Assembly (NCBI GenBank): GCA_019352035.1
Contig: JABBNZ010000002.1
Location: forward strand, 10,533-74,532
Length of the DNA stretch: 64,000 nt
Origin: Pseudomonadota bacterium
GTDB taxonomy: Bacteria > Pseudomonadota > Gammaproteobacteria > Steroidobacterales > Steroidobacteraceae
Reading direction: 5' to 3'
Under the pieces are notes generated by a model. That model worked only from the letters and a program-made list of their open reading frames with translations. It was not told where the DNA came from and made no database searches. Below are positions 1 to 64,000 of the stretch, piece after piece. The stretch's first letter is position 1, and the number at the start of each line of letters is the position of its first letter. A program made the translations under genes and the position numbers.

Positions 1-125
1 GGGCGCGCATGTCGGGGTGCTACGGGGTCTGGACACGAGAAGGACGGGTCGCGGCCGGTCTCTTTGGCCGGGGGCGCACGTCGAAAACATTGGGTCGCGC
101 AACGCGCGGGAGAATATTCGTGCCG

Positions 126-2249
126 ATGCAATCCTCATTGCGATATTCGATCATGATCGCCGCCGCCTGCAGCTTCGGTGCCGCATCGGCGCTCGCGGCG
201 GACACCCCTTCTACTCTGCAGCAGGTTGTGGTCGCTGCGCAGAAGGAGTTCTACCGGGGCGACACACCGCTCGAGCAACTACCGCAGAGCGTCGACGTGG
301 TATCGGGCAACCTCCTCAAGGTGGAAGGAATCACCACCTTGAACGATGCGCTCTCGCTGGTGAGCGGCGTCGCGCAGCAGAACAATTTCGGCGGCTTGTG
401 GGATGCCTACGCCATCCGCGGCTTTGCCGGTAACGAAAACCTTCCGAGCGGCTACCTCGTCAATGGTTTTAACTGGGGACGCGGGTTCGTCGGACCGCGT
501 GACATGTCCGACGTCGAGCGCATAGAAGTTGTCAAAGGCCCTGACTCGGCCCTGTTCGGCCGCGGCGAGCCCGGTGGCACGGTTAACATCATCACCAAGA
601 AGCCGCTCTTTCACGAGCAGGGCTATGCGGCGCTCTCTGGAGGCAGCTATCAGGATTACCGCGCTGAGGCGGATGTCACGGGGCCGCTCGCCTCATGGCT
701 GGCCGGCCGCATCAATGGCGCCTACGAGAATTCCCACAGCTTCCGGCACACCGTGAAATGGGACAAGTATGTCGTGACGCCTTCGCTCTTGGCGCGGATC
801 GGTAATCGCACGACACTTTCCTATGAGCTCGAGATAATCAGGCAGGCGATACCCTTCGACCGCGGCGTCGTCGGGCGCAACGATCAGCTGGGCATCATTC
901 CGATCTCGACCTTCCTGGGCGAGCCTGGGAATGGTCCGACGGTGGTTCACGCGATCAGTCATCAGGTCGGGTTCCAGCACGACTTCCGCGATGGCTGGAC
1001 GCTGCAGCTCGGACTGGGGGCGCTCAAGAGTTCGCTCCTGGGTACCGGTGAGGATCCCGAGCTTGCGGCGTCTCATAACCCCTTCCTCCAGGGCGGCGAC
1101 ATCCTCGCGCGGCGGCGTAGATCGCGCAACTATCACAGCAACGACGTCGTGCCCCGTGGGGAGATCTCCGGCAAGATCTCGACGGGGCCGCTGGTCCACC
1201 ACGTCCTCTTCGGCGCGGATTACGATCACCTGCAGCTCGATGAGGCGCTCGACCAGTACCGGCCGCCGGTGGTCACGCCGACGACGACCATCACGCAGCT
1301 CAACGGCGTCAATATCTTCGATCCCGTGTACGGAAACCTGCCGCCGATGAAGCCTTTTACCAACACTCTGGAGACCGACGAGGACTGGGGCGCTTATGCG
1401 CACGACCAGATCGATTTCGGGTCGAAGTGGAAGCTGCATGCCGGTGTGCGCTACGACAATTTCAGGCAGTCTCTCCTCGATAGGATCGCCGCATCAACCT
1501 CCCACCAGAGCGTCACGGCAGTAAGTCCGGACGTGGGTCTGGTGTTTTCCCCAATCGATGACGTCGAGCTATACGCCAGCTATGGCAAAGGCTTCCGGCC
1601 GAACACGGGGCAGGATGCTCACGGCGTCGCATTCCAGCCCGAGATCACCCGCTCCTATGAGACGGGCGTCAAGTTCAAGACCTCCGGGGGCTGGCTGAAC
1701 GGCACCGCCGACGTGTTCAAGACGGATAAGACCAACGTGCTCACGGCCGATCCCGCGAATCCGGGATTCTCTCTGGCGGCCGGCGCCGCCGAGAGCCGTG
1801 GCGTTGAACTCGATCTCACTGGACGGCTGCCGGCGAAGTTCAGCTACCGGCTCTCCTATGCGTACGTGGACGCCTACTTCTCCAAGGCGATTCTCGACCC
1901 AGACTTCGGCAGGCCGCTGCCGGCGGGCACCCCGCTCATCAACGTGCCGAAGAACAGCGGCAGCCTCATGTTGATGAGAGATTTCAGCGTCGGTGAGGCG
2001 CTGGTGAATGCCGGCGGCGCCGTGACGTACGTGAGTAGAGAGCTGGGCGAGACCGGCACGACCTTCTACCTGCCCTCCTACACTCTGGTGAAGGTGTTCG
2101 GCACGGTGGACTTCACCCGGGCCTTCCAGCTCTCGGCGGAGATCGATAACCTGTTCAACAGAACTTATTACGCCAACTCATACGCGCAGCTCTGGGTGAT
2201 GCCTGGGACTCCGCGTACCTTCAACATCAAAGCGACCTACCGGTTCTGA
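126..2249 (+). CDS. TonB-dependent siderophore-type outer membrane receptor
   Basis: Signal peptide MQSSLRYSIMIAAACSFGAASALAA, plug motifs (VEVVKGPDSALFGRGEPGGTVNIITKKP) and C-terminal ...NIKATYRF. Start moved to the internal ATG at 126, ahead of the signal peptide. Confidence 0.9.
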   Translation: MQSSLRYSIMIAAACSFGAASALAADTPSTLQQVVVAAQKEFYRGDTPLEQLPQSVDVVSGNLLKVEGITTLNDALSLVSGVAQQNNFGGLWDAYAIRGFAGNENLPSGYLVNGFNWGRGFVGPRDMSDVERIEVVKGPDSALFGRGEPGGTVNIITKKPLFHEQGYAALSGGSYQDYRAEADVTGPLASWLAGRINGAYENSHSFRHTVKWDKYVVTPSLLARIGNRTTLSYELEIIRQAIPFDRGVVGRNDQLGIIPISTFLGEPGNGPTVVHAISHQVGFQHDFRDGWTLQLGLGALKSSLLGTGEDPELAASHNPFLQGGDILARRRRSRNYHSNDVVPRGEISGKISTGPLVHHVLFGADYDHLQLDEALDQYRPPVVTPTTTITQLNGVNIFDPVYGNLPPMKPFTNTLETDEDWGAYAHDQIDFGSKWKLHAGVRYDNFRQSLLDRIAASTSHQSVTAVSPDVGLVFSPIDDVELYASYGKGFRPNTGQDAHGVAFQPEITRSYETGVKFKTSGGWLNGTADVFKTDKTNVLTADPANPGFSLAAGAAESRGVELDLTGRLPAKFSYRLSYAYVDAYFSKAILDPDFGRPLPAGTPLINVPKNSGSLMLMRDFSVGEALVNAGGAVTYVSRELGETGTTFYLPSYTLVKVFGTVDFTRAFQLSAEIDNLFNRTYYANSYAQLWVMPGTPRTFNIKATYRF

Positions 2250-2259
2250 GTCGAAGCCT

Positions 2260-2293
2260 GCGGCGGCGGACACATCCGTGTGCCCGCCGCCGC
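2260..2293. terminator. GC-rich hairpin between convergent genes, possible bidirectional terminator
   Basis: gcggcggcggacac-atcc-gtgtgcccgccgccgc stem-loop between the TonB stop (+) and the Lrp stop (-); no clear T-tract. Confidence 0.5.
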
Positions 2294-2297
2294 GTCG

Positions 2298-2801
2298 TCA
2301 ACGCTCTGTGTTGAAGAGCTTGGCGAGCGGGTAGTGCAGCTTCTCAATTGGCGACTTTATGACGATGTAGCTGAAAAACTTCGCCACCCCGATGTTTCGG
2401 TCGAGAATGTCTTCCATCACCGATTGGTAGTGACCAACGCCGCGGGTGACAAACTTCAGGAGGTAATCGTACCCGCCGCTCACCAGGTGGCATTCGATGA
2501 CCTCGTCGATTGCCCGGATCGATGTCTCGAATTTGGTGAAATCCTCACGGTGATGATTGCTCAGCGTGACTTCGGTGAAGACCGTGATCGTCTCTCCGAG
2601 CTTGCTGAGGTCTACCCTCGCATTGTAGCTGGTGATGTAGCCGGCTTCCTCGAGACGCTTGACCCGCAGCAGGCACGGACTCGGCGAGAGCGCCACATTT
2701 TTGGCGAGCTCGATGTTGGTGATCCGGCCGTTGCGTTGCAGCTGGGCCAGGATGTTGATGTCTATGCGATCCAATTTGATCGCGGCCATGTGGGAGCTCA
2801 C
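2298..2801 (-). CDS. Lrp/AsnC family transcriptional regulator
   Basis: N-terminal HTH (LDRIDINILAQLQRNGRITNIELAKNVALSPSPCLLRVKRLEEAGYI) plus RAM-like domain. Confidence 0.93.
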   Translation of the reverse strand: MSSHMAAIKLDRIDINILAQLQRNGRITNIELAKNVALSPSPCLLRVKRLEEAGYITSYNARVDLSKLGETITVFTEVTLSNHHREDFTKFETSIRAIDEVIECHLVSGGYDYLLKFVTRGVGHYQSVMEDILDRNIGVAKFFSYIVIKSPIEKLHYPLAKLFNTER

Positions 2802-2835
2802 CTCGGATGCTCGAATGATCGCTGAAGCGGCCCTG

Positions 2836-3555
2836 TCATGCCCGCAGATCGCCCTGATGCGCTTTGACCAGGTGCGCGATGCTGGGGAAGCGCGCTCCGA
2901 TGGGCGCCCCCTCGGGCATCACCACTTTATCAGCATCCTCGTCCGGCGAGCGACGATCGATCCACGCGGTGGCGAGCCCGGTGGCCGCGGCGGCCGCGAG
3001 GTCGCGCTGCGGGCTGGCGCCGATGTGCAGGATCTCCCCCGCATGATAGCCTAGCTTGGCGAGCTTGCCGATTACTCGGCGGATACTGCGCTGATCGGGT
3101 CCGTACGAGCCGATTTCCTCGGCCGTGCAGACCAGATCGAACTTCGCCTCGAGGCGGCGGGCGCTGACAGCGAAGCTGTGCCGATCTGCGTTCACGAACG
3201 CTGCGATCTTGAAATAGCGGCTGAAGTATTGCAATGCCGCGGGCGCATCGGCGAACGCCGGCCAATTCGGCACCGAGTGGCCGAACTGGGCGTGCTCAGC
3301 ATCCGAGCTGAGCACGGCCCATTCCTTCGCGAGCGCTCGGTGCGCCTGTGCCAGGATTTCGGAGTACGGCAGCTCGGGGCTGCTTGCACCAAGGGCCATC
3401 TCGTGCCGCTCGAAAGCCGCCAGCACCTCGTGCCGCGACAGACCGATGCGTCCGCTTGCCAGTAATGGCCGCACGGCGGTCATGATGCCCGAGTCCCGGT
3501 CGATGAGGGTTCCATAGCAGCCGAAGCTGAGTACTCTGAAGCCGGTGATGCGCAT
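2836..3555 (-). CDS. Haloacid dehalogenase type II (HAD superfamily)
   Basis: MRITGFRVLSFGCYGTLIDRDSG motif I; ...LHIGASPQRDLAAAAATGLATAWIDR. Internal ATG at 3555 chosen; 13 bp from the upstream gene. Confidence 0.85.
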   Translation of the reverse strand: MRITGFRVLSFGCYGTLIDRDSGIMTAVRPLLASGRIGLSRHEVLAAFERHEMALGASSPELPYSEILAQAHRALAKEWAVLSSDAEHAQFGHSVPNWPAFADAPAALQYFSRYFKIAAFVNADRHSFAVSARRLEAKFDLVCTAEEIGSYGPDQRSIRRVIGKLAKLGYHAGEILHIGASPQRDLAAAAATGLATAWIDRRSPDEDADKVVMPEGAPIGARFPSIAHLVKAHQGDLRA

Positions 3556-3568
3556 GGGCCACTCGTCC

Positions 3569-4495
3569 TCAATACCCGGCGGCCCGGTCGACGACATTGC
3601 GCAGAGGCTCTCCACGGCGGTATCTGCGGATGTTCTCGAGGACGATTCGTGCTGACGTCTCCGGCCGCGTTACTGCGGCGATGTGCGGCGTGAGCAGAAT
3701 GCTCGGGTGTTGCCAGAACGGATGTCCGCTCGGCAATGGTTCCGGCTCACAAACATCGAGAACGGCGGCCGAGAGCCGGCCGGAATCGAGCACCTCGAGC
3801 AGGGCGGCCTGATCGAGATGGCCGCCCCTACCGAGGTTGACGAGCGCAGCCCCCTTCGGCAAGCGCGTGAAAAGTCGCTGGTCAAGGATGTGGCGTGTGG
3901 CATCCGTCAACGGCAGCAGACAGACCAGGATGTCGGAGCCGCCGAGGAAAGCCTCCAAGCCATCGGATCCCGAGTAGCAGGCGATTCCCGGGAGTTGCTT
4001 CGGAGTGCGACTCCAGCCGCGCAGCGCAAAGCCGAATGGGGCGAGTGCCTGGAGCACCGCTTGGCCGAGAACGCCGAGTCCCATGATGCCGACGCGCCGC
4101 TGCGCCGCCGGGACCACCTCCAGTTGCCGCCATTCGGCCGACCGCTGGGCGCGCTGATAGTCGAGCACGTTCCGATGCAGCGCGAGCACCGCCATCGTCG
4201 CGAACTCGACCATCCCGCTCGCGATTCCAGGCTCCACCATGCGCACCACCGAGACCGTTTCCGGCACCTGGTCGAGGCCGATCTGGTCCACCCCGGCACC
4301 GATTGAGAAGAGCACTTTGAGATTGGTGAGCGACCGCAGCAGATCCGCCGGGGGCTGCCAGGCGATGAGGTATTCGATGGCCTCGGGATTGCCCGTGTCG
4401 GGCCAGATGTGGAACGGAAGGTCAGGCGCCTCCGCGGCGAATATTCCGGCCCAGATCCGGCCGCGTTCGGCTTCCGATCGGTAAAGGATGCTCAT
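3569..4495 (-). CDS. D-isomer-specific 2-hydroxyacid dehydrogenase (glyoxylate/hydroxypyruvate reductase A-like)
   Basis: VGIMGLGVLGQAVLQALAPFGF Rossmann motif; LVNLGRGGHLDQAALLEVLDSGRLSAAVLDVCEPEPLP; start at internal ATG MSILYRSEAERG. Confidence 0.88.
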   Translation of the reverse strand: MSILYRSEAERGRIWAGIFAAEAPDLPFHIWPDTGNPEAIEYLIAWQPPADLLRSLTNLKVLFSIGAGVDQIGLDQVPETVSVVRMVEPGIASGMVEFATMAVLALHRNVLDYQRAQRSAEWRQLEVVPAAQRRVGIMGLGVLGQAVLQALAPFGFALRGWSRTPKQLPGIACYSGSDGLEAFLGGSDILVCLLPLTDATRHILDQRLFTRLPKGAALVNLGRGGHLDQAALLEVLDSGRLSAAVLDVCEPEPLPSGHPFWQHPSILLTPHIAAVTRPETSARIVLENIRRYRRGEPLRNVVDRAAGY

Positions 4496-4497
4496 GG

Positions 4498-5343
4498 TCA
4501 GGTGAGTGCTTGCGATACGAGGCCGAGAACGCGCGCCCCATTGCGGTGCGGCGTGGGCGTACCGCGGATCATCACGGCGGCGCAGTCGATACGCGCGATG
4601 CCACTGGAGGCGAGCCATTCGCGGAGTACTGTCGCATCCGCCGGCACATCGAGCCGTATGATCCCGCTCCGTCTCTGAAGCAGGCGCGCAACCATCTCGA
4701 TGGCCAGCGTCTCGTCTTCCGCGACCACAGGCCCAATGGTCGTGCCTCGACCGGCCTCTCTCGCCAACGCATAGCCTGCAAGGTGCCCGTGACGCGAGGC
4801 GAGAACGCCCTCACCGCCAGCGAGCACCGCGGCGAGAACTGACGTTCTGTCGGTGCCGAACGCATTCGCGTCCCAGTGTGCAATCGTCGCCAGGTCGGTG
4901 CTCGTCACCGCGCCAAGGATTGCGGTGCCCGCTTGGAGCGGAAGCGTGGCAGCAGTCGCCATGCCCTGATACTGACAGATCGCTCCGTGCTCGCGAAATC
5001 CGCACTGCTCATAGAGCCGCATGCCCGCGCGGGTGGCCACCAGCTGCAGCGAGCGTCCACCGGCGTCCTCCATCACAGCATTCATCAGCCTGAGGCCGAT
5101 GCCTTTGCCCTGATGGTGCCGGTCGACGACCACGAGTCCGACAGTTGCGAACTGTTCTCCGTAGGGCCACCAGAGGGCGGTGCCGAGCACCTGCCCGCCT
5201 GCATCGCAGGCCACCCATCCGTTCCCCAGACGGAAGTGAAAGCTCCAGTCCTCGAGCCGGTAGGACCAGGACTCCGCCTGCGTGAGGCGCAGGCCCTCGG
5301 CGAGATCTTCCGGCTGCATTCGGCGGGCGGTCATCTCCGTCAT
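4498..5343 (-). CDS. Two-domain GNAT-family N-acetyltransferase (paralog 1)
   Basis: GNAT motif A (VVVDRHHQGKGIGLRLMNAVMEDAGGRSLQLVATRAGMRLYEQCGF) plus a C-terminal second GNAT-like domain; similar to ORFs at 9353 and 29733. Confidence 0.85.
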   Translation of the reverse strand: MTEMTARRMQPEDLAEGLRLTQAESWSYRLEDWSFHFRLGNGWVACDAGGQVLGTALWWPYGEQFATVGLVVVDRHHQGKGIGLRLMNAVMEDAGGRSLQLVATRAGMRLYEQCGFREHGAICQYQGMATAATLPLQAGTAILGAVTSTDLATIAHWDANAFGTDRTSVLAAVLAGGEGVLASRHGHLAGYALAREAGRGTTIGPVVAEDETLAIEMVARLLQRRSGIIRLDVPADATVLREWLASSGIARIDCAAVMIRGTPTPHRNGARVLGLVSQALT

Positions 5344-5360
5344 GTGTGCATGATCCGTTC

Positions 5361-6680
5361 TCAACGTTTGGCTCGCAGCAGCGCGATTCGATCCTGCATC
5401 CGATAACCGTGAATGATGGCCGGCATGAACCATGGGTTGCCACGATAAAACGGGATGGAGGCGGGCGGCCGGAAATCGAATGCCGTGCGCGCGCGATCAC
5501 CGTACCCCATCAGCTTATGGGCCGCGCGCGTACCGAGCCACGGAGCCCAGACCACGCCTGAGCCGCAGAACCCCGTCGCATACACAACTCCGTCCTTCTC
5601 GAAAAGGCGGGGTATCATGTCGCGATTCATCGCCACATTGCCGAACCAGCTGTGCGAAAGACGAACGTTCCCGAGTTCCGGGAAGAGGCTCACCAGTCCC
5701 TTGCGCAAAAGGAGCGTCGGCGCCGCCCGATCGCCGACACGGGAGCTGTCACGCCCTCCCAGCAGGACACGTTTGCCGTCGGGGGAAGGGCGGTAAAAGA
5801 AGCCCAGCTGGCGCCCTTCGGCCATCATCATCCGCTTCGGCAAGAGTCGCGCCATCAGTTCGGGCCCGAGCTCCTCGGTGGCAATGATCCGGGCGCGCAC
5901 CGGGACCAACCGGCGGCGGAGGAAGGGAATGGCGCCATCGGTGTACCCGTTCGTGCAAACCAGAACCTGTCGCGCCTGCACGGTCCCGGCTGAAGTCACC
6001 ACGCGGAACCCGGACGGCTCCCGGCGTAAAGACGTTACGCATGTGTTTGAATGGACCGTCACTCCCGAAGCGAGTGCCACCCGCAGGAGCTCCGCATGGA
6101 ACTTGGCGGGGTGCAGTCCGCCGATGTCCATCCGCACCGTGCCGCCGCGGTAGAAGTCGGTGCCGATATAGTGGTGTTGCTCCGCGTACGGCACGGCGTA
6201 AGACTCGATTCCGAGCTTCTTTGCCAGCGCCTCGGCGCTGCGCGCAATCCCTTCATATTGCCCATAGCCGATCGCGCCCTTGAACTGGCCGACCCGCTGG
6301 AATTCGCAATCGAGTCCTTCGGTCTTGATGAGGTCGTAGAGAAACTCGCGCGCGATCTTGCCTTCCCTCTCGATGGCGATCGCCATCTTCTCACCGAAGC
6401 GCCGGGCGATCGTGGCGAAGTCCGGCCGGATGGTCCCGCTGGTAACGCCGCCGTTACGCGTGGACGCGCCTTCGCCGGGGCTCATCGCGTCGAAAGCGGC
6501 CACCGCGCGACCCTCGCGCGCCAGCGTCAGCCCCGCCGCGAGCCCCGCGTAGCCTGCGCCAACGATGGCCACGTCGAGCTCCCTGGCCAGCGGCTGCCGC
6601 GACAATGGCTTGGGGGGAGCCGCTTCCCACCAGTAGGGCGTGCTTTTGTCGGCGATTTTGGGCTCGTGCGCGTAAGCCAC
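5361..6680 (-). CDS. FAD-dependent oxidoreductase, DadA/PuuB (gamma-glutamylputrescine oxidase-like) family
   Basis: DVAIVGAGYAGLAAGLTLARE dinucleotide-binding motif; ...VVYATGFCGSGVVWAPWLG; GTG start inferred at 6680, adjacent to the thrC stop. Confidence 0.85.
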   Translation of the reverse strand: MAYAHEPKIADKSTPYWWEAAPPKPLSRQPLARELDVAIVGAGYAGLAAGLTLAREGRAVAAFDAMSPGEGASTRNGGVTSGTIRPDFATIARRFGEKMAIAIEREGKIAREFLYDLIKTEGLDCEFQRVGQFKGAIGYGQYEGIARSAEALAKKLGIESYAVPYAEQHHYIGTDFYRGGTVRMDIGGLHPAKFHAELLRVALASGVTVHSNTCVTSLRREPSGFRVVTSAGTVQARQVLVCTNGYTDGAIPFLRRRLVPVRARIIATEELGPELMARLLPKRMMMAEGRQLGFFYRPSPDGKRVLLGGRDSSRVGDRAAPTLLLRKGLVSLFPELGNVRLSHSWFGNVAMNRDMIPRLFEKDGVVYATGFCGSGVVWAPWLGTRAAHKLMGYGDRARTAFDFRPPASIPFYRGNPWFMPAIIHGYRMQDRIALLRAKR

Positions 6681-6681
6681 G

Positions 6682-8022
6682 TCAATGATCCTCCGTGCCG
6701 TGCTGCCGCAGTGCATTGCGGAGCGAGGCGAGATCGGCCTCGATCTCCGTGGATGCGGTGGGTCGGGCGAACAGTTCGGTCAGCGATTGCGGCAAGGGCA
6801 CCCTCCGCCCGATCAGCGGCTCGACGATCTCCCGGAATTTCACCGGATGGGCCGTGGACACCAACACCCAGCGGCCGCTCTCGCGCCGCTCGCGCGGCAG
6901 ACGCGCGTACGCTTCGGCGGCGGTCGCTGTGTGTGGGCACCAGATCTGCCCGAGCTCCCTGTAGCCCGCGCGAATGCGCGCGCGGATCGCCTCATCGCCG
7001 ACGGTGCAAGCGCTGACGGCGCTTCGTATTTCGGTGAGGTCCGGATAGAGCGTGCGCAGACGCTCCATATTGCTTGGATTGCCAACATCCATTGCAGAAG
7101 CAAGTGTGGCAACGCTCGCCCGCGGACGCCAATCACCGGTCTCGAGGAAATCCGGCACCGTGCGGTTGGCGTTGTGCGCCAACACCACATTTCCGATCGG
7201 CAGTCCCAGCTCGCGAGCCCAGATGCAGGCCACCGCGTTACCGAGATTGCCGCTCGGCACGATGAAGCATGCACGTTCGCCATGAAGCCTCCACACCGAG
7301 AGGCTTGCCGCGGCGTAGTACACGATCTGCGGGAGCAATCGACCGAGATTGATGCTGTTGGCAGACGACAGCGCGCGCTCTCGCCGCCATTGGCGATCGA
7401 GAAACGCCTGCTTCACGAGCCGCTGGCAGTCGTCGAAGGTGCCGCGCACGGCAAACGATCGTACGTTGCCACCCCAACAGGTGAGCTGACGCTCTTGTGT
7501 CGGGGAGACGAGCCCCTTGGGAAAGAGCACCGCGACCTGGATGCCCGGTCGGTCGTGGAACGCCGCCGCGACGGCCGCGCCCGTGTCCCCCGAGGTGGCC
7601 ACGAGGACCGTCAACGGACGGGACGAGGGGCCGCGCAGACGGGCGAGGCAAGCGGCGAGAAAGCGGGCACCGAAATCCTTGAAGGCAGCAGTCGGACCAT
7701 GGAAGAGCTCCAGCACCGCCAGGCGTCCATTGGTGCCGAGGGGGACGACGGGCGCGGGGAAATCGAACGCCTCCGTGGTGATGGCGGAAAGCGATTGCGC
7801 GAGCGGACCGCCTTCGACGAATGGCGCGAGCAGATGGGTCCCCGTCTCCGCCAGACTCCCCCAAGGGCCCCCGGCACCCCCTGGGAAGCGCGGCCATTCG
7901 ACGGGCACATACAGACCGCCGTCCGGCGCCAGGCCCTGCTCCAGCGCCTCGCCGAATCCGGCGGTCAGCGTCTCATCACGCGTGCTCTTGAAGCGCATTT
8001 CTGTCAATTCCGCCCCCGACAT
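6682..8022 (-). CDS. thrC: Threonine synthase
   Basis: FHGPTAAFKDFGARFLA PLP-lysine motif, VATSGDTGAAVAAAF, PSGNLGNAVACIWARELGLPIG. Confidence 0.92.
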   Translation of the reverse strand: MSGAELTEMRFKSTRDETLTAGFGEALEQGLAPDGGLYVPVEWPRFPGGAGGPWGSLAETGTHLLAPFVEGGPLAQSLSAITTEAFDFPAPVVPLGTNGRLAVLELFHGPTAAFKDFGARFLAACLARLRGPSSRPLTVLVATSGDTGAAVAAAFHDRPGIQVAVLFPKGLVSPTQERQLTCWGGNVRSFAVRGTFDDCQRLVKQAFLDRQWRRERALSSANSINLGRLLPQIVYYAAASLSVWRLHGERACFIVPSGNLGNAVACIWARELGLPIGNVVLAHNANRTVPDFLETGDWRPRASVATLASAMDVGNPSNMERLRTLYPDLTEIRSAVSACTVGDEAIRARIRAGYRELGQIWCPHTATAAEAYARLPRERRESGRWVLVSTAHPVKFREIVEPLIGRRVPLPQSLTELFARPTASTEIEADLASLRNALRQHGTEDH

Positions 8023-8032
8023 CTAGACCCGC

Positions 8033-8995
8033 TCAACCGGACTCGATGAGCCTGGCGCCGTCCCCGCTGATGTCCACCAGCCACTCGTCGATGCTGAAGC
8101 AGGCCGCGGCGAACTCCCGCCGCATGGCCTCGAGCACCCCGTGCGCATCCGGGGCGAGCGCCCAGGCGAAGAGCGTGGGACCTGCCCCGGAGAGCGAGCA
8201 GCCAAGCGCGCCCGCCTGCATGGCCGCGAGACGCACCGCCTGGAAGCCCGGGATCAGCGCCTGGCGCTGCGGCTCGATGACGACGTCCTCGAAGGAGGAT
8301 CGGATCATGTCGAGATCGTTGGTATAGCAACCTGAGATGAACCCCGCGAGGTTGGCCGTCTGCCAGACAAAATCGGAGAGCTCGACGTCGCGCTTGAGGA
8401 TCGCGCGTGCCAGCCGCGTCGAGAGGAACATGTGCGGGTGCACGATGATGGCGCGAATCCCCTCGGGCACCGGGATCTGCGTCACCCGCGGATGATCGAT
8501 ACCGACCGTGAGGACGAGGCCGCCGAAGAGCGAGGGCGAGACGTTGTCGACGTGCAGGGATCCGCTCGCCGCTGCCTCGCCCTGCATCGCGAATTTCAGC
8601 AACGCGAGCTTCCCACAGGGATGCGGCAACAGCGCGTTGGCAGCGAGCACCGCACCTACAGCCGACGCCGCAGAGCCTCCGAGGCCGGAGCCGAGCGGAA
8701 CGCCCTTGTCGATACGCATCGCGAAGCCAAATCCCGGTTGCAGGGTTTTCAGCATCACGAGCAATGCGCGGCCGGCCGTGTTCTCCGCCGGGTCCATCGG
8801 AAGCTTGTCTGCGAACCCCGTGATGTCGGTGATCGTCACATCTTGCGTCTCGGTGCGGCTCACCGTGACGCGATCGCCCAGCGCTCCCACTGAGAACCCG
8901 AGGATATCGAAACCGACTGCCACATTGCCGACTGAGGCCGGAGCAAATGCGGTGGCCCACCGGGGACGGTCTGTAGCGGATCTGGTGCTAGACAC
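8033..8995 (-). CDS. thrB: Homoserine kinase (GHMP kinase family)
   Basis: ATAFAPASVGNVAVGFDILGFSV; PLGSGLGGSAASAVGAVLAANALL GHMP ATP-binding motif; CSLSGAGPTLFAWA. Confidence 0.92.
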   Translation of the reverse strand: MSSTRSATDRPRWATAFAPASVGNVAVGFDILGFSVGALGDRVTVSRTETQDVTITDITGFADKLPMDPAENTAGRALLVMLKTLQPGFGFAMRIDKGVPLGSGLGGSAASAVGAVLAANALLPHPCGKLALLKFAMQGEAAASGSLHVDNVSPSLFGGLVLTVGIDHPRVTQIPVPEGIRAIIVHPHMFLSTRLARAILKRDVELSDFVWQTANLAGFISGCYTNDLDMIRSSFEDVVIEPQRQALIPGFQAVRLAAMQAGALGCSLSGAGPTLFAWALAPDAHGVLEAMRREFAAACFSIDEWLVDISGDGARLIESG

Positions 8996-9286
8996 TTCTT
9001 GGAGCTTTAGTCCGAGGTCGTCCTAACGTGTCCAGTGTATCCGTGCCACACCCGTGAGGTACGGTGCAGGCAATCCTGTTTTCGGAATAATCGCCTGTCC
9101 GAAGGACGTAAATCGAATGAAATTCCGTTGGACACTGCCGCCGACCGTCTTTGGGGCCCCGGCTCGAGGTCCTCTGAGTAGGCCATTTCGATCGGCGAGC
9201 CAGGCTCGATACCGCTCGCGAGCAGCATCGGCAGGGTGATCGCCGGATGGGGCTTTCCTTGCCGATTGGCGCTATAGTTTGGCCGA

Positions 9287-9321
9287 AGATTTCGAATCAT
9301 CGCTCCGAAGCGACGAAATCT
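9287..9321. promoter_or_regulatory. Nested inverted repeat upstream of the GNAT paralog 2 gene
   Basis: AGATTTCG ... CGAAATCT outer stem with inner TCGCT-ccga-AGCGA stem, about 30 nt upstream of the ORF at 9353. Confidence 0.35.
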
Positions 9322-9352
9322 ACCAGCCCACCCGTGCAATCGTAAGACAGAC

Positions 9353-10231
9353 ATGAACAGATCCGTCCGCTTGCCCTTCTTCGAGCTGCTCGCGCAGGAC
9401 ATAGCAGATGTCGACGTGAAGCTCCTGCACGCGCTGTCGCTCGCAGTTGGCTGGTCATATCGGCCCAAGGATTGGGATCTTCTGCGCCGTGCCGGCAGTG
9501 GCCTTGTCGCTGTCGATGGTATTGGGCGCGTCTTTGGAAGCGCGATGTGGTTTCCCCATGGCGACGACTTCGCCACCATCGGTCTGGTGATCACGACCCC
9601 CCGAATCCAAGCGCAAGGAGGTGGCCGATGGCTCATGGAGCAGATCTTCGAGCAGTGCGGCAATCGCAGTTTGGCCCTCAATGCCACCCGTGCCGCTGAT
9701 CGTCTCTACGCTTCCCTCGGATTCACGAAGGAAGCGGTCGTGTATATGCGTCAGGGCACGGTCCCGCCGACGCTGCCGGCTACGCCGGCTTTGGACGGTG
9801 AACTGATTGCCCTATCGGGTGACGACATTGGACAAATAGCCGATCTGGATATGCGCGCATTTGGATCAGATCGCCGGAAGGTGCTCACCTTGCTCGCCCA
9901 AGATGCCTCAATCTGCGCGTTGAGACGCGGTGGCGAGATCGTCGGCTATTCCTTACGTCGCGAGTTCGGGCGTGGCCAGCTGGTCGGGCCTCTGGTCGCG
10001 CGGAATGATCAGGATGCGATCCATCTGGCAGCGGTGCATTTGAAGAACCTGACCGGGCAGTTCGCCCGCATCGATACGCGCGAAAGGGACGGCATCTTCG
10101 TCGAGTTCCTTCAGCGCAGTGGCCTCGATGTGGCCGATACCGTTACGACCATGTCCAAAGGGCGCCGATTTCTCAACCCGAAGGACCGCGAGCCGCGGGT
10201 CTATGGACTGGCGGGCCACGCATTGAGCTGA
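9353..10231 (+). CDS. Two-domain GNAT-family N-acetyltransferase (paralog 2)
   Basis: WSYRPKDWDLL...GRVFGSAMWFPHGDDFATIGLVITTPRIQAQGGGRWLMEQIFEQCGNRSLALNATRAADRLYASLGF; same architecture as paralogs 1 and 3. Confidence 0.83.
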   Translation: MNRSVRLPFFELLAQDIADVDVKLLHALSLAVGWSYRPKDWDLLRRAGSGLVAVDGIGRVFGSAMWFPHGDDFATIGLVITTPRIQAQGGGRWLMEQIFEQCGNRSLALNATRAADRLYASLGFTKEAVVYMRQGTVPPTLPATPALDGELIALSGDDIGQIADLDMRAFGSDRRKVLTLLAQDASICALRRGGEIVGYSLRREFGRGQLVGPLVARNDQDAIHLAAVHLKNLTGQFARIDTRERDGIFVEFLQRSGLDVADTVTTMSKGRRFLNPKDREPRVYGLAGHALS

Positions 10232-10386
10232 TGCCGGCAACCGTTGCCTTTCCAGGCGCGGCAAATCCGAGGATATTCTGATCAGGCGCAAACTCCGCAC
10301 GATACCGGGCGGACGGCGGACCAGGATACACATTGAGACTCGATAAACCATCGAGTTTGCCCGAGACAGCGTTGAGGAGTAACTCA

Positions 10387-11358
10387 TTGCCGGACGATGC
10401 TCAGCTCCTTCTGCTCGATGCGCAAACCGTGGAGCAGCTCCTAGAGCCCGCGGCGGTGTTTGAGGCCGTCAAACGAGCTTTCGCGCTCCATAGCCTGCGC
10501 GAGGGGCGGGTTTTTCCGGTTGTGCGGGAGCGACTTCACACGGGCGGCGTCTTCGGCATCAAGTCAGGAGATGTGCCGGCCGCGAATCTGCTTGGGTTCA
10601 AGGCGGCGGGCTTCTGGCCAAGCAACCGACAGGCTGGCAAAGAGCCGCATCAGGCGACGATTCTCCTGCTCGACCCCGGCACGGGCAGGCCTCTCTGCCT
10701 GATCGATGGAAACGCCGTAACCACCGCCCGTACCGGAGCGGCAGGCGCGCTGGGTTTGACGCTGCTCGCGCAGCCGACAAGCGCATCCTTATGTATATTC
10801 GGAACGGGTACGCAAGCACGAATCCAGCTCAGCCTCGCCTTGCGCCACATGACCGGAATTGAACAAGTCCGCTACCTGACAGTCGACGGACAACCGGACG
10901 GGACGTTCGAGAGAGCATTTGGACATTTGTGCGCGCTCGCTCACGCCCGGGACGCCGATACAGCCGTAAGCAGCAGTGACATTGTCGTGACTGCGACGCC
11001 CGGCGGCGGACCGCTATTCTCGCTCGAGGCAGTCCGAGCCGGTACGCACTTCAACTGCGTTGGCGCTGATACCAAGGGCAAGCGCGAGCTTCCAGAGGGC
11101 CTGCTGCGCCGATCTCGCCTCTATTGCGACGATCGTGAGCAGTCACGCTCGATCGGCGAAGGCCAATGGGATGCTGAGTCCCCCTCGATCGAGCTCGGCG
11201 ACATTCTGACCGGCAAGGTGAGGCTGGCCCGACAGCCGGGAGAGATCACGGTCTTCGACATGACCGGATTGGCTCTCCAGGATCTGGCGGTGGCGGAAAT
11301 GCTCTGGCAACAGGCCGCGGCCAGGGGCCTGGGAAAGATCGTGCCCTGGCCCTGGTGA
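10387..11358 (+). CDS. Ornithine cyclodeaminase / mu-crystallin family protein
   Basis: DGNAVTTARTGAAGALGLTLLAQ...LCIFGTGTQARIQLSLALRHM; likely TTG start at 10387 preceded by GAGGAG. The ORF track begins at 10333. Confidence 0.85.
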   Translation: MPDDAQLLLLDAQTVEQLLEPAAVFEAVKRAFALHSLREGRVFPVVRERLHTGGVFGIKSGDVPAANLLGFKAAGFWPSNRQAGKEPHQATILLLDPGTGRPLCLIDGNAVTTARTGAAGALGLTLLAQPTSASLCIFGTGTQARIQLSLALRHMTGIEQVRYLTVDGQPDGTFERAFGHLCALAHARDADTAVSSSDIVVTATPGGGPLFSLEAVRAGTHFNCVGADTKGKRELPEGLLRRSRLYCDDREQSRSIGEGQWDAESPSIELGDILTGKVRLARQPGEITVFDMTGLALQDLAVAEMLWQQAAARGLGKIVPWPW

Positions 11359-11430
11359 ATCGTCTCGGCTCCCGTATGCAGGCACCTCGCGCCGTCATTC
11401 CACCGGTCGAGTCCGCAGGGTCCTGATCAA

Positions 11431-12876
11431 TCAGCTCCGAGGGGCGACCTGGCGGATTGCGGCACCGAATCGCCGGACACCCTCGACGATCTCAGGCTCT
11501 GACAGGTGTCCGTACGCCATCAGCATGCGCTCATCCGATCGCTGACCATGCTGGAAGTCGGCGACGCGATCCACGACGATGCCCGCGTGCTCCAATCGCG
11601 CGGCAAGCGCTTTCAGAGGGACCTCAGCGCGGAGTCTGACCACGACGTGCAGACCTGCAGCTTGTCCGGTGACGGACTGGACTTGCGGTATTTCGCTCAA
11701 CGCCTGCAGCATGGTCCCCCGGCGTTGTGCGTAGCTCCTGCGTACGCGCCGCACGTGCTTCTCGAGCTCACCCGAGCTGATCAGCCAGGCAATGATCCGC
11801 TGGGTGATGATGGACACGGAATCGCGTGCCTGCGCGACGAGCGCGGCCATCGCTTCAACCAAATCAGAACGGGTCACCACGAATCCGAGGCGGATCGCCG
11901 GGCTCAATACCTTCGAGAAGGTGCCAACGTAGGCGATGTGGTCGAATCCAGCCAAAGAGCCGAGTGCGGGCAGCGGAGCGGTTCCGTAGCGAAACTCCCC
12001 GTCATAGTCGTTTTCGATGATCAGAGTTCCGTTTTGTCGAGCCCACTGGATCAAGGAGTTGCGGCGCGCGGAGCTCAGCCGTCCGCCCAAGGGATACTGG
12101 TGGGACGTCGTGACGTGTATGAGCCTTATTTTACGCGTCGCGGCTTTCAGATAGTCGGTGTCGATTCCCTCGTCATCGACGGGAACAGCCATGAGGCGGG
12201 CGCCAAGGCGCTCGAAAATGCTTGCCGCACGCGGGTAACCGGGTTCCTCCGCGGCGGCGTTGTCCCCCTGACGCAGACACGCTTCTGCGATTCTCTCGAT
12301 GGCTCGCCCTGAGCCCGCTGTAATCATCACTTGATCCGGGTCGACCCGCATCGAGCGGGTACGACCCAGGTACATGGCGATCTGTGCCCGCAACCCGGCG
12401 TCGCCGCGGGGATCACCGTAGTCGCTGCCGGGCAAGTGTCGCCCCGCTTCGCGGCACGCGCGTCGCCATACCCTGATGGGCAATGGGCTCGGATCTGCAG
12501 AGCCCATTCGAAAATCGATCCCATCGGCCGGGCGGCGCGCCTCGGAACTCCGGCCTCGCGGCTTTGACCTTGCAGCGCGTGGAGCAGACTGCCGAGCAAG
12601 GTTGCATACGATGCTGCCCCTGCGGCCCCGAGTCTCTATCAAGCCCAGGCTCAGCAGCCGTTCAAAAGCCGCTACGACCGTATTGCGATTGAGGCCCAAG
12701 GCCAGCGCCAGCTCACGGCTGGGCGGGAGCTTAATGCCCGCGCTCAGTGCGCGCGAATCGATGAGCGCTTGCAGCTGATTTGCCAGCTGCAGATATCGAG
12801 GGGTGCCCGCATCGCCACTTACGACGATGGGCAAATCCGCGGCGTCGATCTCCTTTGGTTGCTCGCTTTTGGTCAT
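11431..12876 (-). CDS. MocR-like (GntR HTH + aminotransferase domain) PLP-dependent regulator
   Basis: N-terminal wHTH (KLPPSRELALALGLNRNTVVAAFERLLSLGLIETRGRRGSIV) followed by a class I aminotransferase-like domain (GTFSKVLSPAIRLGFVV). Confidence 0.93.
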   Translation of the reverse strand: MTKSEQPKEIDAADLPIVVSGDAGTPRYLQLANQLQALIDSRALSAGIKLPPSRELALALGLNRNTVVAAFERLLSLGLIETRGRRGSIVCNLARQSAPRAARSKPRGRSSEARRPADGIDFRMGSADPSPLPIRVWRRACREAGRHLPGSDYGDPRGDAGLRAQIAMYLGRTRSMRVDPDQVMITAGSGRAIERIAEACLRQGDNAAAEEPGYPRAASIFERLGARLMAVPVDDEGIDTDYLKAATRKIRLIHVTTSHQYPLGGRLSSARRNSLIQWARQNGTLIIENDYDGEFRYGTAPLPALGSLAGFDHIAYVGTFSKVLSPAIRLGFVVTRSDLVEAMAALVAQARDSVSIITQRIIAWLISSGELEKHVRRVRRSYAQRRGTMLQALSEIPQVQSVTGQAAGLHVVVRLRAEVPLKALAARLEHAGIVVDRVADFQHGQRSDERMLMAYGHLSEPEIVEGVRRFGAAIRQVAPRS

Positions 12877-12941
12877 TTATGGACCTTATACGAGCAACCA
12901 CAACTATGTACAGTGCCGACTGGCCCACTGCTAGCCGCCCC

Positions 12942-14090
12942 GTGAAAATCGCCATCGTGACCGATGACCTGACGAGCGCCACCGACGGCGCGGCCGGCTT
13001 CGCGGAGCGAGCCTGGTCCGCGCGGGTGGTCCGTGGCACTTCCCTCAGCGCAAGCGCGAACACTGCCGACCTCGTCTCCGTCGATGTGGCAAGCCGCACT
13101 CGTACTCGCCAGCAAGCGATTTCTCGGGTGGACGCCGCGGGCATGGCCGTCGCGCATGCCGCTCTGGTGATCAAGCAATTCGATTCGACACTGCGCGGAC
13201 ATGTTGCTGCCGAAACACTTGCGCTGCTCCGAGCAACGAAAAGACGCCGCGCCATCGTGGCGCCGGCATTTCCGGCGGCGGGCCGAACGACGATCGGCGC
13301 GCGTCAGTTCGTGGATGGCATTCCGGTCCACGAGTCCGCTTATGCGGCTGATCCCCTCAACCCGGTGCGATCCAACGACATCAGGGCGCTGTTCGAACAG
13401 GAAGGCGTCGAGGTTGCCCGAAGTGAGGCGGATCGTGGCTGCGTGTTCATCCTCGACGGACAAACCGAAGCCGATCTGACCGCGATCGCCTCCCGGTACA
13501 TCGGACGCTCCGATCTGGTTCTTGCGGGATCGACAGGACTGATGCGGGCTCTTGCCCGCGTCAGCGAGCAAGGGTCTCATCGCGGCAGTACAGTGCCGCC
13601 TAGCCGCCGAGTGCTGATCGTCGTCGGCAGCATGAACGTTCGATCCCGCGAACAGCTCGCTGCGCTGCAGCCCACGGCGACACCGATATTTACGATCACG
13701 GCGGACACCGAGCTCGCATCAATGGCCGATGCCATTGGCAAGCAGTTTCGTTCGGGGGATGTCGTCGCCATCACCACATCCGCCGCGCCGGCGGACCCAC
13801 GACAGGTCGCGCAGCGATTGAGCCACGTCGTCGCTCACGTGATCGAAAAGGCGTTTGTCGACGCGCTCGTCGTCACGGGCGGTGACACTCTGGCGGAGAT
13901 TCTCGACCGTCTCGCCAGCGATTCCCTCCGTGTCTGCCGGGAGATCGAGCCCGGAATTCCTCTCTGCGTTCTCGATCAGCCCCGCGCGATCACGCTGATC
14001 ACCAAGGCGGGCGGCTTCGGCTCCGCAGATATTTTCCTCAAGGCACTGCATACGCTCCGAGGCGTGCAGGGGAAGGAGCTCGCGTCATGA
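12942..14090 (+). CDS. Four-carbon acid sugar kinase family (DUF1537), D-threonate/D-erythronate kinase-like
   Basis: VKIAIVTDDLTSATDGAAGFAERAW start motif and ALVVTGGDTLAEIL...GGFGSADIFLKAL C-terminal motif; GTG start at 12942 inferred (ATG at 12906 is an alternative). Confidence 0.85.
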   Translation: MKIAIVTDDLTSATDGAAGFAERAWSARVVRGTSLSASANTADLVSVDVASRTRTRQQAISRVDAAGMAVAHAALVIKQFDSTLRGHVAAETLALLRATKRRRAIVAPAFPAAGRTTIGARQFVDGIPVHESAYAADPLNPVRSNDIRALFEQEGVEVARSEADRGCVFILDGQTEADLTAIASRYIGRSDLVLAGSTGLMRALARVSEQGSHRGSTVPPSRRVLIVVGSMNVRSREQLAALQPTATPIFTITADTELASMADAIGKQFRSGDVVAITTSAAPADPRQVAQRLSHVVAHVIEKAFVDALVVTGGDTLAEILDRLASDSLRVCREIEPGIPLCVLDQPRAITLITKAGGFGSADIFLKALHTLRGVQGKELAS

Positions 14091-15091
14091 CCCTGCCGCT
14101 GGTCGCCATTACCATGGGCGATCCCGCCGGAATCGGTCCGGAGATCGTCGCGAAAGTGGCAGCGCAGCCGCAATTCCACCGCGATCACCGTGCGTTTGCC
14201 GTCGGCGATCCCGAACGCCTCGCCGCGGCAGCCCGGATGAACAATCTCCCGCTGCGCATCGAGCCACTCGTCGAGCTGGGGGATTTCTGGCCGCAGCCCG
14301 GCGTACTGCACGTACTTTCGGGGCCAAAGCTGCCCCCTGGTCTGCCTTACGGCCGCGTCGATCCGCGGGCCGGTCGCGCGGCCTTCGCCTATGTGCAGAG
14401 TGCGATCGCTTTGGCAAATTCGGGGCAGATCCATGCGATCTGTACCGCACCGATAAACAAAGAGGCGCTCGCATCCGCCGGCGTCGCGTATCCCGGCCAC
14501 ACCGAAATGCTCGCAGAGCTGTCCGGTTCGAGCGAAGTGGCCATGATGCTCGTCTCGTCGGAGCTGCGGGTGGTGCTCGTGACCATCCACTGCTCGCTGC
14601 GTGAGGCCATCGAGCAGTTGTCGATCGACGCGGAGCTGCGCGTGATTCGCCTGGCTCATAAGGCGTTGCGCACGATGGGATTTCCCAACCCTCGCATGGC
14701 CATCGCGGGATTGAACCCGCACGCGAGCGAGGGTGGACTGTTCGGGCGTGAGGACATCGACATAGTCGCTCCTGCCGTGCGGACAGCGCGCGCCGAAGGT
14801 ATCGACATCACCGGCCCGCATCCGGCAGATACCATCTTCATGCTCGCGCGGCGTGGGGCTTACGACATCGTCGTCGCCCAGTACCATGATCAAGGCCTGA
14901 TACCCATCAAATTCATGGGAGTGGAACACGGCGTCAACGTGACGATCGGTCTCCCATTCATCCGGACGAGCCCGGATCACGGCACCGCGTTCGACATCGC
15001 CGGCAGCGGGGTGGCCGATGCGAGCAGTCTCCAGCTCGCCCTCGATACAGCGCGTGACCTGTCCCGGGTCGCGGCGAAAGGATATGAATGA
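14087..15091 (+). CDS. PdxA family 4-hydroxythreonine-4-phosphate / D-threonate-4-phosphate dehydrogenase
   Basis: LPLVAITMGDPAGIGPEIVAKV; AQYHDQGLIPIKFMGVEHGVNVTIGLPFIRTSPDHGTAFDIAG. ATGA overlap with the upstream kinase favours a PdxA2-type catabolic role. Confidence 0.92.
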   Translation: MTLPLVAITMGDPAGIGPEIVAKVAAQPQFHRDHRAFAVGDPERLAAAARMNNLPLRIEPLVELGDFWPQPGVLHVLSGPKLPPGLPYGRVDPRAGRAAFAYVQSAIALANSGQIHAICTAPINKEALASAGVAYPGHTEMLAELSGSSEVAMMLVSSELRVVLVTIHCSLREAIEQLSIDAELRVIRLAHKALRTMGFPNPRMAIAGLNPHASEGGLFGREDIDIVAPAVRTARAEGIDITGPHPADTIFMLARRGAYDIVVAQYHDQGLIPIKFMGVEHGVNVTIGLPFIRTSPDHGTAFDIAGSGVADASSLQLALDTARDLSRVAAKGYE

Positions 15092-15759
15092 CCCACTTCA
15101 TTCTGATGTTGACGAAAGATGACCGCACTGTGTCCAAGGCCGCGGCGATCTATGAAGAAGTGCGGGACACCAAGGTAAGTCACGTGGGCTTCAAGGACAT
15201 CGGCCTGCCGCTTGATGAAATGAAAGAACTTGCCGCGCGGATACGCGCCGACGGTCGCCGCATGATGCTGGAGGTGGTCAGTACGAGCCGGGAGGCCGAG
15301 CTGCGCTCGATACGCGCGGCCATCGAGATCGGAGTCGATTACCTGCTCGGTGGTCGTCACGCCTCGGATGCCCTGCCGCTTCTGGCTGGGACGTCCATTC
15401 GTTACTTTCCGTTTTGCGGCAATACCGTCGGACACCCCACCTGCCTCGAAGGCACAATCGACGAAATCGTGGCTGACGCTCGCCGGCTCGCTGCATTGCC
15501 GGGAATTGACGGCCTGGATCTCCTCAGCTACCGGTTTGCGGGAAACGCAGAGGAACTGACACGGCGAGTCGTGGATGCCGTGCAGACGCCCGTGATCGCC
15601 GCCGGAAGCATCGATCGCCCGGAACGCGTGCGCGCCGTCTGCGATGCAGGCGTATGGGGCTTTACTGTCGGCAGTGCGCTCTTCGAAGGCAAATTCGCAA
15701 CTGACTTCTTCAAGCAGCAGGTTCGCTCGCTCGTGCGCTTCGAGGGGGCTTCCCAGTAA
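15088..15759 (+). CDS. Uncharacterised TIM-barrel protein (HisA/NanE-like fold) coupled to PdxA
   Basis: PVIAAGSIDRPERVRAVCDAGVWGFTVGSALFEGKF phosphate-binding-like end of a beta/alpha barrel; ATGA overlap with pdxA. Confidence 0.65.
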   Translation: MTHFILMLTKDDRTVSKAAAIYEEVRDTKVSHVGFKDIGLPLDEMKELAARIRADGRRMMLEVVSTSREAELRSIRAAIEIGVDYLLGGRHASDALPLLAGTSIRYFPFCGNTVGHPTCLEGTIDEIVADARRLAALPGIDGLDLLSYRFAGNAEELTRRVVDAVQTPVIAAGSIDRPERVRAVCDAGVWGFTVGSALFEGKFATDFFKQQVRSLVRFEGASQ

Positions 15760-15767
15760 CGGCACGC

Positions 15768-16910
15768 CTAAGAACGCGAGTGGGCACCTGTGGCGAGGCG
15801 CGCACCGAGGTCCTCCATCATCCTCTGGCACGCCGTCAGCTCGCTGATCTCGACGCATTCGTTCGGACGATGGGCATGTGCGATGTCGCCGGGACCGCAG
15901 ATGATCGCATCGATGCCCGCCTGCTGATATAGGCCGGCCTCCGTGCCGTAGCTTACCGCTCGCAGCGGCTCCCGCCCCGTCAGCTCGAGCAGAAGGGCGT
16001 TCAATCCACTCTCCTGGGCAAGCGAAAGCCCAGGATAGGTGCTCAACTCGCGCCATCCGACTTCGAACCCGCTCTCGCGAAGGGCGGCCAACTGGGCCTT
16101 CAGCGGCTCCAGCAGGGCTGACGGGGAGAGTCCCGGGATCGCGCGGAGCTCGATGTCAGCGATGCAACGGTCGGGAATGATGTTCACCGCCTGACCGCCC
16201 CCAATTACGCCAACCTGCAGCGAAGAATACGGAGGCGCGAAGTCATGGTCGAGAGGGCCGTTTGTGAGGGACTGGGCGTAAGCCGCTACATGCATGACCA
16301 CCCCTGCCATGGCGTGAATGGCATTGAGTCCCAGATCCGGGCGCGAGGAGTGTCCGGATCGCCCGATCACCTCGAGGCGCACGGCTGCCTTGCCCTTGTG
16401 TGCCCGCACCGCGCGCATCCCGCTCGGCTCACCGATGATGGCGCCGAGCGGCCGCTCGCAGAGACTCGGCAGCACCTCGAGCAGATGCGGCACGCCGCGC
16501 GCACCTGCCTCCTCGTCGTAGGAGAACGCAAGGTGGATGGGCCGCTTGAGGCTCATGGCTGCGAATTTGGGTAACGCGGCCAACGCGCAGGCGAGAAAGC
16601 CCTTCATGTCGGCTGTGCCCCGACCGTAGAGCTTGCTGCCCTCGCGGCGCAGCGCGAAAGGATCGGACCGCCACTCCTGCTCTGCGGCGGGTACCACATC
16701 CATATGGCCGGACAGTACGTATCCGCGGCCTGCGCGGGGTCCGATCGTCGCGAACAGATTGGACCGGTCGCCCTCGGGTCCCGGATGAACGGTGACCTCG
16801 GCTCCCGCCGCCTGGCAGTACTCGCGTATCCATTCGACCATCGCGCCGTTCGGTGTACCGACGACCGTGGGGAACGAGATGAGCTTAGCCAGAATGTCTG
16901 CGAGAGTCAT
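15768..16910 (-). CDS. M20 family metallopeptidase, acetylornithine deacetylase-like
   Basis: GYVLSGHMDVVPA, LYGRGTADMKGFLACALAAL, YDEEAGARGVPHLL metal-site motifs; GTEAGLYQQAGIDAIICGPG. Confidence 0.9.
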   Translation of the reverse strand: MTLADILAKLISFPTVVGTPNGAMVEWIREYCQAAGAEVTVHPGPEGDRSNLFATIGPRAGRGYVLSGHMDVVPAAEQEWRSDPFALRREGSKLYGRGTADMKGFLACALAALPKFAAMSLKRPIHLAFSYDEEAGARGVPHLLEVLPSLCERPLGAIIGEPSGMRAVRAHKGKAAVRLEVIGRSGHSSRPDLGLNAIHAMAGVVMHVAAYAQSLTNGPLDHDFAPPYSSLQVGVIGGGQAVNIIPDRCIADIELRAIPGLSPSALLEPLKAQLAALRESGFEVGWRELSTYPGLSLAQESGLNALLLELTGREPLRAVSYGTEAGLYQQAGIDAIICGPGDIAHAHRPNECVEISELTACQRMMEDLGARLATGAHSRS

Positions 16911-16990
16911 GGGCGCCCTTTCACGCTGCCTTCACCGTAATCATGGATCCACTCGTGCCGGTCCGAAGGATTCGGCTCGGTTGGTAACGC

Positions 16991-18901
16991 TCATCGACGG
17001 TTCGCCGGCTGATGACAGAGGATCTGCGCACCCTGTTGCGTGCGATTGAGGGGCGGCGGCTGCTGGTCGCATCTGCCCTCAATCCGCACGGGACAGCGGG
17101 GCAGAAAGCGGCACAGGTCCTTCGAAGAGGCGGTTGCCGGCATTGCGGGTCCCGGGCTTGCGCTCGCGACACCCTCGAGCCAGTCGCTGCGCAACTCCGG
17201 GACGCTCGAAACGAGAAGCCTCGTGTAAGGATGGCAATTCGCAGCGTCGAGGCGTTGCAGCGGACCGGTCTCGACCGTCTGGCCGGCGTAAAGCACGGCT
17301 ACCTCGTCACAAATCGCACGTACCGCCCCGACGTCGTGGGTGATCAGGACATAAGAGAGACCCAATTCACGACGCAGCTCCGCCAGCAGGTCGAGGATGG
17401 CGGCCCCGACGACGGCATCCAGCGCGGAGGTCACTTCGTCGCAGAGGATGAGGTCCGGCTGCGCGGCCAAGGCCCTGGCGAGATTGACCCGCTGCTTCTG
17501 ACCGCCGGAGAGCTCGGGAGGCCGGCGTGCGGCAATTGAGCGGTCAAGGTGCACCACATCGAGCAGATGCGCGATGCGCTCATCGCGAGCGGCACCCCGC
17601 AGGCCAAAGTAGAGCTTCAAAGGCCGGCCAAGGATGTGTGCAACGGTGTGCGCGGGATTCAATGCGGCATCCGCGTGCTGAAAGACGATCTGAATGCGCC
17701 GGAGCTGCTCGCGCGAGCGCCTCTCCATGCGCGGCTCGAGCAGCTCGCCCTGGAGCCGGATGGTGCCGCGCGCCGGCGCCATGATGCCGGCCAGCACGCG
17801 TGCCAGGGTGGATTTTCCAGAGCCGGACTCGCCGATCACCCCGAGCGCGGCACCGCGCCTCACCGCAAGCGAGATGTCCAGGAGTGCCAGGCTGCTGGGC
17901 AGACCCTGGTCATTCGCCTTTCCATAACCCGCGGTCAATCCTTCCACCGCGAGCAACAACTGCCTTCGGTTGTCCTCGCCGGGCGGCCGGGAACTTGCGC
18001 CGCTCGTGGCGACGACAGGCTCCTGCGCAACGCTCTGGGCGACCCGTCTCGCAACCGCGCTGAGCAGTGTCCGCGTGTAGGCGTCTCTCGGCGCACCGAG
18101 TACCTGCATCGTCGGCCCTGACTCCCGCACCTGCCCGGAATTGAGTACCACGACGCGATCGGCAATTTGCGCGACGACCGCCAGGTCATGCGCCACGTAG
18201 AGGGCCGTGGCGCGCCGCTCGCCGATCACCCGTTTGAATGCCCGCAGCACTTCGATCTGGGTCGTGACATCGAGCGCCGTGGTCGGCTCATCGAGGATGA
18301 CGAGCTCGGGATCCGACATCAGTGCCATGGCCGCCAGCAATCGCTGCAGCTGTCCGCCGGAGAGCTGATGCGGATAGCGCGCGCCGATGTGCTGCGGGTC
18401 GGGAAGCGCGAGCGAACGGAACAGGGTCACTGCCTTCTCCCGCGCCGCGGAGCCTGTCATCAGTCGGCGAATCATCGTGGTCTCGATGACCTGGTCCATG
18501 ATGCGCCGGGCGGGATTGAATGCCGCGGCGGCGCTCTGAGCGATGTAGGCGACACGCCGCCTGCGGTGCTCGAGAATCTCGCGGGGTCGGAGCGAGAGCA
18601 CATCAGTGCCGCAGACCTCGATCGAGCCGCCCGAGATCCGGCAGCCGGCACGGGTATGCCCCATGAGCGACAGCGCCACCGTGGTCTTGCCCGAGCCGGA
18701 CTCGCCGATCAGGGCCAGGACCTCCCCGCGGGCGATCGCGAAGCTCACGTCGTTCACGAGCACGCTCGGTGTGCCGGGGCTGCCCGCGACGACCCGCAGG
18801 TTTTTGACGAGGACCTGGGGGTGATTGTCCGCCGAGCTTTCGGCCGCAGCCCCTGCGCCATTGCGGGCCGCCTGTGCACGCCGGCCAGAGTGAAGACTCA
18901 T
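16991..18901 (-). CDS. Dipeptide/oligopeptide ABC transporter, fused double ATP-binding protein (DppD-DppF type)
   Basis: Two Walker A motifs (GESGSGKTTVALSLMG; GESGSGKSTLARVLAG), two ABC signatures (LSGGQLQRLLAAMAL; LSGGQKQRVNLARAL) and a C-terminal Cys-rich oligopeptide segment (CRFLPRCPVRIEGRCDQQPP). Confidence 0.95.
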   Translation of the reverse strand: MSLHSGRRAQAARNGAGAAAESSADNHPQVLVKNLRVVAGSPGTPSVLVNDVSFAIARGEVLALIGESGSGKTTVALSLMGHTRAGCRISGGSIEVCGTDVLSLRPREILEHRRRRVAYIAQSAAAAFNPARRIMDQVIETTMIRRLMTGSAAREKAVTLFRSLALPDPQHIGARYPHQLSGGQLQRLLAAMALMSDPELVILDEPTTALDVTTQIEVLRAFKRVIGERRATALYVAHDLAVVAQIADRVVVLNSGQVRESGPTMQVLGAPRDAYTRTLLSAVARRVAQSVAQEPVVATSGASSRPPGEDNRRQLLLAVEGLTAGYGKANDQGLPSSLALLDISLAVRRGAALGVIGESGSGKSTLARVLAGIMAPARGTIRLQGELLEPRMERRSREQLRRIQIVFQHADAALNPAHTVAHILGRPLKLYFGLRGAARDERIAHLLDVVHLDRSIAARRPPELSGGQKQRVNLARALAAQPDLILCDEVTSALDAVVGAAILDLLAELRRELGLSYVLITHDVGAVRAICDEVAVLYAGQTVETGPLQRLDAANCHPYTRLLVSSVPELRSDWLEGVASASPGPAMPATASSKDLCRFLPRCPVRIEGRCDQQPPPLNRTQQGAQILCHQPANRR

Positions 18902-19803
18902 GCCTTGCCCCCGCCACCCTCCGGTCGGCCATGGTCAGCCAACCCATCGATCAGCAGGTTGACACCTATGGTGAGCGTAGCGACGGCAATGGCCGGTAGC
19001 AGCACGGCGGCTGCGCCATCGCCCAGTCCGGAGAGGTTCTCGCGGATCAGCGAGCCGAGGTCGGCCGCGGGGGGTTGAACGCCGAGACCGAGGAAACTGA
19101 GCCCGCTCAACATCAGCACGATAAACATGAACCGCAGGCCGAAGTCGGCCAGCATGGGGTGAACCATGTTGGGCAGTATTTCGACGCAGGCGATGTGCAG
19201 GCGTCCTTCACCGCGCACTCGGGCCGCCTCAACGTAATCCGAGACGCTCAGGTTCACGGCCAGGGAGCGCGCGATGCGGAACGCGCCGGCCACATAGCCC
19301 AACGCCGCCGTGAGCAGCAGAATAGGCAGGGAAGAGCCGAATACCGCCACCATGATCAATGCGAAGATCATGCTCGGAATGCAAATGAGTGCATCGAGCA
19401 GGCGGCTCAGGAGCTCATCCACCCATCGGCCGCTGATCGCGGCGAGCAGGCCGAGCACCGTGCCGGTGGCGCTGGCCGCGACCGCCGCGGCGAGCGCCAG
19501 GCCGACCGTATAGCGGGCGCCGATCAGGATGCGGCTCAGCATATCGCGCCCCAGATAATCCGTCCCCAGCGGGAACCGAAGGCTCATGGGCGCAAACACC
19601 GTGGTGCTGACGACCGCTCCCGGCGGATGTGGAATGACCCAGGGCCCGAGTAATGCCAGGAGTGCCCAAAAGAGGACCAGCGCGAGTCCGATGCGGCCCG
19701 AGGCGGGCAGCGCATTGCGCCGGCGGCGCCACCGTGCTGGAGAAAGCCAGCCAGGGCTTGCCGCAAGCTCGGAACGGGCCTTCGGGGTGGCGGGTGAATT
19801 CAC
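18898..19803 (-). CDS. Dipeptide ABC transporter permease, DppC-like
   Basis: FPLGTDYLGRDMLSRILIGARYTVGLALAA; LSGLSFLGLGVQPPAADLGSLI; GTG start at 19803 overlapping the upstream permease stop. Confidence 0.93.
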   Translation of the reverse strand: MNSPATPKARSELAASPGWLSPARWRRRRNALPASGRIGLALVLFWALLALLGPWVIPHPPGAVVSTTVFAPMSLRFPLGTDYLGRDMLSRILIGARYTVGLALAAAVAASATGTVLGLLAAISGRWVDELLSRLLDALICIPSMIFALIMVAVFGSSLPILLLTAALGYVAGAFRIARSLAVNLSVSDYVEAARVRGEGRLHIACVEILPNMVHPMLADFGLRFMFIVLMLSGLSFLGLGVQPPAADLGSLIRENLSGLGDGAAAVLLPAIAVATLTIGVNLLIDGLADHGRPEGGGGKA

Positions 19804-20753
19804 GGCCGGCGCAGCTTCGGATTCGAGACGATGGCGCAGATATCCGCGATCAGCACCAATCCCAGGTACGCGGCCAGGAAAATCATCGCGCAAGCCTGCA
19901 GCAGCGGCATGTCACGGTAACTTACCGCGTCCACCATCAGCCGGGCGAGGCCGGGGTAATCGAAGATGGTCTCGACGATGATCGTGCCGCCCAGAAGATA
20001 CGACAAGCTGAGCGCGATGGCATTGGCGATCGGTCCGACCGCATTTGGCAGTGCATGGGTCAGCACGACCCTCGCGGAGCCGACGCCCTTCAGTGCCGCC
20101 ATCTCGGCATAAGGCTGACTGAGCTGATCAATGACGGCGGCTCGGGTCATGCGTGCCATCTGCGCCGTTACAACGAAGCACAGCGAGAGCACCGGTAAGG
20201 CATAGCTGCGCAGAAATTCGAGTGGGGTCGGGTGATCGAGCACGAACGTCAGCGCGGACAGCCACTGCAGCTTCACGGCAAAGATCAACACGCCCGCGGT
20301 CGCAACCAGGAACTCGGGAACCGCCACCATCGCGAGGGTGGTGGTGCTGAGCGCCCGGTCGAGCCAAGACCCGCGATACATGGCCGCAAGAATGCCGAGC
20401 GTGAGCGCGAACGGCACCGAAACCACCGTCGTTGCGGCTGCGAGCAGGAGCGACTGCGGCAGGCGCTTACTGATGATCGCGCTCACCGGCAGTCCATTCG
20501 AATACGAGTAGCCAGGGTGCCCAGTGAGCAGGCCGCCCAGCCAATGGAGGTAGCGCCACAGGACGGGCTGGTCCAGCCCGAGCCTCGCGCGCAGTGCCGC
20601 GACCGCGGCCGCCGTGGCGTTCTGTCCGAGTGCCGCCTGGGCGGCATCTCCCGGTAGAAGCGATGTGATCGTGAAGATGATGATCGAGACGAGCAGCAGC
20701 GTCAGCGCCGCCGCCGCCATCCGCTTGAGGATGAGTTGCAGCGTCACCCGCAT
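19800..20753 (-). CDS. Dipeptide ABC transporter permease, DppB-like
   Basis: MRVTLQLILKRMAAAALTLLLVSIIIFTI; GYSYSNGLPVSAIISKRLPQSLLLA; GGTIIVETIFDYPGLARLMVDAVSYRDMPLLQ. Confidence 0.95.
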   Translation of the reverse strand: MRVTLQLILKRMAAAALTLLLVSIIIFTITSLLPGDAAQAALGQNATAAAVAALRARLGLDQPVLWRYLHWLGGLLTGHPGYSYSNGLPVSAIISKRLPQSLLLAAATTVVSVPFALTLGILAAMYRGSWLDRALSTTTLAMVAVPEFLVATAGVLIFAVKLQWLSALTFVLDHPTPLEFLRSYALPVLSLCFVVTAQMARMTRAAVIDQLSQPYAEMAALKGVGSARVVLTHALPNAVGPIANAIALSLSYLLGGTIIVETIFDYPGLARLMVDAVSYRDMPLLQACAMIFLAAYLGLVLIADICAIVSNPKLRRP

Positions 20754-20798
20754 CGTGAATGCGCTCCTTGGAATGAAACCGATGACTTCGGCGCGAAT

Positions 20799-22370
20799 TT
20801 ACTCATCGAGCCACACGTACTCGGCGAAGTTATAACCCATGAGGCCGCCGATCGGAATGGGAAAGTAGCCTCTGAGCCGCCGGTCGGAGGCATCGATGAA
20901 GTTGATGAATGCGGGAATGCCGACGCCGCCGCAGTCGTGTACCAGTCTTTGCATCTCCCAATACATCTCCTTGCGCCGGGCTTCATCCCGCTCGGAGCGG
21001 GACGCCAGCAGCAACGCGTCGAAGCGCGAATTCTTCCATCCGGACTCATTCCAGGGTGAATTGGATCTGAAGAACAGGCTGAACAGCATGTCGACGGTCG
21101 GCCGCGGATTGATGTTGCCGAAGGTGAGCCGGTGCTTCATCCAGCAGTTGGACCAATATCCGTCCGGGGGTACCCGGTCTACGTGCAGGTCAAGTCCGGC
21201 ATGCATGGCGGACTCTTGAAGCAGCGTCGCAATGTCCACCGAGTATTCTGCCGCGGGCGAGGCGAAGACGGCGAGACGCGTCCGGGGGAGGCCTGCCTTG
21301 CGGAGCAGAAAGCGCGCTCTGTCCGGGTCGTACCTCCTCTGTGGAATATCGGGGCAGTAATAGCGGCTGCTCGGCGGCACGGGCTGATCGTTGCCGAGCA
21401 CTGCATGACCGAGAAAAACCGCCTGCAGGATCTCATCGCGATCGAGCAGGTGTTTCATCGCCAGCACGAATTCCGGGCTGTCGGTAGGGCTGGCATCCTG
21501 GCGCATGATGAGATCGGTGTACTGCCCGGACTGCGTTTCGTGAATCGTATGGCCGGACGATGAACGGATGCGTTGAAGCGAGCGGGGGTTGACTCCGTTG
21601 ATCAACTGCACATCGCCCGCCAGCATCGCGTTGACGCGCGAGGACTCATCGCTGATCCCGATGAGCTCGATTTCCTCGAGATACGGTTTGCCCGGCTTCC
21701 AGTAATTCGGATTGCGTCGGCCGAGGGTGCGCACGCCGGGGTTGAAATCGACGCACCGGTAGGGTCCCGTGCCGATGCCGGTGCGGAAGTCCGTGGTTCC
21801 GTTCTGAATGATGAGGAAGTGCGAATCGGCGAGGATGACGGGCAGATCGACATTCGGCGCGGCGAGCCGGATCTGCACCTCGCGCGGGCCGGTCGCCCGA
21901 ACGTCCGCGAACTGGCTGGCAATCGCCAATACCTGCGAGCCGGTCGCAGGGTCTTTCAGACGCGACAGCGTATAGACGACGTCCTCGGGCATCAACGGCT
22001 TGCCGTCGTGGAACTCGACGCCTTGGCGCAGCTTTACGGTCCAGAGCGTCGCGTCGCCGCTGTCGATGGTGACCGCCAGTCCCGGCTGTGCAGACAGCCG
22101 TGAATCGAATTGAGTCAGCCCGCTGTAGATCATGTAGTGGCGCGCATAGTCGGTCGACAGCGCGCCCTTGGCTGGATCCAATGTGTCAGCGATCGAGCTC
22201 GATACGCTGGAGACGCGAATCCGTCCGCCTTTCCTGGGTGTTTCCGCCCCGGCGAGGCCGAAACGGCCGGTCGCGGCCAGCGCACCGGCGGCCGCGAACC
22301 CATGCAGCACCTGCCGGCGCTTCAGGTCGGCCGCTTGCCGGATGGCGTCCCGGGGTTGGTGGTATTTCAT
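20799..22370 (-). CDS. ABC transporter substrate-binding protein, family 5 (dipeptide-type), Tat-like signal
   Basis: Start set at internal ATG MKYHQPRDAIRQAADLKRRQVLHGFAAAGALAATGRFGLAGA (twin-Arg); ...GVEFHDGKPLMPEDVVYTLSRLKDP typical SBP_bac_5. Confidence 0.93.
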   Translation of the reverse strand: MKYHQPRDAIRQAADLKRRQVLHGFAAAGALAATGRFGLAGAETPRKGGRIRVSSVSSSIADTLDPAKGALSTDYARHYMIYSGLTQFDSRLSAQPGLAVTIDSGDATLWTVKLRQGVEFHDGKPLMPEDVVYTLSRLKDPATGSQVLAIASQFADVRATGPREVQIRLAAPNVDLPVILADSHFLIIQNGTTDFRTGIGTGPYRCVDFNPGVRTLGRRNPNYWKPGKPYLEEIELIGISDESSRVNAMLAGDVQLINGVNPRSLQRIRSSSGHTIHETQSGQYTDLIMRQDASPTDSPEFVLAMKHLLDRDEILQAVFLGHAVLGNDQPVPPSSRYYCPDIPQRRYDPDRARFLLRKAGLPRTRLAVFASPAAEYSVDIATLLQESAMHAGLDLHVDRVPPDGYWSNCWMKHRLTFGNINPRPTVDMLFSLFFRSNSPWNESGWKNSRFDALLLASRSERDEARRKEMYWEMQRLVHDCGGVGIPAFINFIDASDRRLRGYFPIPIGGLMGYNFAEYVWLDE

Positions 22371-22682
22371 CGATTCGGCGCAGGCGATCGGCTCGAGATG
22401 GGGATATCTTGCAGCGCGCGGCGAATGCAGGCCAGCGGCAAGGCGCATGCGCCGCCACAGAAAACGCCATTTTACTGGGGATCGCCGGCACGGACTGCCG
22501 TGCACCGGTGCGAGACTCGTGCGGGTGCGTCCGCCGACAGGGCCGCGGCAGAAAATTCCACCTGACCGTGAAGAACGCAATGACGTTCGTCCGCAGCGGC
22601 ATTCTGCGGGAGACCCGGCCGGCCCGGCCTCACTAGTATGCATCCATCCGCCAAGGGGCGTCCGCAGAGCCGGTATCGCATC

Positions 22683-24062
22683 ATGACCCGATCTTCGCTG
22701 AAGGATCTCGACCGAAAGCATCTCGTCCATCCCCTGGTGAGCTTCCGGGAGCACGAGAGGCGTGGCCCGACCATCCTGGAGTCGGGTCAGGGGGCGTATC
22801 TGCGCGACAGTGACGGCAACGAGCTGCTCGATGCCTTCTCGGGCCTCTGGTGTGTCAATGTTGGTTACGGACAGGAGAGCATCGTGCGTGCCGCCGCGGA
22901 GCAGATGACCCGGCTTCCGTATGCCACGGGATACTTTCATTACAGCTCCGAGCCGGCCATCCGCCTGGCCACGAGGCTCGTGGAGCTGGCACCTCGGTCG
23001 CTGCAACGTGTTTATTTCACTCTCGGCGGCTCGGATGCCGTGGATTCGGCGATTCGCTACATCGTGCATTATCAGAATGCGCGCGGTATGGCCGAGCGCA
23101 AGCACTTCATCGCCCTCGAGCGTGGCTATCACGGCTCCTCCGCCACTGGATCGGGCCTCACCGCGCTGCCGGCCTTCCATCGCTACTTCGATGTGCCGCG
23201 TCCGAATCAGCATCATATTCCCTGCCCTTACCCGTACCGGAGTCCTGTCGGCAGCGACCCGCAGGCCATCATTTCAGCTTCCGTCACCGCGCTGCGCGCC
23301 AAGGTGAGCGAGATCGGTCCGGAGCGGGTGGCGGCGTTCTTTTGCGAGCCGGTGCTGGGCTCCGGCGGCGTCATCGTGCCGCCGCGGGGCTGGCTGAAGG
23401 CAATGTCGGACACATGCCGCGAGCTCGGCATCCTCTTCGTGGTCGACGAGGTCATCACCGGATTCGGGCGCACGGGTCCACTGTTCGCGTGTCAGGCGGA
23501 GAATGTCGAGCCCGACCTCATGACGGTCGCCAAGGGACTGACTGCGGGCTACCTTCCCATGGGCGCAGTGCTCATGTCGGAAGCAGTGTATGCAGCCATC
23601 GCCGACGGAGCTGCGGAAGATACTCCCATCGGCCACGGCCAGACGTATTCCGCGCACCCGGTGAGCGCCGCCGTGGCGCTCGAGGTCCTGAGGCTCTATC
23701 ACGAGGAGGGTCTCCTCGCCAACGGCGTCGCGCAGGCTCCGCGCTTCGAGGAGGGGCTTCAGAACCTTCGGCGCCATACGCTGGTCGGGGATGCCCGCCA
23801 ACGGGGACTGCTCGGGGCGCTCGAGCTCGTTGCCGACAAGGGCTCGCGCCGCAGATTCGATCCGGCGCTGCGACTCAGCGAGCGGATCGCGCGCACGGCG
23901 TACCGCAACGGCCTCATCTTCCGGGCATTCGGCGACAACGTGCTCGGCTTCGCACCGGCACTCTGCTGCGGCCCGCGCGAGTATGAGTTGCTGTTCGAAC
24001 GTCTCGGGCACACCCTCGATCAGGTACTCGCAGAGCCCGAAGTACGGGCGGCGGTGGCCTGA
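22683..24062 (+). CDS. Class III aminotransferase (omega-amino acid:pyruvate type)
   Basis: LRDSDGNELLDAFSGLWCVNVGYG; LFVVDEVITGFGRTGPLFACQ...VEPDLMTVAKGLTAGYLPMGAV. Confidence 0.93.
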   Translation: MTRSSLKDLDRKHLVHPLVSFREHERRGPTILESGQGAYLRDSDGNELLDAFSGLWCVNVGYGQESIVRAAAEQMTRLPYATGYFHYSSEPAIRLATRLVELAPRSLQRVYFTLGGSDAVDSAIRYIVHYQNARGMAERKHFIALERGYHGSSATGSGLTALPAFHRYFDVPRPNQHHIPCPYPYRSPVGSDPQAIISASVTALRAKVSEIGPERVAAFFCEPVLGSGGVIVPPRGWLKAMSDTCRELGILFVVDEVITGFGRTGPLFACQAENVEPDLMTVAKGLTAGYLPMGAVLMSEAVYAAIADGAAEDTPIGHGQTYSAHPVSAAVALEVLRLYHEEGLLANGVAQAPRFEEGLQNLRRHTLVGDARQRGLLGALELVADKGSRRRFDPALRLSERIARTAYRNGLIFRAFGDNVLGFAPALCCGPREYELLFERLGHTLDQVLAEPEVRAAVA

Positions 24063-24063
24063 C

Positions 24064-25155
24064 GTGGCCGGCCGCTGGCGCATCGCAGTCATTCCGGGCG
24101 ACGGCATCGGCAAGGAGGTGATGCCCGAGGGGTTACGCGTGCTCGGGGCCGCGGCGCGGCGATTCGGCATCCAGCTCGAGCTCTGCGAATTCGAGTGGGC
24201 GAGCTGCGATTACTACGCGCGCACCGGGTCGATGATGCCCGAAGACTGGAAGGCACGACTCGCCGGCGTGGACGCGATCTATTTCGGGGCCGTGGGCTGG
24301 CCGGCCACGGTGCCCGATCATATCTCGCTCTGGGGCTCGATCCTCGCGTTCCGGCGCGAGTTCGACCAGTACGTCAATCTACGGCCGGTGCGCGCCTTCG
24401 ACGGCGTGCCCTGTCCTCTGGCCGGCCGCATCGCCGCCGACATCGATTTCCTGGTCGTGCGCGAGAACACCGAAGGCGAATATTCCGACGTCGGCGGCGT
24501 GATGTTCCGGGGCACGCCGCGCGAAGTGGTCGTGCAGCAGTCGATCTTCACCAGGCACGGCACCGAGCGGATCTTGAGGTATGCATTCGAGCTGGCGCGC
24601 CGGCGAAGGAGACGGCATCTCACCGTGGCTACCAAGAGCAACGGCATGGCGGTGAGCATGCCGTGGTGGGACGCAAGAGCGGCGGAGGTGGCGCGCGACT
24701 ATCCCGAGGTCGGCTGGGACAAGCAGCACATCGATATTCTCTGCGCACGCTTCGTGCTGCAACCGCAGCGGTTCGATGTCGTAGTGGCCTCGAATCTGTT
24801 CGGCGACATCCTCTCGGACCTGGGCCCGGCATGCACAGGCACCATCGGTCTCGCGCCTTCGGCGAACCTCAACCCGGAGCGCATATACCCGTCGCTCTTC
24901 GAGCCGGTGCATGGCTCTGCGCCCGACATCTACGGCCGCAACATCGCCAATCCCGTCGCCATGATCTGGTCGGGCGCCATGATGCTCGATTTCCTGGGCG
25001 GCGCCGACGGTCCGGCACGGGACGCGCACGATGCGATTGTTGCCGCGATCGAAGATGTACTGGCATCCGGTCCGCGCACACCGGATCTGGGAGGCACGGC
25101 CTCGACCGCTGATGTCGGACAGGCGATCGCGGCACGAGTGGAGGGCGGTGTATGA
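24064..25155 (+). CDS. Isocitrate/isopropylmalate dehydrogenase family, tartrate/D-malate dehydrogenase-like
   Basis: WRIAVIPGDGIGKEVMPEGL; FLVVRENTEGEYSDVGG; FEPVHGSAPDIYGRNIANPVAMIWSGAMMLDFLG. GTG start at 24064 directly after the aminotransferase. Confidence 0.9.
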   Translation: MAGRWRIAVIPGDGIGKEVMPEGLRVLGAAARRFGIQLELCEFEWASCDYYARTGSMMPEDWKARLAGVDAIYFGAVGWPATVPDHISLWGSILAFRREFDQYVNLRPVRAFDGVPCPLAGRIAADIDFLVVRENTEGEYSDVGGVMFRGTPREVVVQQSIFTRHGTERILRYAFELARRRRRRHLTVATKSNGMAVSMPWWDARAAEVARDYPEVGWDKQHIDILCARFVLQPQRFDVVVASNLFGDILSDLGPACTGTIGLAPSANLNPERIYPSLFEPVHGSAPDIYGRNIANPVAMIWSGAMMLDFLGGADGPARDAHDAIVAAIEDVLASGPRTPDLGGTASTADVGQAIAARVEGGV

Positions 25156-26636
25156 GCGAGTGGACGCCAATCCGAAGCGATCTGCTGCGGGACCGGAATT
25201 TCATCGGGGGAGCCTGGCGTATCGGACGCGAGGATACCTGGCTCGAGGTCGCCGATCCGGCCACTGGCGCAGTCATTGGCCGCGTCCCCGACAGCGGAGC
25301 GAGGGATGCCGATGAGGCGGCGGCGGCGGCGAGCGGAGCGTTGCCTGCATGGCGCGCAACGACGGCTCGCGACCGCGCACAGCTCCTCAAACGCTGGCAC
25401 GCACGAATACTCGCAAGCGCGGAGGACCTGGCCAAACTCATCTCACTGGAGCAGGGCAAGCCTCTCGGCGAAGCCCGGGGCGAGGTCGCGTACGGGGCTT
25501 CCTACGTGGAGTGGTTCGCCGAAGAGGCGGTTCGCGCTTACGGTGACATCATTCCCGCAGCCGCGGCCGGCCGAAGGATGATGGTGGTGAAGGAGCCGCT
25601 CGGGGTGGTCGCGGCCATTACGCCTTGGAATTTTCCCCTGGCCATGCTCGCTCGCAAGGTTGCGCCGGCGCTTGCCGCAGGGTGCACGGTCGTGGCGAAG
25701 CCGGCCGAGGATACCCCGCTCACCGCCCTGGCGCTCGCGCGGCTCGCCGAGGAGGCTGGCCTTCCCGCCGGGACTGTCAACGTGGTGACCGCCTCGCGCG
25801 GAAATGCCGCCGTCACGGTTGGCGCGTGGCTCGCAGACCCGCGCGTGCGCAAGATCACCTTCACCGGCTCGACGGCTGTCGGCAAGGCGTTGGCCCGCGG
25901 CTCAGCCGACACGCTCAAGAAGTTATCGCTCGAGCTCGGAGGCAACGCGCCGTTCATCGTCTTCGAAGACGCCGATATCGGCGCCGCCGTGGAAGGACTC
26001 ATGCGCGCGAAGTTTCGCAACGGTGGCCAGACGTGCGTCAGCCCGAACCGCGTCTATGTTCACGATGCCGTTTACGAGGAATTCGCCCAGCAACTCACTG
26101 CACGTGTCGCGGCGCTGCGCGTCGGCCCTGCGAAGCTCGCGGAGTCGCAGATCGGGCCGATGATCAATTCCCGTGCCGTCGAGAAGATCGAGCGGCACGT
26201 CCAGGACGCCATCGCGCGTGGAGCGACGGCCCTGACGGGCGGTCATCCCGTTCGGGACGAGATCGCCGACGGTCCGAACTATTACGCCCCAACTGTGTTG
26301 GGCGAGGCGAATCACGAGATGGCACTGTTCTCGGAAGAAACTTTCGGTCCCGTGGTCGCGCTGTTCCGCTTCCGCAGCGAGGAGGAGGTGGTCCGGTACG
26401 CCAACGACACGCCTTACGGACTTGCCGCCTATTTCTATTCCCGCGACGTGTCGCGCATCTGGCGGGTGAGCGGGCGGCTCGAGACCGGCATCGTCGGAAT
26501 CAACGAGGGAGCCTTTGCCAGCGAGGCCGCGCCGTTTGGCGGTATCAAGGAATCAGGTTACGGCCGCGAAGGCTCGCGCTACGGACTGGATGAATACCTC
26601 GCCACCAAGTATCTGTGCCAGGGCGAGCTCGCCTGA
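25152..26636 (+). CDS. gabD: NAD(P)-dependent succinate-semialdehyde dehydrogenase-like aldehyde dehydrogenase
   Basis: FTGSTAVGKALARGSADTLKKLSLELGGNAPFIVFEDADI; FRNGGQTCVSPNRVYVHDAVYEEF; ATGA overlap with the upstream gene. Confidence 0.88.
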   Translation: MSEWTPIRSDLLRDRNFIGGAWRIGREDTWLEVADPATGAVIGRVPDSGARDADEAAAAASGALPAWRATTARDRAQLLKRWHARILASAEDLAKLISLEQGKPLGEARGEVAYGASYVEWFAEEAVRAYGDIIPAAAAGRRMMVVKEPLGVVAAITPWNFPLAMLARKVAPALAAGCTVVAKPAEDTPLTALALARLAEEAGLPAGTVNVVTASRGNAAVTVGAWLADPRVRKITFTGSTAVGKALARGSADTLKKLSLELGGNAPFIVFEDADIGAAVEGLMRAKFRNGGQTCVSPNRVYVHDAVYEEFAQQLTARVAALRVGPAKLAESQIGPMINSRAVEKIERHVQDAIARGATALTGGHPVRDEIADGPNYYAPTVLGEANHEMALFSEETFGPVVALFRFRSEEEVVRYANDTPYGLAAYFYSRDVSRIWRVSGRLETGIVGINEGAFASEAAPFGGIKESGYGREGSRYGLDEYLATKYLCQGELA

Positions 26637-26693
26637 GCGGATACCGATCCTATCCGCAGATCGCATCGACATCGAGAAACAGGGGAAACCGCA

Positions 26694-27470
26694 ATGATTC
26701 ATTTCACCATGCCCAGGCTTCGGATCCGCGCCTGGTCGGTCGCGGCGCTTTCGGCAGCGACGGTTCTCGGGACCTGTCTGATGGCGCCGGCCGCCAACGC
26801 ACACGCCGTGTGGTTTGCGCAGCACGGAGGCAGGCTGGCGTTCATTTTCGGGCTCGGGGCGGATGACCTCGACATGGTCAAGCGGCTGCCGCATGTGACG
26901 AGTGTCGATGGCTACGACGCCTCCTGGAAGCCCGTTCCCACCCGTCTCGAGGCGGATGGACCGCTGGTCGTGGTGGACAGCAAACCGACCCTGGCCGTCG
27001 TGACTGCGGCGATGGATTACGGCATCTGGAGCAAGCCGCCGCACGGTGACTGGGTGAACAAAGGGCGCGACGAGGTTCCGAATGCGACGCTCAGCGAGAA
27101 GAACTACAAGTTCGCCATTCACATCCTCGGCGCTCTGGACAAGCCGATCCCTGCGCTGGCGAATCAGGCGCTCGAGGTGGTGCCGATAGGCGCCACACTG
27201 CCCACGCTGAAGGGGCAGCCCCTCGAGCTGCGCGTTTTGCTGCATGGCAAGCCCGTTTCCGGCGCACACGTCCTGCGGGACTTCGTCAACGACCCGGATA
27301 GCAACGCCAACACGACGGGCACCGATGGAACCGTGACAATACGCGTGCGCAACCAGGGACTGAATGTGATATCGGCGACGTACGACGGACCGCCCGAGAA
27401 CCCGAAGAAGGAAGACCGGGTCGAGTACGAAGCGACGCTTTCCTTCGTACTGCCGCACAAGCCGGAATAG
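26694..27470 (+). CDS. DUF4198-type exported protein
   Basis: Signal peptide ...LMAPAANAHAVWFAQHGGRLAFIFG, metal-chaperone-like fold; VLLHGKPVSGAHVLRDF...TDGTVTIRVRNQGLNVISATYD. Confidence 0.75.
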   Translation: MIHFTMPRLRIRAWSVAALSAATVLGTCLMAPAANAHAVWFAQHGGRLAFIFGLGADDLDMVKRLPHVTSVDGYDASWKPVPTRLEADGPLVVVDSKPTLAVVTAAMDYGIWSKPPHGDWVNKGRDEVPNATLSEKNYKFAIHILGALDKPIPALANQALEVVPIGATLPTLKGQPLELRVLLHGKPVSGAHVLRDFVNDPDSNANTTGTDGTVTIRVRNQGLNVISATYDGPPENPKKEDRVEYEATLSFVLPHKPE

Positions 27471-27514
27471 TCCTCCCGAAGACAACCAGTTAGCCTTGCT
27501 CAGAGGTCGAGAAG

Positions 27515-28186
27515 ATGAAGCAGTTCAGGCCCAAATACATCACCTTCGATTGCTACGGAACGCTAACGGACTTCCAGATGGGGCCGATGGCACGGAAGAT
27601 CTTCGCGGACCGCATCCGTCCGGACCAGATGGGGGCATTCGTTGCCGATTTCGCGGCCTATCGATTCGACGAGGTCCTGGGCGAGTGGAAACCGTACCGT
27701 GATGTCCTTCGCAGCGCGGTCGAGCGTACGTGCCGGAAATGGCAGCTCCCGTACCACGATGAGGAAGCGCTGCAATTCTATGATGCGGTGCCGACCTGGG
27801 GTCCGCATCCGGACGTTCCGCAAGGGCTTGCCAAGGTCGCGCGGGAGATCCCGCTCGTGATCCTGTCGAACGCTTCCAATGACCAGATCCATCAGAACGT
27901 CGCAAAGCTGGGAGCGCCGTTCGCGCACGTATTCACGGCCCAGCAGGCTCAGGCCTACAAGCCGCGCCTTCGGGCGTTCGAATACATGCTCGACCAGCTG
28001 CACTGCGGACCGCAAGAGATGATGCACGTCTCCTCGAGCTTCCGGCATGACCATATGTCCGCGCGTGACCTCGGTTACGGAGCGCGTGTTTTCGTCGCAC
28101 GCGGCCACGAGCCGTCACTGATGCCGCATTACGCAACTCATGAGATCAAGGACATCGGCGGCTTGGCTGGACTGGTCGGTCTCTGA
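27515..28186 (+). CDS. Haloacid dehalogenase type II (HAD superfamily), paralog of 2836-3555
   Basis: KYITFDCYGTLTDFQMGPMARKIF; LVILSNASNDQIHQNVAKLGAPFAHVFTAQQAQAYKP; MHVSSSFRHDHMSARDLGYGARVFV. Confidence 0.9.
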   Translation: MKQFRPKYITFDCYGTLTDFQMGPMARKIFADRIRPDQMGAFVADFAAYRFDEVLGEWKPYRDVLRSAVERTCRKWQLPYHDEEALQFYDAVPTWGPHPDVPQGLAKVAREIPLVILSNASNDQIHQNVAKLGAPFAHVFTAQQAQAYKPRLRAFEYMLDQLHCGPQEMMHVSSSFRHDHMSARDLGYGARVFVARGHEPSLMPHYATHEIKDIGGLAGLVGL

Positions 28187-28213
28187 GCACGAGAGAGGTG
28201 ACGAACCAATTGC

Positions 28214-29677
28214 GTGCCGCGCCGTGGTGAACTCGCGGGGAGAGCAGCGATGATGAGCATCGAGGGCAATCTGTTCTACATCGACGGCGCATGGCGGCGG
28301 CCGGACGGCGGGTCGCAGATTGCAGTTCTGGATCCGTGCTCAGAGAGTGTCATCGGGCACGTCGCCTGTGGCTCAAAGACAGACGTCGAACGCGCCGTGT
28401 CGGCCGCTCGGCGGGCGTTCCACGGATTCTCCAACTCGTCGATCGAGGACCGGCTGGCACTCCTCGGGCGCATCAGCGTGCTGCTGGCCGAGCGCGCAGA
28501 GTCATTCGCGCAGACGCTCGTTTCGGAAATGGGGGCGCCGATCGGTTTTGCCCGGGCATCGCAGGTTCCGTTCGCCATCGAACATGTGCGCGTGCAGACG
28601 GAGGTGCTGCGCCATTACTCGTTTTTAACCGTCGAGTCCGGGATGGCGATTGCCCGTGAGGCGATCGGCGTTTGCGGGCTGATTACGCCTTGGAACTGGC
28701 CCCTCTATCAGATCACCGCCAAAGTGGCGCCGGCGATCGCGGCCGGCTGCACCGTGGTCCTCAAGCCGAGTGAGCTCACACCCTTCAGCGCGTTGCTCTT
28801 CGCTCAGCTGATGCACGACGCTGAAGTTCCCTCCGGGGTCTTCAACCTCGTAATCGGCACAGGCGAGACCGTGGGCGCGGCGCTTGCGCAGCATGACGAC
28901 GTCGACTTGATCTCGATCACCGGATCTACGCGCGCAGGAGTCGCCGTTGCACAAGCGGCGGCTTCCTCGGTGAAACGCGTGGTCCAGGAACTCGGCGGAA
29001 AATCGCCGAACGTGTTCCTCGACGATGCGGATTTCCCGACCGGAGTGCCAAAGGGCGTGCAATCCGCCATGCGCAATGCGGGGCAGTCGTGCAGCGCACC
29101 GACCCGGATGCTGGTTCCAAAGGCGCGCCTCGCGGAGGTGGAGGAGCTCGCCGCGGCAGAGGCGGCGAGATTCGTGGTCGGGGACCCACGGGATTCGAAG
29201 ACGACCATGGGGCCAATCGCGAACGCCGCGCAGTACCGCCGTGTCCAGGCCCTGATCGAAGCCGGAATAGCCGAGGGCGGGCGCCTCATTTGCGGCGGAC
29301 CCGGCCGGCCCGAAGGGCTCGAGCGAGGCTACTTTACCCGCCCGACCATCTTCTCGGACGTCATGCCACAGATGCGAATTGCGCGGGAAGAGATTTTCGG
29401 GCCGGTGCTCGTGATCATGCCGTATGAGGACGAGAGGCATGCAATCGAACTCGCGAATGCGACGGAGTATGGCCTGGGAGCCCACCTTCAGTCAGGCGAT
29501 CCGGAACGGGCGCGGCGGGTGGCCCGACAGATCCGCTCGGGGCAGGTCCACATCAACTATCCGGCGTGGAGCGGCTTCGCACCCTTCGGCGGCTACAAAC
29601 GCTCCGGCAACGGCCGCGAGTACGGGGTCTTCGGGCTCGAGGAGTATCTCGAGACCAAGGCGATACTCGGATACTGA
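28214..29677 (+). CDS. Aldehyde dehydrogenase family protein
   Basis: GLITPWNWPLYQITAKVAPAIAAGCTVVLKPSE; FTGSTRAG-like ISITGSTRAGVAVAQAAASSVKRVVQELGGKSPNVFLDDADF; RNAGQSCSAPTRMLVP. Confidence 0.93.
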   Translation: MPRRGELAGRAAMMSIEGNLFYIDGAWRRPDGGSQIAVLDPCSESVIGHVACGSKTDVERAVSAARRAFHGFSNSSIEDRLALLGRISVLLAERAESFAQTLVSEMGAPIGFARASQVPFAIEHVRVQTEVLRHYSFLTVESGMAIAREAIGVCGLITPWNWPLYQITAKVAPAIAAGCTVVLKPSELTPFSALLFAQLMHDAEVPSGVFNLVIGTGETVGAALAQHDDVDLISITGSTRAGVAVAQAAASSVKRVVQELGGKSPNVFLDDADFPTGVPKGVQSAMRNAGQSCSAPTRMLVPKARLAEVEELAAAEAARFVVGDPRDSKTTMGPIANAAQYRRVQALIEAGIAEGGRLICGGPGRPEGLERGYFTRPTIFSDVMPQMRIAREEIFGPVLVIMPYEDERHAIELANATEYGLGAHLQSGDPERARRVARQIRSGQVHINYPAWSGFAPFGGYKRSGNGREYGVFGLEEYLETKAILGY

Positions 29678-29732
29678 TGCCAGCGCCTACGACAGTGGGC
29701 TGTGAATCGAGGGAGAATGACATGGTGAGTGC

Positions 29733-30605
29733 GTGATGCCACGAGTGACAAGCTCGACACCAGGGTCGCCGCCCCTGTGCGGATTGAGATCCGATCATCT
29801 GCCGCAGGCGCTGTTGCTCTCCCAGGCGCTGAATTGGCCTTATCGGCTGCAGGACTGGCAGTCGGCGCTCGATCTCGGAGAGGGTCTCGCGGTTGTATGT
29901 GGCGGGCGGGTGTGTGGGACGGCCCTCTGGTGGCACTGGGGAGAGGAGTTTGCGACCTGCGGAATGATCATTGTCGATGCCGGCTCGCAACGCATGGGGC
30001 TCGGTAGGAGCCTCATGGACGAGCTATTGCGCCGCACCGATGGGCGCTCGGTCATGCTCCGTTCGACCGAGGCGGGCCTGCGCCTCTATGAGAGGCTCGG
30101 ATTCACGCCCTTTGGCCACGTATCTCAGCACCAGGCCGTGGTCCGCGCCGCATCCGCAGTGTCCGCGGTGCGGGCGGCGTCTCCGGTGCGGCCGCTGAGC
30201 GCAACGGACGCCGGAGCAATCCGCCGGCTCGACCGTCTTGCCTCCGGCCTTGATCGAACCCGGCTACTCGATGCGCTGCTCGCGACCGGCAAGTATCTGG
30301 TGACAGATCGTGGCGGCGAGGTATCGGGATATGCCGCCGCGCGACGTTGGGGGCGTGGCATCGTGGTTGGACCGGTCGTGGCATCGGAACCCGAAGAGGC
30401 ACGGGCCCTGATAGCGGCGGCATTGGCAGACCATCAGGGTGAGTTTGTGAGGATCGACGTCACCGAATCGAGCGGCCTCGGTGCCTGGCTCGAGAGCGTT
30501 GGTTTGCCGCGCGTCAACACCGTGACGTCCATGGTGCGCGGAACGCTGCCGTCGATGTCGTCGCAAGTCACGCTGTATGGTCTATCCTGTCAATCCATCG
30601 GCTGA
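29733..30605 (+). CDS. Two-domain GNAT-family N-acetyltransferase (paralog 3)
   Basis: LNWPYRLQDWQSALDLGEGLAVVCGGRVCGTALWWHWGEEFATCGMIIVDAGSQRMGLGRSLMDELLRRTDGRSVMLRSTEAGLRLYERLGF; parallels paralogs 1 and 2. Confidence 0.83.
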   Translation: MMPRVTSSTPGSPPLCGLRSDHLPQALLLSQALNWPYRLQDWQSALDLGEGLAVVCGGRVCGTALWWHWGEEFATCGMIIVDAGSQRMGLGRSLMDELLRRTDGRSVMLRSTEAGLRLYERLGFTPFGHVSQHQAVVRAASAVSAVRAASPVRPLSATDAGAIRRLDRLASGLDRTRLLDALLATGKYLVTDRGGEVSGYAAARRWGRGIVVGPVVASEPEEARALIAAALADHQGEFVRIDVTESSGLGAWLESVGLPRVNTVTSMVRGTLPSMSSQVTLYGLSCQSIG

Positions 30606-31311
30606 GGGGTTTGGTGTGAAGTCAACTCGAGTGAACAAGGTCATTGATCTGCGTGACTATGCCGCATCGGCGCGAGCGACGGACGATTGGTTGACCGGCC
30701 GGGCCGAGCCGGTCTTTTCGGACCCCGCTGCGCAGGTCACGGCATTCGCGCCGATGGGCAGCGGTCGGGTGGCTTCGATGCCGAGCGACGAATTCGTGAT
30801 AGCACTCTCGGGCGAGCTCGCCTTTCGCGGGGGTGGCGGCACCACGGTGATCGCGGCAGGTCAGGGCGCCGTGCTGCCCGCTGGATTGAGCTTTGAGTGG
30901 CGCGCCTCGGGGGCCACGACGGCCGTAGTGATGGCGTGCCCGGCGGCATCAGTCCGCGCAATGGACATCGTGCCGATCGACATCGAGGCGCCGCTCACCC
31001 CGTCCAATCCGCCGCTCGCGGAACTCCTGGTGGGACCAGCGCCGTCGTGTCGCAGTCATGCCGATTTCCGCTCGGCCAGCGGCGAGTTCGTCTGTGGAAC
31101 CTGGGATTCGACTCCGTATCATCGCCGCCCGATGGCGTACCGACATATCGAGCTGATGCACCTCCTCGAAGGGGCCGTCACGTTGGAAGATTCCTGTGGC
31201 TCGGCCACCTTTTCCCAGGGGGATACGCTTCTGTGCGCACGCGGGGCGGAGTGCGCGTGGATCAGTGAAGTCCAGGTGAAGAAAATCTATGCGACCCACC
31301 GTCCGGCCTGA
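30577..31311 (+). CDS. Cupin domain-containing protein (double cupin, DUF861-like)
   Basis: EFVIALSGELAFRGGGGTTVIAAGQGAVLPAGLSFEW; second cupin HIELMHLLEGAVTLEDSCGSATFSQGDTLLCARGAECAW. GTG at 30616 is an alternative start. Confidence 0.7.
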   Translation: MVYPVNPSAEGFGVKSTRVNKVIDLRDYAASARATDDWLTGRAEPVFSDPAAQVTAFAPMGSGRVASMPSDEFVIALSGELAFRGGGGTTVIAAGQGAVLPAGLSFEWRASGATTAVVMACPAASVRAMDIVPIDIEAPLTPSNPPLAELLVGPAPSCRSHADFRSASGEFVCGTWDSTPYHRRPMAYRHIELMHLLEGAVTLEDSCGSATFSQGDTLLCARGAECAWISEVQVKKIYATHRPA

Positions 31312-32470
31312 CGCACGCTTCCTGGCGACCACGCCCCATTCGCTCGATGACATTGAGACACCCGCATTGGTGCTCGACGTTACGCGGATGGAGCGGAACA
31401 TCGAGCGACTGAAGCGGCGCTTGACCTCGCTCGGGGTCGCATTTCGCCCGCACGTGAAGACCGCGAAGTCGATTGATGTGGCAGAGCGGTTGCTCGGAGG
31501 CCGTGGCGGCCCGATCACGGTCTCCACCCTGAAGGAGGCGGAGTACTTCGCCGGTTGCGGCATCACGGACATGACCTATGCGGTCGGGCTCGCGCCCGCC
31601 AAGATTGCGCGCGTTCAGGCGCTCCATGTGCGCGGCCTGAATCTCAGCGTGCTCATCGATACGCCCGAGCAGGCCCACGCGCTCGTCGCCGCCGCGCGTT
31701 CGACCGGCGGCACGCCGGGCGTGCTCATAGAGATCGACTGCGACGGACATCGTGGCGGGGTCAGGCCCGACGATCCACAGCTTCCTGCAATCGCCGCCGT
31801 ACTGCGCGACGGCGGTGTCGAGCTGCGGGGCGTCCTGACGCACGCGGGCGAATCGTATTCATGCCGTGGCGGAGCAGGTCTGCCGCAAGCTGCGGAAGCC
31901 GAACGTGCAGGGGCGGTCAGAGCCGCCGAGCGCCTGCGCGCACTGGGACACCCGGCGTCCGTTGTCAGCGTCGGTTCGACCCCCACTGTGCACTTCGCGC
32001 AGGATCTCTCCGGCGTCACCGAGGTGCGTGCCGGGGTGTTCGTATTCTTCGATCTCGTGATGCACGGCATCGGCGTCTGTGCGATCGACGATATCGCCCT
32101 CTCGGTATTGGCGACCGTCATTGGGCACAGGGCGGAGAAGGGCTGGCTGCTCATCGACGCCGGATGGATGGCGTTGTCTCGCGATCGTGGAACCGCACGG
32201 CACCCAATCGATCAGGGCTATGGTGTCGTCTGTGACGTCGAGGGGCAGCCACTGGGTGATCTGATCGTCTCCGATGCCAGCCAGGAGCACGGCATCGTCA
32301 GCGTGCGGCCCGGCAGCGATTCGCGGCTACCGGATCTTCCGATTGGGACCCGGGTGAGAATTCTGCCGAATCACGCTTGCGCCACAGGAGCGCAGCACGA
32401 CAGTTACCAGGTAGTACGCTCGGGCAGTCGTGACGTGGTCGCAACGTGGCCACGCATGAGGGGTTGGTGA
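31289..32470 (+). CDS. DSD1/alanine racemase-type PLP-dependent enzyme (D-serine or hydroxyaspartate dehydratase / D-threonine aldolase-like)
   Basis: DIETPALVLDVTRMERNIERLKRRLTSLGVAFRPHVKTAKSIDVAERLL (PLP Lys in HVKTAKS); VRILPNHACATGAQHDSYQVV (DSD1-type metal-site region). Confidence 0.88.
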   Translation: MRPTVRPDARFLATTPHSLDDIETPALVLDVTRMERNIERLKRRLTSLGVAFRPHVKTAKSIDVAERLLGGRGGPITVSTLKEAEYFAGCGITDMTYAVGLAPAKIARVQALHVRGLNLSVLIDTPEQAHALVAAARSTGGTPGVLIEIDCDGHRGGVRPDDPQLPAIAAVLRDGGVELRGVLTHAGESYSCRGGAGLPQAAEAERAGAVRAAERLRALGHPASVVSVGSTPTVHFAQDLSGVTEVRAGVFVFFDLVMHGIGVCAIDDIALSVLATVIGHRAEKGWLLIDAGWMALSRDRGTARHPIDQGYGVVCDVEGQPLGDLIVSDASQEHGIVSVRPGSDSRLPDLPIGTRVRILPNHACATGAQHDSYQVVRSGSRDVVATWPRMRGW

Positions 32471-32495
32471 CGTCGACGGATCGAGCGACAGAGAT

Positions 32496-33773
32496 ATGAA
32501 ACTGACATCTTACTGGCTCGATACGGCGCCACCGTTTGCTTCGGCGGCCGAGGGTCCCCCTCAAGGCGATGCGGACGTCGTGGTGATCGGTGGGGGCTTC
32601 ACGGGCCTTTCCGCTGCCCTGGCCCTCGCTCGCAAGGACGCTAGGGTCATCGTTCTCGAGGCGGGCGCGGTGATCAACGCCGCCTCCGGACGCAATGGTG
32701 GCATGTGCAACAACGGCTTCGCGCAGGATTTCCATGGCCTCTCGAGCCGGCTCGGGCTCGACCGGGCCATCAGCCTTTATCAGGCTTTCGACGCTGCCGT
32801 TTCCAGGGTCGAGTCGATCGTCAATGAAGAAGGCATCGACTGCGATTTCAAGCGTGTCGGTAAGCTCAAGCTCGCTGCAAAGCCGCAGCACTATGACAAG
32901 CTCGCGCGGTCGCAGGAACTGTTGGCACGGCATGTCGATCCCGAGACCCGCATGCTCCCGCGCAGCGAAATGCGCACGGAGATCGGCTCGGACCGCTATT
33001 TCGGTGGACTGATCTTCGAGAAGAGCGCTGGCATGCACATGGGCCGCTTCGGACGGGGGCTCGCCGATGCCGCCGCGCGGCGTGGAGCATTGATCTACCA
33101 GGATGCCCCAGTAACGGGATTGCGTCGTCTGAGCGGCCAGTCGCACGAGGTGCGTACCCCGCGCGGATCCGTGCGCGCGCGGCAGGTGCTTCTGGCTACG
33201 GGAACCTCGTCGATCGGTCCGTTCGGCTGGATTCGGCGGCGAATCGTACCGGTCGGTGCATTCCTCATCGTCACGGAACGCCTGCCTGTCGACCTGCTCG
33301 ATCGGCTCACGCCGCGGCGGCGCATGACGACGGACACACGGAATTTCGTCAACTACTTTCGCGTCACACCCGACAATCGCCTGCTCTTTGGGGGGCGGGC
33401 TCGCTTCGCAGTGAGTAACGCGGTTTCGGATGCAAAGAGCGGGGTGATCTTGCGCAAGTCGATGATTGCGGTCTTCCCCGAGCTGGCCGAGGCGCGCATC
33501 GATTACTGCTGGGGAGGTATGGTTGACATGACGCGTGACCGGCTGCCCCGTGCCGGTGAGCGCGACGGGGTCTTCTATTCGATGGGGTACAGCGGTCACG
33601 GCACCCAGATGTCGACGTACATGGGGGCGATCATGGCCGAGGTGCTGGATGGCAAGGCGCATCTCAATCCCTGGCGAGGATTCGATTGGCCGGCGATTCC
33701 GGCGTACTTCGGGCTGCCCTGGTTCCTCCCGTTGATCGGCGCCTACTATCGATATCAGGATCTCGTCCGTTAG
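32496..33773 (+). CDS. FAD-dependent oxidoreductase (DadA/PuuB-like), paralog of 5361-6680
   Basis: DVVVIGGGFTGLSAALALARKDARVIVLEAG; FYSMGYSGHGTQMSTYMGAIMAEVLDGKAHLNPWRGFDWPAIP. Confidence 0.9.
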   Translation: MKLTSYWLDTAPPFASAAEGPPQGDADVVVIGGGFTGLSAALALARKDARVIVLEAGAVINAASGRNGGMCNNGFAQDFHGLSSRLGLDRAISLYQAFDAAVSRVESIVNEEGIDCDFKRVGKLKLAAKPQHYDKLARSQELLARHVDPETRMLPRSEMRTEIGSDRYFGGLIFEKSAGMHMGRFGRGLADAAARRGALIYQDAPVTGLRRLSGQSHEVRTPRGSVRARQVLLATGTSSIGPFGWIRRRIVPVGAFLIVTERLPVDLLDRLTPRRRMTTDTRNFVNYFRVTPDNRLLFGGRARFAVSNAVSDAKSGVILRKSMIAVFPELAEARIDYCWGGMVDMTRDRLPRAGERDGVFYSMGYSGHGTQMSTYMGAIMAEVLDGKAHLNPWRGFDWPAIPAYFGLPWFLPLIGAYYRYQDLVR

Positions 33774-33788
33774 TCAGAGACATTCAAC

Positions 33789-35114
33789 ATGCCCGCACCG
33801 CTTCTCCACATAGAATCGAGCTCCGATATGCCGGCGTCGGCCGATGTCGTCATCATCGGTGGCGGCATCATCGGCACCTTCAGCGCCTACTACCTCAGTC
33901 AGCGTGGATTGAAGGTCGTTCTCCTCGAGAAGGGCCGAGTCGGTGCCGAACAGTCGAGCCGTAACTGGGGCTGGTGTCGTCAGCAGAACCGTGACGCGCG
34001 CGAGCTCCCGATGGCGACGAAAAGTCTCGAGCTCTGGGAGCGTTTCGCGGCTGAGAGCGGGGAGAAAACCGGCTTCCGGAGATGTGGTCTGTTATATCTC
34101 AGCAACGACGACGAGCAATTGGCGGCGTGGACGCGGTGGCGCGATTTTGCGCGCACTGTCGGCGTCACGACGCACGTTCTGAGCAGCGCCGAGGCGACGG
34201 AGCGCGGACGTGTGACGGGACGGCAGTGGCGCGGAGGCGTCTATTCGCCTACAGATGGCACGGCGGATCCAACTACCGCAGCCCCCGCGGTGGCAAGAGC
34301 TGTGATAAAACTCGGGGGGTGCATTCTCCAGCGGTGCACCGCGCGCGGCATCGAAACGGAGGCCGGCAGGGTTGCAGGCGTCATCACCGAACGGGGCGTG
34401 ATCCGAACGCGCATGGTCGTCCTGTCGGCCGGCGCATGGGCTTCTAGCTTCTGTCATCAGCTCGGCATCCGATTCCCGCAGGCCACCATACGCCAAACGA
34501 TACTGGCGCTCGCCGCGGGTCCCGAACCGATTCCCGATGCGCTGTATACGAGTACCGTGGCGTTCACGCGCCGCGGAGACGGAGGACTTACGCTCGCCAT
34601 CAGTGGGCGTGGTCGAATCGATCCGACACCGCAGCTGCTGCGATTCGGGACGGATTTTCTGCCGATGTTCGCGCGACGTTGGCGCAATCTGTCGCTGGGC
34701 GGACTCGAGGGGATGCGAGCGGGCCACGAGAAATGGTTACGCTGGAGCCCGGACCGACCCACCCCCATGGAGCGCGTGCGGATTCTGGATCCGGCGCCGG
34801 ATCTCGCCACCGCACGGCTGACCCGCGAGCGAGCGGAGACTCTGCTGCCTGCTCTCAAGGGCAGAGCGGTCACGGCGACGTGGGCCGGTTTCGTCGATAC
34901 GACGCCCGATGGCGTACCCGCAATTGGGGAACTGGCGCAGCTTCCAGGGCTCGTCCTGGCCGCGGGCTTCAGCGGCCATGGTTTTGGCATTGGGCCGGGA
35001 GCAGGGCACCTGGTCGCCGATCTCGTTTCGGGCTGCCAGCCCTTGGTGGATCCAGAGCCCCTGCACCCGCGGCGGCTCGAGAAGTCTGCATGGGGCAAGG
35101 TCTCCGACTTTTGA
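33789..35114 (+). CDS. FAD-dependent oxidoreductase (DadA / D-amino acid dehydrogenase-like)
   Basis: DVVIIGGGIIGTFSAYYLSQRGLKVVLLEKGRVGAEQSSRNWGWCRQQNRDARELPMA; AAGFSGHGFGIGPGAGHLVADLV. Confidence 0.9.
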   Translation: MPAPLLHIESSSDMPASADVVIIGGGIIGTFSAYYLSQRGLKVVLLEKGRVGAEQSSRNWGWCRQQNRDARELPMATKSLELWERFAAESGEKTGFRRCGLLYLSNDDEQLAAWTRWRDFARTVGVTTHVLSSAEATERGRVTGRQWRGGVYSPTDGTADPTTAAPAVARAVIKLGGCILQRCTARGIETEAGRVAGVITERGVIRTRMVVLSAGAWASSFCHQLGIRFPQATIRQTILALAAGPEPIPDALYTSTVAFTRRGDGGLTLAISGRGRIDPTPQLLRFGTDFLPMFARRWRNLSLGGLEGMRAGHEKWLRWSPDRPTPMERVRILDPAPDLATARLTRERAETLLPALKGRAVTATWAGFVDTTPDGVPAIGELAQLPGLVLAAGFSGHGFGIGPGAGHLVADLVSGCQPLVDPEPLHPRRLEKSAWGKVSDF

Positions 35115-35228
35115 CGGGAACCGACCGGGAGGACCAGGTGGACTATGAGGCGACCCCAGTCCTTTATGTTGTCGCACAAGCCGGAGTGAGCGCATTGCGC
35201 CCGTCGGCCGGCGATAGGGGAGGGCAGC

Positions 35229-36635
35229 TCAGAACGTGATGGTCGTACGCACCCCGACGATCAATTCCCGTCTGAGCCAGCGCGCGGGGTGGTGCGGCGC
35301 CGGCACTCCGCCGCCCGGATTCTCGAGGTACTGAAGGTCCGGCTGCAGCTGCCACCACCCTCTCACGGGGTACTGGTAGGTCAACTCGATGAACCGCTCG
35401 GCGCTGCGCACGAAGACGGTCTGGCCGGTGTAGCGCTTCGTGTCCCTGTCGAGGCCGCTGGCACTCCCGCTGACGTGAGTCCAGCCATATCCGATGCCCA
35501 GCACACCACGTCCCGCCAGGGGCGCATTGACGGTAATCCCGGCATTCAGGCTGTAGTCCATGAGATTGCGATCGGAGGGTGCGCCCATCAGGCGCGCGAA
35601 TACTCCGATCGATCGCGGGCCCTGCGGCTCACGCCACATCATTTGATCGGCGACCATGTACAGGCTGTAGTTGCCACGATCCAATCGCGGCCCATGGCTG
35701 CCGGCCGGGTTCACCAACGACAGCCCGGTGCTGTCGAAGCGCTGGTCGGGAAACCCGGCGGTGTCGTACCAAGCCCCCAGCTTGTACGCTCCCGGCAGTC
35801 CGCAGGCGAAGGAGCGGCAGTCGCGGGCGGGCAATGCATTTGATTCAAATTGCAGTTCGCTGATCCACAGCGCGCCGGTGCCCAGATTGAATCGAGCGCC
35901 TGACGCCTCGGCGCCGCGAAGCTGCGAGTCGTCCCCGAAGCGGCCGCCGGGCGGATTGTCATCGAAGACGCCGGCGAGCAGCGTCCACGCGGGGGCAGTG
36001 TGCACGCGGAGACGCACCCCGAGCGAGGACAGCGGATACGCAGGGCCGCCGCCGTACAAATCAGCGGCGGGAAGCATCGGCCAGCCCATCATCATGTTGA
36101 CGAATACACCCGAGTACTGGCTGACAATGAACTCCTGATCGACGCTTTGCTGGCCGATTCTGAGATCGGCCACACCACCCAACGCGCTCTGCTGGTACCA
36201 CAGCTCCCACAAGCGCGTCGTGGGCGCGGCTTCGATGCCGGACTCGTGCTGGAAGGCATCGACGCCGGCGGCGTCGCAGCTGGAGCAGTGGATCTGCAGC
36301 GCGCTCAGCCTGAGCGCGCCGCCGGGCCAGCGGAACGCCTGGGCGGTGTCGAGGCTCAGTCCGAATATCGTGACCCCTTCGTAGTGCGCCGCGGTGGCGC
36401 CGCTGGCGGCGTGGGCCAGCGCCTCGCTGATTTCCTGCAGGTCCAGCGTCAGTCCATGACGGCCCAATGCGGAACGGAGGCCACCCATGTCACCGAACAG
36501 TTGGTTGCGCTGTGACACACGCGAGGCGGCGGCGGTGCCCTGTCCATCGGTGGCTTGTGCGTGTGCGGCTTTGCCCCACGAAAGGAGGGCACTCAGGGCG
36601 AGCGCTCCGGCGAGGCGGGTCACTGGGTGGGTCAC
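35229..36635 (-). CDS. Carbohydrate-selective porin OprB family
   Basis: Likely native GTG start with signal peptide VTHPVTRLAGALALSALLSWGKAAHAQA; GVFVNMMMGWPMLPAADLYGGGPAYPLSSLGVRL; C-terminal ...RRELIVGVRTTITF. Confidence 0.85.
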   Translation of the reverse strand: MTHPVTRLAGALALSALLSWGKAAHAQATDGQGTAAASRVSQRNQLFGDMGGLRSALGRHGLTLDLQEISEALAHAASGATAAHYEGVTIFGLSLDTAQAFRWPGGALRLSALQIHCSSCDAAGVDAFQHESGIEAAPTTRLWELWYQQSALGGVADLRIGQQSVDQEFIVSQYSGVFVNMMMGWPMLPAADLYGGGPAYPLSSLGVRLRVHTAPAWTLLAGVFDDNPPGGRFGDDSQLRGAEASGARFNLGTGALWISELQFESNALPARDCRSFACGLPGAYKLGAWYDTAGFPDQRFDSTGLSLVNPAGSHGPRLDRGNYSLYMVADQMMWREPQGPRSIGVFARLMGAPSDRNLMDYSLNAGITVNAPLAGRGVLGIGYGWTHVSGSASGLDRDTKRYTGQTVFVRSAERFIELTYQYPVRGWWQLQPDLQYLENPGGGVPAPHHPARWLRRELIVGVRTTITF

Positions 36636-36897
36636 ATTCTTCAGCCGGTAGTACATGCCCACGAGCGGCAGGAACCAGGTCTTGCCGAGGTGTCTGGGAA
36701 CCGCGGGCCAGTCGAGCTTGCGCCAGGGATTCGCCTCAGGGTGGCCGCTGAGCACGTCGGACATGATCCCGCCTCTGTGGACGGCCATCTGCACGCCGTG
36801 GTCGCTGTAGCCCATGGAATAGAAGATCCCCTCATGCTCTCCGGCCCGCGGCAGGCCTGCGGTGATGTCGACGAGGCCGCTCCAGCACTCATCCGCG
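36636..36897 (-). pseudogene. 3' fragment of a DadA/PuuB-like FAD oxidoreductase, read through into oprB
   Basis: ECWSGLVDITAGLPRAGEHEGIFYSMGYSDHGVQMAVHRGGIMSDVLSGHPEANPWRKLDWPAVPRHLGKTWFLPLVGMYYRLKN aligns with the C-terminus of ORF 32496-33773 (YCWGGMVDMTRDRLPRAGERDGVFYSMGYSGHGTQM...GLPWFLPLIGAYYRYQDLVR). Confidence 0.88.
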
Positions 36898-37063
36898 GTC
36901 GGGCTTCCTTTCGCCCATGAAGTTATCGCGCTGATAGGCGAAGAAGTCGCGCACGCAGCGCTCGATGTCGTCGGCGGGGACGCGGTCCCTCTAGCGCTCG
37001 CGCGTCATCTGCCCAAGTCTGAAATTTGTGAAGCGCGCCGTAGCAGTCCAAGGTGATAAAAGG
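36897..37063 (-). pseudogene. Frameshifted 5' fragment of a HAD (haloacid dehalogenase type II)
   Basis: Hand translation of the reverse strand: FITLDCYGALHKFQT (frame 1), then a frameshift to DRVPADDIERCVRDFFAYQRDNFMGERKPDRG*; matches ITFDCYGTLTDFQM...DRIRPDQMGAFVADFAAYRFDEVLGEWKPYRD of ORF 27515-28186. Confidence 0.75.
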
Positions 37064-37155
37064 GGGTCAAGGTGCACTGTGGGAGTCACTCCTGCCTTTC
37101 TGAGCGCCTAGTCTGCAACGGCTCTCCTTCGGGCGGCGACCGAGTCCGGCGCTCC

Positions 37156-37205
37156 CGGCGGCAGAACATGCTGCTCTTTACCGGGTAGGCGACATGTCCT
37201 TTGCA
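37156..37205. repeat. Left copy of imperfect direct repeat bracketing a ~19.5 kb segment
   Basis: cggcggcagaacatgctgctctttaccgggtaggcgacatgtcctttgca; ungapped match to 56728-56777, 41 of 50 positions by hand count. Confidence 0.75.
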
Positions 37206-37684
37206 GGGGCAAGGACAATATCTGCGGAGCCCATTCGGGTTAGCTTGCGTCCCGACATGCCGGCCTTTGCATATCAGGTTAAATCGACGGCGGGCACACT
37301 CCCTCAGCGCCGTCGAAGGCGTTCGCCGGGTCGTGTTTTCTCCCGTCGCGCCGCCGCCCGCCACTTTCGCGGCCCTCGAGGTAATCGACCCGGCGGAGGT
37401 CGACTCCTTCATCGCGCGTGACGTGCGCTTCCCGTTAGGAGATCGGAAGGTCGCAGCAATGCAGGCTGGAGGTCGACGGCTGGTACGCTGATCGGGGGCA
37501 CGATCCTATTGGTCGCCGCCACCCGGACCGTCGCCAACCGCTCTGCCTATCTATCCGAAGTCGGCGAAAGCGATGGCAGGGAGCCACGGACTGCGCGGGC
37601 TCGGGCAGCAGCCGGGCGAGCGCCGCCGGCGAAGATTGCGGCGCGAACCCGCTTGAGGGCTCGGCCGGCAGCGTGCGACGAGTG

Positions 37685-37905
37685 AGTATTTCGCTGGCGT
37701 CGCTGCCGGGCTCGGCTGGACGCAATGCGAGGGCGAGCCGCAAGAGGAAATCCGCCCCGGCGAAGTTATCACTTGTCCGCCTGGCAAGAAGCACTGGCAC
37801 GGCGCATCGCCGAGTACGGCGATGACTCATATCGCGATTCAGGAAACTGATGCGAAGGGCAAGAACGTTGGCTGCTTGACCCGTCGCTCCAGATGCGAGA
37901 GAATG
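37685..37905 (+). pseudogene. Cupin-domain protein C-terminal relic
   Basis: Hand translation [63 protein letters not shown]: a cupin second-motif signature, no start or complete ORF. Confidence 0.6.
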
Positions 37906-37916
37906 TGACCATAAAA

Positions 37917-37936
37917 GCATATTACTGTATTTATGC
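37917..37936. promoter_or_regulatory. Partially palindromic AT-rich operator candidate overlapping the vapB start
   Basis: gcatattactgtatttatgc (GCATA...TATGC ends) immediately at the ATG at 37933. Confidence 0.4.
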
Positions 37937-38202
37937 GAACCACGTTCGACCTGCCGGATGATCTCATGAAGCGCGCCAAGATCGCGGCGGTCAGGCGCGG
38001 CTCGACGTTGCGAGATCTCGTGGCCGAAGCCCTGCGGAAACTGCTGGCGGACCAGGGTCAGCCGCAGCGCCGGCGCATGGATCAGGCTCCCATCAAGCTC
38101 CCGGCCGGGCACACGATCCCTGTTCGGTCCAATGCGGAAATCGCCCAGCTGTTCGAGCAGGAAGACGTGGCGCACCTGAATGACGTGTATCGCGGACGCT
38201 AA
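37933..38202 (+). CDS. VapB-like antitoxin (ribbon-helix-helix type)
   Basis: MRTTFDLPDDLMKRAKIAAVRRGSTLRDLVAEALRKLL RHH motif; overlaps the downstream PIN toxin. Confidence 0.85.
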   Translation: MRTTFDLPDDLMKRAKIAAVRRGSTLRDLVAEALRKLLADQGQPQRRRMDQAPIKLPAGHTIPVRSNAEIAQLFEQEDVAHLNDVYRGR

Positions 38203-38620
38203 CGTCCTATTCCCGTTGCTGGTCGAGGGGCATGCGGCCCACGAGACGGCCACGGAATGGTGGCGGAATCAGCCGGACGGACACGTGGGCACTTGCCTGC
38301 TTACTCGCCTCGCAGTGCTGCGGCTGTTGAGCAACCGGGTAGCCATGAACGGCAATCCAGTCAAGCCGAAAGAGGCTCTGTCGGCCTGGCAGCAGCTTGC
38401 GGACGATCCGCGCGCGGTCCACATCGAGTCCGAGCCGCCCACTCACGAGCATCGTTTCACCGCGCTGGTCACAGGGCGCGAACCCACGCCCAATCATTGG
38501 ACGGACGCGTGGCTGGCGGCTCTGGCACTGTCGCTGGATTACGAGATGACGACGTTTGACCGCGGATTCAAGTCGTTCCGCGGCTTGCGGGTGAGGCTCC
38601 TTACACCGCCTGATCGGTGA
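38180..38620 (+). CDS. VapC-like PIN-domain toxin
   Basis: CIADANVLFPLLVEGHAAHETATEWW; HWTDAWLAALALSLDYEMTTFDRGFKSF acidic PIN residues. Confidence 0.9.
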   Translation: MTCIADANVLFPLLVEGHAAHETATEWWRNQPDGHVGTCLLTRLAVLRLLSNRVAMNGNPVKPKEALSAWQQLADDPRAVHIESEPPTHEHRFTALVTGREPTPNHWTDAWLAALALSLDYEMTTFDRGFKSFRGLRVRLLTPPDR

Positions 38621-38781
38621 AGTGCACAGCCGCGCCGGGCGCTATCGGGAGACGATACCCATCAGCGCATGTTGAGCCATCAGCAACAGGATAACGACCG
38701 AGAAGGCCATCGGTAGAATTTAGGACTGTGGGGGGTTTGTGGGACGCTGGGGTGCTCTGTAGTGCTGGCTCAAGGCTATAG

Positions 38782-39417
38782 CTACCGCAGCCCGTACGAG
38801 AGGCGTAAGGCGATTCGTTGGAGCACATCGACCAGCATGTCGTCGTTGAGGGCGCGGTGAAATTGCGGTTCCTTGGGCAACGTTCCCTGCGCGCGCTCGT
38901 TGAGCACGATCGCGGGGGCGTGTCCGTTCATCGATGAGCCATATTGGAAGCCTTGAACATTTGGATAGGCTTCGTACAACTGCCGTGCCCAGGCGCGCGC
39001 ACGGGAGCGCGGCCCGGAGTTAATTGCGGTGGAAGTGCCGAGCCTCGTGGCGAAAGCGCCACGCAGGTCAAGCAAGGTTACCGGCACGTGTAGGGCAAAG
39101 ACGGCGAGGGCAGGCGCGTTGCGGATCCGGTCAATCCGACGGGTCGCCTGGAAGACTTCCGCCGCACAGGTGTCCACCTCGGGCGCGCAGTAGAGCACGG
39201 CCCGGTCCTGCTCGGTCGGCTCATCGCGTGAACTGGGCAGATGATGGTCCCAGCGCGCCGCGGTCGGTCCGACGTGACGGAATCGGTTCCAATGCGAAGG
39301 ATACGGGCCGGCGGAGAAGTAGATGCGCGCCAAGGGCGTGCCAGCGGGCAGCTCGAGAGTCTCGGCCGCAATCTGGCGTAGCGCCTCGATTCCGGGAGGC
39401 TCCGGGAACTTGCTCAC
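38782..39417 (-). CDS. RES-domain toxin
   Basis: LARIYFSAGPYPSHWNRFRHVGPTAARWDH; VLYCAPEVDTCAAEVFQ; VQGFQYGSSMNGHAPAIVLNERAQ, typical RES fold layout. Confidence 0.8.
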   Translation of the reverse strand: MSKFPEPPGIEALRQIAAETLELPAGTPLARIYFSAGPYPSHWNRFRHVGPTAARWDHHLPSSRDEPTEQDRAVLYCAPEVDTCAAEVFQATRRIDRIRNAPALAVFALHVPVTLLDLRGAFATRLGTSTAINSGPRSRARAWARQLYEAYPNVQGFQYGSSMNGHAPAIVLNERAQGTLPKEPQFHRALNDDMLVDVLQRIALRLSYGLR

Positions 39418-39422
39418 CGGCG

Positions 39423-40064
39423 TCAGGCGCGCGTCAGGTCACGGGCGAGCCTCGCCACGGTCTCGATCGCCCGGCCCGACAGCAGCCATTCGCGAGGGCT
39501 CAGAGGAGATGCATCGTTGTCGGACTGCAGTTCTGGATCGGGTAGCAGGAACCAATCGACCACATCCAATGGGAAGAGATCCGACGGGAGCGCTTTTAGG
39601 ACTTTGGCGAGACCCGGGATGACGAGACGGCGTTCGAACTGAAAACGCGGCAGGCGCCAGCTTCCCTCGTATTCCAAGCCAAAGAGCGACCGCTCGCGCA
39701 GCCTCTGGCGCACTCGGCTCACGTCCACACGCAAGAGCTTGGCGGCCTCAGCCGCCGACAGGCTTTCCTCGAGCAGCGCCATGTACTGCGCTTGGCTACG
39801 TATGAGTGGATCGTTATCGGCGCCGACGACGACATGATCCTTGAACGTGCCGACGCTACGCAAAGCGTCAAGTTCGGCGGTCGCGAGCTCCGCGGCGTGG
39901 TGGCGTCCGGGAGGCGGGGTGGTCGCTGTGGTCAGAGGCCGATTGCGCGCCAGCGCAAGCTTCGCAGCGGCGTACCACTTGGCCAGCGAACGCTTCTCCG
40001 CCGCGCTGCCGCCCGGCAGATAATCCAGGGCATCCGATGAGAGAGTCGCGGAGTGCTCAGCCAT
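39423..40064 (-). CDS. Antitoxin partner of the RES toxin (excisionase-like HTH plus MbcA/ParS-like C-terminal domain)
   Basis: SLSAAEAAKLLRVDVSRVRQRLRERSLFGLEYEGSWRLPRFQF HTH; C-terminal DVVDWFLLPDPEL...SPREWLLSGRAIETVARLARDL; 5 bp upstream of the RES gene. Confidence 0.75.
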   Translation of the reverse strand: MAEHSATLSSDALDYLPGGSAAEKRSLAKWYAAAKLALARNRPLTTATTPPPGRHHAAELATAELDALRSVGTFKDHVVVGADNDPLIRSQAQYMALLEESLSAAEAAKLLRVDVSRVRQRLRERSLFGLEYEGSWRLPRFQFERRLVIPGLAKVLKALPSDLFPLDVVDWFLLPDPELQSDNDASPLSPREWLLSGRAIETVARLARDLTRA

Positions 40065-40085
40065 ATACTCCTCCCCATACCTGAA

Positions 40086-40120
40086 CGAGAATTCTCGGTA
40101 ATATAGTACCAGGAGAACTC
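40086..40120 (-). promoter_or_regulatory. Candidate operator/promoter of the RES toxin-antitoxin operon
   Basis: Perfect palindrome CGAGAATTCTCG (40086-40097), partial second copy gagaactc, TATATT-like -10 on the minus strand between them. Confidence 0.5.
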
Positions 40121-40853
40121 GGGAGAAGCATTAACCTGTGCCCGATCCGGGCAAGCTTCGATCTATCCGTATGACAGTATCCAGACTACGATAAAGCGGA
40201 TTTATCTAAGAGAGAAGCCCGACCCGCTGATCCAAAGAGGCCATCACGCGGAAGGCGGGTTGGAACTCCTCGAGCGAAGGTTTAGCCGTTCGCTGGCTTG
40301 CCCCGCGACTTCTCGGATTTCGCCCGCAGCGCATCACGAAAGGCTCGGGCGGTGGCGGATGGTCGCCCATAAATCGGGAGAATCTTGATGCCCCGATAAA
40401 TGACCGTGCGCTCACCTCTTGCCGCGGGGTGCTTCGGTGCCGACCTCTTAATTCCAGAGCCGAAAAAAACGCAATGTGAGACCTCGGGATCCCCAACACA
40501 AGCCCGGCTCATCGATTCAGATGCGTCCGGCGTGCATCTCGATCTACGTGTCGGTTTCGGAGGTTTCGCAAACTGGCGAGATCAGCGTGTTGTGCGCGAC
40601 TCGCGCGCCTTCCGAACAGCCCGGATAGCGGCTCCAGTTACGTTTACGGTTACACCGGCCGGGAAGGTGAGCCGATAGCCTCGAGAAGGACAGGGATTTG
40701 CCCCGAGTGCCTGTTGATCGGCCCCGCTCGCGCCTCGGGCGTCTGCAAACCGACGCTACCGGAATGTACGGATTCCATCCTGTCGCTTGCCGGTACACGC
40801 TATTGAGCCGCGCGCGGCGCGACAGCGCCGTTGTCGGTGTAATCCGGAGCGCC

Positions 40854-41189
40854 ATGAGCACGAAGACGAGAATCATTATGGCTGGGGGTGGACTTGCAGC
40901 GCTTCACGCAGCCGTGACGCTTGCTCAGCAGTCACGGCAGCCGGCAGGTCTTCCTCTACGGGGCTGGTATGGTCCGGGACACATGTATATGTGGGGAAAT
41001 GGCTGGGGTCTTTTTTGGATGATGTCTCTCATGATGCTGTTCTTCTTCATTGTCTGCGTGCTCGTGCTTTGGGCCCTGTTCGGGCGACGGCACGGAGCGC
41101 TCCATTGGGGCCGGCCCTGGCGTGCCTCTTGCGGGGCTCAGTCCGGCGGGCGCCGTTCGTCCCGCGCCATGCTTGCAGGTGCGCGATGA
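40854..41189 (+). CDS. Small Met/Trp-rich membrane protein
   Basis: [40 protein letters not shown] transmembrane segment; stop overlaps the pgm-relic ATG. Confidence 0.5.
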
Positions 41190-41586
41190 GCGAGGTCAAG
41201 GATGCGGCCGCGAACATAAGCCCCTTGGCGGGGCACCCGGCCCCAGCCGCGATGTTGGTCGACGTGTCGAGGCTGGCCACGACCTACTACACCGGGATCC
41301 CTGATGTTTCCGTGCCGCGGCAGCCGGTTGCGTTCGGCACCTCCGGACATCGGGGCAGCGCGTTTCGCGTCAGCTTCAACGAAGGGCATGTGCTGGCGAT
41401 CAGCCAGGCGATCTGCGATTTCCGCGGGCGGCAGGGTATCGCTGGTCCGCTGTTCCTCGGCATCGACACGCACGCGTTGTCCGTGCCGGCGTATGCCAGC
41501 GCAATCGAGGTGCTCGCGGCCAATGGCGTGGAGGTCATGCTCGCGGCGCGCACAGCGACCGGTGAATACACCCAGAAATCGAGGTC
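41186..41586 (+). pseudogene. pgm: 5' fragment of phosphoglucomutase
   Basis: [73 protein letters not shown] matches the Pgm N-terminal domain; homology stops, the catalytic remainder is missing and glgP begins at 41598. Confidence 0.85.
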
Positions 41587-41597
41587 AATCAGAGAGT

Positions 41598-44150
41598 ATG
41601 GAAATCCAAACACCAGCGAGCCAACCGGGTCAACCCCGCGGGGCCGTGGATTCGGACGTGGAGGGATACGAGTCCCTCGCGGCGCTGGCGCTGGATCTGC
41701 GCTGGTCGTGGAATCATGCCACCGACCAGGTGTGGCGGCAGCTCGATCCGGTGCTGTGGGACTTAACGCACAATGCCTGGGCCGTGCTGCAGACGGTCTC
41801 GCGGGACAAGCTCCGGCGGATCTCGGCCGAGCCTGCTTTCCGAAAGCAGGTCAGCGACCTCGCGCGGGACCGGCGGGAGGCCGCGCAGGCGCCCGCATGG
41901 TTTCAGCAAGCACATCCGCGGTCAGCACTGAGCTGTGTGGCGTACTTCAGCATGGAGTTCATGCTGAGCGAGGCGTTGCCCATCTACGCCGGCGGCCTGG
42001 GCAATGTCGCCGGCGATCAGCTCAAGGCGGCCAGCGATCTGGGGGTGCCGGTCATCGGCGTGGGACTGCTCTACAGCCAGGGCTATTTCCGGCAGGTGAT
42101 CGACAAGGACGGGGCGCAGGAGGCGCTGTTTCCGTATAACGACCCCGGACAGTTACCGATTGCACCGCTGCGTCAGCCGAACGGCGAGTGGCTGCGGCTG
42201 GAAATCGCCTTGCCGGGCTACTCGGTCTGGCTGCGCGCGTGGCAGGTCCAGGTCGGTCGGGTGAAGCTGTACCTGCTCGACAGCAATGACGCCGCGAATT
42301 ACCCCGCGCATCGGGGCATTACCAATGAGCTGTATGGCGGCGGCCCGGAGCTGCGCCTGAAGCAGGAACTGCTGCTCGGGATCGGTGGCTGGCGACTGCT
42401 TCGCGCGCTCGGCGTGCAGCCGCAAGTCTGTCACCTGAATGAGGGGCATGCGGCCTTCGCCGTGCTGGAGCGTGCCCGCAGCTTCATGGAAGAGGCTTCG
42501 CAACCCTTCGAGGTGGCGCTCGCCGCAACGCGAGCGGGGAATCTCTTCACCACGCACACCGCGGTGGCGGCCGGATTCGACCGGTTCTCGCCGGTCCTCA
42601 TTGAGCAATACCTCGGCGCCTATGCACAGGATAAGCTCGGCATACCCCTGCGCGATCTGCTCGCGCTGGGCCGCGCGAACCCGAACGACCCTTCAGAGCC
42701 CTTCAACATGGCCTATCTGGCGATGCGGGGGAGCGCCGCCGTCAATGGCGTGAGCCGCTTGCATGGCAAGGTGAGCCGGCAGCTCTTCGAGCCGCTCTTT
42801 GCGCGCTGGCCGCAGGATGATGTTCCTGTGGGGTCCGTGACCAACGGCGTGCACATGCCGACCTGGGACTCGGCCGCGGCCGACGACCTGTGGACGCAGC
42901 ACTGCGGCAAGGACCGCTGGCTCGGGACGGCGGAGAGTCTGGAGCGGGACATCCGTCGCGCCTCCGATGCCAGTCTCTGGCAGTTGCGCAACGCTGCGCG
43001 CGCGGCGCTGATCGAATACGCCCGCGATCGGCTGTCCAAGCAATTGGCCGCCTCGGGCGCCTCGCCCGAGGCGGCTGACGCCGTCAAGCATCTATTCGAT
43101 CCCCACGCCCTGACGCTGGGATTCGCGCGCCGATTCGCGACCTACAAGCGGCCGAACCTGCTGCTGCACGATCGGGCACGACTGTTGCGCTTGCTGAGCG
43201 ATCCGCAGCGGCCGGTGCAGCTGATCATTGCCGGCAAGGCACATCCGGCGGACCAGGACGGCCAGGCGTTGATCCAGGAATGGATTCGCTTCATTCGGCA
43301 GGCCATGGTGCGCCCTCACGTGATCTTCCTGAGTGACTACGACATGCTGTTGACGGAGCACCTGGTGCAGGGCGTGGATGTTTGGATCAATACCCCGCGC
43401 CGGCCATGGGAGGCCTGCGGCACGAGCGGCATGAAAGTGCTCGTCAACGGCGGCCTCAATCTGTCGGAGCTGGACGGGTGGTGGGCGGAGGCATACACCC
43501 CGGAGGTCGGTTGGGCAGTCGGCGATGGCCGAGAGCATGGTGATGACCCCGCCTGGGACGCTGCCGAGGCCGAGGCGCTCTATGGTCTGCTCGAGCGGGA
43601 GGTGATCCCCGAGTTTTATACGCGCGACTCTGCGGAGATTCCCGCAGCCTGGGTCGCGCGGGTGCGCGAAAGCATGGCGCAGCTCACCCCGCGCTTCTCG
43701 ACCAACCGCACGGTTCGCGAATACGTCGAGCAGCATTATCTGCCGGCGGCAGCCGCCTACGAGCAACGTGCCGCCAATCGAGGCGCGCTCGGCCGGAAAA
43801 TCGTCGACTGGCAGCACAAGGTGGATCGGCATTGGGAAGCGCTGCGGTTTACAGCGTTTCGCGTCAACACCGAGGCGGGCCGTCACCTGTTTGAGATCGG
43901 GATACTGCTGAACGATCTCGAGCCAGATGAGGTACGAGTTGAGCTGTACGCGGACGGCCTGGACGGCAACGCCGGGGCGCGGCAGGAAATGAAGTGGGCG
44001 CGGGCCCTACCCGGCGCCGCTCGCGGCGGCCTGTATCACACGACCGCCGCCGCCACACGTCCAGCGGGTGATTATACGGTACGGGTAACACCCGAGCGGG
44101 CGGGTGTAGCCGTTCCGCTGGAGTGCGCCCGAATCCTGTGGCAGCGCTGA
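41598..44150 (+). CDS. glgP: Alpha-glucan (glycogen) phosphorylase
   Basis: DUF3417-like N-terminus ([20 protein letters not shown]); [74 protein letters not shown]. Confidence 0.95.
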
Positions 44151-46324
44151 TGAAGGCGACAGAACGCGACTTGCATGAGTATCTTTCGGAGTCATCCGAC
44201 CGCGCTGAAGTTCGCGTCGGCTCACCTTTGCCCCTCGGAACCCAGGAAATGTCGGGAGGGATCAACTTCTCCCTCTTCAGCCGTCACGCCACTCGTGTTC
44301 GGCTCGAGTTGTTCGACCATCCGGAAGACGCAAAGGCTGCCCGGATCATCGAGCTTGATCCAGCGCGCCACCGCACCGGTGACGTCTGGCACGTCTGGGT
44401 GGCCGGCATCCTCCCCGGTCAGCTCTATGCCTATCGCGTGGACGGTCCCTACGAGCCCGGCAAGGGCCATCGCTTCAATTTCAACCGACTTCTTCTTGAC
44501 CCTCTTGCGACAGCGATTTCGCGCCTGCCCGCGTGGGACTTTGCATCCGCGCAGGGCTACGACTCCTCGGCTCCGGGAAAGGACCTTGCGCGTTCGACGC
44601 TGGACAACTCCGCCTCGATGCCCAAATGCGTGCTGATCAACGAGCCCTTCGATTGGCAAGGGGACCAGCCACCCCGGCATCCGTGGTCCAAAACCGTCAT
44701 CTATGAGGCGCATGTCCGCGGCTTCACGATACATCCGAGTTCCGGCGTCGAGCATCCGGGAACCTACCGCGGGCTGATAGAAAAACTGCCTTATCTGAAG
44801 GGTCTGGGAATCACGGCCCTGGAGCTGATGCCCGTGCAGGAGTTCAACGCCGCTTCCTGCACGCGCTGCAATCCGCAAACCGGCCGGCCGCTCGAGAATT
44901 ACTGGGGATACGATCCCGTGGTGTTCCGCGCGCCCAAGGCCTCCTACAGCAGCGCGGGCGGCTTGGGCCAGCAAAAGCTGGAATTCAAGGAGATGGTCCG
45001 AGCCTTTCACAAGACCGGGATCGAAGTCATTCTGGACGTTGTGTTCAATCATACGGCCGAGGCGAACGAGCTGGGTCCGACCCTCTGTCTTCGCGGCATC
45101 GATAACGCAATCTTCTATGCGCTGGGCGACGACAAGCGCCATTACAGGGACTATACCGGCACCGGCAACTCGATCAACGCCAACCATCCCGTGGTGCGCG
45201 ACCACATCCTGGGCGCGCTGCGTTATTGGATGATCGAGATGCACGTGGATGGATTCAGGTTTGACCTGGCCTCGGTGCTCGGCCGGGGGGAGTCCGGCAA
45301 GCTGCTGGCCAATGCCCCCCTGCTGGAGCGGATCGCGGAGGACCCGATCCTGAGGGACGTGAAAATCATCGCTGAGGCCTGGGACGCCGCCGGTGCGTAC
45401 CAGGTGGGCAGTTTCTCGGAGCGGCGCTGGGCGGAGTGGAATGGCCGCTACCGCGACGATATTCGCCGCTTTTGGCGCGGCGATGAGGGGATGCTGGGGC
45501 TGTTCGCCAGCCGCATCTGCGGTAGTGCCGACATCTATCTCAACTCCGGCAAGGGTCCTGAGAGCAGCATCAACTTTCTCACCTGCCACGACGGCTTCAC
45601 GCTGAATGATCTGGTGAGCTACCGTACCAAGCACAATGAAGCCAACGGAGAGGACAACCGGGACGGCACCGACACGAACTTCAGCGATAACTTTGGCGTT
45701 GAAGGCGCGACCGGCGATATCGGCATCGAGACCTTGCGCAAGCGTCAGATCAAGAACTTCCTGCTGACGCTATTCATCTCGCGCGGAGTGCCGATGCTGC
45801 TCGGCGGAGACGAGTTCCGTCGCACGCAAGCCGGCAACAACAATGCTTACTGCCAGGACAACGAGACCAGCTGGTGTGATTGGGCGTTTCTCGAGCAGCA
45901 ACAGGAGGTCCACCGCTTCGTCCGCGGCATGATCGGCTTTCGCCGCGCGCACAAGGTACTCAGCGAGGAACGGTTCTATACGGAAGCGCAGATCCGGTGG
46001 CTTGCCCCGTCAGGAGGCAATCCGGACTGGTTCGACTCCACGGTCAAGACTCTCGGTTGCCTGATCCGTGAGGGCGCCAAGGATGCGCTATTCCTGATAT
46101 TCAACGCTGACACGAAGGACATTGATTTCGATGTGCCGGCACTGCCGCTGGGATCGCACTGGCATCTGGCGGTCGACACCTCTCATCTCACGCCCGCCGA
46201 TGTGCTCGCTGCGGGGGCGGCGCCGCTCCCCGATAAATTGCGGTGCTATCGCCTGCCTGGGCGCTCCAGCGCGATATTGGTCGTACGGGAACAGGAATCC
46301 ACGGCGGGATCGGTGCGCGTGTGA
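44150..46324 (+). CDS. glgX: Glycogen debranching enzyme GlgX (GH13)
   Basis: VDGPYEPGKGHRFNFNRLLLDPLA; VIYEAHVRGFT; DVVFNHTAEANELGPTLCLRGIDN; DGFRFDLASVLGR; TGA/ATG overlap with glgP. Confidence 0.95.
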   Translation: MKATERDLHEYLSESSDRAEVRVGSPLPLGTQEMSGGINFSLFSRHATRVRLELFDHPEDAKAARIIELDPARHRTGDVWHVWVAGILPGQLYAYRVDGPYEPGKGHRFNFNRLLLDPLATAISRLPAWDFASAQGYDSSAPGKDLARSTLDNSASMPKCVLINEPFDWQGDQPPRHPWSKTVIYEAHVRGFTIHPSSGVEHPGTYRGLIEKLPYLKGLGITALELMPVQEFNAASCTRCNPQTGRPLENYWGYDPVVFRAPKASYSSAGGLGQQKLEFKEMVRAFHKTGIEVILDVVFNHTAEANELGPTLCLRGIDNAIFYALGDDKRHYRDYTGTGNSINANHPVVRDHILGALRYWMIEMHVDGFRFDLASVLGRGESGKLLANAPLLERIAEDPILRDVKIIAEAWDAAGAYQVGSFSERRWAEWNGRYRDDIRRFWRGDEGMLGLFASRICGSADIYLNSGKGPESSINFLTCHDGFTLNDLVSYRTKHNEANGEDNRDGTDTNFSDNFGVEGATGDIGIETLRKRQIKNFLLTLFISRGVPMLLGGDEFRRTQAGNNNAYCQDNETSWCDWAFLEQQQEVHRFVRGMIGFRRAHKVLSEERFYTEAQIRWLAPSGGNPDWFDSTVKTLGCLIREGAKDALFLIFNADTKDIDFDVPALPLGSHWHLAVDTSHLTPADVLAAGAAPLPDKLRCYRLPGRSSAILVVREQESTAGSVRV

Positions 46325-46379
46325 GCCGGGCCGTACGAAATCATGCTGCCATTGTCGCGAACCGGGTGGCGGGGCGTTG

Positions 46380-47003
46380 ATGAAGACAGCCGCAGCCAGT
46401 GCCTGCCTGCTTCTCGATATCGGCGGCGTTTTACTGACCGACGGCTGGGATCATCTTGCCCGAAAGCGTGCGGCGAGGACCTTCAGGCTGGACTGGACGG
46501 AAATGGAGGAGCGGCATCGTCTGGTCTTCGAAACCTATGAGGAGGGGAAATTCACGCTGGCTGAATATCTGGACCGGGTTGTCTTCTATCGAAAGCGCAT
46601 GTTCAAGCGAGTTCAGTTTCAGCGGTTCATGTACGGGCAATCGAAGCCGTATCCCGCGATGATCGAGCTCATCGCCAGGATCAAGGCCAGGCATCGATTG
46701 AAGGTCGCGGTGATCAGCAATGAGGGGCGGGAGCTGAACGCGTATCGGATTCGAAAGTTCAAGCTCGATCATATCGTGGATTTCTTTGTCTGCTCCAGCT
46801 TGGTCCACCTGCGCAAGCCCGATGCGCAGATCTTCCGACTCGCGCTCGACGTCGCGCAGGTTCAGGCCCGACGGGCGGTCTATATCGATGACACCCCAAT
46901 GTTCGCCGAGATCGGGCGGGACCTGGGAATGCGCAGCGTATTTCACACCAGTTATCGATCGACACGCGCGCAGCTGTCGGCACTTGGGCTATCGAGTGAG
47001 TGA
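46380..47003 (+). CDS. HAD family hydrolase
   Basis: LLLDIGGVLLTDGWDHL; RRAVYIDDTPMFAEIGRDLGMRSVFH; internal ATG start MKTAAASACLL. Confidence 0.85.
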   Translation: MKTAAASACLLLDIGGVLLTDGWDHLARKRAARTFRLDWTEMEERHRLVFETYEEGKFTLAEYLDRVVFYRKRMFKRVQFQRFMYGQSKPYPAMIELIARIKARHRLKVAVISNEGRELNAYRIRKFKLDHIVDFFVCSSLVHLRKPDAQIFRLALDVAQVQARRAVYIDDTPMFAEIGRDLGMRSVFHTSYRSTRAQLSALGLSSE

Positions 47004-47122
47004 AGGCGTGTCTACGCGCAGTGGCGCCAGGATCATGACGGACGGCGCGGTCTGGATGTCCGCCCACGCCTCTTGCACACCTCACGCCCGTTCAGCTTAC
47101 AGCCGGAGGAAGGCGGTGACCC

Positions 47123-48331
47123 ATGCCATCTGAAAAGCCAAGCGTCCTGACGATCAACGGCGGCTCCTCGAGCATCAGGTTCGCGCTGTATCAGGTAGGC
47201 GCAGCGCTGGAGCGACAGCTGTACGGAAAGATGGATCGCGTCGGCCTGGGCGCGACGACACTGACCTTCGAGGAGCCGGGGGCGAATCCTCCGACCCGTG
47301 GCAGCGTCGTCGTCCCCGATCAGCTCTCGGCGGCGAGGTTCCTGATCGATTGGCTCGAGAAGCAGGTGGGTTTCGGCGCCATCGGGGCGGTGGGACATCG
47401 TGTGGTGCACGGCATGCATCGCACGGAGCCGGCGTCGGTCACCGCGGAGCTCCTGGATGAGCTGCGTCGGATCACGCCGTTCGATCCTGATCACCTGCCG
47501 CGCGAGATCGAGTTGATCGAGGTATTTCGGCAACGGTACCCGAGGCTGCCCCAGGTGGCGTGTTTCGACACCGCATTTCATCGCGGAATGCCGCGCGTTG
47601 CGAAGCTGCTTGCCATCCCGCGGCGGTACCAGGCGAGGGGCGTCGAGCGGTACGGTTTCCACGGTCTCTCCTACGCCTACCTGATGGAGGAACTGGTACG
47701 CCTTGGCGACTCTGCCGCAACCTCGGGTCGCGTGATTCTCGCCCACCTAGGAAACGGCGCCAGCATGGCGGCCGTGCGTGACGGCAAGAGCGTCGACACC
47801 AGCATGGGCTTCACGCCCGCCTCGGGGTTTCCCATGAGCAGCCGCTCGGGCGATCTGGACCCGGGGCTGGTCAGTTTCCTGGCGCGCACGGAGCACCTGA
47901 GCGCCGCGCAGTTCGATCGCATGGTGAATCACGAGTCCGGGCTTCTCGGCGTGTCGGAGATCAGCTCCGACGTGCGCGACCTGCTCGCGCAGGAAGGCGC
48001 CGACGCGCGGGCGGCGGAGGCTGTAGCCCTGTTCTGCTACCAGGCCAGGAAGTGGATCGGCGCCTTCGCCGCCGTCCTCGGTGGGATTGACACGCTCGTG
48101 TTCGCGGGCGGCATCGGCGAGAACGCGCCGCTCATCCGCGAGCGCATCTGCGACGGCCTCGGCTTTCTCGGCATCGAGCTTGATCCACAGCGCAATGCTA
48201 AGAATGCGCCGGTGCTCTCGCCGGACGCCGCCCGCGTCAAGGTGCGGGTCATGCGCACCGACGAGGAGCTGATGATTGCGCGGTCCGTCGTGCGCTCACG
48301 CGCCGCGCTGACGTCGGACCCGGCGGGATGA
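47123..48331 (+). CDS. ackA: Acetate kinase
   Basis: SVLTINGGSSSIRFALYQ; GAVGHRVVHGM; YGFHGLSYAYLMEEL; AHLGNGASMAAVRDGKSVDTSMGFTPASGFPMSSRSGDLDPG. Confidence 0.95.
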   Translation: MPSEKPSVLTINGGSSSIRFALYQVGAALERQLYGKMDRVGLGATTLTFEEPGANPPTRGSVVVPDQLSAARFLIDWLEKQVGFGAIGAVGHRVVHGMHRTEPASVTAELLDELRRITPFDPDHLPREIELIEVFRQRYPRLPQVACFDTAFHRGMPRVAKLLAIPRRYQARGVERYGFHGLSYAYLMEELVRLGDSAATSGRVILAHLGNGASMAAVRDGKSVDTSMGFTPASGFPMSSRSGDLDPGLVSFLARTEHLSAAQFDRMVNHESGLLGVSEISSDVRDLLAQEGADARAAEAVALFCYQARKWIGAFAAVLGGIDTLVFAGGIGENAPLIRERICDGLGFLGIELDPQRNAKNAPVLSPDAARVKVRVMRTDEELMIARSVVRSRAALTSDPAG

Positions 48332-48629
48332 GGCAGGCGCGCCCCCATCCGCACCGCCGGAGACGCGTGGTAGGCCAAGAGCATTCGTACGCTGACGCAC
48401 AGACGACCGTGGGATCAGGGTCGTAAAAACGTGCGCTCATTCTCTGTGGAAGGCGCGGTCTGTCTGCTACCCGTAGTCTGAGATCCCGCCGTACCGGTGG
48501 CAACTCTGCGCTGCGGAGAATTGCGCGACCTGGGATCGCCGGAACCTGGAGGATGAATGGGCTGTCACAGGGGCCTCGGCTTCTACGGATGGCGTGCGAT
48601 GCAGACTCGGTGCCTAATCGGCAAACAGC

Positions 48630-48890
48630 ATGATGCGCGAACGAATTGCCGCGGACCACGGCGGATTTGCATTGCAGGAGCAGGTCACGGCGCGTTGCGG
48701 ACCGTCCGGTACGACGTCGTGAGCCTTCGGTGCCTATCAGCTCAACCGCTCAACCCGCAAGGAGACTTTCTCGGGGTAAAAGCTGTTGGCGCGTGCTCGC
48801 TTTGGAATTGGTCGAGACCCTTCTGACCGCGCGCTTCAGCGGTGCCCTGCGTCATCGGCGCCGCTTGGCAGAAGTGCAGGGCTGGAACAC
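48630..48890 (+). pseudogene. rpiB: Internally deleted, frameshifted ribose-5-phosphate isomerase B relic
   Basis: Hand translation: MMRERIAADHGGFALQEQVTAR (RpiB N-terminus), FGAYQLN in a shifted frame, then [28 protein letters not shown] (RpiB C-terminus) in a third frame; central region missing. Confidence 0.75.
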
Positions 48891-48904
48891 CCGGAGACTT
48901 CCCC

Positions 48905-51313
48905 ATGACAGCCGACACACTTTCGCCCGAACTGCTACATAAGATGGACGCCTATTGGCGTGCCGCCAACTACCTGTCGGTCGGACAGATCTATCTGTAT
49001 GACAATCCACTGCTCAAGGAGCCGCTGAAGCTTTCGCACGTGAAGCCGCTGGTGGTCGGGCACTGGGGCACGACACCCGGTCAGAACTTCATCTACGTGC
49101 ATCTGAACCGGGTCATCAAGAAATACGACCTGAATATGTTCTATATCGCCGGTCCCGGTCACGGCGGCCCAGCGATCGTGGGCAACGTGTATCTCGAAGG
49201 AACTTGGAGCGAGGTATATCCCGACGTCACGCAGGACGAAGCCGGACTGAAGAAGCTCTTCAAGCAGTTCTCGTTCCCCGGCGGCATCTCCAGCCACGTG
49301 GCGCCGACCACGCCGGGCTCGATTCACGAGGGTGGGGAGCTCGGCTACTCGCTGAGCCACGCTTTCGGAGCGGTGTTCGACAATCCCGATCTGATCGTGA
49401 CCTGCGTCGTCGGTGACGGTGAGGCGGAAACCGGTCCGTTGGCGACCGCGTGGCAGTCCACCAAGTTGCTCAACGCCGTGACTGACGGCGCGGTGTTGCC
49501 GATCCTGCATCTCAACGGCTACAAGATCAGCAATCCCACCGTGCTCGCTCGCATAGAGCATGAGGAGCTGGAGCAGTTCATCCGTGGCTGCGGCTGGACC
49601 CCTTATTTCGTCGAGGGTGATCACCCACAGACGATGCACCAACTGATGGCCGGCGCGTTGGACAAGGCCGTCGAGGACATTCGGCGTATCCAAAGCCAGG
49701 CCCGCGGTCAGGCCGGCACGCCGAGACCTCGCTGGCCCATGATAGTGCTGCGCTCGCCGAAGGGCTGGACGGGGCCGAAGTTCGTCGATGGCCAGCCGGT
49801 CGAGGGCACGTTCCGGGCCCATCAGGTGCCGCTGCTGGTGGATTCGGAGCACCCCGAGCACATCCAGCAGCTCGAGACCTGGATGAAGAGCTACGAGCCC
49901 GAGGAGCTGTTTGATGAGCGGGGTGAGCTGAGACCGGAGCTCGCCGAGCTGGCGCCGAAGGGCGAGCGGCGCATGGGCGCAAATCCACACGCCAACGGCG
50001 GTGCGCTGCTGCGTGACCTGCGTATACCGGACTTCCGTACCCACGCAGTGGCGGTGCCGTCGCCGGGCGCCGTTGACGCGCAGGATACGGTCGTGCTCGG
50101 CCAGTTCCTGCGCGAGGTGGTCAAGCTGAACGGTGAGCAGCGCAATTTTCGCATCTTCGGTCCCGACGAGACCCTCTCGAATCTGCTGGGCGCCGTATTT
50201 CAAGCGACGAACCGCCAGTGGGACGCCCGCGAGATCAAAAGCGATGAATTCCTCGCACCCACAGGACGCGTGCTGGACTCGATGCTCAGCGAGCACCAGT
50301 GCGAGGGGTGGCTGGAGGGGTATCTGCTGACGGGTCGGCACGGGCTCTTCAACTGCTACGAGGGTTTCGTCCGCATCGTGGATTCGATGTTCAGCCAGCA
50401 TGCCAAGTGGTTGAAGGTCACCTCGGAGCTGCCCTGGCGACGCAAGATCGCCTCGCTGAACTATCTACTGGCCTCTCACGTCTGGCAGCAGGATCACAAC
50501 GGCTTCACGCACCAGGATCCCGGCTTCCTCGACCATGTCATCAACAAGAAGGCCAACATCGTGCGGGTCTATCTGCCACCCGACGCCAACTGTCTGCTGT
50601 CGGTGTTCGATCATTGCCTGCGCAGCCGACACTACGTGAACGTGGTGGTGGCGGGGAAGCACGCGCTACCCCAGTGGCTCACCATGGAGGCGGCGGTCGT
50701 GCACTGCACGGAAGGCATCGGCATCTGGCAGTGGGCCAGCAACGATCAGGGCGAAGAGCCGGATGTGGTCATGGCCTGCTGTGGCGATACGCCGACGCTG
50801 GAGATCATGGCCGCGGTGTCCATCCTGCGCGAGCACCTCCCGAGCCTGAAAATCCGGGTAGTCAACGTGGTGGACCTGATGAGGCTGCAATCCAGCTCCG
50901 AGCACCCGCATGGCCTGAACGACTGGGATTACGATTCGCTCTTCACCCGCGACAAGCACATCGTCTTCGGCTTTCACGGCTATCCCTGGCTGGTGCATCG
51001 CCTGACCTATCGCCGTGCCAACCAGAACCTCCACGTCCGCGGCTACAAGGAGGAGGGGACCATCACGACCGCCTTCGACATGCGGGTGCAGAATGATCTG
51101 GACCGCTTTCACCTGGTGATCGACGTCATCGATCGTCTGCCGCAGCTCGGTACCAGGGGCGCCTATTTGAAACAACGCATGCAGGACAAGCTGATCGAGC
51201 ACAAGCAGTACATCGATCGGCACGGCCAGGACCTGCCGGAGATCCGCAATTGGAAGTGGAGCCTGCCCACGCAGAATACGTCGTCCCAGCGCCGGGTGAA
51301 GCCAGCCGCGTAG
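48905..51313 (+). CDS. xfp: Phosphoketolase family protein (Xfp)
   Basis: [100 protein letters not shown]. Confidence 0.96.
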
Positions 51314-51327
51314 ATGAGGTTACCCGC

Positions 51328-54000
51328 ATGAAGGCACCCACCGCCCGGCCCGGAGCATCGGCGCCCAAGCCTGAGTCAAAGGACGAGCTGAAGACGCTGC
51401 CTATGCCGGAGCTCGAGAAGCGGTTGGGCTCATCGCCGAATGGACTGACGCAGGCCGAGGCGGCAAAGCGGCTGGCTCAATGTGGACCGAACGAGATCGA
51501 GGAGAAGCAGACTAATCCGCTGCTGAAATTCCTCTCCTATTTCTGGGGTCCCATTCCGTGGATGATCGAGGCGGCGGTGATTCTGTCGGCGGTGGTGCGT
51601 CACTGGCCCGACTTCGGCATCATCTTCCTGCTGCTCCTCGCCAATGCCGTGGTTGGATTCTGGGAGGAACGCCAAGCCGGCAACGCGATCGCGGCGTTGA
51701 AGGCAAAGCTGGCGGTCAAGGCGCGGGTGCAACGAGACGGGAAGTGGGTCAATCCGCCGGCGCGCGAGCTGGTCCCGGGCGATGTGATCCGCATGCGCCT
51801 GGGTGACATCGTGCCGGCGGACGCGCGTCTGCTCGACGGCGACGCCATCGAGGTGGACCAGTCCGCGCTGACGGGCGAATCCTTGCCTGCCACGCGCAAG
51901 CGCGGCGAGGCGGTGTTCTCCGGCTCGATCATCCGCCGCGGCGAGATCGGCGCACTGGTCTATGCCACGGGCGCGAACAGCTACTTCGGCAAGACCGCGC
52001 AACTGGTGCAGGAGGCCCACACCGTCAGCCACTTTCAAAAGGCGGTGATGAAGATCGGCAACTACCTGATCATCCTCGCGGGGGTTCTGGTGGCGGCCAT
52101 CATCGCAGTGGCGATCTTTCGAGGCGATCCGATCCTGACCACGCTGCAGTTCGCCCTGGTGCTGACCGTGGCGGCGATCCCCGTGGCGATGCCGACGGTG
52201 CTATCGGTGACCATGGCGGTCGGGGCGCGCCTGCTCGCCAAGAAGAAGGCGATCGTCAGCAAGCTGGTGGCCATTGAGGAGCTGGCGGGCGTGGACGTGC
52301 TGTGCGCGGACAAGACCGGTACCCTGACCCAGAACAAGCTCACGCTGGGCGATCCCTTCAGCGTCAACGACGTACCGGCCGATCAGGTCATTCTCGATGG
52401 CGCTCTCGCATCGCGCGCTGACGATAATGACGCCATCGATTTGGCGGTCCTCGGCGGTCTGAAGGCCAAGGACGCACTAAAGCCCTACGACGTCATTCAT
52501 TTCCAGCCCTTCGACCCGGTGCACAAGCGCACCGAGGCGATCGTCAAATCCAAGGACGGCAAGACGTTCAAGGTGACCAAAGGCGCGCCGCAGGTGATCC
52601 TCGAGCTGTCGTCCAGTGTCGGCCCGGTAAAGCCCGCCGTCGAGAAGGCCGTCGAAGAATTCGCGGCGCGCGGCTTTCGGTCGCTGGGCGTGGCCCGGGC
52701 CGAAGGCGATGGGCCATGGCAGTTTGTCGGTGTGTTGCCCTTGTTCGATCCGCCCCGCGAGGACGCCAAGGCCACCATCGCGACCGCGCTGGCGATGGGC
52801 GTCAAGGTCAAAATGGTCACCGGTGACGCGCTCGCCATCGCCAAGGAAACCGCAAAGAAGCTGGACATGGGCCCGAACATCCTCGATGCCCGCGGCTTGG
52901 GAGACGCGAAGAAGCAAGAGAGCGCGGAGGTGGCCGACTCCATCGAGAAGGCCGACGGATTCGCCCAAGTGTTCCCGGAGCACAAGTTCCATATCGTCGA
53001 TGTCCTGCAGAAGCACGCCCATATCGTCGGCATGACGGGTGATGGAGTAAATGATGCTCCCGCACTGAAGAAAGCCGACTGCGGCATAGCTGTGTCCGAC
53101 GCGACCGATGCGGCGCGCGCGGCCGCCTCCATCGTGCTCACGACACCGGGACTGTCGGTGATCATCGATGCGATCAAGGAGAGCCGCAAGATCTTCCAGC
53201 GCATGAACAGCTACGCGATCTACCGCATAGCCGAGACGCTGCGCGTGCTGCTGTTCATGACGGCAGCGATCCTGATCTTCAATTTTTATCCCTTGACGGC
53301 CGTGATGATCGTGATGCTGGCACTGCTCAACGACGGCGCTATCCTGTCCATCGCCTACGACAACGTTCATTACAAGAATCAGCCCGAAGCCTGGAACATG
53401 CGCCTGGTGATGGGTGTCGCCACGGTGCTGGGCATAGTCGGGCCGATCGCCGCCTTCGGGTTGTTTTTCCTCACCGATCGCGTGTTTCACCTCGACCCTC
53501 CGCACATCCAGACCATGATGTATCTGATGCTGTCCGTCGCCGGGCATCTGACGATTTTCCAGACCCGTACTCGCGGCCCGTTCTGGTCCATCCGGCCGGC
53601 GCGGATTTTATGGATGGCCGTGCTGGGTACGCAGGTGGTCGCCACGCTGATCGCGGTCTTCGGCGTGCTGGTGACGCCCATCAGTTGGGGCTGGGCGGCA
53701 TTCGTCTGGGGCTATGCGCTGGTCTGGTTTTTCGTGACTGACCCCGTGAAGTTGCTCGCCTATCGCATTCTTGATCCGGCCAGGGCCGGCGGTGAGTCTG
53801 GCGCCGGGCTCAAGCCTCTGGCGATCGCGACGGCGCAAACCGGCCCGGCCGGCAAATCCGAGGTCGCTCCTGATTTGAAGCGGCAGATCGCGACGCGCGC
53901 CTATGAGCTGTATGAGCAGCGAGGCCGCCAAGGTGGAGGAGCGGCTCAAGACTGGGAGACCGCGGAAGGGCAGATCCGCAAAGAGCGGTCGGCCAAGTGA
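51328..54000 (+). CDS. Plasma-membrane proton-efflux P-type ATPase (P-IIIA) 1
   Basis: CADKTGTLTQNKLTLG phosphorylation motif; GMTGDGVNDAPALKKADCGIAV; TGESLPATRKRGEAVFSGS. Confidence 0.94.
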   Translation: MKAPTARPGASAPKPESKDELKTLPMPELEKRLGSSPNGLTQAEAAKRLAQCGPNEIEEKQTNPLLKFLSYFWGPIPWMIEAAVILSAVVRHWPDFGIIFLLLLANAVVGFWEERQAGNAIAALKAKLAVKARVQRDGKWVNPPARELVPGDVIRMRLGDIVPADARLLDGDAIEVDQSALTGESLPATRKRGEAVFSGSIIRRGEIGALVYATGANSYFGKTAQLVQEAHTVSHFQKAVMKIGNYLIILAGVLVAAIIAVAIFRGDPILTTLQFALVLTVAAIPVAMPTVLSVTMAVGARLLAKKKAIVSKLVAIEELAGVDVLCADKTGTLTQNKLTLGDPFSVNDVPADQVILDGALASRADDNDAIDLAVLGGLKAKDALKPYDVIHFQPFDPVHKRTEAIVKSKDGKTFKVTKGAPQVILELSSSVGPVKPAVEKAVEEFAARGFRSLGVARAEGDGPWQFVGVLPLFDPPREDAKATIATALAMGVKVKMVTGDALAIAKETAKKLDMGPNILDARGLGDAKKQESAEVADSIEKADGFAQVFPEHKFHIVDVLQKHAHIVGMTGDGVNDAPALKKADCGIAVSDATDAARAAASIVLTTPGLSVIIDAIKESRKIFQRMNSYAIYRIAETLRVLLFMTAAILIFNFYPLTAVMIVMLALLNDGAILSIAYDNVHYKNQPEAWNMRLVMGVATVLGIVGPIAAFGLFFLTDRVFHLDPPHIQTMMYLMLSVAGHLTIFQTRTRGPFWSIRPARILWMAVLGTQVVATLIAVFGVLVTPISWGWAAFVWGYALVWFFVTDPVKLLAYRILDPARAGGESGAGLKPLAIATAQTGPAGKSEVAPDLKRQIATRAYELYEQRGRQGGGAAQDWETAEGQIRKERSAK

Positions 54001-54227
54001 ATCGGCGTGATCGATATAAGTGACAGCGACGGCGCGACGTAGGATGTCGATCAATACCAAGCGTTTTCTCGCGCCACGTTGGCGGAGTACCGGTATGGGA
54101 ATCTTGGAATGACCGCCCAATGCGGGGCAAGGCACGGATTGCTGGCCTCCCGAGCACGGAGTGATTGGTTCGGTGGCTGGGCCGCTGCGTTTGCGCTAGT
54201 CCTCAACCAATCCTGGCAGCTTGAATT

Positions 54228-56606
54228 GTGGCTACGACGATCCGAGACACTCCCGTAGACGCTCAGGGCGCCAAGCCGACACCGGCGATCGGGGATGAGC
54301 CTGCGAGCGGTTTGACCAGCGAGGAAGCGGGTCATCGACTGGCGACAGTGGGCCCCAACGCGATGCCCGATACGGCGCTGCATCCGTTGCGCAGGACGTT
54401 GGGAAAATTGTGGGCGCCGGTTCCGTGGATGCTCGAGGCTGCGATCGTGCTCGAGCTGGTTCTCGGCAAGTACGTCGAGGGCGCGATCATCGCCGGACTG
54501 CTGATCTTCAACGCCGCGCTGAGCCTATTTCAGGAAAGTCGTGCGCAGGCGACCCTCGCTGCGCTCAAGTCGCGGCTGGCACTGAGCGCAACGGTGCGGC
54601 GCGACGGAAAGTGGGTGACTGTGCCGGCCGCCGGGCTAGTGCCCGGGGATATCGTGAAGCTTTCTCTCGGTGGCGTGGTGGCCGCGGATGTACGGCTCAC
54701 GGCCGGGGAGGTGCTGCTCGACCAATCCATGCTCACCGGTGAGTCCATTCCGATCGAGGCGGCCGCGGGTCTGCAAACCTACGCGGGAGCGCTGGTACGG
54801 CGCGGCGAGGCGGTCGCCGAGGTCACCGCGACGGGCGTGCGCACCAAGTTCGGCCGCACCGCGGAGCTCGTGCGCACCGCTCACGTGGTCGGTTCGCAGC
54901 AGAAGGCGGTGCTGCGCGTGGTGCGCAACCTCGCGGTCTTCAACGGCGCCGTTATCGTGGGATTGGTGGCCTATGCCTTTCTGCTCCACATGCCGATCGC
55001 CGAGATCATTCCGCTGGGCCTGACGGCGGTCCTGGCCTCGATACCGGTCGCGCTTCCGGCCACCTTTACGCTGGCCTCCGCGCTCGGGGCGCGGGCCTTG
55101 GCCAAGCGCGGCGTCCTTCCGACGCGCCTATCGGCGGTCGATGAGGCGGCGACGATGGACGTGCTGTGCGCTGACAAGACTGGCACCCTGACGCGCAACG
55201 AGCTCAGCGTCGCGACTCTTCATCCGATGCCCGGTTTCGATGCAGCGCATCTCGTGGTCTTCGCTGCGCTGGCCAGCTCGGATGGCGGGCAGGACCCGGT
55301 CGATATTGCGATCCGGGCCTCGGCCCGCGGCAAGAGCATCACCGATGCGCCGCGGCTGGTTACGTTCACGGCGTTTGACCCGGCAACGAAGCGGTCGGAG
55401 GCCACGGTGGCAGGCCCCGGCGGCGCGACGCAGCGGATCGTGAAGGGGGCCTTTGCCGTGGTCAGTGCCCTTGCTCAGCCATCTCCGGACGCGGCAGTGG
55501 CGGCGAGCGAGCTCGAGGCACAGGGCTTCAGGGTCCTGGCGGTAGCTGCCGGGCCGGCCGCGGCGTTCAAGCTGGTCGGCCTCATCGCGCTGAGCGACCC
55601 GCCTCGCGCGGACTCCGGTGCGCTTGTCGCCGAATTGCACGTCCTGGGTGTGCGCACGGTCATGGTCACGGGCGATGCGCCGCAGACGGCGGCCATCGTG
55701 GCAAAGGCGATCGGGCTCAAGGTTGCGGTCTGCCCGCCGGGATCGATTCCGGACACGGTCCACCCCGAGACGTTTTCGGTCTTCGCGGGCGTTCTGCCGG
55801 AGGACAAGTACAAGCTCGTCAAGGCGTTCCAGAGCGGCCATCACACCGTCGGCATGTGTGGCGACGGCGCCAACGATGCACCGGCGCTGCGTCAAGCGCA
55901 GATCGGAATCGCCGTCTCATCCGCAACCGACGTCGCCAAATCGGCCGCCGGCATGGTGCTGACCGAGCCCGGACTCGCTGGAATCGTTGCCGCGGTCAAG
56001 GAGGGGCGGGTTACGTTCCAGCGTATCCAGACCTACACGCTGAATTCCATCACCAAGAAGATCGTGACGGTGCTATTCCTGATCGTGGGTCTGATCATGA
56101 CGGGACAGGCGATTCTGACTCCGCTGCTGATGGTCATCCTGTTGGTCGCCGGCGATTTTCTCGCCATGTCGTTGACCACGGACAACGTGCGGGCCTCGCC
56201 CATGCCCAACGCATGGCACATCGGCACTTTGACGATGGCCGGCGTCGTCATGGGTGTCTGCCTGTTGATATTTTGCGGCGCCGTACTGGCCGTTGGCAAG
56301 TTCTCGATGCATTTGCAGATCCCGGCGCTACAAACCCTGGCCTTCGTCACCCTCGTGTTCGGCAGTCAGGCGGTGCTCTATGCGATTCGCGACCGCCGAT
56401 ATCTGTGGGGATTGCGCCCGAGCCTCTGGCTGGTCATCTCCTCGGTAGCGGATATTCTGATCGCCTCGATATTGGCCCTGGGTGGATTTGGCATGACAGT
56501 CTTGCCGGTCGCACTGGTGGCCGGTACCCTCGCCGCAGCGGCTGCCTTCGCCTTTCTCCTGGACGTGGTGAAGCTTCCGGTATTCTCGCGCCTGAGGATC
56601 GCGTAG
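54228..56606 (+). CDS. P-type (H+-ATPase-like) cation-transporting ATPase 2
   Basis: CADKTGTLTRNELSVATL; GMCGDGANDAPALRQAQIGIAVSSATDVAKSAAGMVLTEPGL; GTG start. Confidence 0.92.
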   Translation: MATTIRDTPVDAQGAKPTPAIGDEPASGLTSEEAGHRLATVGPNAMPDTALHPLRRTLGKLWAPVPWMLEAAIVLELVLGKYVEGAIIAGLLIFNAALSLFQESRAQATLAALKSRLALSATVRRDGKWVTVPAAGLVPGDIVKLSLGGVVAADVRLTAGEVLLDQSMLTGESIPIEAAAGLQTYAGALVRRGEAVAEVTATGVRTKFGRTAELVRTAHVVGSQQKAVLRVVRNLAVFNGAVIVGLVAYAFLLHMPIAEIIPLGLTAVLASIPVALPATFTLASALGARALAKRGVLPTRLSAVDEAATMDVLCADKTGTLTRNELSVATLHPMPGFDAAHLVVFAALASSDGGQDPVDIAIRASARGKSITDAPRLVTFTAFDPATKRSEATVAGPGGATQRIVKGAFAVVSALAQPSPDAAVAASELEAQGFRVLAVAAGPAAAFKLVGLIALSDPPRADSGALVAELHVLGVRTVMVTGDAPQTAAIVAKAIGLKVAVCPPGSIPDTVHPETFSVFAGVLPEDKYKLVKAFQSGHHTVGMCGDGANDAPALRQAQIGIAVSSATDVAKSAAGMVLTEPGLAGIVAAVKEGRVTFQRIQTYTLNSITKKIVTVLFLIVGLIMTGQAILTPLLMVILLVAGDFLAMSLTTDNVRASPMPNAWHIGTLTMAGVVMGVCLLIFCGAVLAVGKFSMHLQIPALQTLAFVTLVFGSQAVLYAIRDRRYLWGLRPSLWLVISSVADILIASILALGGFGMTVLPVALVAGTLAAAAAFAFLLDVVKLPVFSRLRIA

Positions 56607-56727
56607 AGCGCCTGCCCCACATCTTGTTCCGATGGGCGAGGTAATGCGCTGAGAAGCAGGTGATCGGATATTTGCATAATTATGTCGACGACGGCCCCCG
56701 CCGCGCCGATACCGACTCGGAGGCCCG

Positions 56728-56777
56728 CGGCGGCGGAACATGCTGCTCTTAACTGCATCGGCAACATGCCCTTTGCG
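56728..56777. repeat. Right copy of imperfect direct repeat
   Basis: cggcggcggaacatgctgctcttaactgcatcggcaacatgccctttgcg; ungapped match to 37156-37205, same orientation; both minus strands read KGHVAxxVKSSMFxRR. Confidence 0.75.
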
Positions 56778-57058
56778 ATCCTGCACACGCATCCCGCGGA
56801 ATGATCTGGAGAATTATCGCAAAGACAGAGCGTTGCGCGTTCGAGCCGCCGCCGGATCTGGAAAGCTGTCGCGCACTTAGTTAGGGCTATTGTCGCGAGC
56901 GTCTGAAGCCGATGAATCCGCTCAGGAGTCGGGGCCCGAACGGCCTCCCCGGCGTATGGATGGTTTCAAGGCTAAGGTGATGTGCCAGTGCAAGTTTCAA
57001 ATACTTGCAGCGGACGTTTTCAATCCGCCCGAGATGCGCTGGAGAGCCTGATCGACCG

Positions 57059-58180
57059 TCATGTCTTGCGCCCGGGAAAGTCGAGACGGAACGATGAGCG
57101 GATGGGGTCAAGTTGGGAAGGCCTGACTCCGGCCTGTTCCGCGAACTGCGGCCAGCGGAGCACGGCTGCCCGGACCTCATGGAGGATCGTCTCGGTCCTG
57201 CCGCGCTTCAGGCCCGCGGTCGCGGCGCAGGCGCGGAAATCATCCATCGTGAATCCGTCCTGCTTACCGTTGATGGTCATTTGGTGGGATTTGGTCCAGT
57301 GGCCTTCCGGGTTGTACGCGTAAGTGAGATCGAAGGCGGGTGTGAGCGACCATTCGCCCTGCTGGTTCATCAGGAAGGCGATGTTCTTGACGTGGTCGTC
57401 CTGGTTGCGCGCGGCGACGTTGAAGATCATCCGCCGGAATTGGTGCTCGATGGATGCCATGGGTAGCTGAAGTCGCTTGATGACGGCGAAGGCTTGCTCG
57501 TAGGAGTGCGCGCCGGCGGCATTGAAGTCCAGGTGCGCGAGCGCGGCAAGCGACTGCATGTGGATCTTGCGGCCCTCGTCCGTTCGGTCGAAGCGGCGAG
57601 TCATGAAATGCCTGCGGCCGCCTTCCTCGAGAAGCCGGCACTCGGTCATCTCGATGCCGGCGGCCCGCGCCATGAGCGAGTAGGCGTATTCGATGACGGT
57701 GTAACCTTTTGGATCCTCCTGTTCCTTGTCGCGGTTGCCGCTCACCCCGTCGAACTTCAGCAGCCAGTACCCGAACCCCTCCGGGGCCGTCGTCTGACCG
57801 GAGCGGACCTCGTTGGTATCGGGGTTCCACGCGATGATGGCCTTTGCTCGCGCCCCGCCGGCGGATGTGCCGACGCGCAGGATTTCCTGGAGCGCACCGT
57901 TACGGTGCTCAGGAGTGAAGGAGTCGCGAATCGCGTTTCGGTGCGTGAAAATGTCGGAAGCGAGCGTAACGAGAGCATCGACCCGGAGCGTTGTCGATGG
58001 TCGCGGCCGTGGTCCGGTAGCAGGCGCAAACTCGAGGGCCCCCATGCCGCGCGCACCGATGTAGCAGAGCCGCTCGACGGGATTGAAGCTGTCGGGCGTG
58101 CGGCCCTGGGTGGCGAGCCAGGCGTCGATGAGCGCTTTGCCGAACTTGTCAGGCAGCGAGTCGGCGAGTAATCCCGGGAG
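57059..58180 (-). pseudogene. 5'-truncated HipA-like serine/threonine kinase
   Basis: GLLADSLPDKFGKALIDAWLATQGR...GTSAGGARAKAIIAWN...NVAARNQDDHVKNIAFLMNQQGEWSLTPAFDLTYAYN; the HipA N-terminal portion is absent and homology starts at the GntR stop. Confidence 0.75.
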
Positions 58181-58181
58181 T

Positions 58182-58916
58182 CTATGGCGCAGCGGCCTTC
58201 GCGCCGCGCCCCTGCTCGAAGAATTCACCGTGCTCGCGCCGGTACTTCTGATAGCGCTCGCTGGTGGCACGGATGTCGGCGATCACGGCGCTCTCGGCTT
58301 CCGCGGGGCGGCGGGCGCGGATGGCTTCCAGGATCCCGCGGTGCTGGTCGACTGCGCCGCGCTTCACCTTCTCCGCTCCGAGCTCCACGAATAGGGCCAC
58401 GGTGCACGGGCCGCAGCGCACCCAGAGCGGCTCGATCAGCTCCATCAGTGTCGGCTGTCCCGCCGCCTGATAGATGGAGAAATGGAACTCGCGGTTCTTC
58501 TGGTTGATGAGGGTCGGCGAGCTCGAGGCCCTGGCGGCGGAGAATGCCCGGCCGGCCTCCTCGATGCGTTCGAGATCCTCGGCGTCGGCGCGCTCAGCGG
58601 CGAGACGCGCCATGCGCCCCTCGAGCAGCATGCGCGCCTCGCAGATATCTGCAAACTCCTTTGCTGACAGCACCGGTACTCGCACCGACCGCGTCGGCAA
58701 CAGCTCCAGGACCCGCTCCACGGTGAGCTTCTGCAGCGCTTCTCGTACCGGCATGATGCTGGTGCCCAAGTTCTGCGCGAGCTCGCGAATGGTGAGCACC
58801 TGCCCCGGCTTGAACTCGGAGTGGATGAGCGCCTGGCGGATGCGCAGGTATACCCGTTCCTGCAGCGTGTCGCGGGCGATCGGCTGCAAGGCGCTGAGCT
58901 GAGCTTTCGAGTCCAT
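58182..58916 (-). CDS. GntR family (FCD-type) transcriptional regulator
   Basis: VYLRIRQALIHSEFKPGQVLTIRELAQNLGTSIMPVREALQKLTVERVLELLPTRSVRVP wHTH; internal ATG MDSKAQLS chosen. Confidence 0.93.
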   Translation of the reverse strand: MDSKAQLSALQPIARDTLQERVYLRIRQALIHSEFKPGQVLTIRELAQNLGTSIMPVREALQKLTVERVLELLPTRSVRVPVLSAKEFADICEARMLLEGRMARLAAERADAEDLERIEEAGRAFSAARASSSPTLINQKNREFHFSIYQAAGQPTLMELIEPLWVRCGPCTVALFVELGAEKVKRGAVDQHRGILEAIRARRPAEAESAVIADIRATSERYQKYRREHGEFFEQGRGAKAAAP

Positions 58917-58968
58917 GGGAAGCGGCTCGCGGTGAGTGGATCGTGGCATGTCAGCTACCGGCTGGCTT

Positions 58969-59559
58969 TCAACGGAAGGATAGCCGGTACTGCATGGGGG
59001 AGAAACCGCTCTTGGCGTGGAAGAGCCGCGAGAAATACGCGGCATCCTGGAATCCGAGCTCGAGGGCGATCGCACTCACCGGCGCCTCGGTGCTAATCAG
59101 GCGCTGCTTGGCCTCGCGAATCAAGCATTCGTGGATGAGTTGCACGGGCGGGGAGCCGGTCACGCGCACGCAGGTGGCGCGAAGATGGCCCGCCGAGACG
59201 TTCAGCGCGCGCGCATAGTCGGGAAGGCGCCAGCGCTCGCGGCTGTGGGAGAAGGCCAGGCGGAGAAATTCGTTCACCAGCTGATCCGACCGCTCGTGCG
59301 TAGAGCCTCCGGCTCGCGGCGGCCATGACGGGGCGCGCTCGAGCAGGCGCAGCGCTTCCGTCAGCAGGAGCTGCAGATGGGCCTCGATGGCCGTCAGCCG
59401 CGGTGCGGCTGCGAGCTCCCGGGTGAGGGCGGCGAGCGTCGATTCGAGGCTGGGCCGATCGGCCGGCACCTGCGAAAAATCCAAGTCACTCTCCGGTTCG
59501 TCTATTGGTCGCGGCGCCGCCGTCGCGCTATTGTGATCACAGTTGCCGCTATTGATCAT
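58969..59559 (-). CDS. AraC family transcriptional regulator
   Basis: C-terminal HTH: YARALNVSAGHLRATCVRVTGSPPVQLIHECLIREAKQRLISTEAPVSAIALELGFQDAAYFSRLFHAKSGFSPMQYR. Confidence 0.92.
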   Translation of the reverse strand: MINSGNCDHNSATAAPRPIDEPESDLDFSQVPADRPSLESTLAALTRELAAAPRLTAIEAHLQLLLTEALRLLERAPSWPPRAGGSTHERSDQLVNEFLRLAFSHSRERWRLPDYARALNVSAGHLRATCVRVTGSPPVQLIHECLIREAKQRLISTEAPVSAIALELGFQDAAYFSRLFHAKSGFSPMQYRLSFR

Positions 59560-59597
59560 GCTACGCCTCCGCACCGAGGAAGGCGAGAGGAGTCCCG

Positions 59598-61655
59598 GTG
59601 AAGAAATCCGCGAATGCCGCAGGTGCCCCAACGGAAGCCGGGCGGCTCCTCACCATCGCGCAGATCGCGAGCGCTCCTTTCCCCTACGACCTCACCGCCT
59701 CACCGCGCGACGGCACTGTGGCATGGGTGTACAACGAGCGCGGTGCGCGCAACATCTGGATCGCGCGCGCCGGGCGGTCCGGCACCTATTCAGCGAGACG
59801 GCTCACGCGATACACGGAGGACGACGGCAACACGATCTCGGGACTCGCATGGAGCGGTGACGGTCAAACTCTCTTCTATACGCGAGGGGGCGTGTGGTGG
59901 AACGGAGAGCTGCCCGTCAATCCTCGCAGCCTTCCGGAAGGTTCTCGCGGCGGCGCCGTATGGGCGGTTCCCGTGACGGGGGGATCGCCCCGGCGGATCG
60001 GCGAAGGGTGGGCGCCCGCGCCTTCACCGAAGGGCGATGCCGTGGTTTTCCTGCGCGGCGGGCACCCGTGGTTGGCTCGGGCAAATGGCAGGACCAAGGC
60101 CGCTCCGCTCTTCGTCGATCGTGGGAAAGTGGGTGCGCTCACCTGGTCGCCGGACGGGCGGCGGCTCGCCTTCGTGAGCGCGCGGGCGGAGCACCAGATC
60201 GTCGGTGTGTACGATCTCGCAGCGAAGTCGATCCGGTGGATCTGCCCCGGCATCGATCAGGACCTCTACCCGACATGGTCGCCGGACGGCAAACGGATCG
60301 CATTCATCCGCTCGGTCTCAGAGCCCGAGGTGCCCTTCACCTGCCGTCGCGAGTGCACGCCCTGGGAGATCCGGGTCGCGGATGCCGCGACCGGCCGGAG
60401 CAGGGCGATCTGGCGGGCGAACGACGGTGTCGGCAGCTGCTTCCGTCTGCTCTTCAACAGCAGGAGCAGTCTCTTCTGGGGAGCGGACGACAAGCTGGTC
60501 TTCCCGTGGGAGGGCACCGGCTGGGTTCGGCTTTATGGCATCCCAGCGGAAGGAGGCTCGGTCGAGTTCCTGACTCCGGGTGAGTCGGAAGTGTTCGGCG
60601 CGGCCCTGAGCGCGGACCGGACGCGGCTGGTCTACTCGTCGAACGAAGGCGATCTCGACCGGCGCCACATCTGGGAACTGTCGCTCCCGAACGGCCGCCC
60701 GCGTCAGTTGACTTTCGGGGACGGTATCGAGGACCTCCCCGTGATCGGCATGCGCGGTCGAACCTTTGCGTTGCGTGGAGAGGCACGCGTGCCGCTGCGG
60801 CCCGTCGAGATCACCGAAGGCGGCATGACCGACCTTGCGCCGCGGGCTATTCCGGCCGACTTTCCATCGGCCGATCTGGTCGTGCCGCGGCTCGTCACCT
60901 TCCAGGCGGCTGACGGCCTGGTGATGCATGGGCAGCTGTTCGTCCCGCAGGGGCGGCCAGAGAAGCGGCCGGCGGTGCTCTTCTTCCACGGCGGCCCGAC
61001 CGAGCGGCAGATGTTCGCGGCCTGGGACCCATTCGAAACGCACAGCCATCTCTATGAGTCCTGTCAGTATCTCGCCAACCACGGGTACGAGGTGCTGTCG
61101 GTGAATTATCGCGGCGGAGCCGGCTATGGCTTCGAATATCGCGAGCCGCCCGGGTTCGGCGCGGGCGGCGCGAGCGAGCTCAAGGACATCATCGCCGCGG
61201 CGAAGTACATGCATGCGCGCCCCACTGTCGACCCAAAGCGTCTCGGTGTCTGGGGCGGCAGTTACGGCGGACGCATGACCCTGCTTGCGCTAGCCGCGGC
61301 CCCCGAATACTTCGCAGCCGGGGTCAGCTACGCGGGCATCTACGATTGGCTGACCATGCCGGAGTTCAAGTCAAGGCGAGCTGCCATCGATCCAGCGGCC
61401 GCGCAGCTCGCTCACGAGTCGGGCGCGGTGGCGTACATGAACGGCTGGCGGGCGCCGGTGCTGCTCATGCTGGGTGCGGCGGACTCCATTGTCGAGGTCA
61501 ACCAGACTACGGCGCTCGCCGCCCGCCTGCGGAAGCAGGGGATCCCGCTCGAAACTCTCGTGATCCCGGACGAGGTGCACTTCCTGCTGCGGGCGAGCTC
61601 CTGGGCGGAGGTGTTTACGACGGCGCGGGAATATTTCGACCGACGACTGAAATGA
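59598..61655 (+). CDS. S9 family peptidase (prolyl oligopeptidase/acylaminoacyl-peptidase-like)
   Basis: TolB/WD-like repeats (LTWSPDGRRLAFVS; PTWSPDGKRIAFIRS) plus hydrolase domain with GVWGGSYGGRMTLLAL (GxSxG). Confidence 0.93.
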   Translation: MKKSANAAGAPTEAGRLLTIAQIASAPFPYDLTASPRDGTVAWVYNERGARNIWIARAGRSGTYSARRLTRYTEDDGNTISGLAWSGDGQTLFYTRGGVWWNGELPVNPRSLPEGSRGGAVWAVPVTGGSPRRIGEGWAPAPSPKGDAVVFLRGGHPWLARANGRTKAAPLFVDRGKVGALTWSPDGRRLAFVSARAEHQIVGVYDLAAKSIRWICPGIDQDLYPTWSPDGKRIAFIRSVSEPEVPFTCRRECTPWEIRVADAATGRSRAIWRANDGVGSCFRLLFNSRSSLFWGADDKLVFPWEGTGWVRLYGIPAEGGSVEFLTPGESEVFGAALSADRTRLVYSSNEGDLDRRHIWELSLPNGRPRQLTFGDGIEDLPVIGMRGRTFALRGEARVPLRPVEITEGGMTDLAPRAIPADFPSADLVVPRLVTFQAADGLVMHGQLFVPQGRPEKRPAVLFFHGGPTERQMFAAWDPFETHSHLYESCQYLANHGYEVLSVNYRGGAGYGFEYREPPGFGAGGASELKDIIAAAKYMHARPTVDPKRLGVWGGSYGGRMTLLALAAAPEYFAAGVSYAGIYDWLTMPEFKSRRAAIDPAAAQLAHESGAVAYMNGWRAPVLLMLGAADSIVEVNQTTALAARLRKQGIPLETLVIPDEVHFLLRASSWAEVFTTAREYFDRRLK

Positions 61656-61671
61656 TCGCGGCAAGGGGGCC

Positions 61672-61764
61672 GTGGCTTCATCGACAACGCGGATGCCCCG
61701 CTCGATGCCGCCGACCTGATATTCCTGGACCCTGCCGAGACCGGCTTCAGCCGTATCCTGCCCG
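61672..61764 (+). pseudogene. Serine carboxypeptidase (S10-type) relic
   Basis: Hand translation FIDNADAPLDAADLIFLDPAETGFSRILPEG resembles the S10 motif D.AD.VFIDP.GTGFSR; no surrounding ORF. Confidence 0.55.
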
Positions 61765-61935
61765 AAGGGAGCCCGCCGAGAATCCCTCGGGCTCACGCAG
61801 TTCCCCGACCGATCTCTGACGCTCTGGCAACCAGTCCATGGCCGCGCACAGAGCGCCCTCATCGCCATGCACCTGAAGGATCCCGCCTCGCTCGCTCAAT
61901 CTACTGGAAGTACCAGGTCTTTGGTGCGCAACCGT

Positions 61936-63999
61936 TCAGGGACGATCGAAGTTGTACTCGATGTCTACGCCGATCGTTCTCGGCTGGACGAAATTAGCCA
62001 CCGGTTGCGCGGTCCCGCCTCGGTTGGTGGCGGAGACCACCCCCTGCACATTGCCGAGGTTGCGGCCGTATAGATTGAGTCGCCAGTCGTTCCAGAACAG
62101 GCCCGCGTTCAGCTCGAACAGCCCGTAGCCCGGAATCGAAAAGCGCGGCCCAGGCGCCGACGGGCTGTTGGTCCTGAACCCAGACATGCGCTGACCGACG
62201 TAGCTGTAGTCGGCGCCGACATAGCCCGACAGGCTCGCCGTCAGCGGGAAGTTCTGCTGGAAGTTAAGGTCGCCGGAGTACTTCGCGGTATACGGCAATT
62301 CACTGCCCGACACGCCATCGAGCGGCGTCACCGTCGGGCTCGGCGGCGGGAAACTCTGCGTCAGCCTCGCATTCGTGTAGGTGAACGTCGGGTTAATCAC
62401 GAAGCCGCGCCACGGCCGCCAGCTGCCGGTCAGCTCGAGCCCCTGGCTGCGCGCGGCGCTCCCATTGGTGAAGTACGTGAACTGAGAGATCGGATCCGTA
62501 TCGAGCAGCTGAATGTTCTTCCACTCGATGTCGAACAGTGCGGCATCGAAGCTGAAGTCGCTGCTCCTGGGCGCCCCTTTGAGACCGAGTTCGTAGCTGT
62601 AGACTTTGTCCGGCGCATAGCTCGTCGGGACTCCCGGAACTCCCGTATTGGGGCCGCCGGGGCGATAGCCGCTGGCGGCCCTGAAGTACGCCATCAGATC
62701 CTTGTTGATATGATAGCTCGGGGTCACCAGCCAGGTCACCGGATGTGCGGAGGTGCTGGCCTTCGGGGTCACCGTCGTCGGGCCGAATACGAGCGATGCG
62801 TTGCCGGTGATCGTAGTCGTCGAGTAGTAGGACTCATCGAGCGAGCTGTAACGCCCGCCGACCTGCAGGTCGAATTTCGGCGTGATGTGCCAGGTGACAT
62901 CTCCGAAGAGAGCGCGCTCGGAGTAGTAGAAGGGGCCGGCGCCGTCATATGGCACGCCCGCGGGACTGCCCGAGGCCGTGAATAGATCCAGCGCCTGGAC
63001 GATTTGCTCCTGCTCGTGGTTGAAATAGAATCCCGCGAGCCAATCGAAGTGCTTCCCCGAATGGTGCAGCCGGATCTCCTGCGTGAATCGCGAACTCTCG
63101 TTCACGTTGTTGATCGTGACGCGGCCGTTCGGCAGGTTGTAGAGCGGCGGCAGAAATCCGAACACGAACGTCACGTCTTGCACGTTGAGCCATTGCGTGT
63201 GATTCCACGCGGAAAGCGAGGTGAGGTCTGCCCAGCCGAGGTTGTAGTTTACCCGTGCGGAATAGAGCTCGAAGGTGTTGAATCCGGGGGAAGGGGAAAG
63301 GTTGACCGTATTCCGGCCATACAATGGAGTGTAATCGACGGGACTCGCCTTGTCCGTCACGCACTGCGGACACACCATGATGCCGACGATGCCGTTCACG
63401 CTCGTCTGATGTTGCGCCAGGGCGGACAGCGTGATGGACAGATCGTCGGTCGGGCTGATCAGGAGCTTGGCGTTTCCACCGCGCGTGATCACCTGGTTGA
63501 CGTTTCTCGTATCGTTGAACTTGTTGTCGATCCATGCCGGGTCGTTCCGGTATACCCCGCTGACCAGCAGAGCAACCCGGTGGTCGATGAGCGGGATATT
63601 GGCGCTACCTCGGCCCGACCATCCGGAATTGCCGCCGCTGACCGAACTCTCGCCGAGCTGCACATCGGCGGAATACTTCTCGAGATTCGGCTGCTTGGTC
63701 ACGAGGTTGATGAGTCCGCCGAGGCTGGAAGCTCCATAGAGCGTCCCCTGGGGGCCGCGCAGAACTTCGACCTGCTGCAGAATGGCGGGGTCGAGGTCCG
63801 GAAACGGAGGCTGACCTGCAGAGGTCGTGGCGCCGAATGGAACGTCGTCGATGAGGACCGCGACGGTGGGATTCCCCGCGGTCCCGGAGGTGATCCCACG
63901 TATTGAAAGGGCGGCGATCCCGTTTGCGTTGGAAGGCAGCCCGCCGATCTGCAGCCCGGGAATACGGGAGTAATAATCGGTGACCTGAACGAGGTCCTG
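61936..63999 (-). CDS. TonB-dependent receptor, 5' end beyond the window
   Basis: Reading frame continues past the ORF-track M at 63702 to the window edge: QDLVQVTDYYSRIPGLQIGGLPSNANGIAALSIRGITSGTAGNPTVAVLIDDVPFGATTSAGQPPFPDLDPAILQQVEVLRGPQGTLYGASSLGGLINLVTKQPN (plug domain). Confidence 0.92.
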   Translation of the reverse strand, partial: QDLVQVTDYYSRIPGLQIGGLPSNANGIAALSIRGITSGTAGNPTVAVLIDDVPFGATTSAGQPPFPDLDPAILQQVEVLRGPQGTLYGASSLGGLINLVTKQPNLEKYSADVQLGESSVSGGNSGWSGRGSANIPLIDHRVALLVSGVYRNDPAWIDNKFNDTRNVNQVITRGGNAKLLISPTDDLSITLSALAQHQTSVNGIVGIMVCPQCVTDKASPVDYTPLYGRNTVNLSPSPGFNTFELYSARVNYNLGWADLTSLSAWNHTQWLNVQDVTFVFGFLPPLYNLPNGRVTINNVNESSRFTQEIRLHHSGKHFDWLAGFYFNHEQEQIVQALDLFTASGSPAGVPYDGAGPFYYSERALFGDVTWHITPKFDLQVGGRYSSLDESYYSTTTITGNASLVFGPTTVTPKASTSAHPVTWLVTPSYHINKDLMAYFRAASGYRPGGPNTGVPGVPTSYAPDKVYSYELGLKGAPRSSDFSFDAALFDIEWKNIQLLDTDPISQFTYFTNGSAARSQGLELTGSWRPWRGFVINPTFTYTNARLTQSFPPPSPTVTPLDGVSGSELPYTAKYSGDLNFQQNFPLTASLSGYVGADYSYVGQRMSGFRTNSPSAPGPRFSIPGYGLFELNAGLFWNDWRLNLYGRNLGNVQGVVSATNRGGTAQPVANFVQPRTIGVDIEYNFDRP

Positions 64000-64000
64000 G

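Follow-up and report, generated by a model that had tools for sequence, protein, structure and literature searches.

Kinases of the DUF1537 family, together with the dehydrogenase PdxA2, form a described pathway for D-threonate and D-erythronate catabolism (Zhang et al. 2016, as cited in PMC9997740 and PMC7954711). DUF1537 proteins have also been reported, in the account given by PMC7954711, to phosphorylate 4-hydroxythreonine and so provide the substrate of PdxA; in the salvage route cited there (Thiaville et al. 2016), the product feeds PdxJ. Here, we analyzed a locus in a 64,000-nucleotide stretch of a Steroidobacteraceae contig (the window), where the same two enzyme families are encoded side by side. 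It differs from the DUF1537/PdxA2 pathway in having an overlapping gene for a TIM barrel, a kinase outside the named equivalogs, an amino-acid-type neighborhood, and MocR or LysR regulation. A kinase and then PdxA acting on 4-hydroxythreonine would yield the same intermediates as the salvage route, but the barrel there is PdxJ, whereas here another barrel is coupled to PdxA.

Kinase, PdxA, and barrel genes

The three genes are tandem open reading frames (ORFs) at window positions 12942 to 15759, joined by two ATGA junctions that can be read directly from the sequence:

12942..14090, + strand: DUF1537 (four-carbon acid sugar kinase family) kinase, GTG start (PF07005, 112.9 bits; PF17042, 76.7 bits)
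14087..15091, + strand: PdxA-family NAD-dependent 3-hydroxy-acid 4-phosphate dehydrogenase/decarboxylase (TIGR00557, 372.9 bits; cutoff, 290)
15088..15759, + strand: ribulose-phosphate-binding barrel, 223 amino acids (conserved residues, predicted fold)

The overlaps reported in the initial annotation (14087-14090 and 15088-15091) are present and span 4 bases each. Its description of the barrel as "fused-in-operon" was loose, as the window genes overlap but are not fused. The kinase ORF opens at a TTG (12780); because the Pfam domains match only from residue 57 onward (about 12948), the GTG at 12942 (MKIAIVTDDL), which had been proposed as the start, is a sensible choice and the most likely one.

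Both kinase domains, SBD_N and NBD_C (PF07005 and PF17042), exceeded the Pfam cutoffs, placing the protein in the DUF1537 family. It scored far below the NCBIfam cutoffs for D-threonate kinase (its best NCBIfam model; 166 versus 450 bits) and 3-oxo-tetronate kinase (114 versus 350 bits). The second protein belongs to the PdxA family (PF04166 and TIGR00557 cutoffs passed) and fails the cutoff of the NCBIfam D-threonate 4-phosphate dehydrogenase model (PRK03371; 321.6 versus 583 bits). Its nearest solved relatives are 4jqp, 6e85 (D-threonate 4-phosphate dehydrogenase), and 2hi1, and alignment to 4jqp showed that the GHTE, NPHA, and YHDQG motifs are kept. This PdxA is the second copy in the genome (the other is at G000:C65), and PdxJ is encoded elsewhere in the genome.

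The barrel has a known fold but appears to be a new family

Pfam and NCBIfam contained no full-length family model for the barrel. Matches were confined to C-terminal residues 152 to 203, where His_biosynth scored 27.3 bits (cutoff, 23.6) and NanE and others fell below their cutoffs; scanning 32 barrel homologs returned the same partial phosphate-barrel matches. Invariant or nearly invariant positions are T9, D12, T14, GFKDxG (34 to 39), E62, Y106, H116, and R149, and the phosphate motifs AG (172 to 173) and FTxG (192 to 195) are also conserved. Such a pattern is as expected of an enzyme. The AlphaFold model (pLDDT, 95; pTM, 0.92) is a (beta/alpha)8 barrel in which strands 7 and 8 form the predicted phosphate site, and this places it in the ribulose-phosphate-binding barrel superfamily. 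The suggestion that this is an uncharacterized phosphate-binding TIM barrel is borne out by both the model and the restricted family matches.

Foldseek searches with the model returned only generic ribulose-phosphate-binding barrels (TM score, 0.6 to 0.7; 12 to 20% identity), namely, RPE, OMPDC, PcrB, TenI, HisA, TrpA, and NanE, with ribulose-phosphate 3-epimerase at the top and no close solved relative among them. On this ground, the barrel probably represents a new family of a known fold. It shares the fold and the C-terminal phosphate site with HisA/HisF, NanE, RPE, and PcrB but lacks a full-length match to them and has residues of its own (GFKDxG, E62, Y106, and GHP). Assignment to HisA or HisF was rejected: the match covers 52 of 228 positions (the shared phosphate-site segment), and HisA equivalogs gave 33 versus 243 bits. 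We likewise rejected PdxJ or a replacement for it, given the lack of a PF03740 match and the separate PdxJ gene. In public records, the plasmid-borne homologs in loci L003, L004, and L008 are named 4-hydroxythreonine-4-phosphate dehydrogenase; this is likely a misannotation, as these barrels contain no PdxA domain.

Linkage to PdxA is conserved

To survey the neighborhoods, we gathered homologs from plasmids, one Aquabacterium contig, and sampled genomes. Barrel matches occurred in 2 of 369 genomes sampled in the same class and in 12 of 399 in the phylum, and the distribution is therefore patchy. Among the 43 loci compared (an uneven sample, with several closely related rhizobial loci and, in L017, a PdxA that looks damaged or unannotated), PdxA lies directly upstream of the barrel on the same strand in 20, spread over alpha-, beta-, and gammaproteobacteria. 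The DUF1537 kinase precedes PdxA in 16 of these 20, with a 4-base kinase/PdxA overlap in 13 of the 16, and the remaining loci (L003, L011, L029, and L070) have PdxA without the kinase. In 19 loci, the barrel follows PdxA at a spacing of between -8 and +21 bases. In L029 (8595 to 10406, oriented), the two form one uninterrupted ORF of 603 amino acids.

The expectation that the linkage would prove conserved in such a survey held, and the linkage is not unique to this genome; nor did the homologs turn out to have an assigned unrelated activity. We rejected the idea that the trio is an accident of this window, as we found this gene order in three proteobacterial classes and, in one genome, as a gene fusion. 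Judged from sequence, the barrel is a predicted, real, and conserved third enzyme coupled to PdxA within the DUF1537/PdxA2 arrangement.

Some individual loci differed in context. In L008 (9714 to 15950), the kinase-PdxA-barrel genes adjoin hydroxyectoine uptake and degradation genes (ehu/eut), and hydroxyectoine is a further compound from which a 3-hydroxy C4 amino acid could come. A Rhizobium plasmid (L012) carries, at 8986 to 9693, an apparently frame-damaged barrel copy with dihydroxyacetone kinase and threitol dehydrogenase genes nearby. In Staphylococcus warneri, a divergent plasmid-borne homolog (38%; L010, 8995 to 9657) lies between IS257 copies, and its neighbors, a HAD-VanW protein and PutP, are uninformative.

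Barrel homologs occur in two fusion clades

The survey newly showed two clades of fused barrels. Fifteen homologs, mostly of one family (f223), carry a C-terminal methylglyoxal synthase (MGS)-like domain:

MGS-fused barrel loci (n = 15): L021, L023, L024, L040, L041, and L049 to L058

The domain is supported by PF02142 (32.5 bits in L024) and by matches to PDB methylglyoxal synthases (2e-26 in L052). The GGDQQ motif, which carries the catalytic Asp (Asp71 in Escherichia coli), is kept, and in all 15 the AHD motif that comes next has lost its His (His98) to another residue. MGS activity may therefore be altered. Another clade comprises eight homologs with Cupin_2 after the barrel; in L003, the cupin is a separate next gene. 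The known substrate of MGS is the C3 keto-phosphate dihydroxyacetone phosphate (DHAP), and the MGS and cupin fusions point to a C3 keto-phosphate, a PdxA-type product, as the barrel substrate.

In the tree, the MGS fusion clade reflects one event (support, 100/99) and stands beside a PdxA-linked clade (95/94). PdxA-linked sequences hold the deep branches, a reading limited by long branches and midpoint rooting. The MGS-fused barrels have no neighboring PdxA; 11 of the 15 genomes hold only a single PdxA, and 6 of the 15 lack a DUF1537 kinase. An all-against-all ORF comparison found no conserved partner in this clade besides a PdxK-like kinase, directly upstream in 7 of 15 loci. Without a PdxA partner, the substrate in these bacteria must arise elsewhere, from the canonical PdxA or the PdxK-like kinase. 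A third clade (B2) is found near ABC importers and DeoR regulators. One B2 homolog adjoins a glycerol-1-phosphate-dehydrogenase-like gene, and another (L036) adjoins a PrpB-like gene and shows no C3 phosphate link. Because C3 phosphate metabolism is common to most of these contexts, we propose a C3 keto-phosphate as the compound on which the barrel acts.

The trio lies in an island for amino-acid fragment catabolism

Around the trio, window positions 2298 to 35114 form a 33-kb island for the catabolism of amino-acid fragments (bits are given as score of cutoff):

2298-2801: Lrp/AsnC regulator
5361..6716, - strand: FAD amine oxidase, pipecolate-oxidase-like (NF050086, 135.7 of 600 bits)
6682..8022, - strand: threonine synthase ThrC (TIGR00260, 246 of 167 bits)
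8033..8995, - strand: homoserine kinase ThrB (NF002288, 328.7 of 194 bits)
9353..10231, + strand: GNAT acetyltransferase (PF18014)
10333..11358, + strand: ornithine-cyclodeaminase (OCD)-family imine reductase, BhcD-like (PF02423; NF045643, 205.7 of 500 bits, below cutoff)
11431..12876, - strand: divergent MocR-type regulator, GntR plus aminotransferase-like (PdxR model NF052282, 399.8 of 320 bits)
15768..16910, - strand: M20 deacylase, acetylornithine-deacetylase (ArgE) type (TIGR01892, 467 of 298 bits)
16991..22400, - strand: peptide/opine-type (Dpp) ABC importer (homology to rhizobial Dpp genes; PF00496)
22638..24062, + strand: class-III aminotransferase (NF004625, 828.9 of 729 bits)
24073..25155, + strand: tartrate/D-malate dehydrogenase family (TIGR02089, 530 of 470 bits)
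25152..26636, + strand: succinate-semialdehyde dehydrogenase-like aldehyde dehydrogenase (TIGR01780, 635.7 of 646 bits)
27515..28186, + strand: type-II HAD hydrolase (3smv/8ywo, 7.4e-26; TIGR01428 above cutoff)
31289..32470, + strand: DSD1-type PLP aldolase/dehydratase, hydroxyaspartate aldolase-like (PF01168 and PF14031; NF045642, 121.7 of 690 bits)
32496..35114, + strand: two more FAD amine oxidases (DAO), from 32496 and 33789 (PF01266; NCBIfam matches below cutoff)

The importer consists of fused ATPases, two permeases, and a solute-binding protein (SBP_bac_5), and homology of the tartrate/D-malate dehydrogenase begins at residue 95 of a longer ORF. The ThrB-ThrC pair is accessory, with another ThrB at G000:C149. 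The island also holds a 2-hydroxyacid dehydrogenase and a bicupin, and it has three GNATs, two aldehyde dehydrogenases, and three FAD amine oxidases in all. In rhizobia and Bradyrhizobium, the same suite surrounds the trio, there accompanied by LtaE or DSD1 aldolases, RidA, and Lrp. Many of the gene families are shared with rhizobial plasmid islands in a different order, and the island may have moved horizontally. No typical sugar-acid gene was found among the trio neighbors.

Possible roles of the barrel

In general terms, the barrel probably performs the step that comes next in degrading an uncommon C4 amino acid or sugar acid. Our best explanation, to which we give about an even chance, is that the trio is one catabolic unit in which 4-hydroxythreonine would be converted to its phosphate and then to 3-amino-2-oxopropyl phosphate, on which the barrel would act. 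The kinase would phosphorylate the 4-hydroxyl of a C4 hydroxy acid, with 4-hydroxythreonine or a stereoisomer favored, and PdxA would oxidize C3 and decarboxylate to give a C3 keto-phosphate (3-amino-2-oxopropyl phosphate, or DHAP from an acid sugar). The barrel would then turn the PdxA product into a usable triose phosphate by the enol or enamine chemistry typical of ribulose-phosphate-binding barrels; the simplest reaction would be a reverse Amadori step, in which the amino ketone shifts to an aldimine and ammonia is lost. We infer the position after PdxA, the substrate, and the reaction alike. If DUF1537 makes 4-hydroxythreonine phosphate, 3-amino-2-oxopropyl phosphate would be the natural product and, unlike DHAP, would need a disposal enzyme of its own. 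To our knowledge, this reactive intermediate is known only as a vitamin B6 precursor. Our best reading agrees with the proposal that the barrel processes what PdxA releases or defines a variant pathway. Against it stand the MGS-fusion genomes, where the barrel has no PdxA partner, the conserved His missing from every MGS domain, and the dehydrogenase-like neighbor in clade B2, which suits DHAP better than an amino ketone.

In a rival account, the kinase and PdxA2 would convert D-threonate- or D-erythronate-type acids to DHAP, as initially annotated, with the barrel using DHAP (as an isomerase or aldolase) or serving as an accessory. The MGS fusion and the B2 neighbor both suggest DHAP, D-threonate kinase is the best-scoring kinase model, and D-threonate-4-phosphate dehydrogenases are the closest solved structures to PdxA. 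We nevertheless consider this route, as first proposed, somewhat unlikely: neither enzyme reaches its equivalog cutoff, DHAP requires no dedicated, conserved third enzyme, and the neighborhood (Lrp/AsnC, FAD amine oxidases, OCD, RidA, LtaE/DSD1 aldolase, GNAT, and peptide ABC genes) is one of amino-acid rather than sugar-acid catabolism. The island therefore favors the 4-hydroxythreonine route over the one from D-threonate to DHAP. An epimerase or isomerase acting between the kinase and PdxA, setting the stereochemistry for the latter, would fit the Foldseek ranking of ribulose-phosphate 3-epimerase and the presence of the NanE epimerase there. Such a role is unlikely in view of the barrel's C-terminal fusion to PdxA, the four loci with PdxA and barrel but no kinase, and the C3 product suggested by the MGS fusion. 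We give very little chance to a trio that feeds 4-hydroxythreonine into pyridoxal-phosphate synthesis with the barrel replacing PdxJ: a PdxR-type MocR regulator adjoins the trio and seven MGS-fused homologs follow a PdxK-like kinase, but PdxJ and another PdxA are already encoded in the genome, and the island is catabolic.

Possible plant-derived substrates

Chelators of the nicotianamine/mugineic-acid type are expected to yield four fragments: homoserine, malate semialdehyde, azetidine-2-carboxylate, and a C4 unit with 2-amino and 3-hydroxy groups. The gene content of the island would suit a substrate of this kind. A joint reading, decidedly unlikely as a whole, is that the barrel is a new family consuming 3-amino-2-oxopropyl phosphate and that the island degrades azetidine-containing chelators of this type. 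Amine oxidases would cleave C-N bonds, and the HAD hydrolase would open azetidine-2-carboxylate. The aminotransferase, semialdehyde dehydrogenase, and malate-type dehydrogenase would finish malate-semialdehyde units, ThrB/ThrC would take homoserine, and the 2-amino-3-hydroxy C4 unit would pass to the kinase, PdxA, and barrel or to the aldolase. A phytosiderophore (mugineic-acid type) source is speculative. In the open-access literature, we found nothing relevant on genes for mugineic-acid, nicotianamine, or 3-amino-2-oxopropyl-phosphate catabolism.

Azetidine-2-carboxylate is detoxified via an acetyltransferase and a HAD in fungi and Pseudomonas (PMC8016842). The best solved relative of the window HAD is the L-azetidine-2-carboxylate hydrolase (3smv/8ywo), and an aminotransferase and an aldehyde dehydrogenase are encoded alongside, but here the HAD is embedded in a far larger island. 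The azetidine assignment, drawn from nearest solved relatives, is speculative, and weaker for the rhizobial HAD copies, whose closer matches are chains labeled haloacid dehalogenase.

The trio recurs in many soil and plant-associated bacteria, and it poses a concrete question for the unassigned barrel family, namely, whether the barrel acts on the C3 keto-phosphate released by PdxA. If so, the DUF1537/PdxA2 pathways would gain a step and a branch, the public dehydrogenase names of the barrel homologs would be corrected, and the genetics of unusual plant amino acid breakdown in rhizobia and their relatives could be opened.
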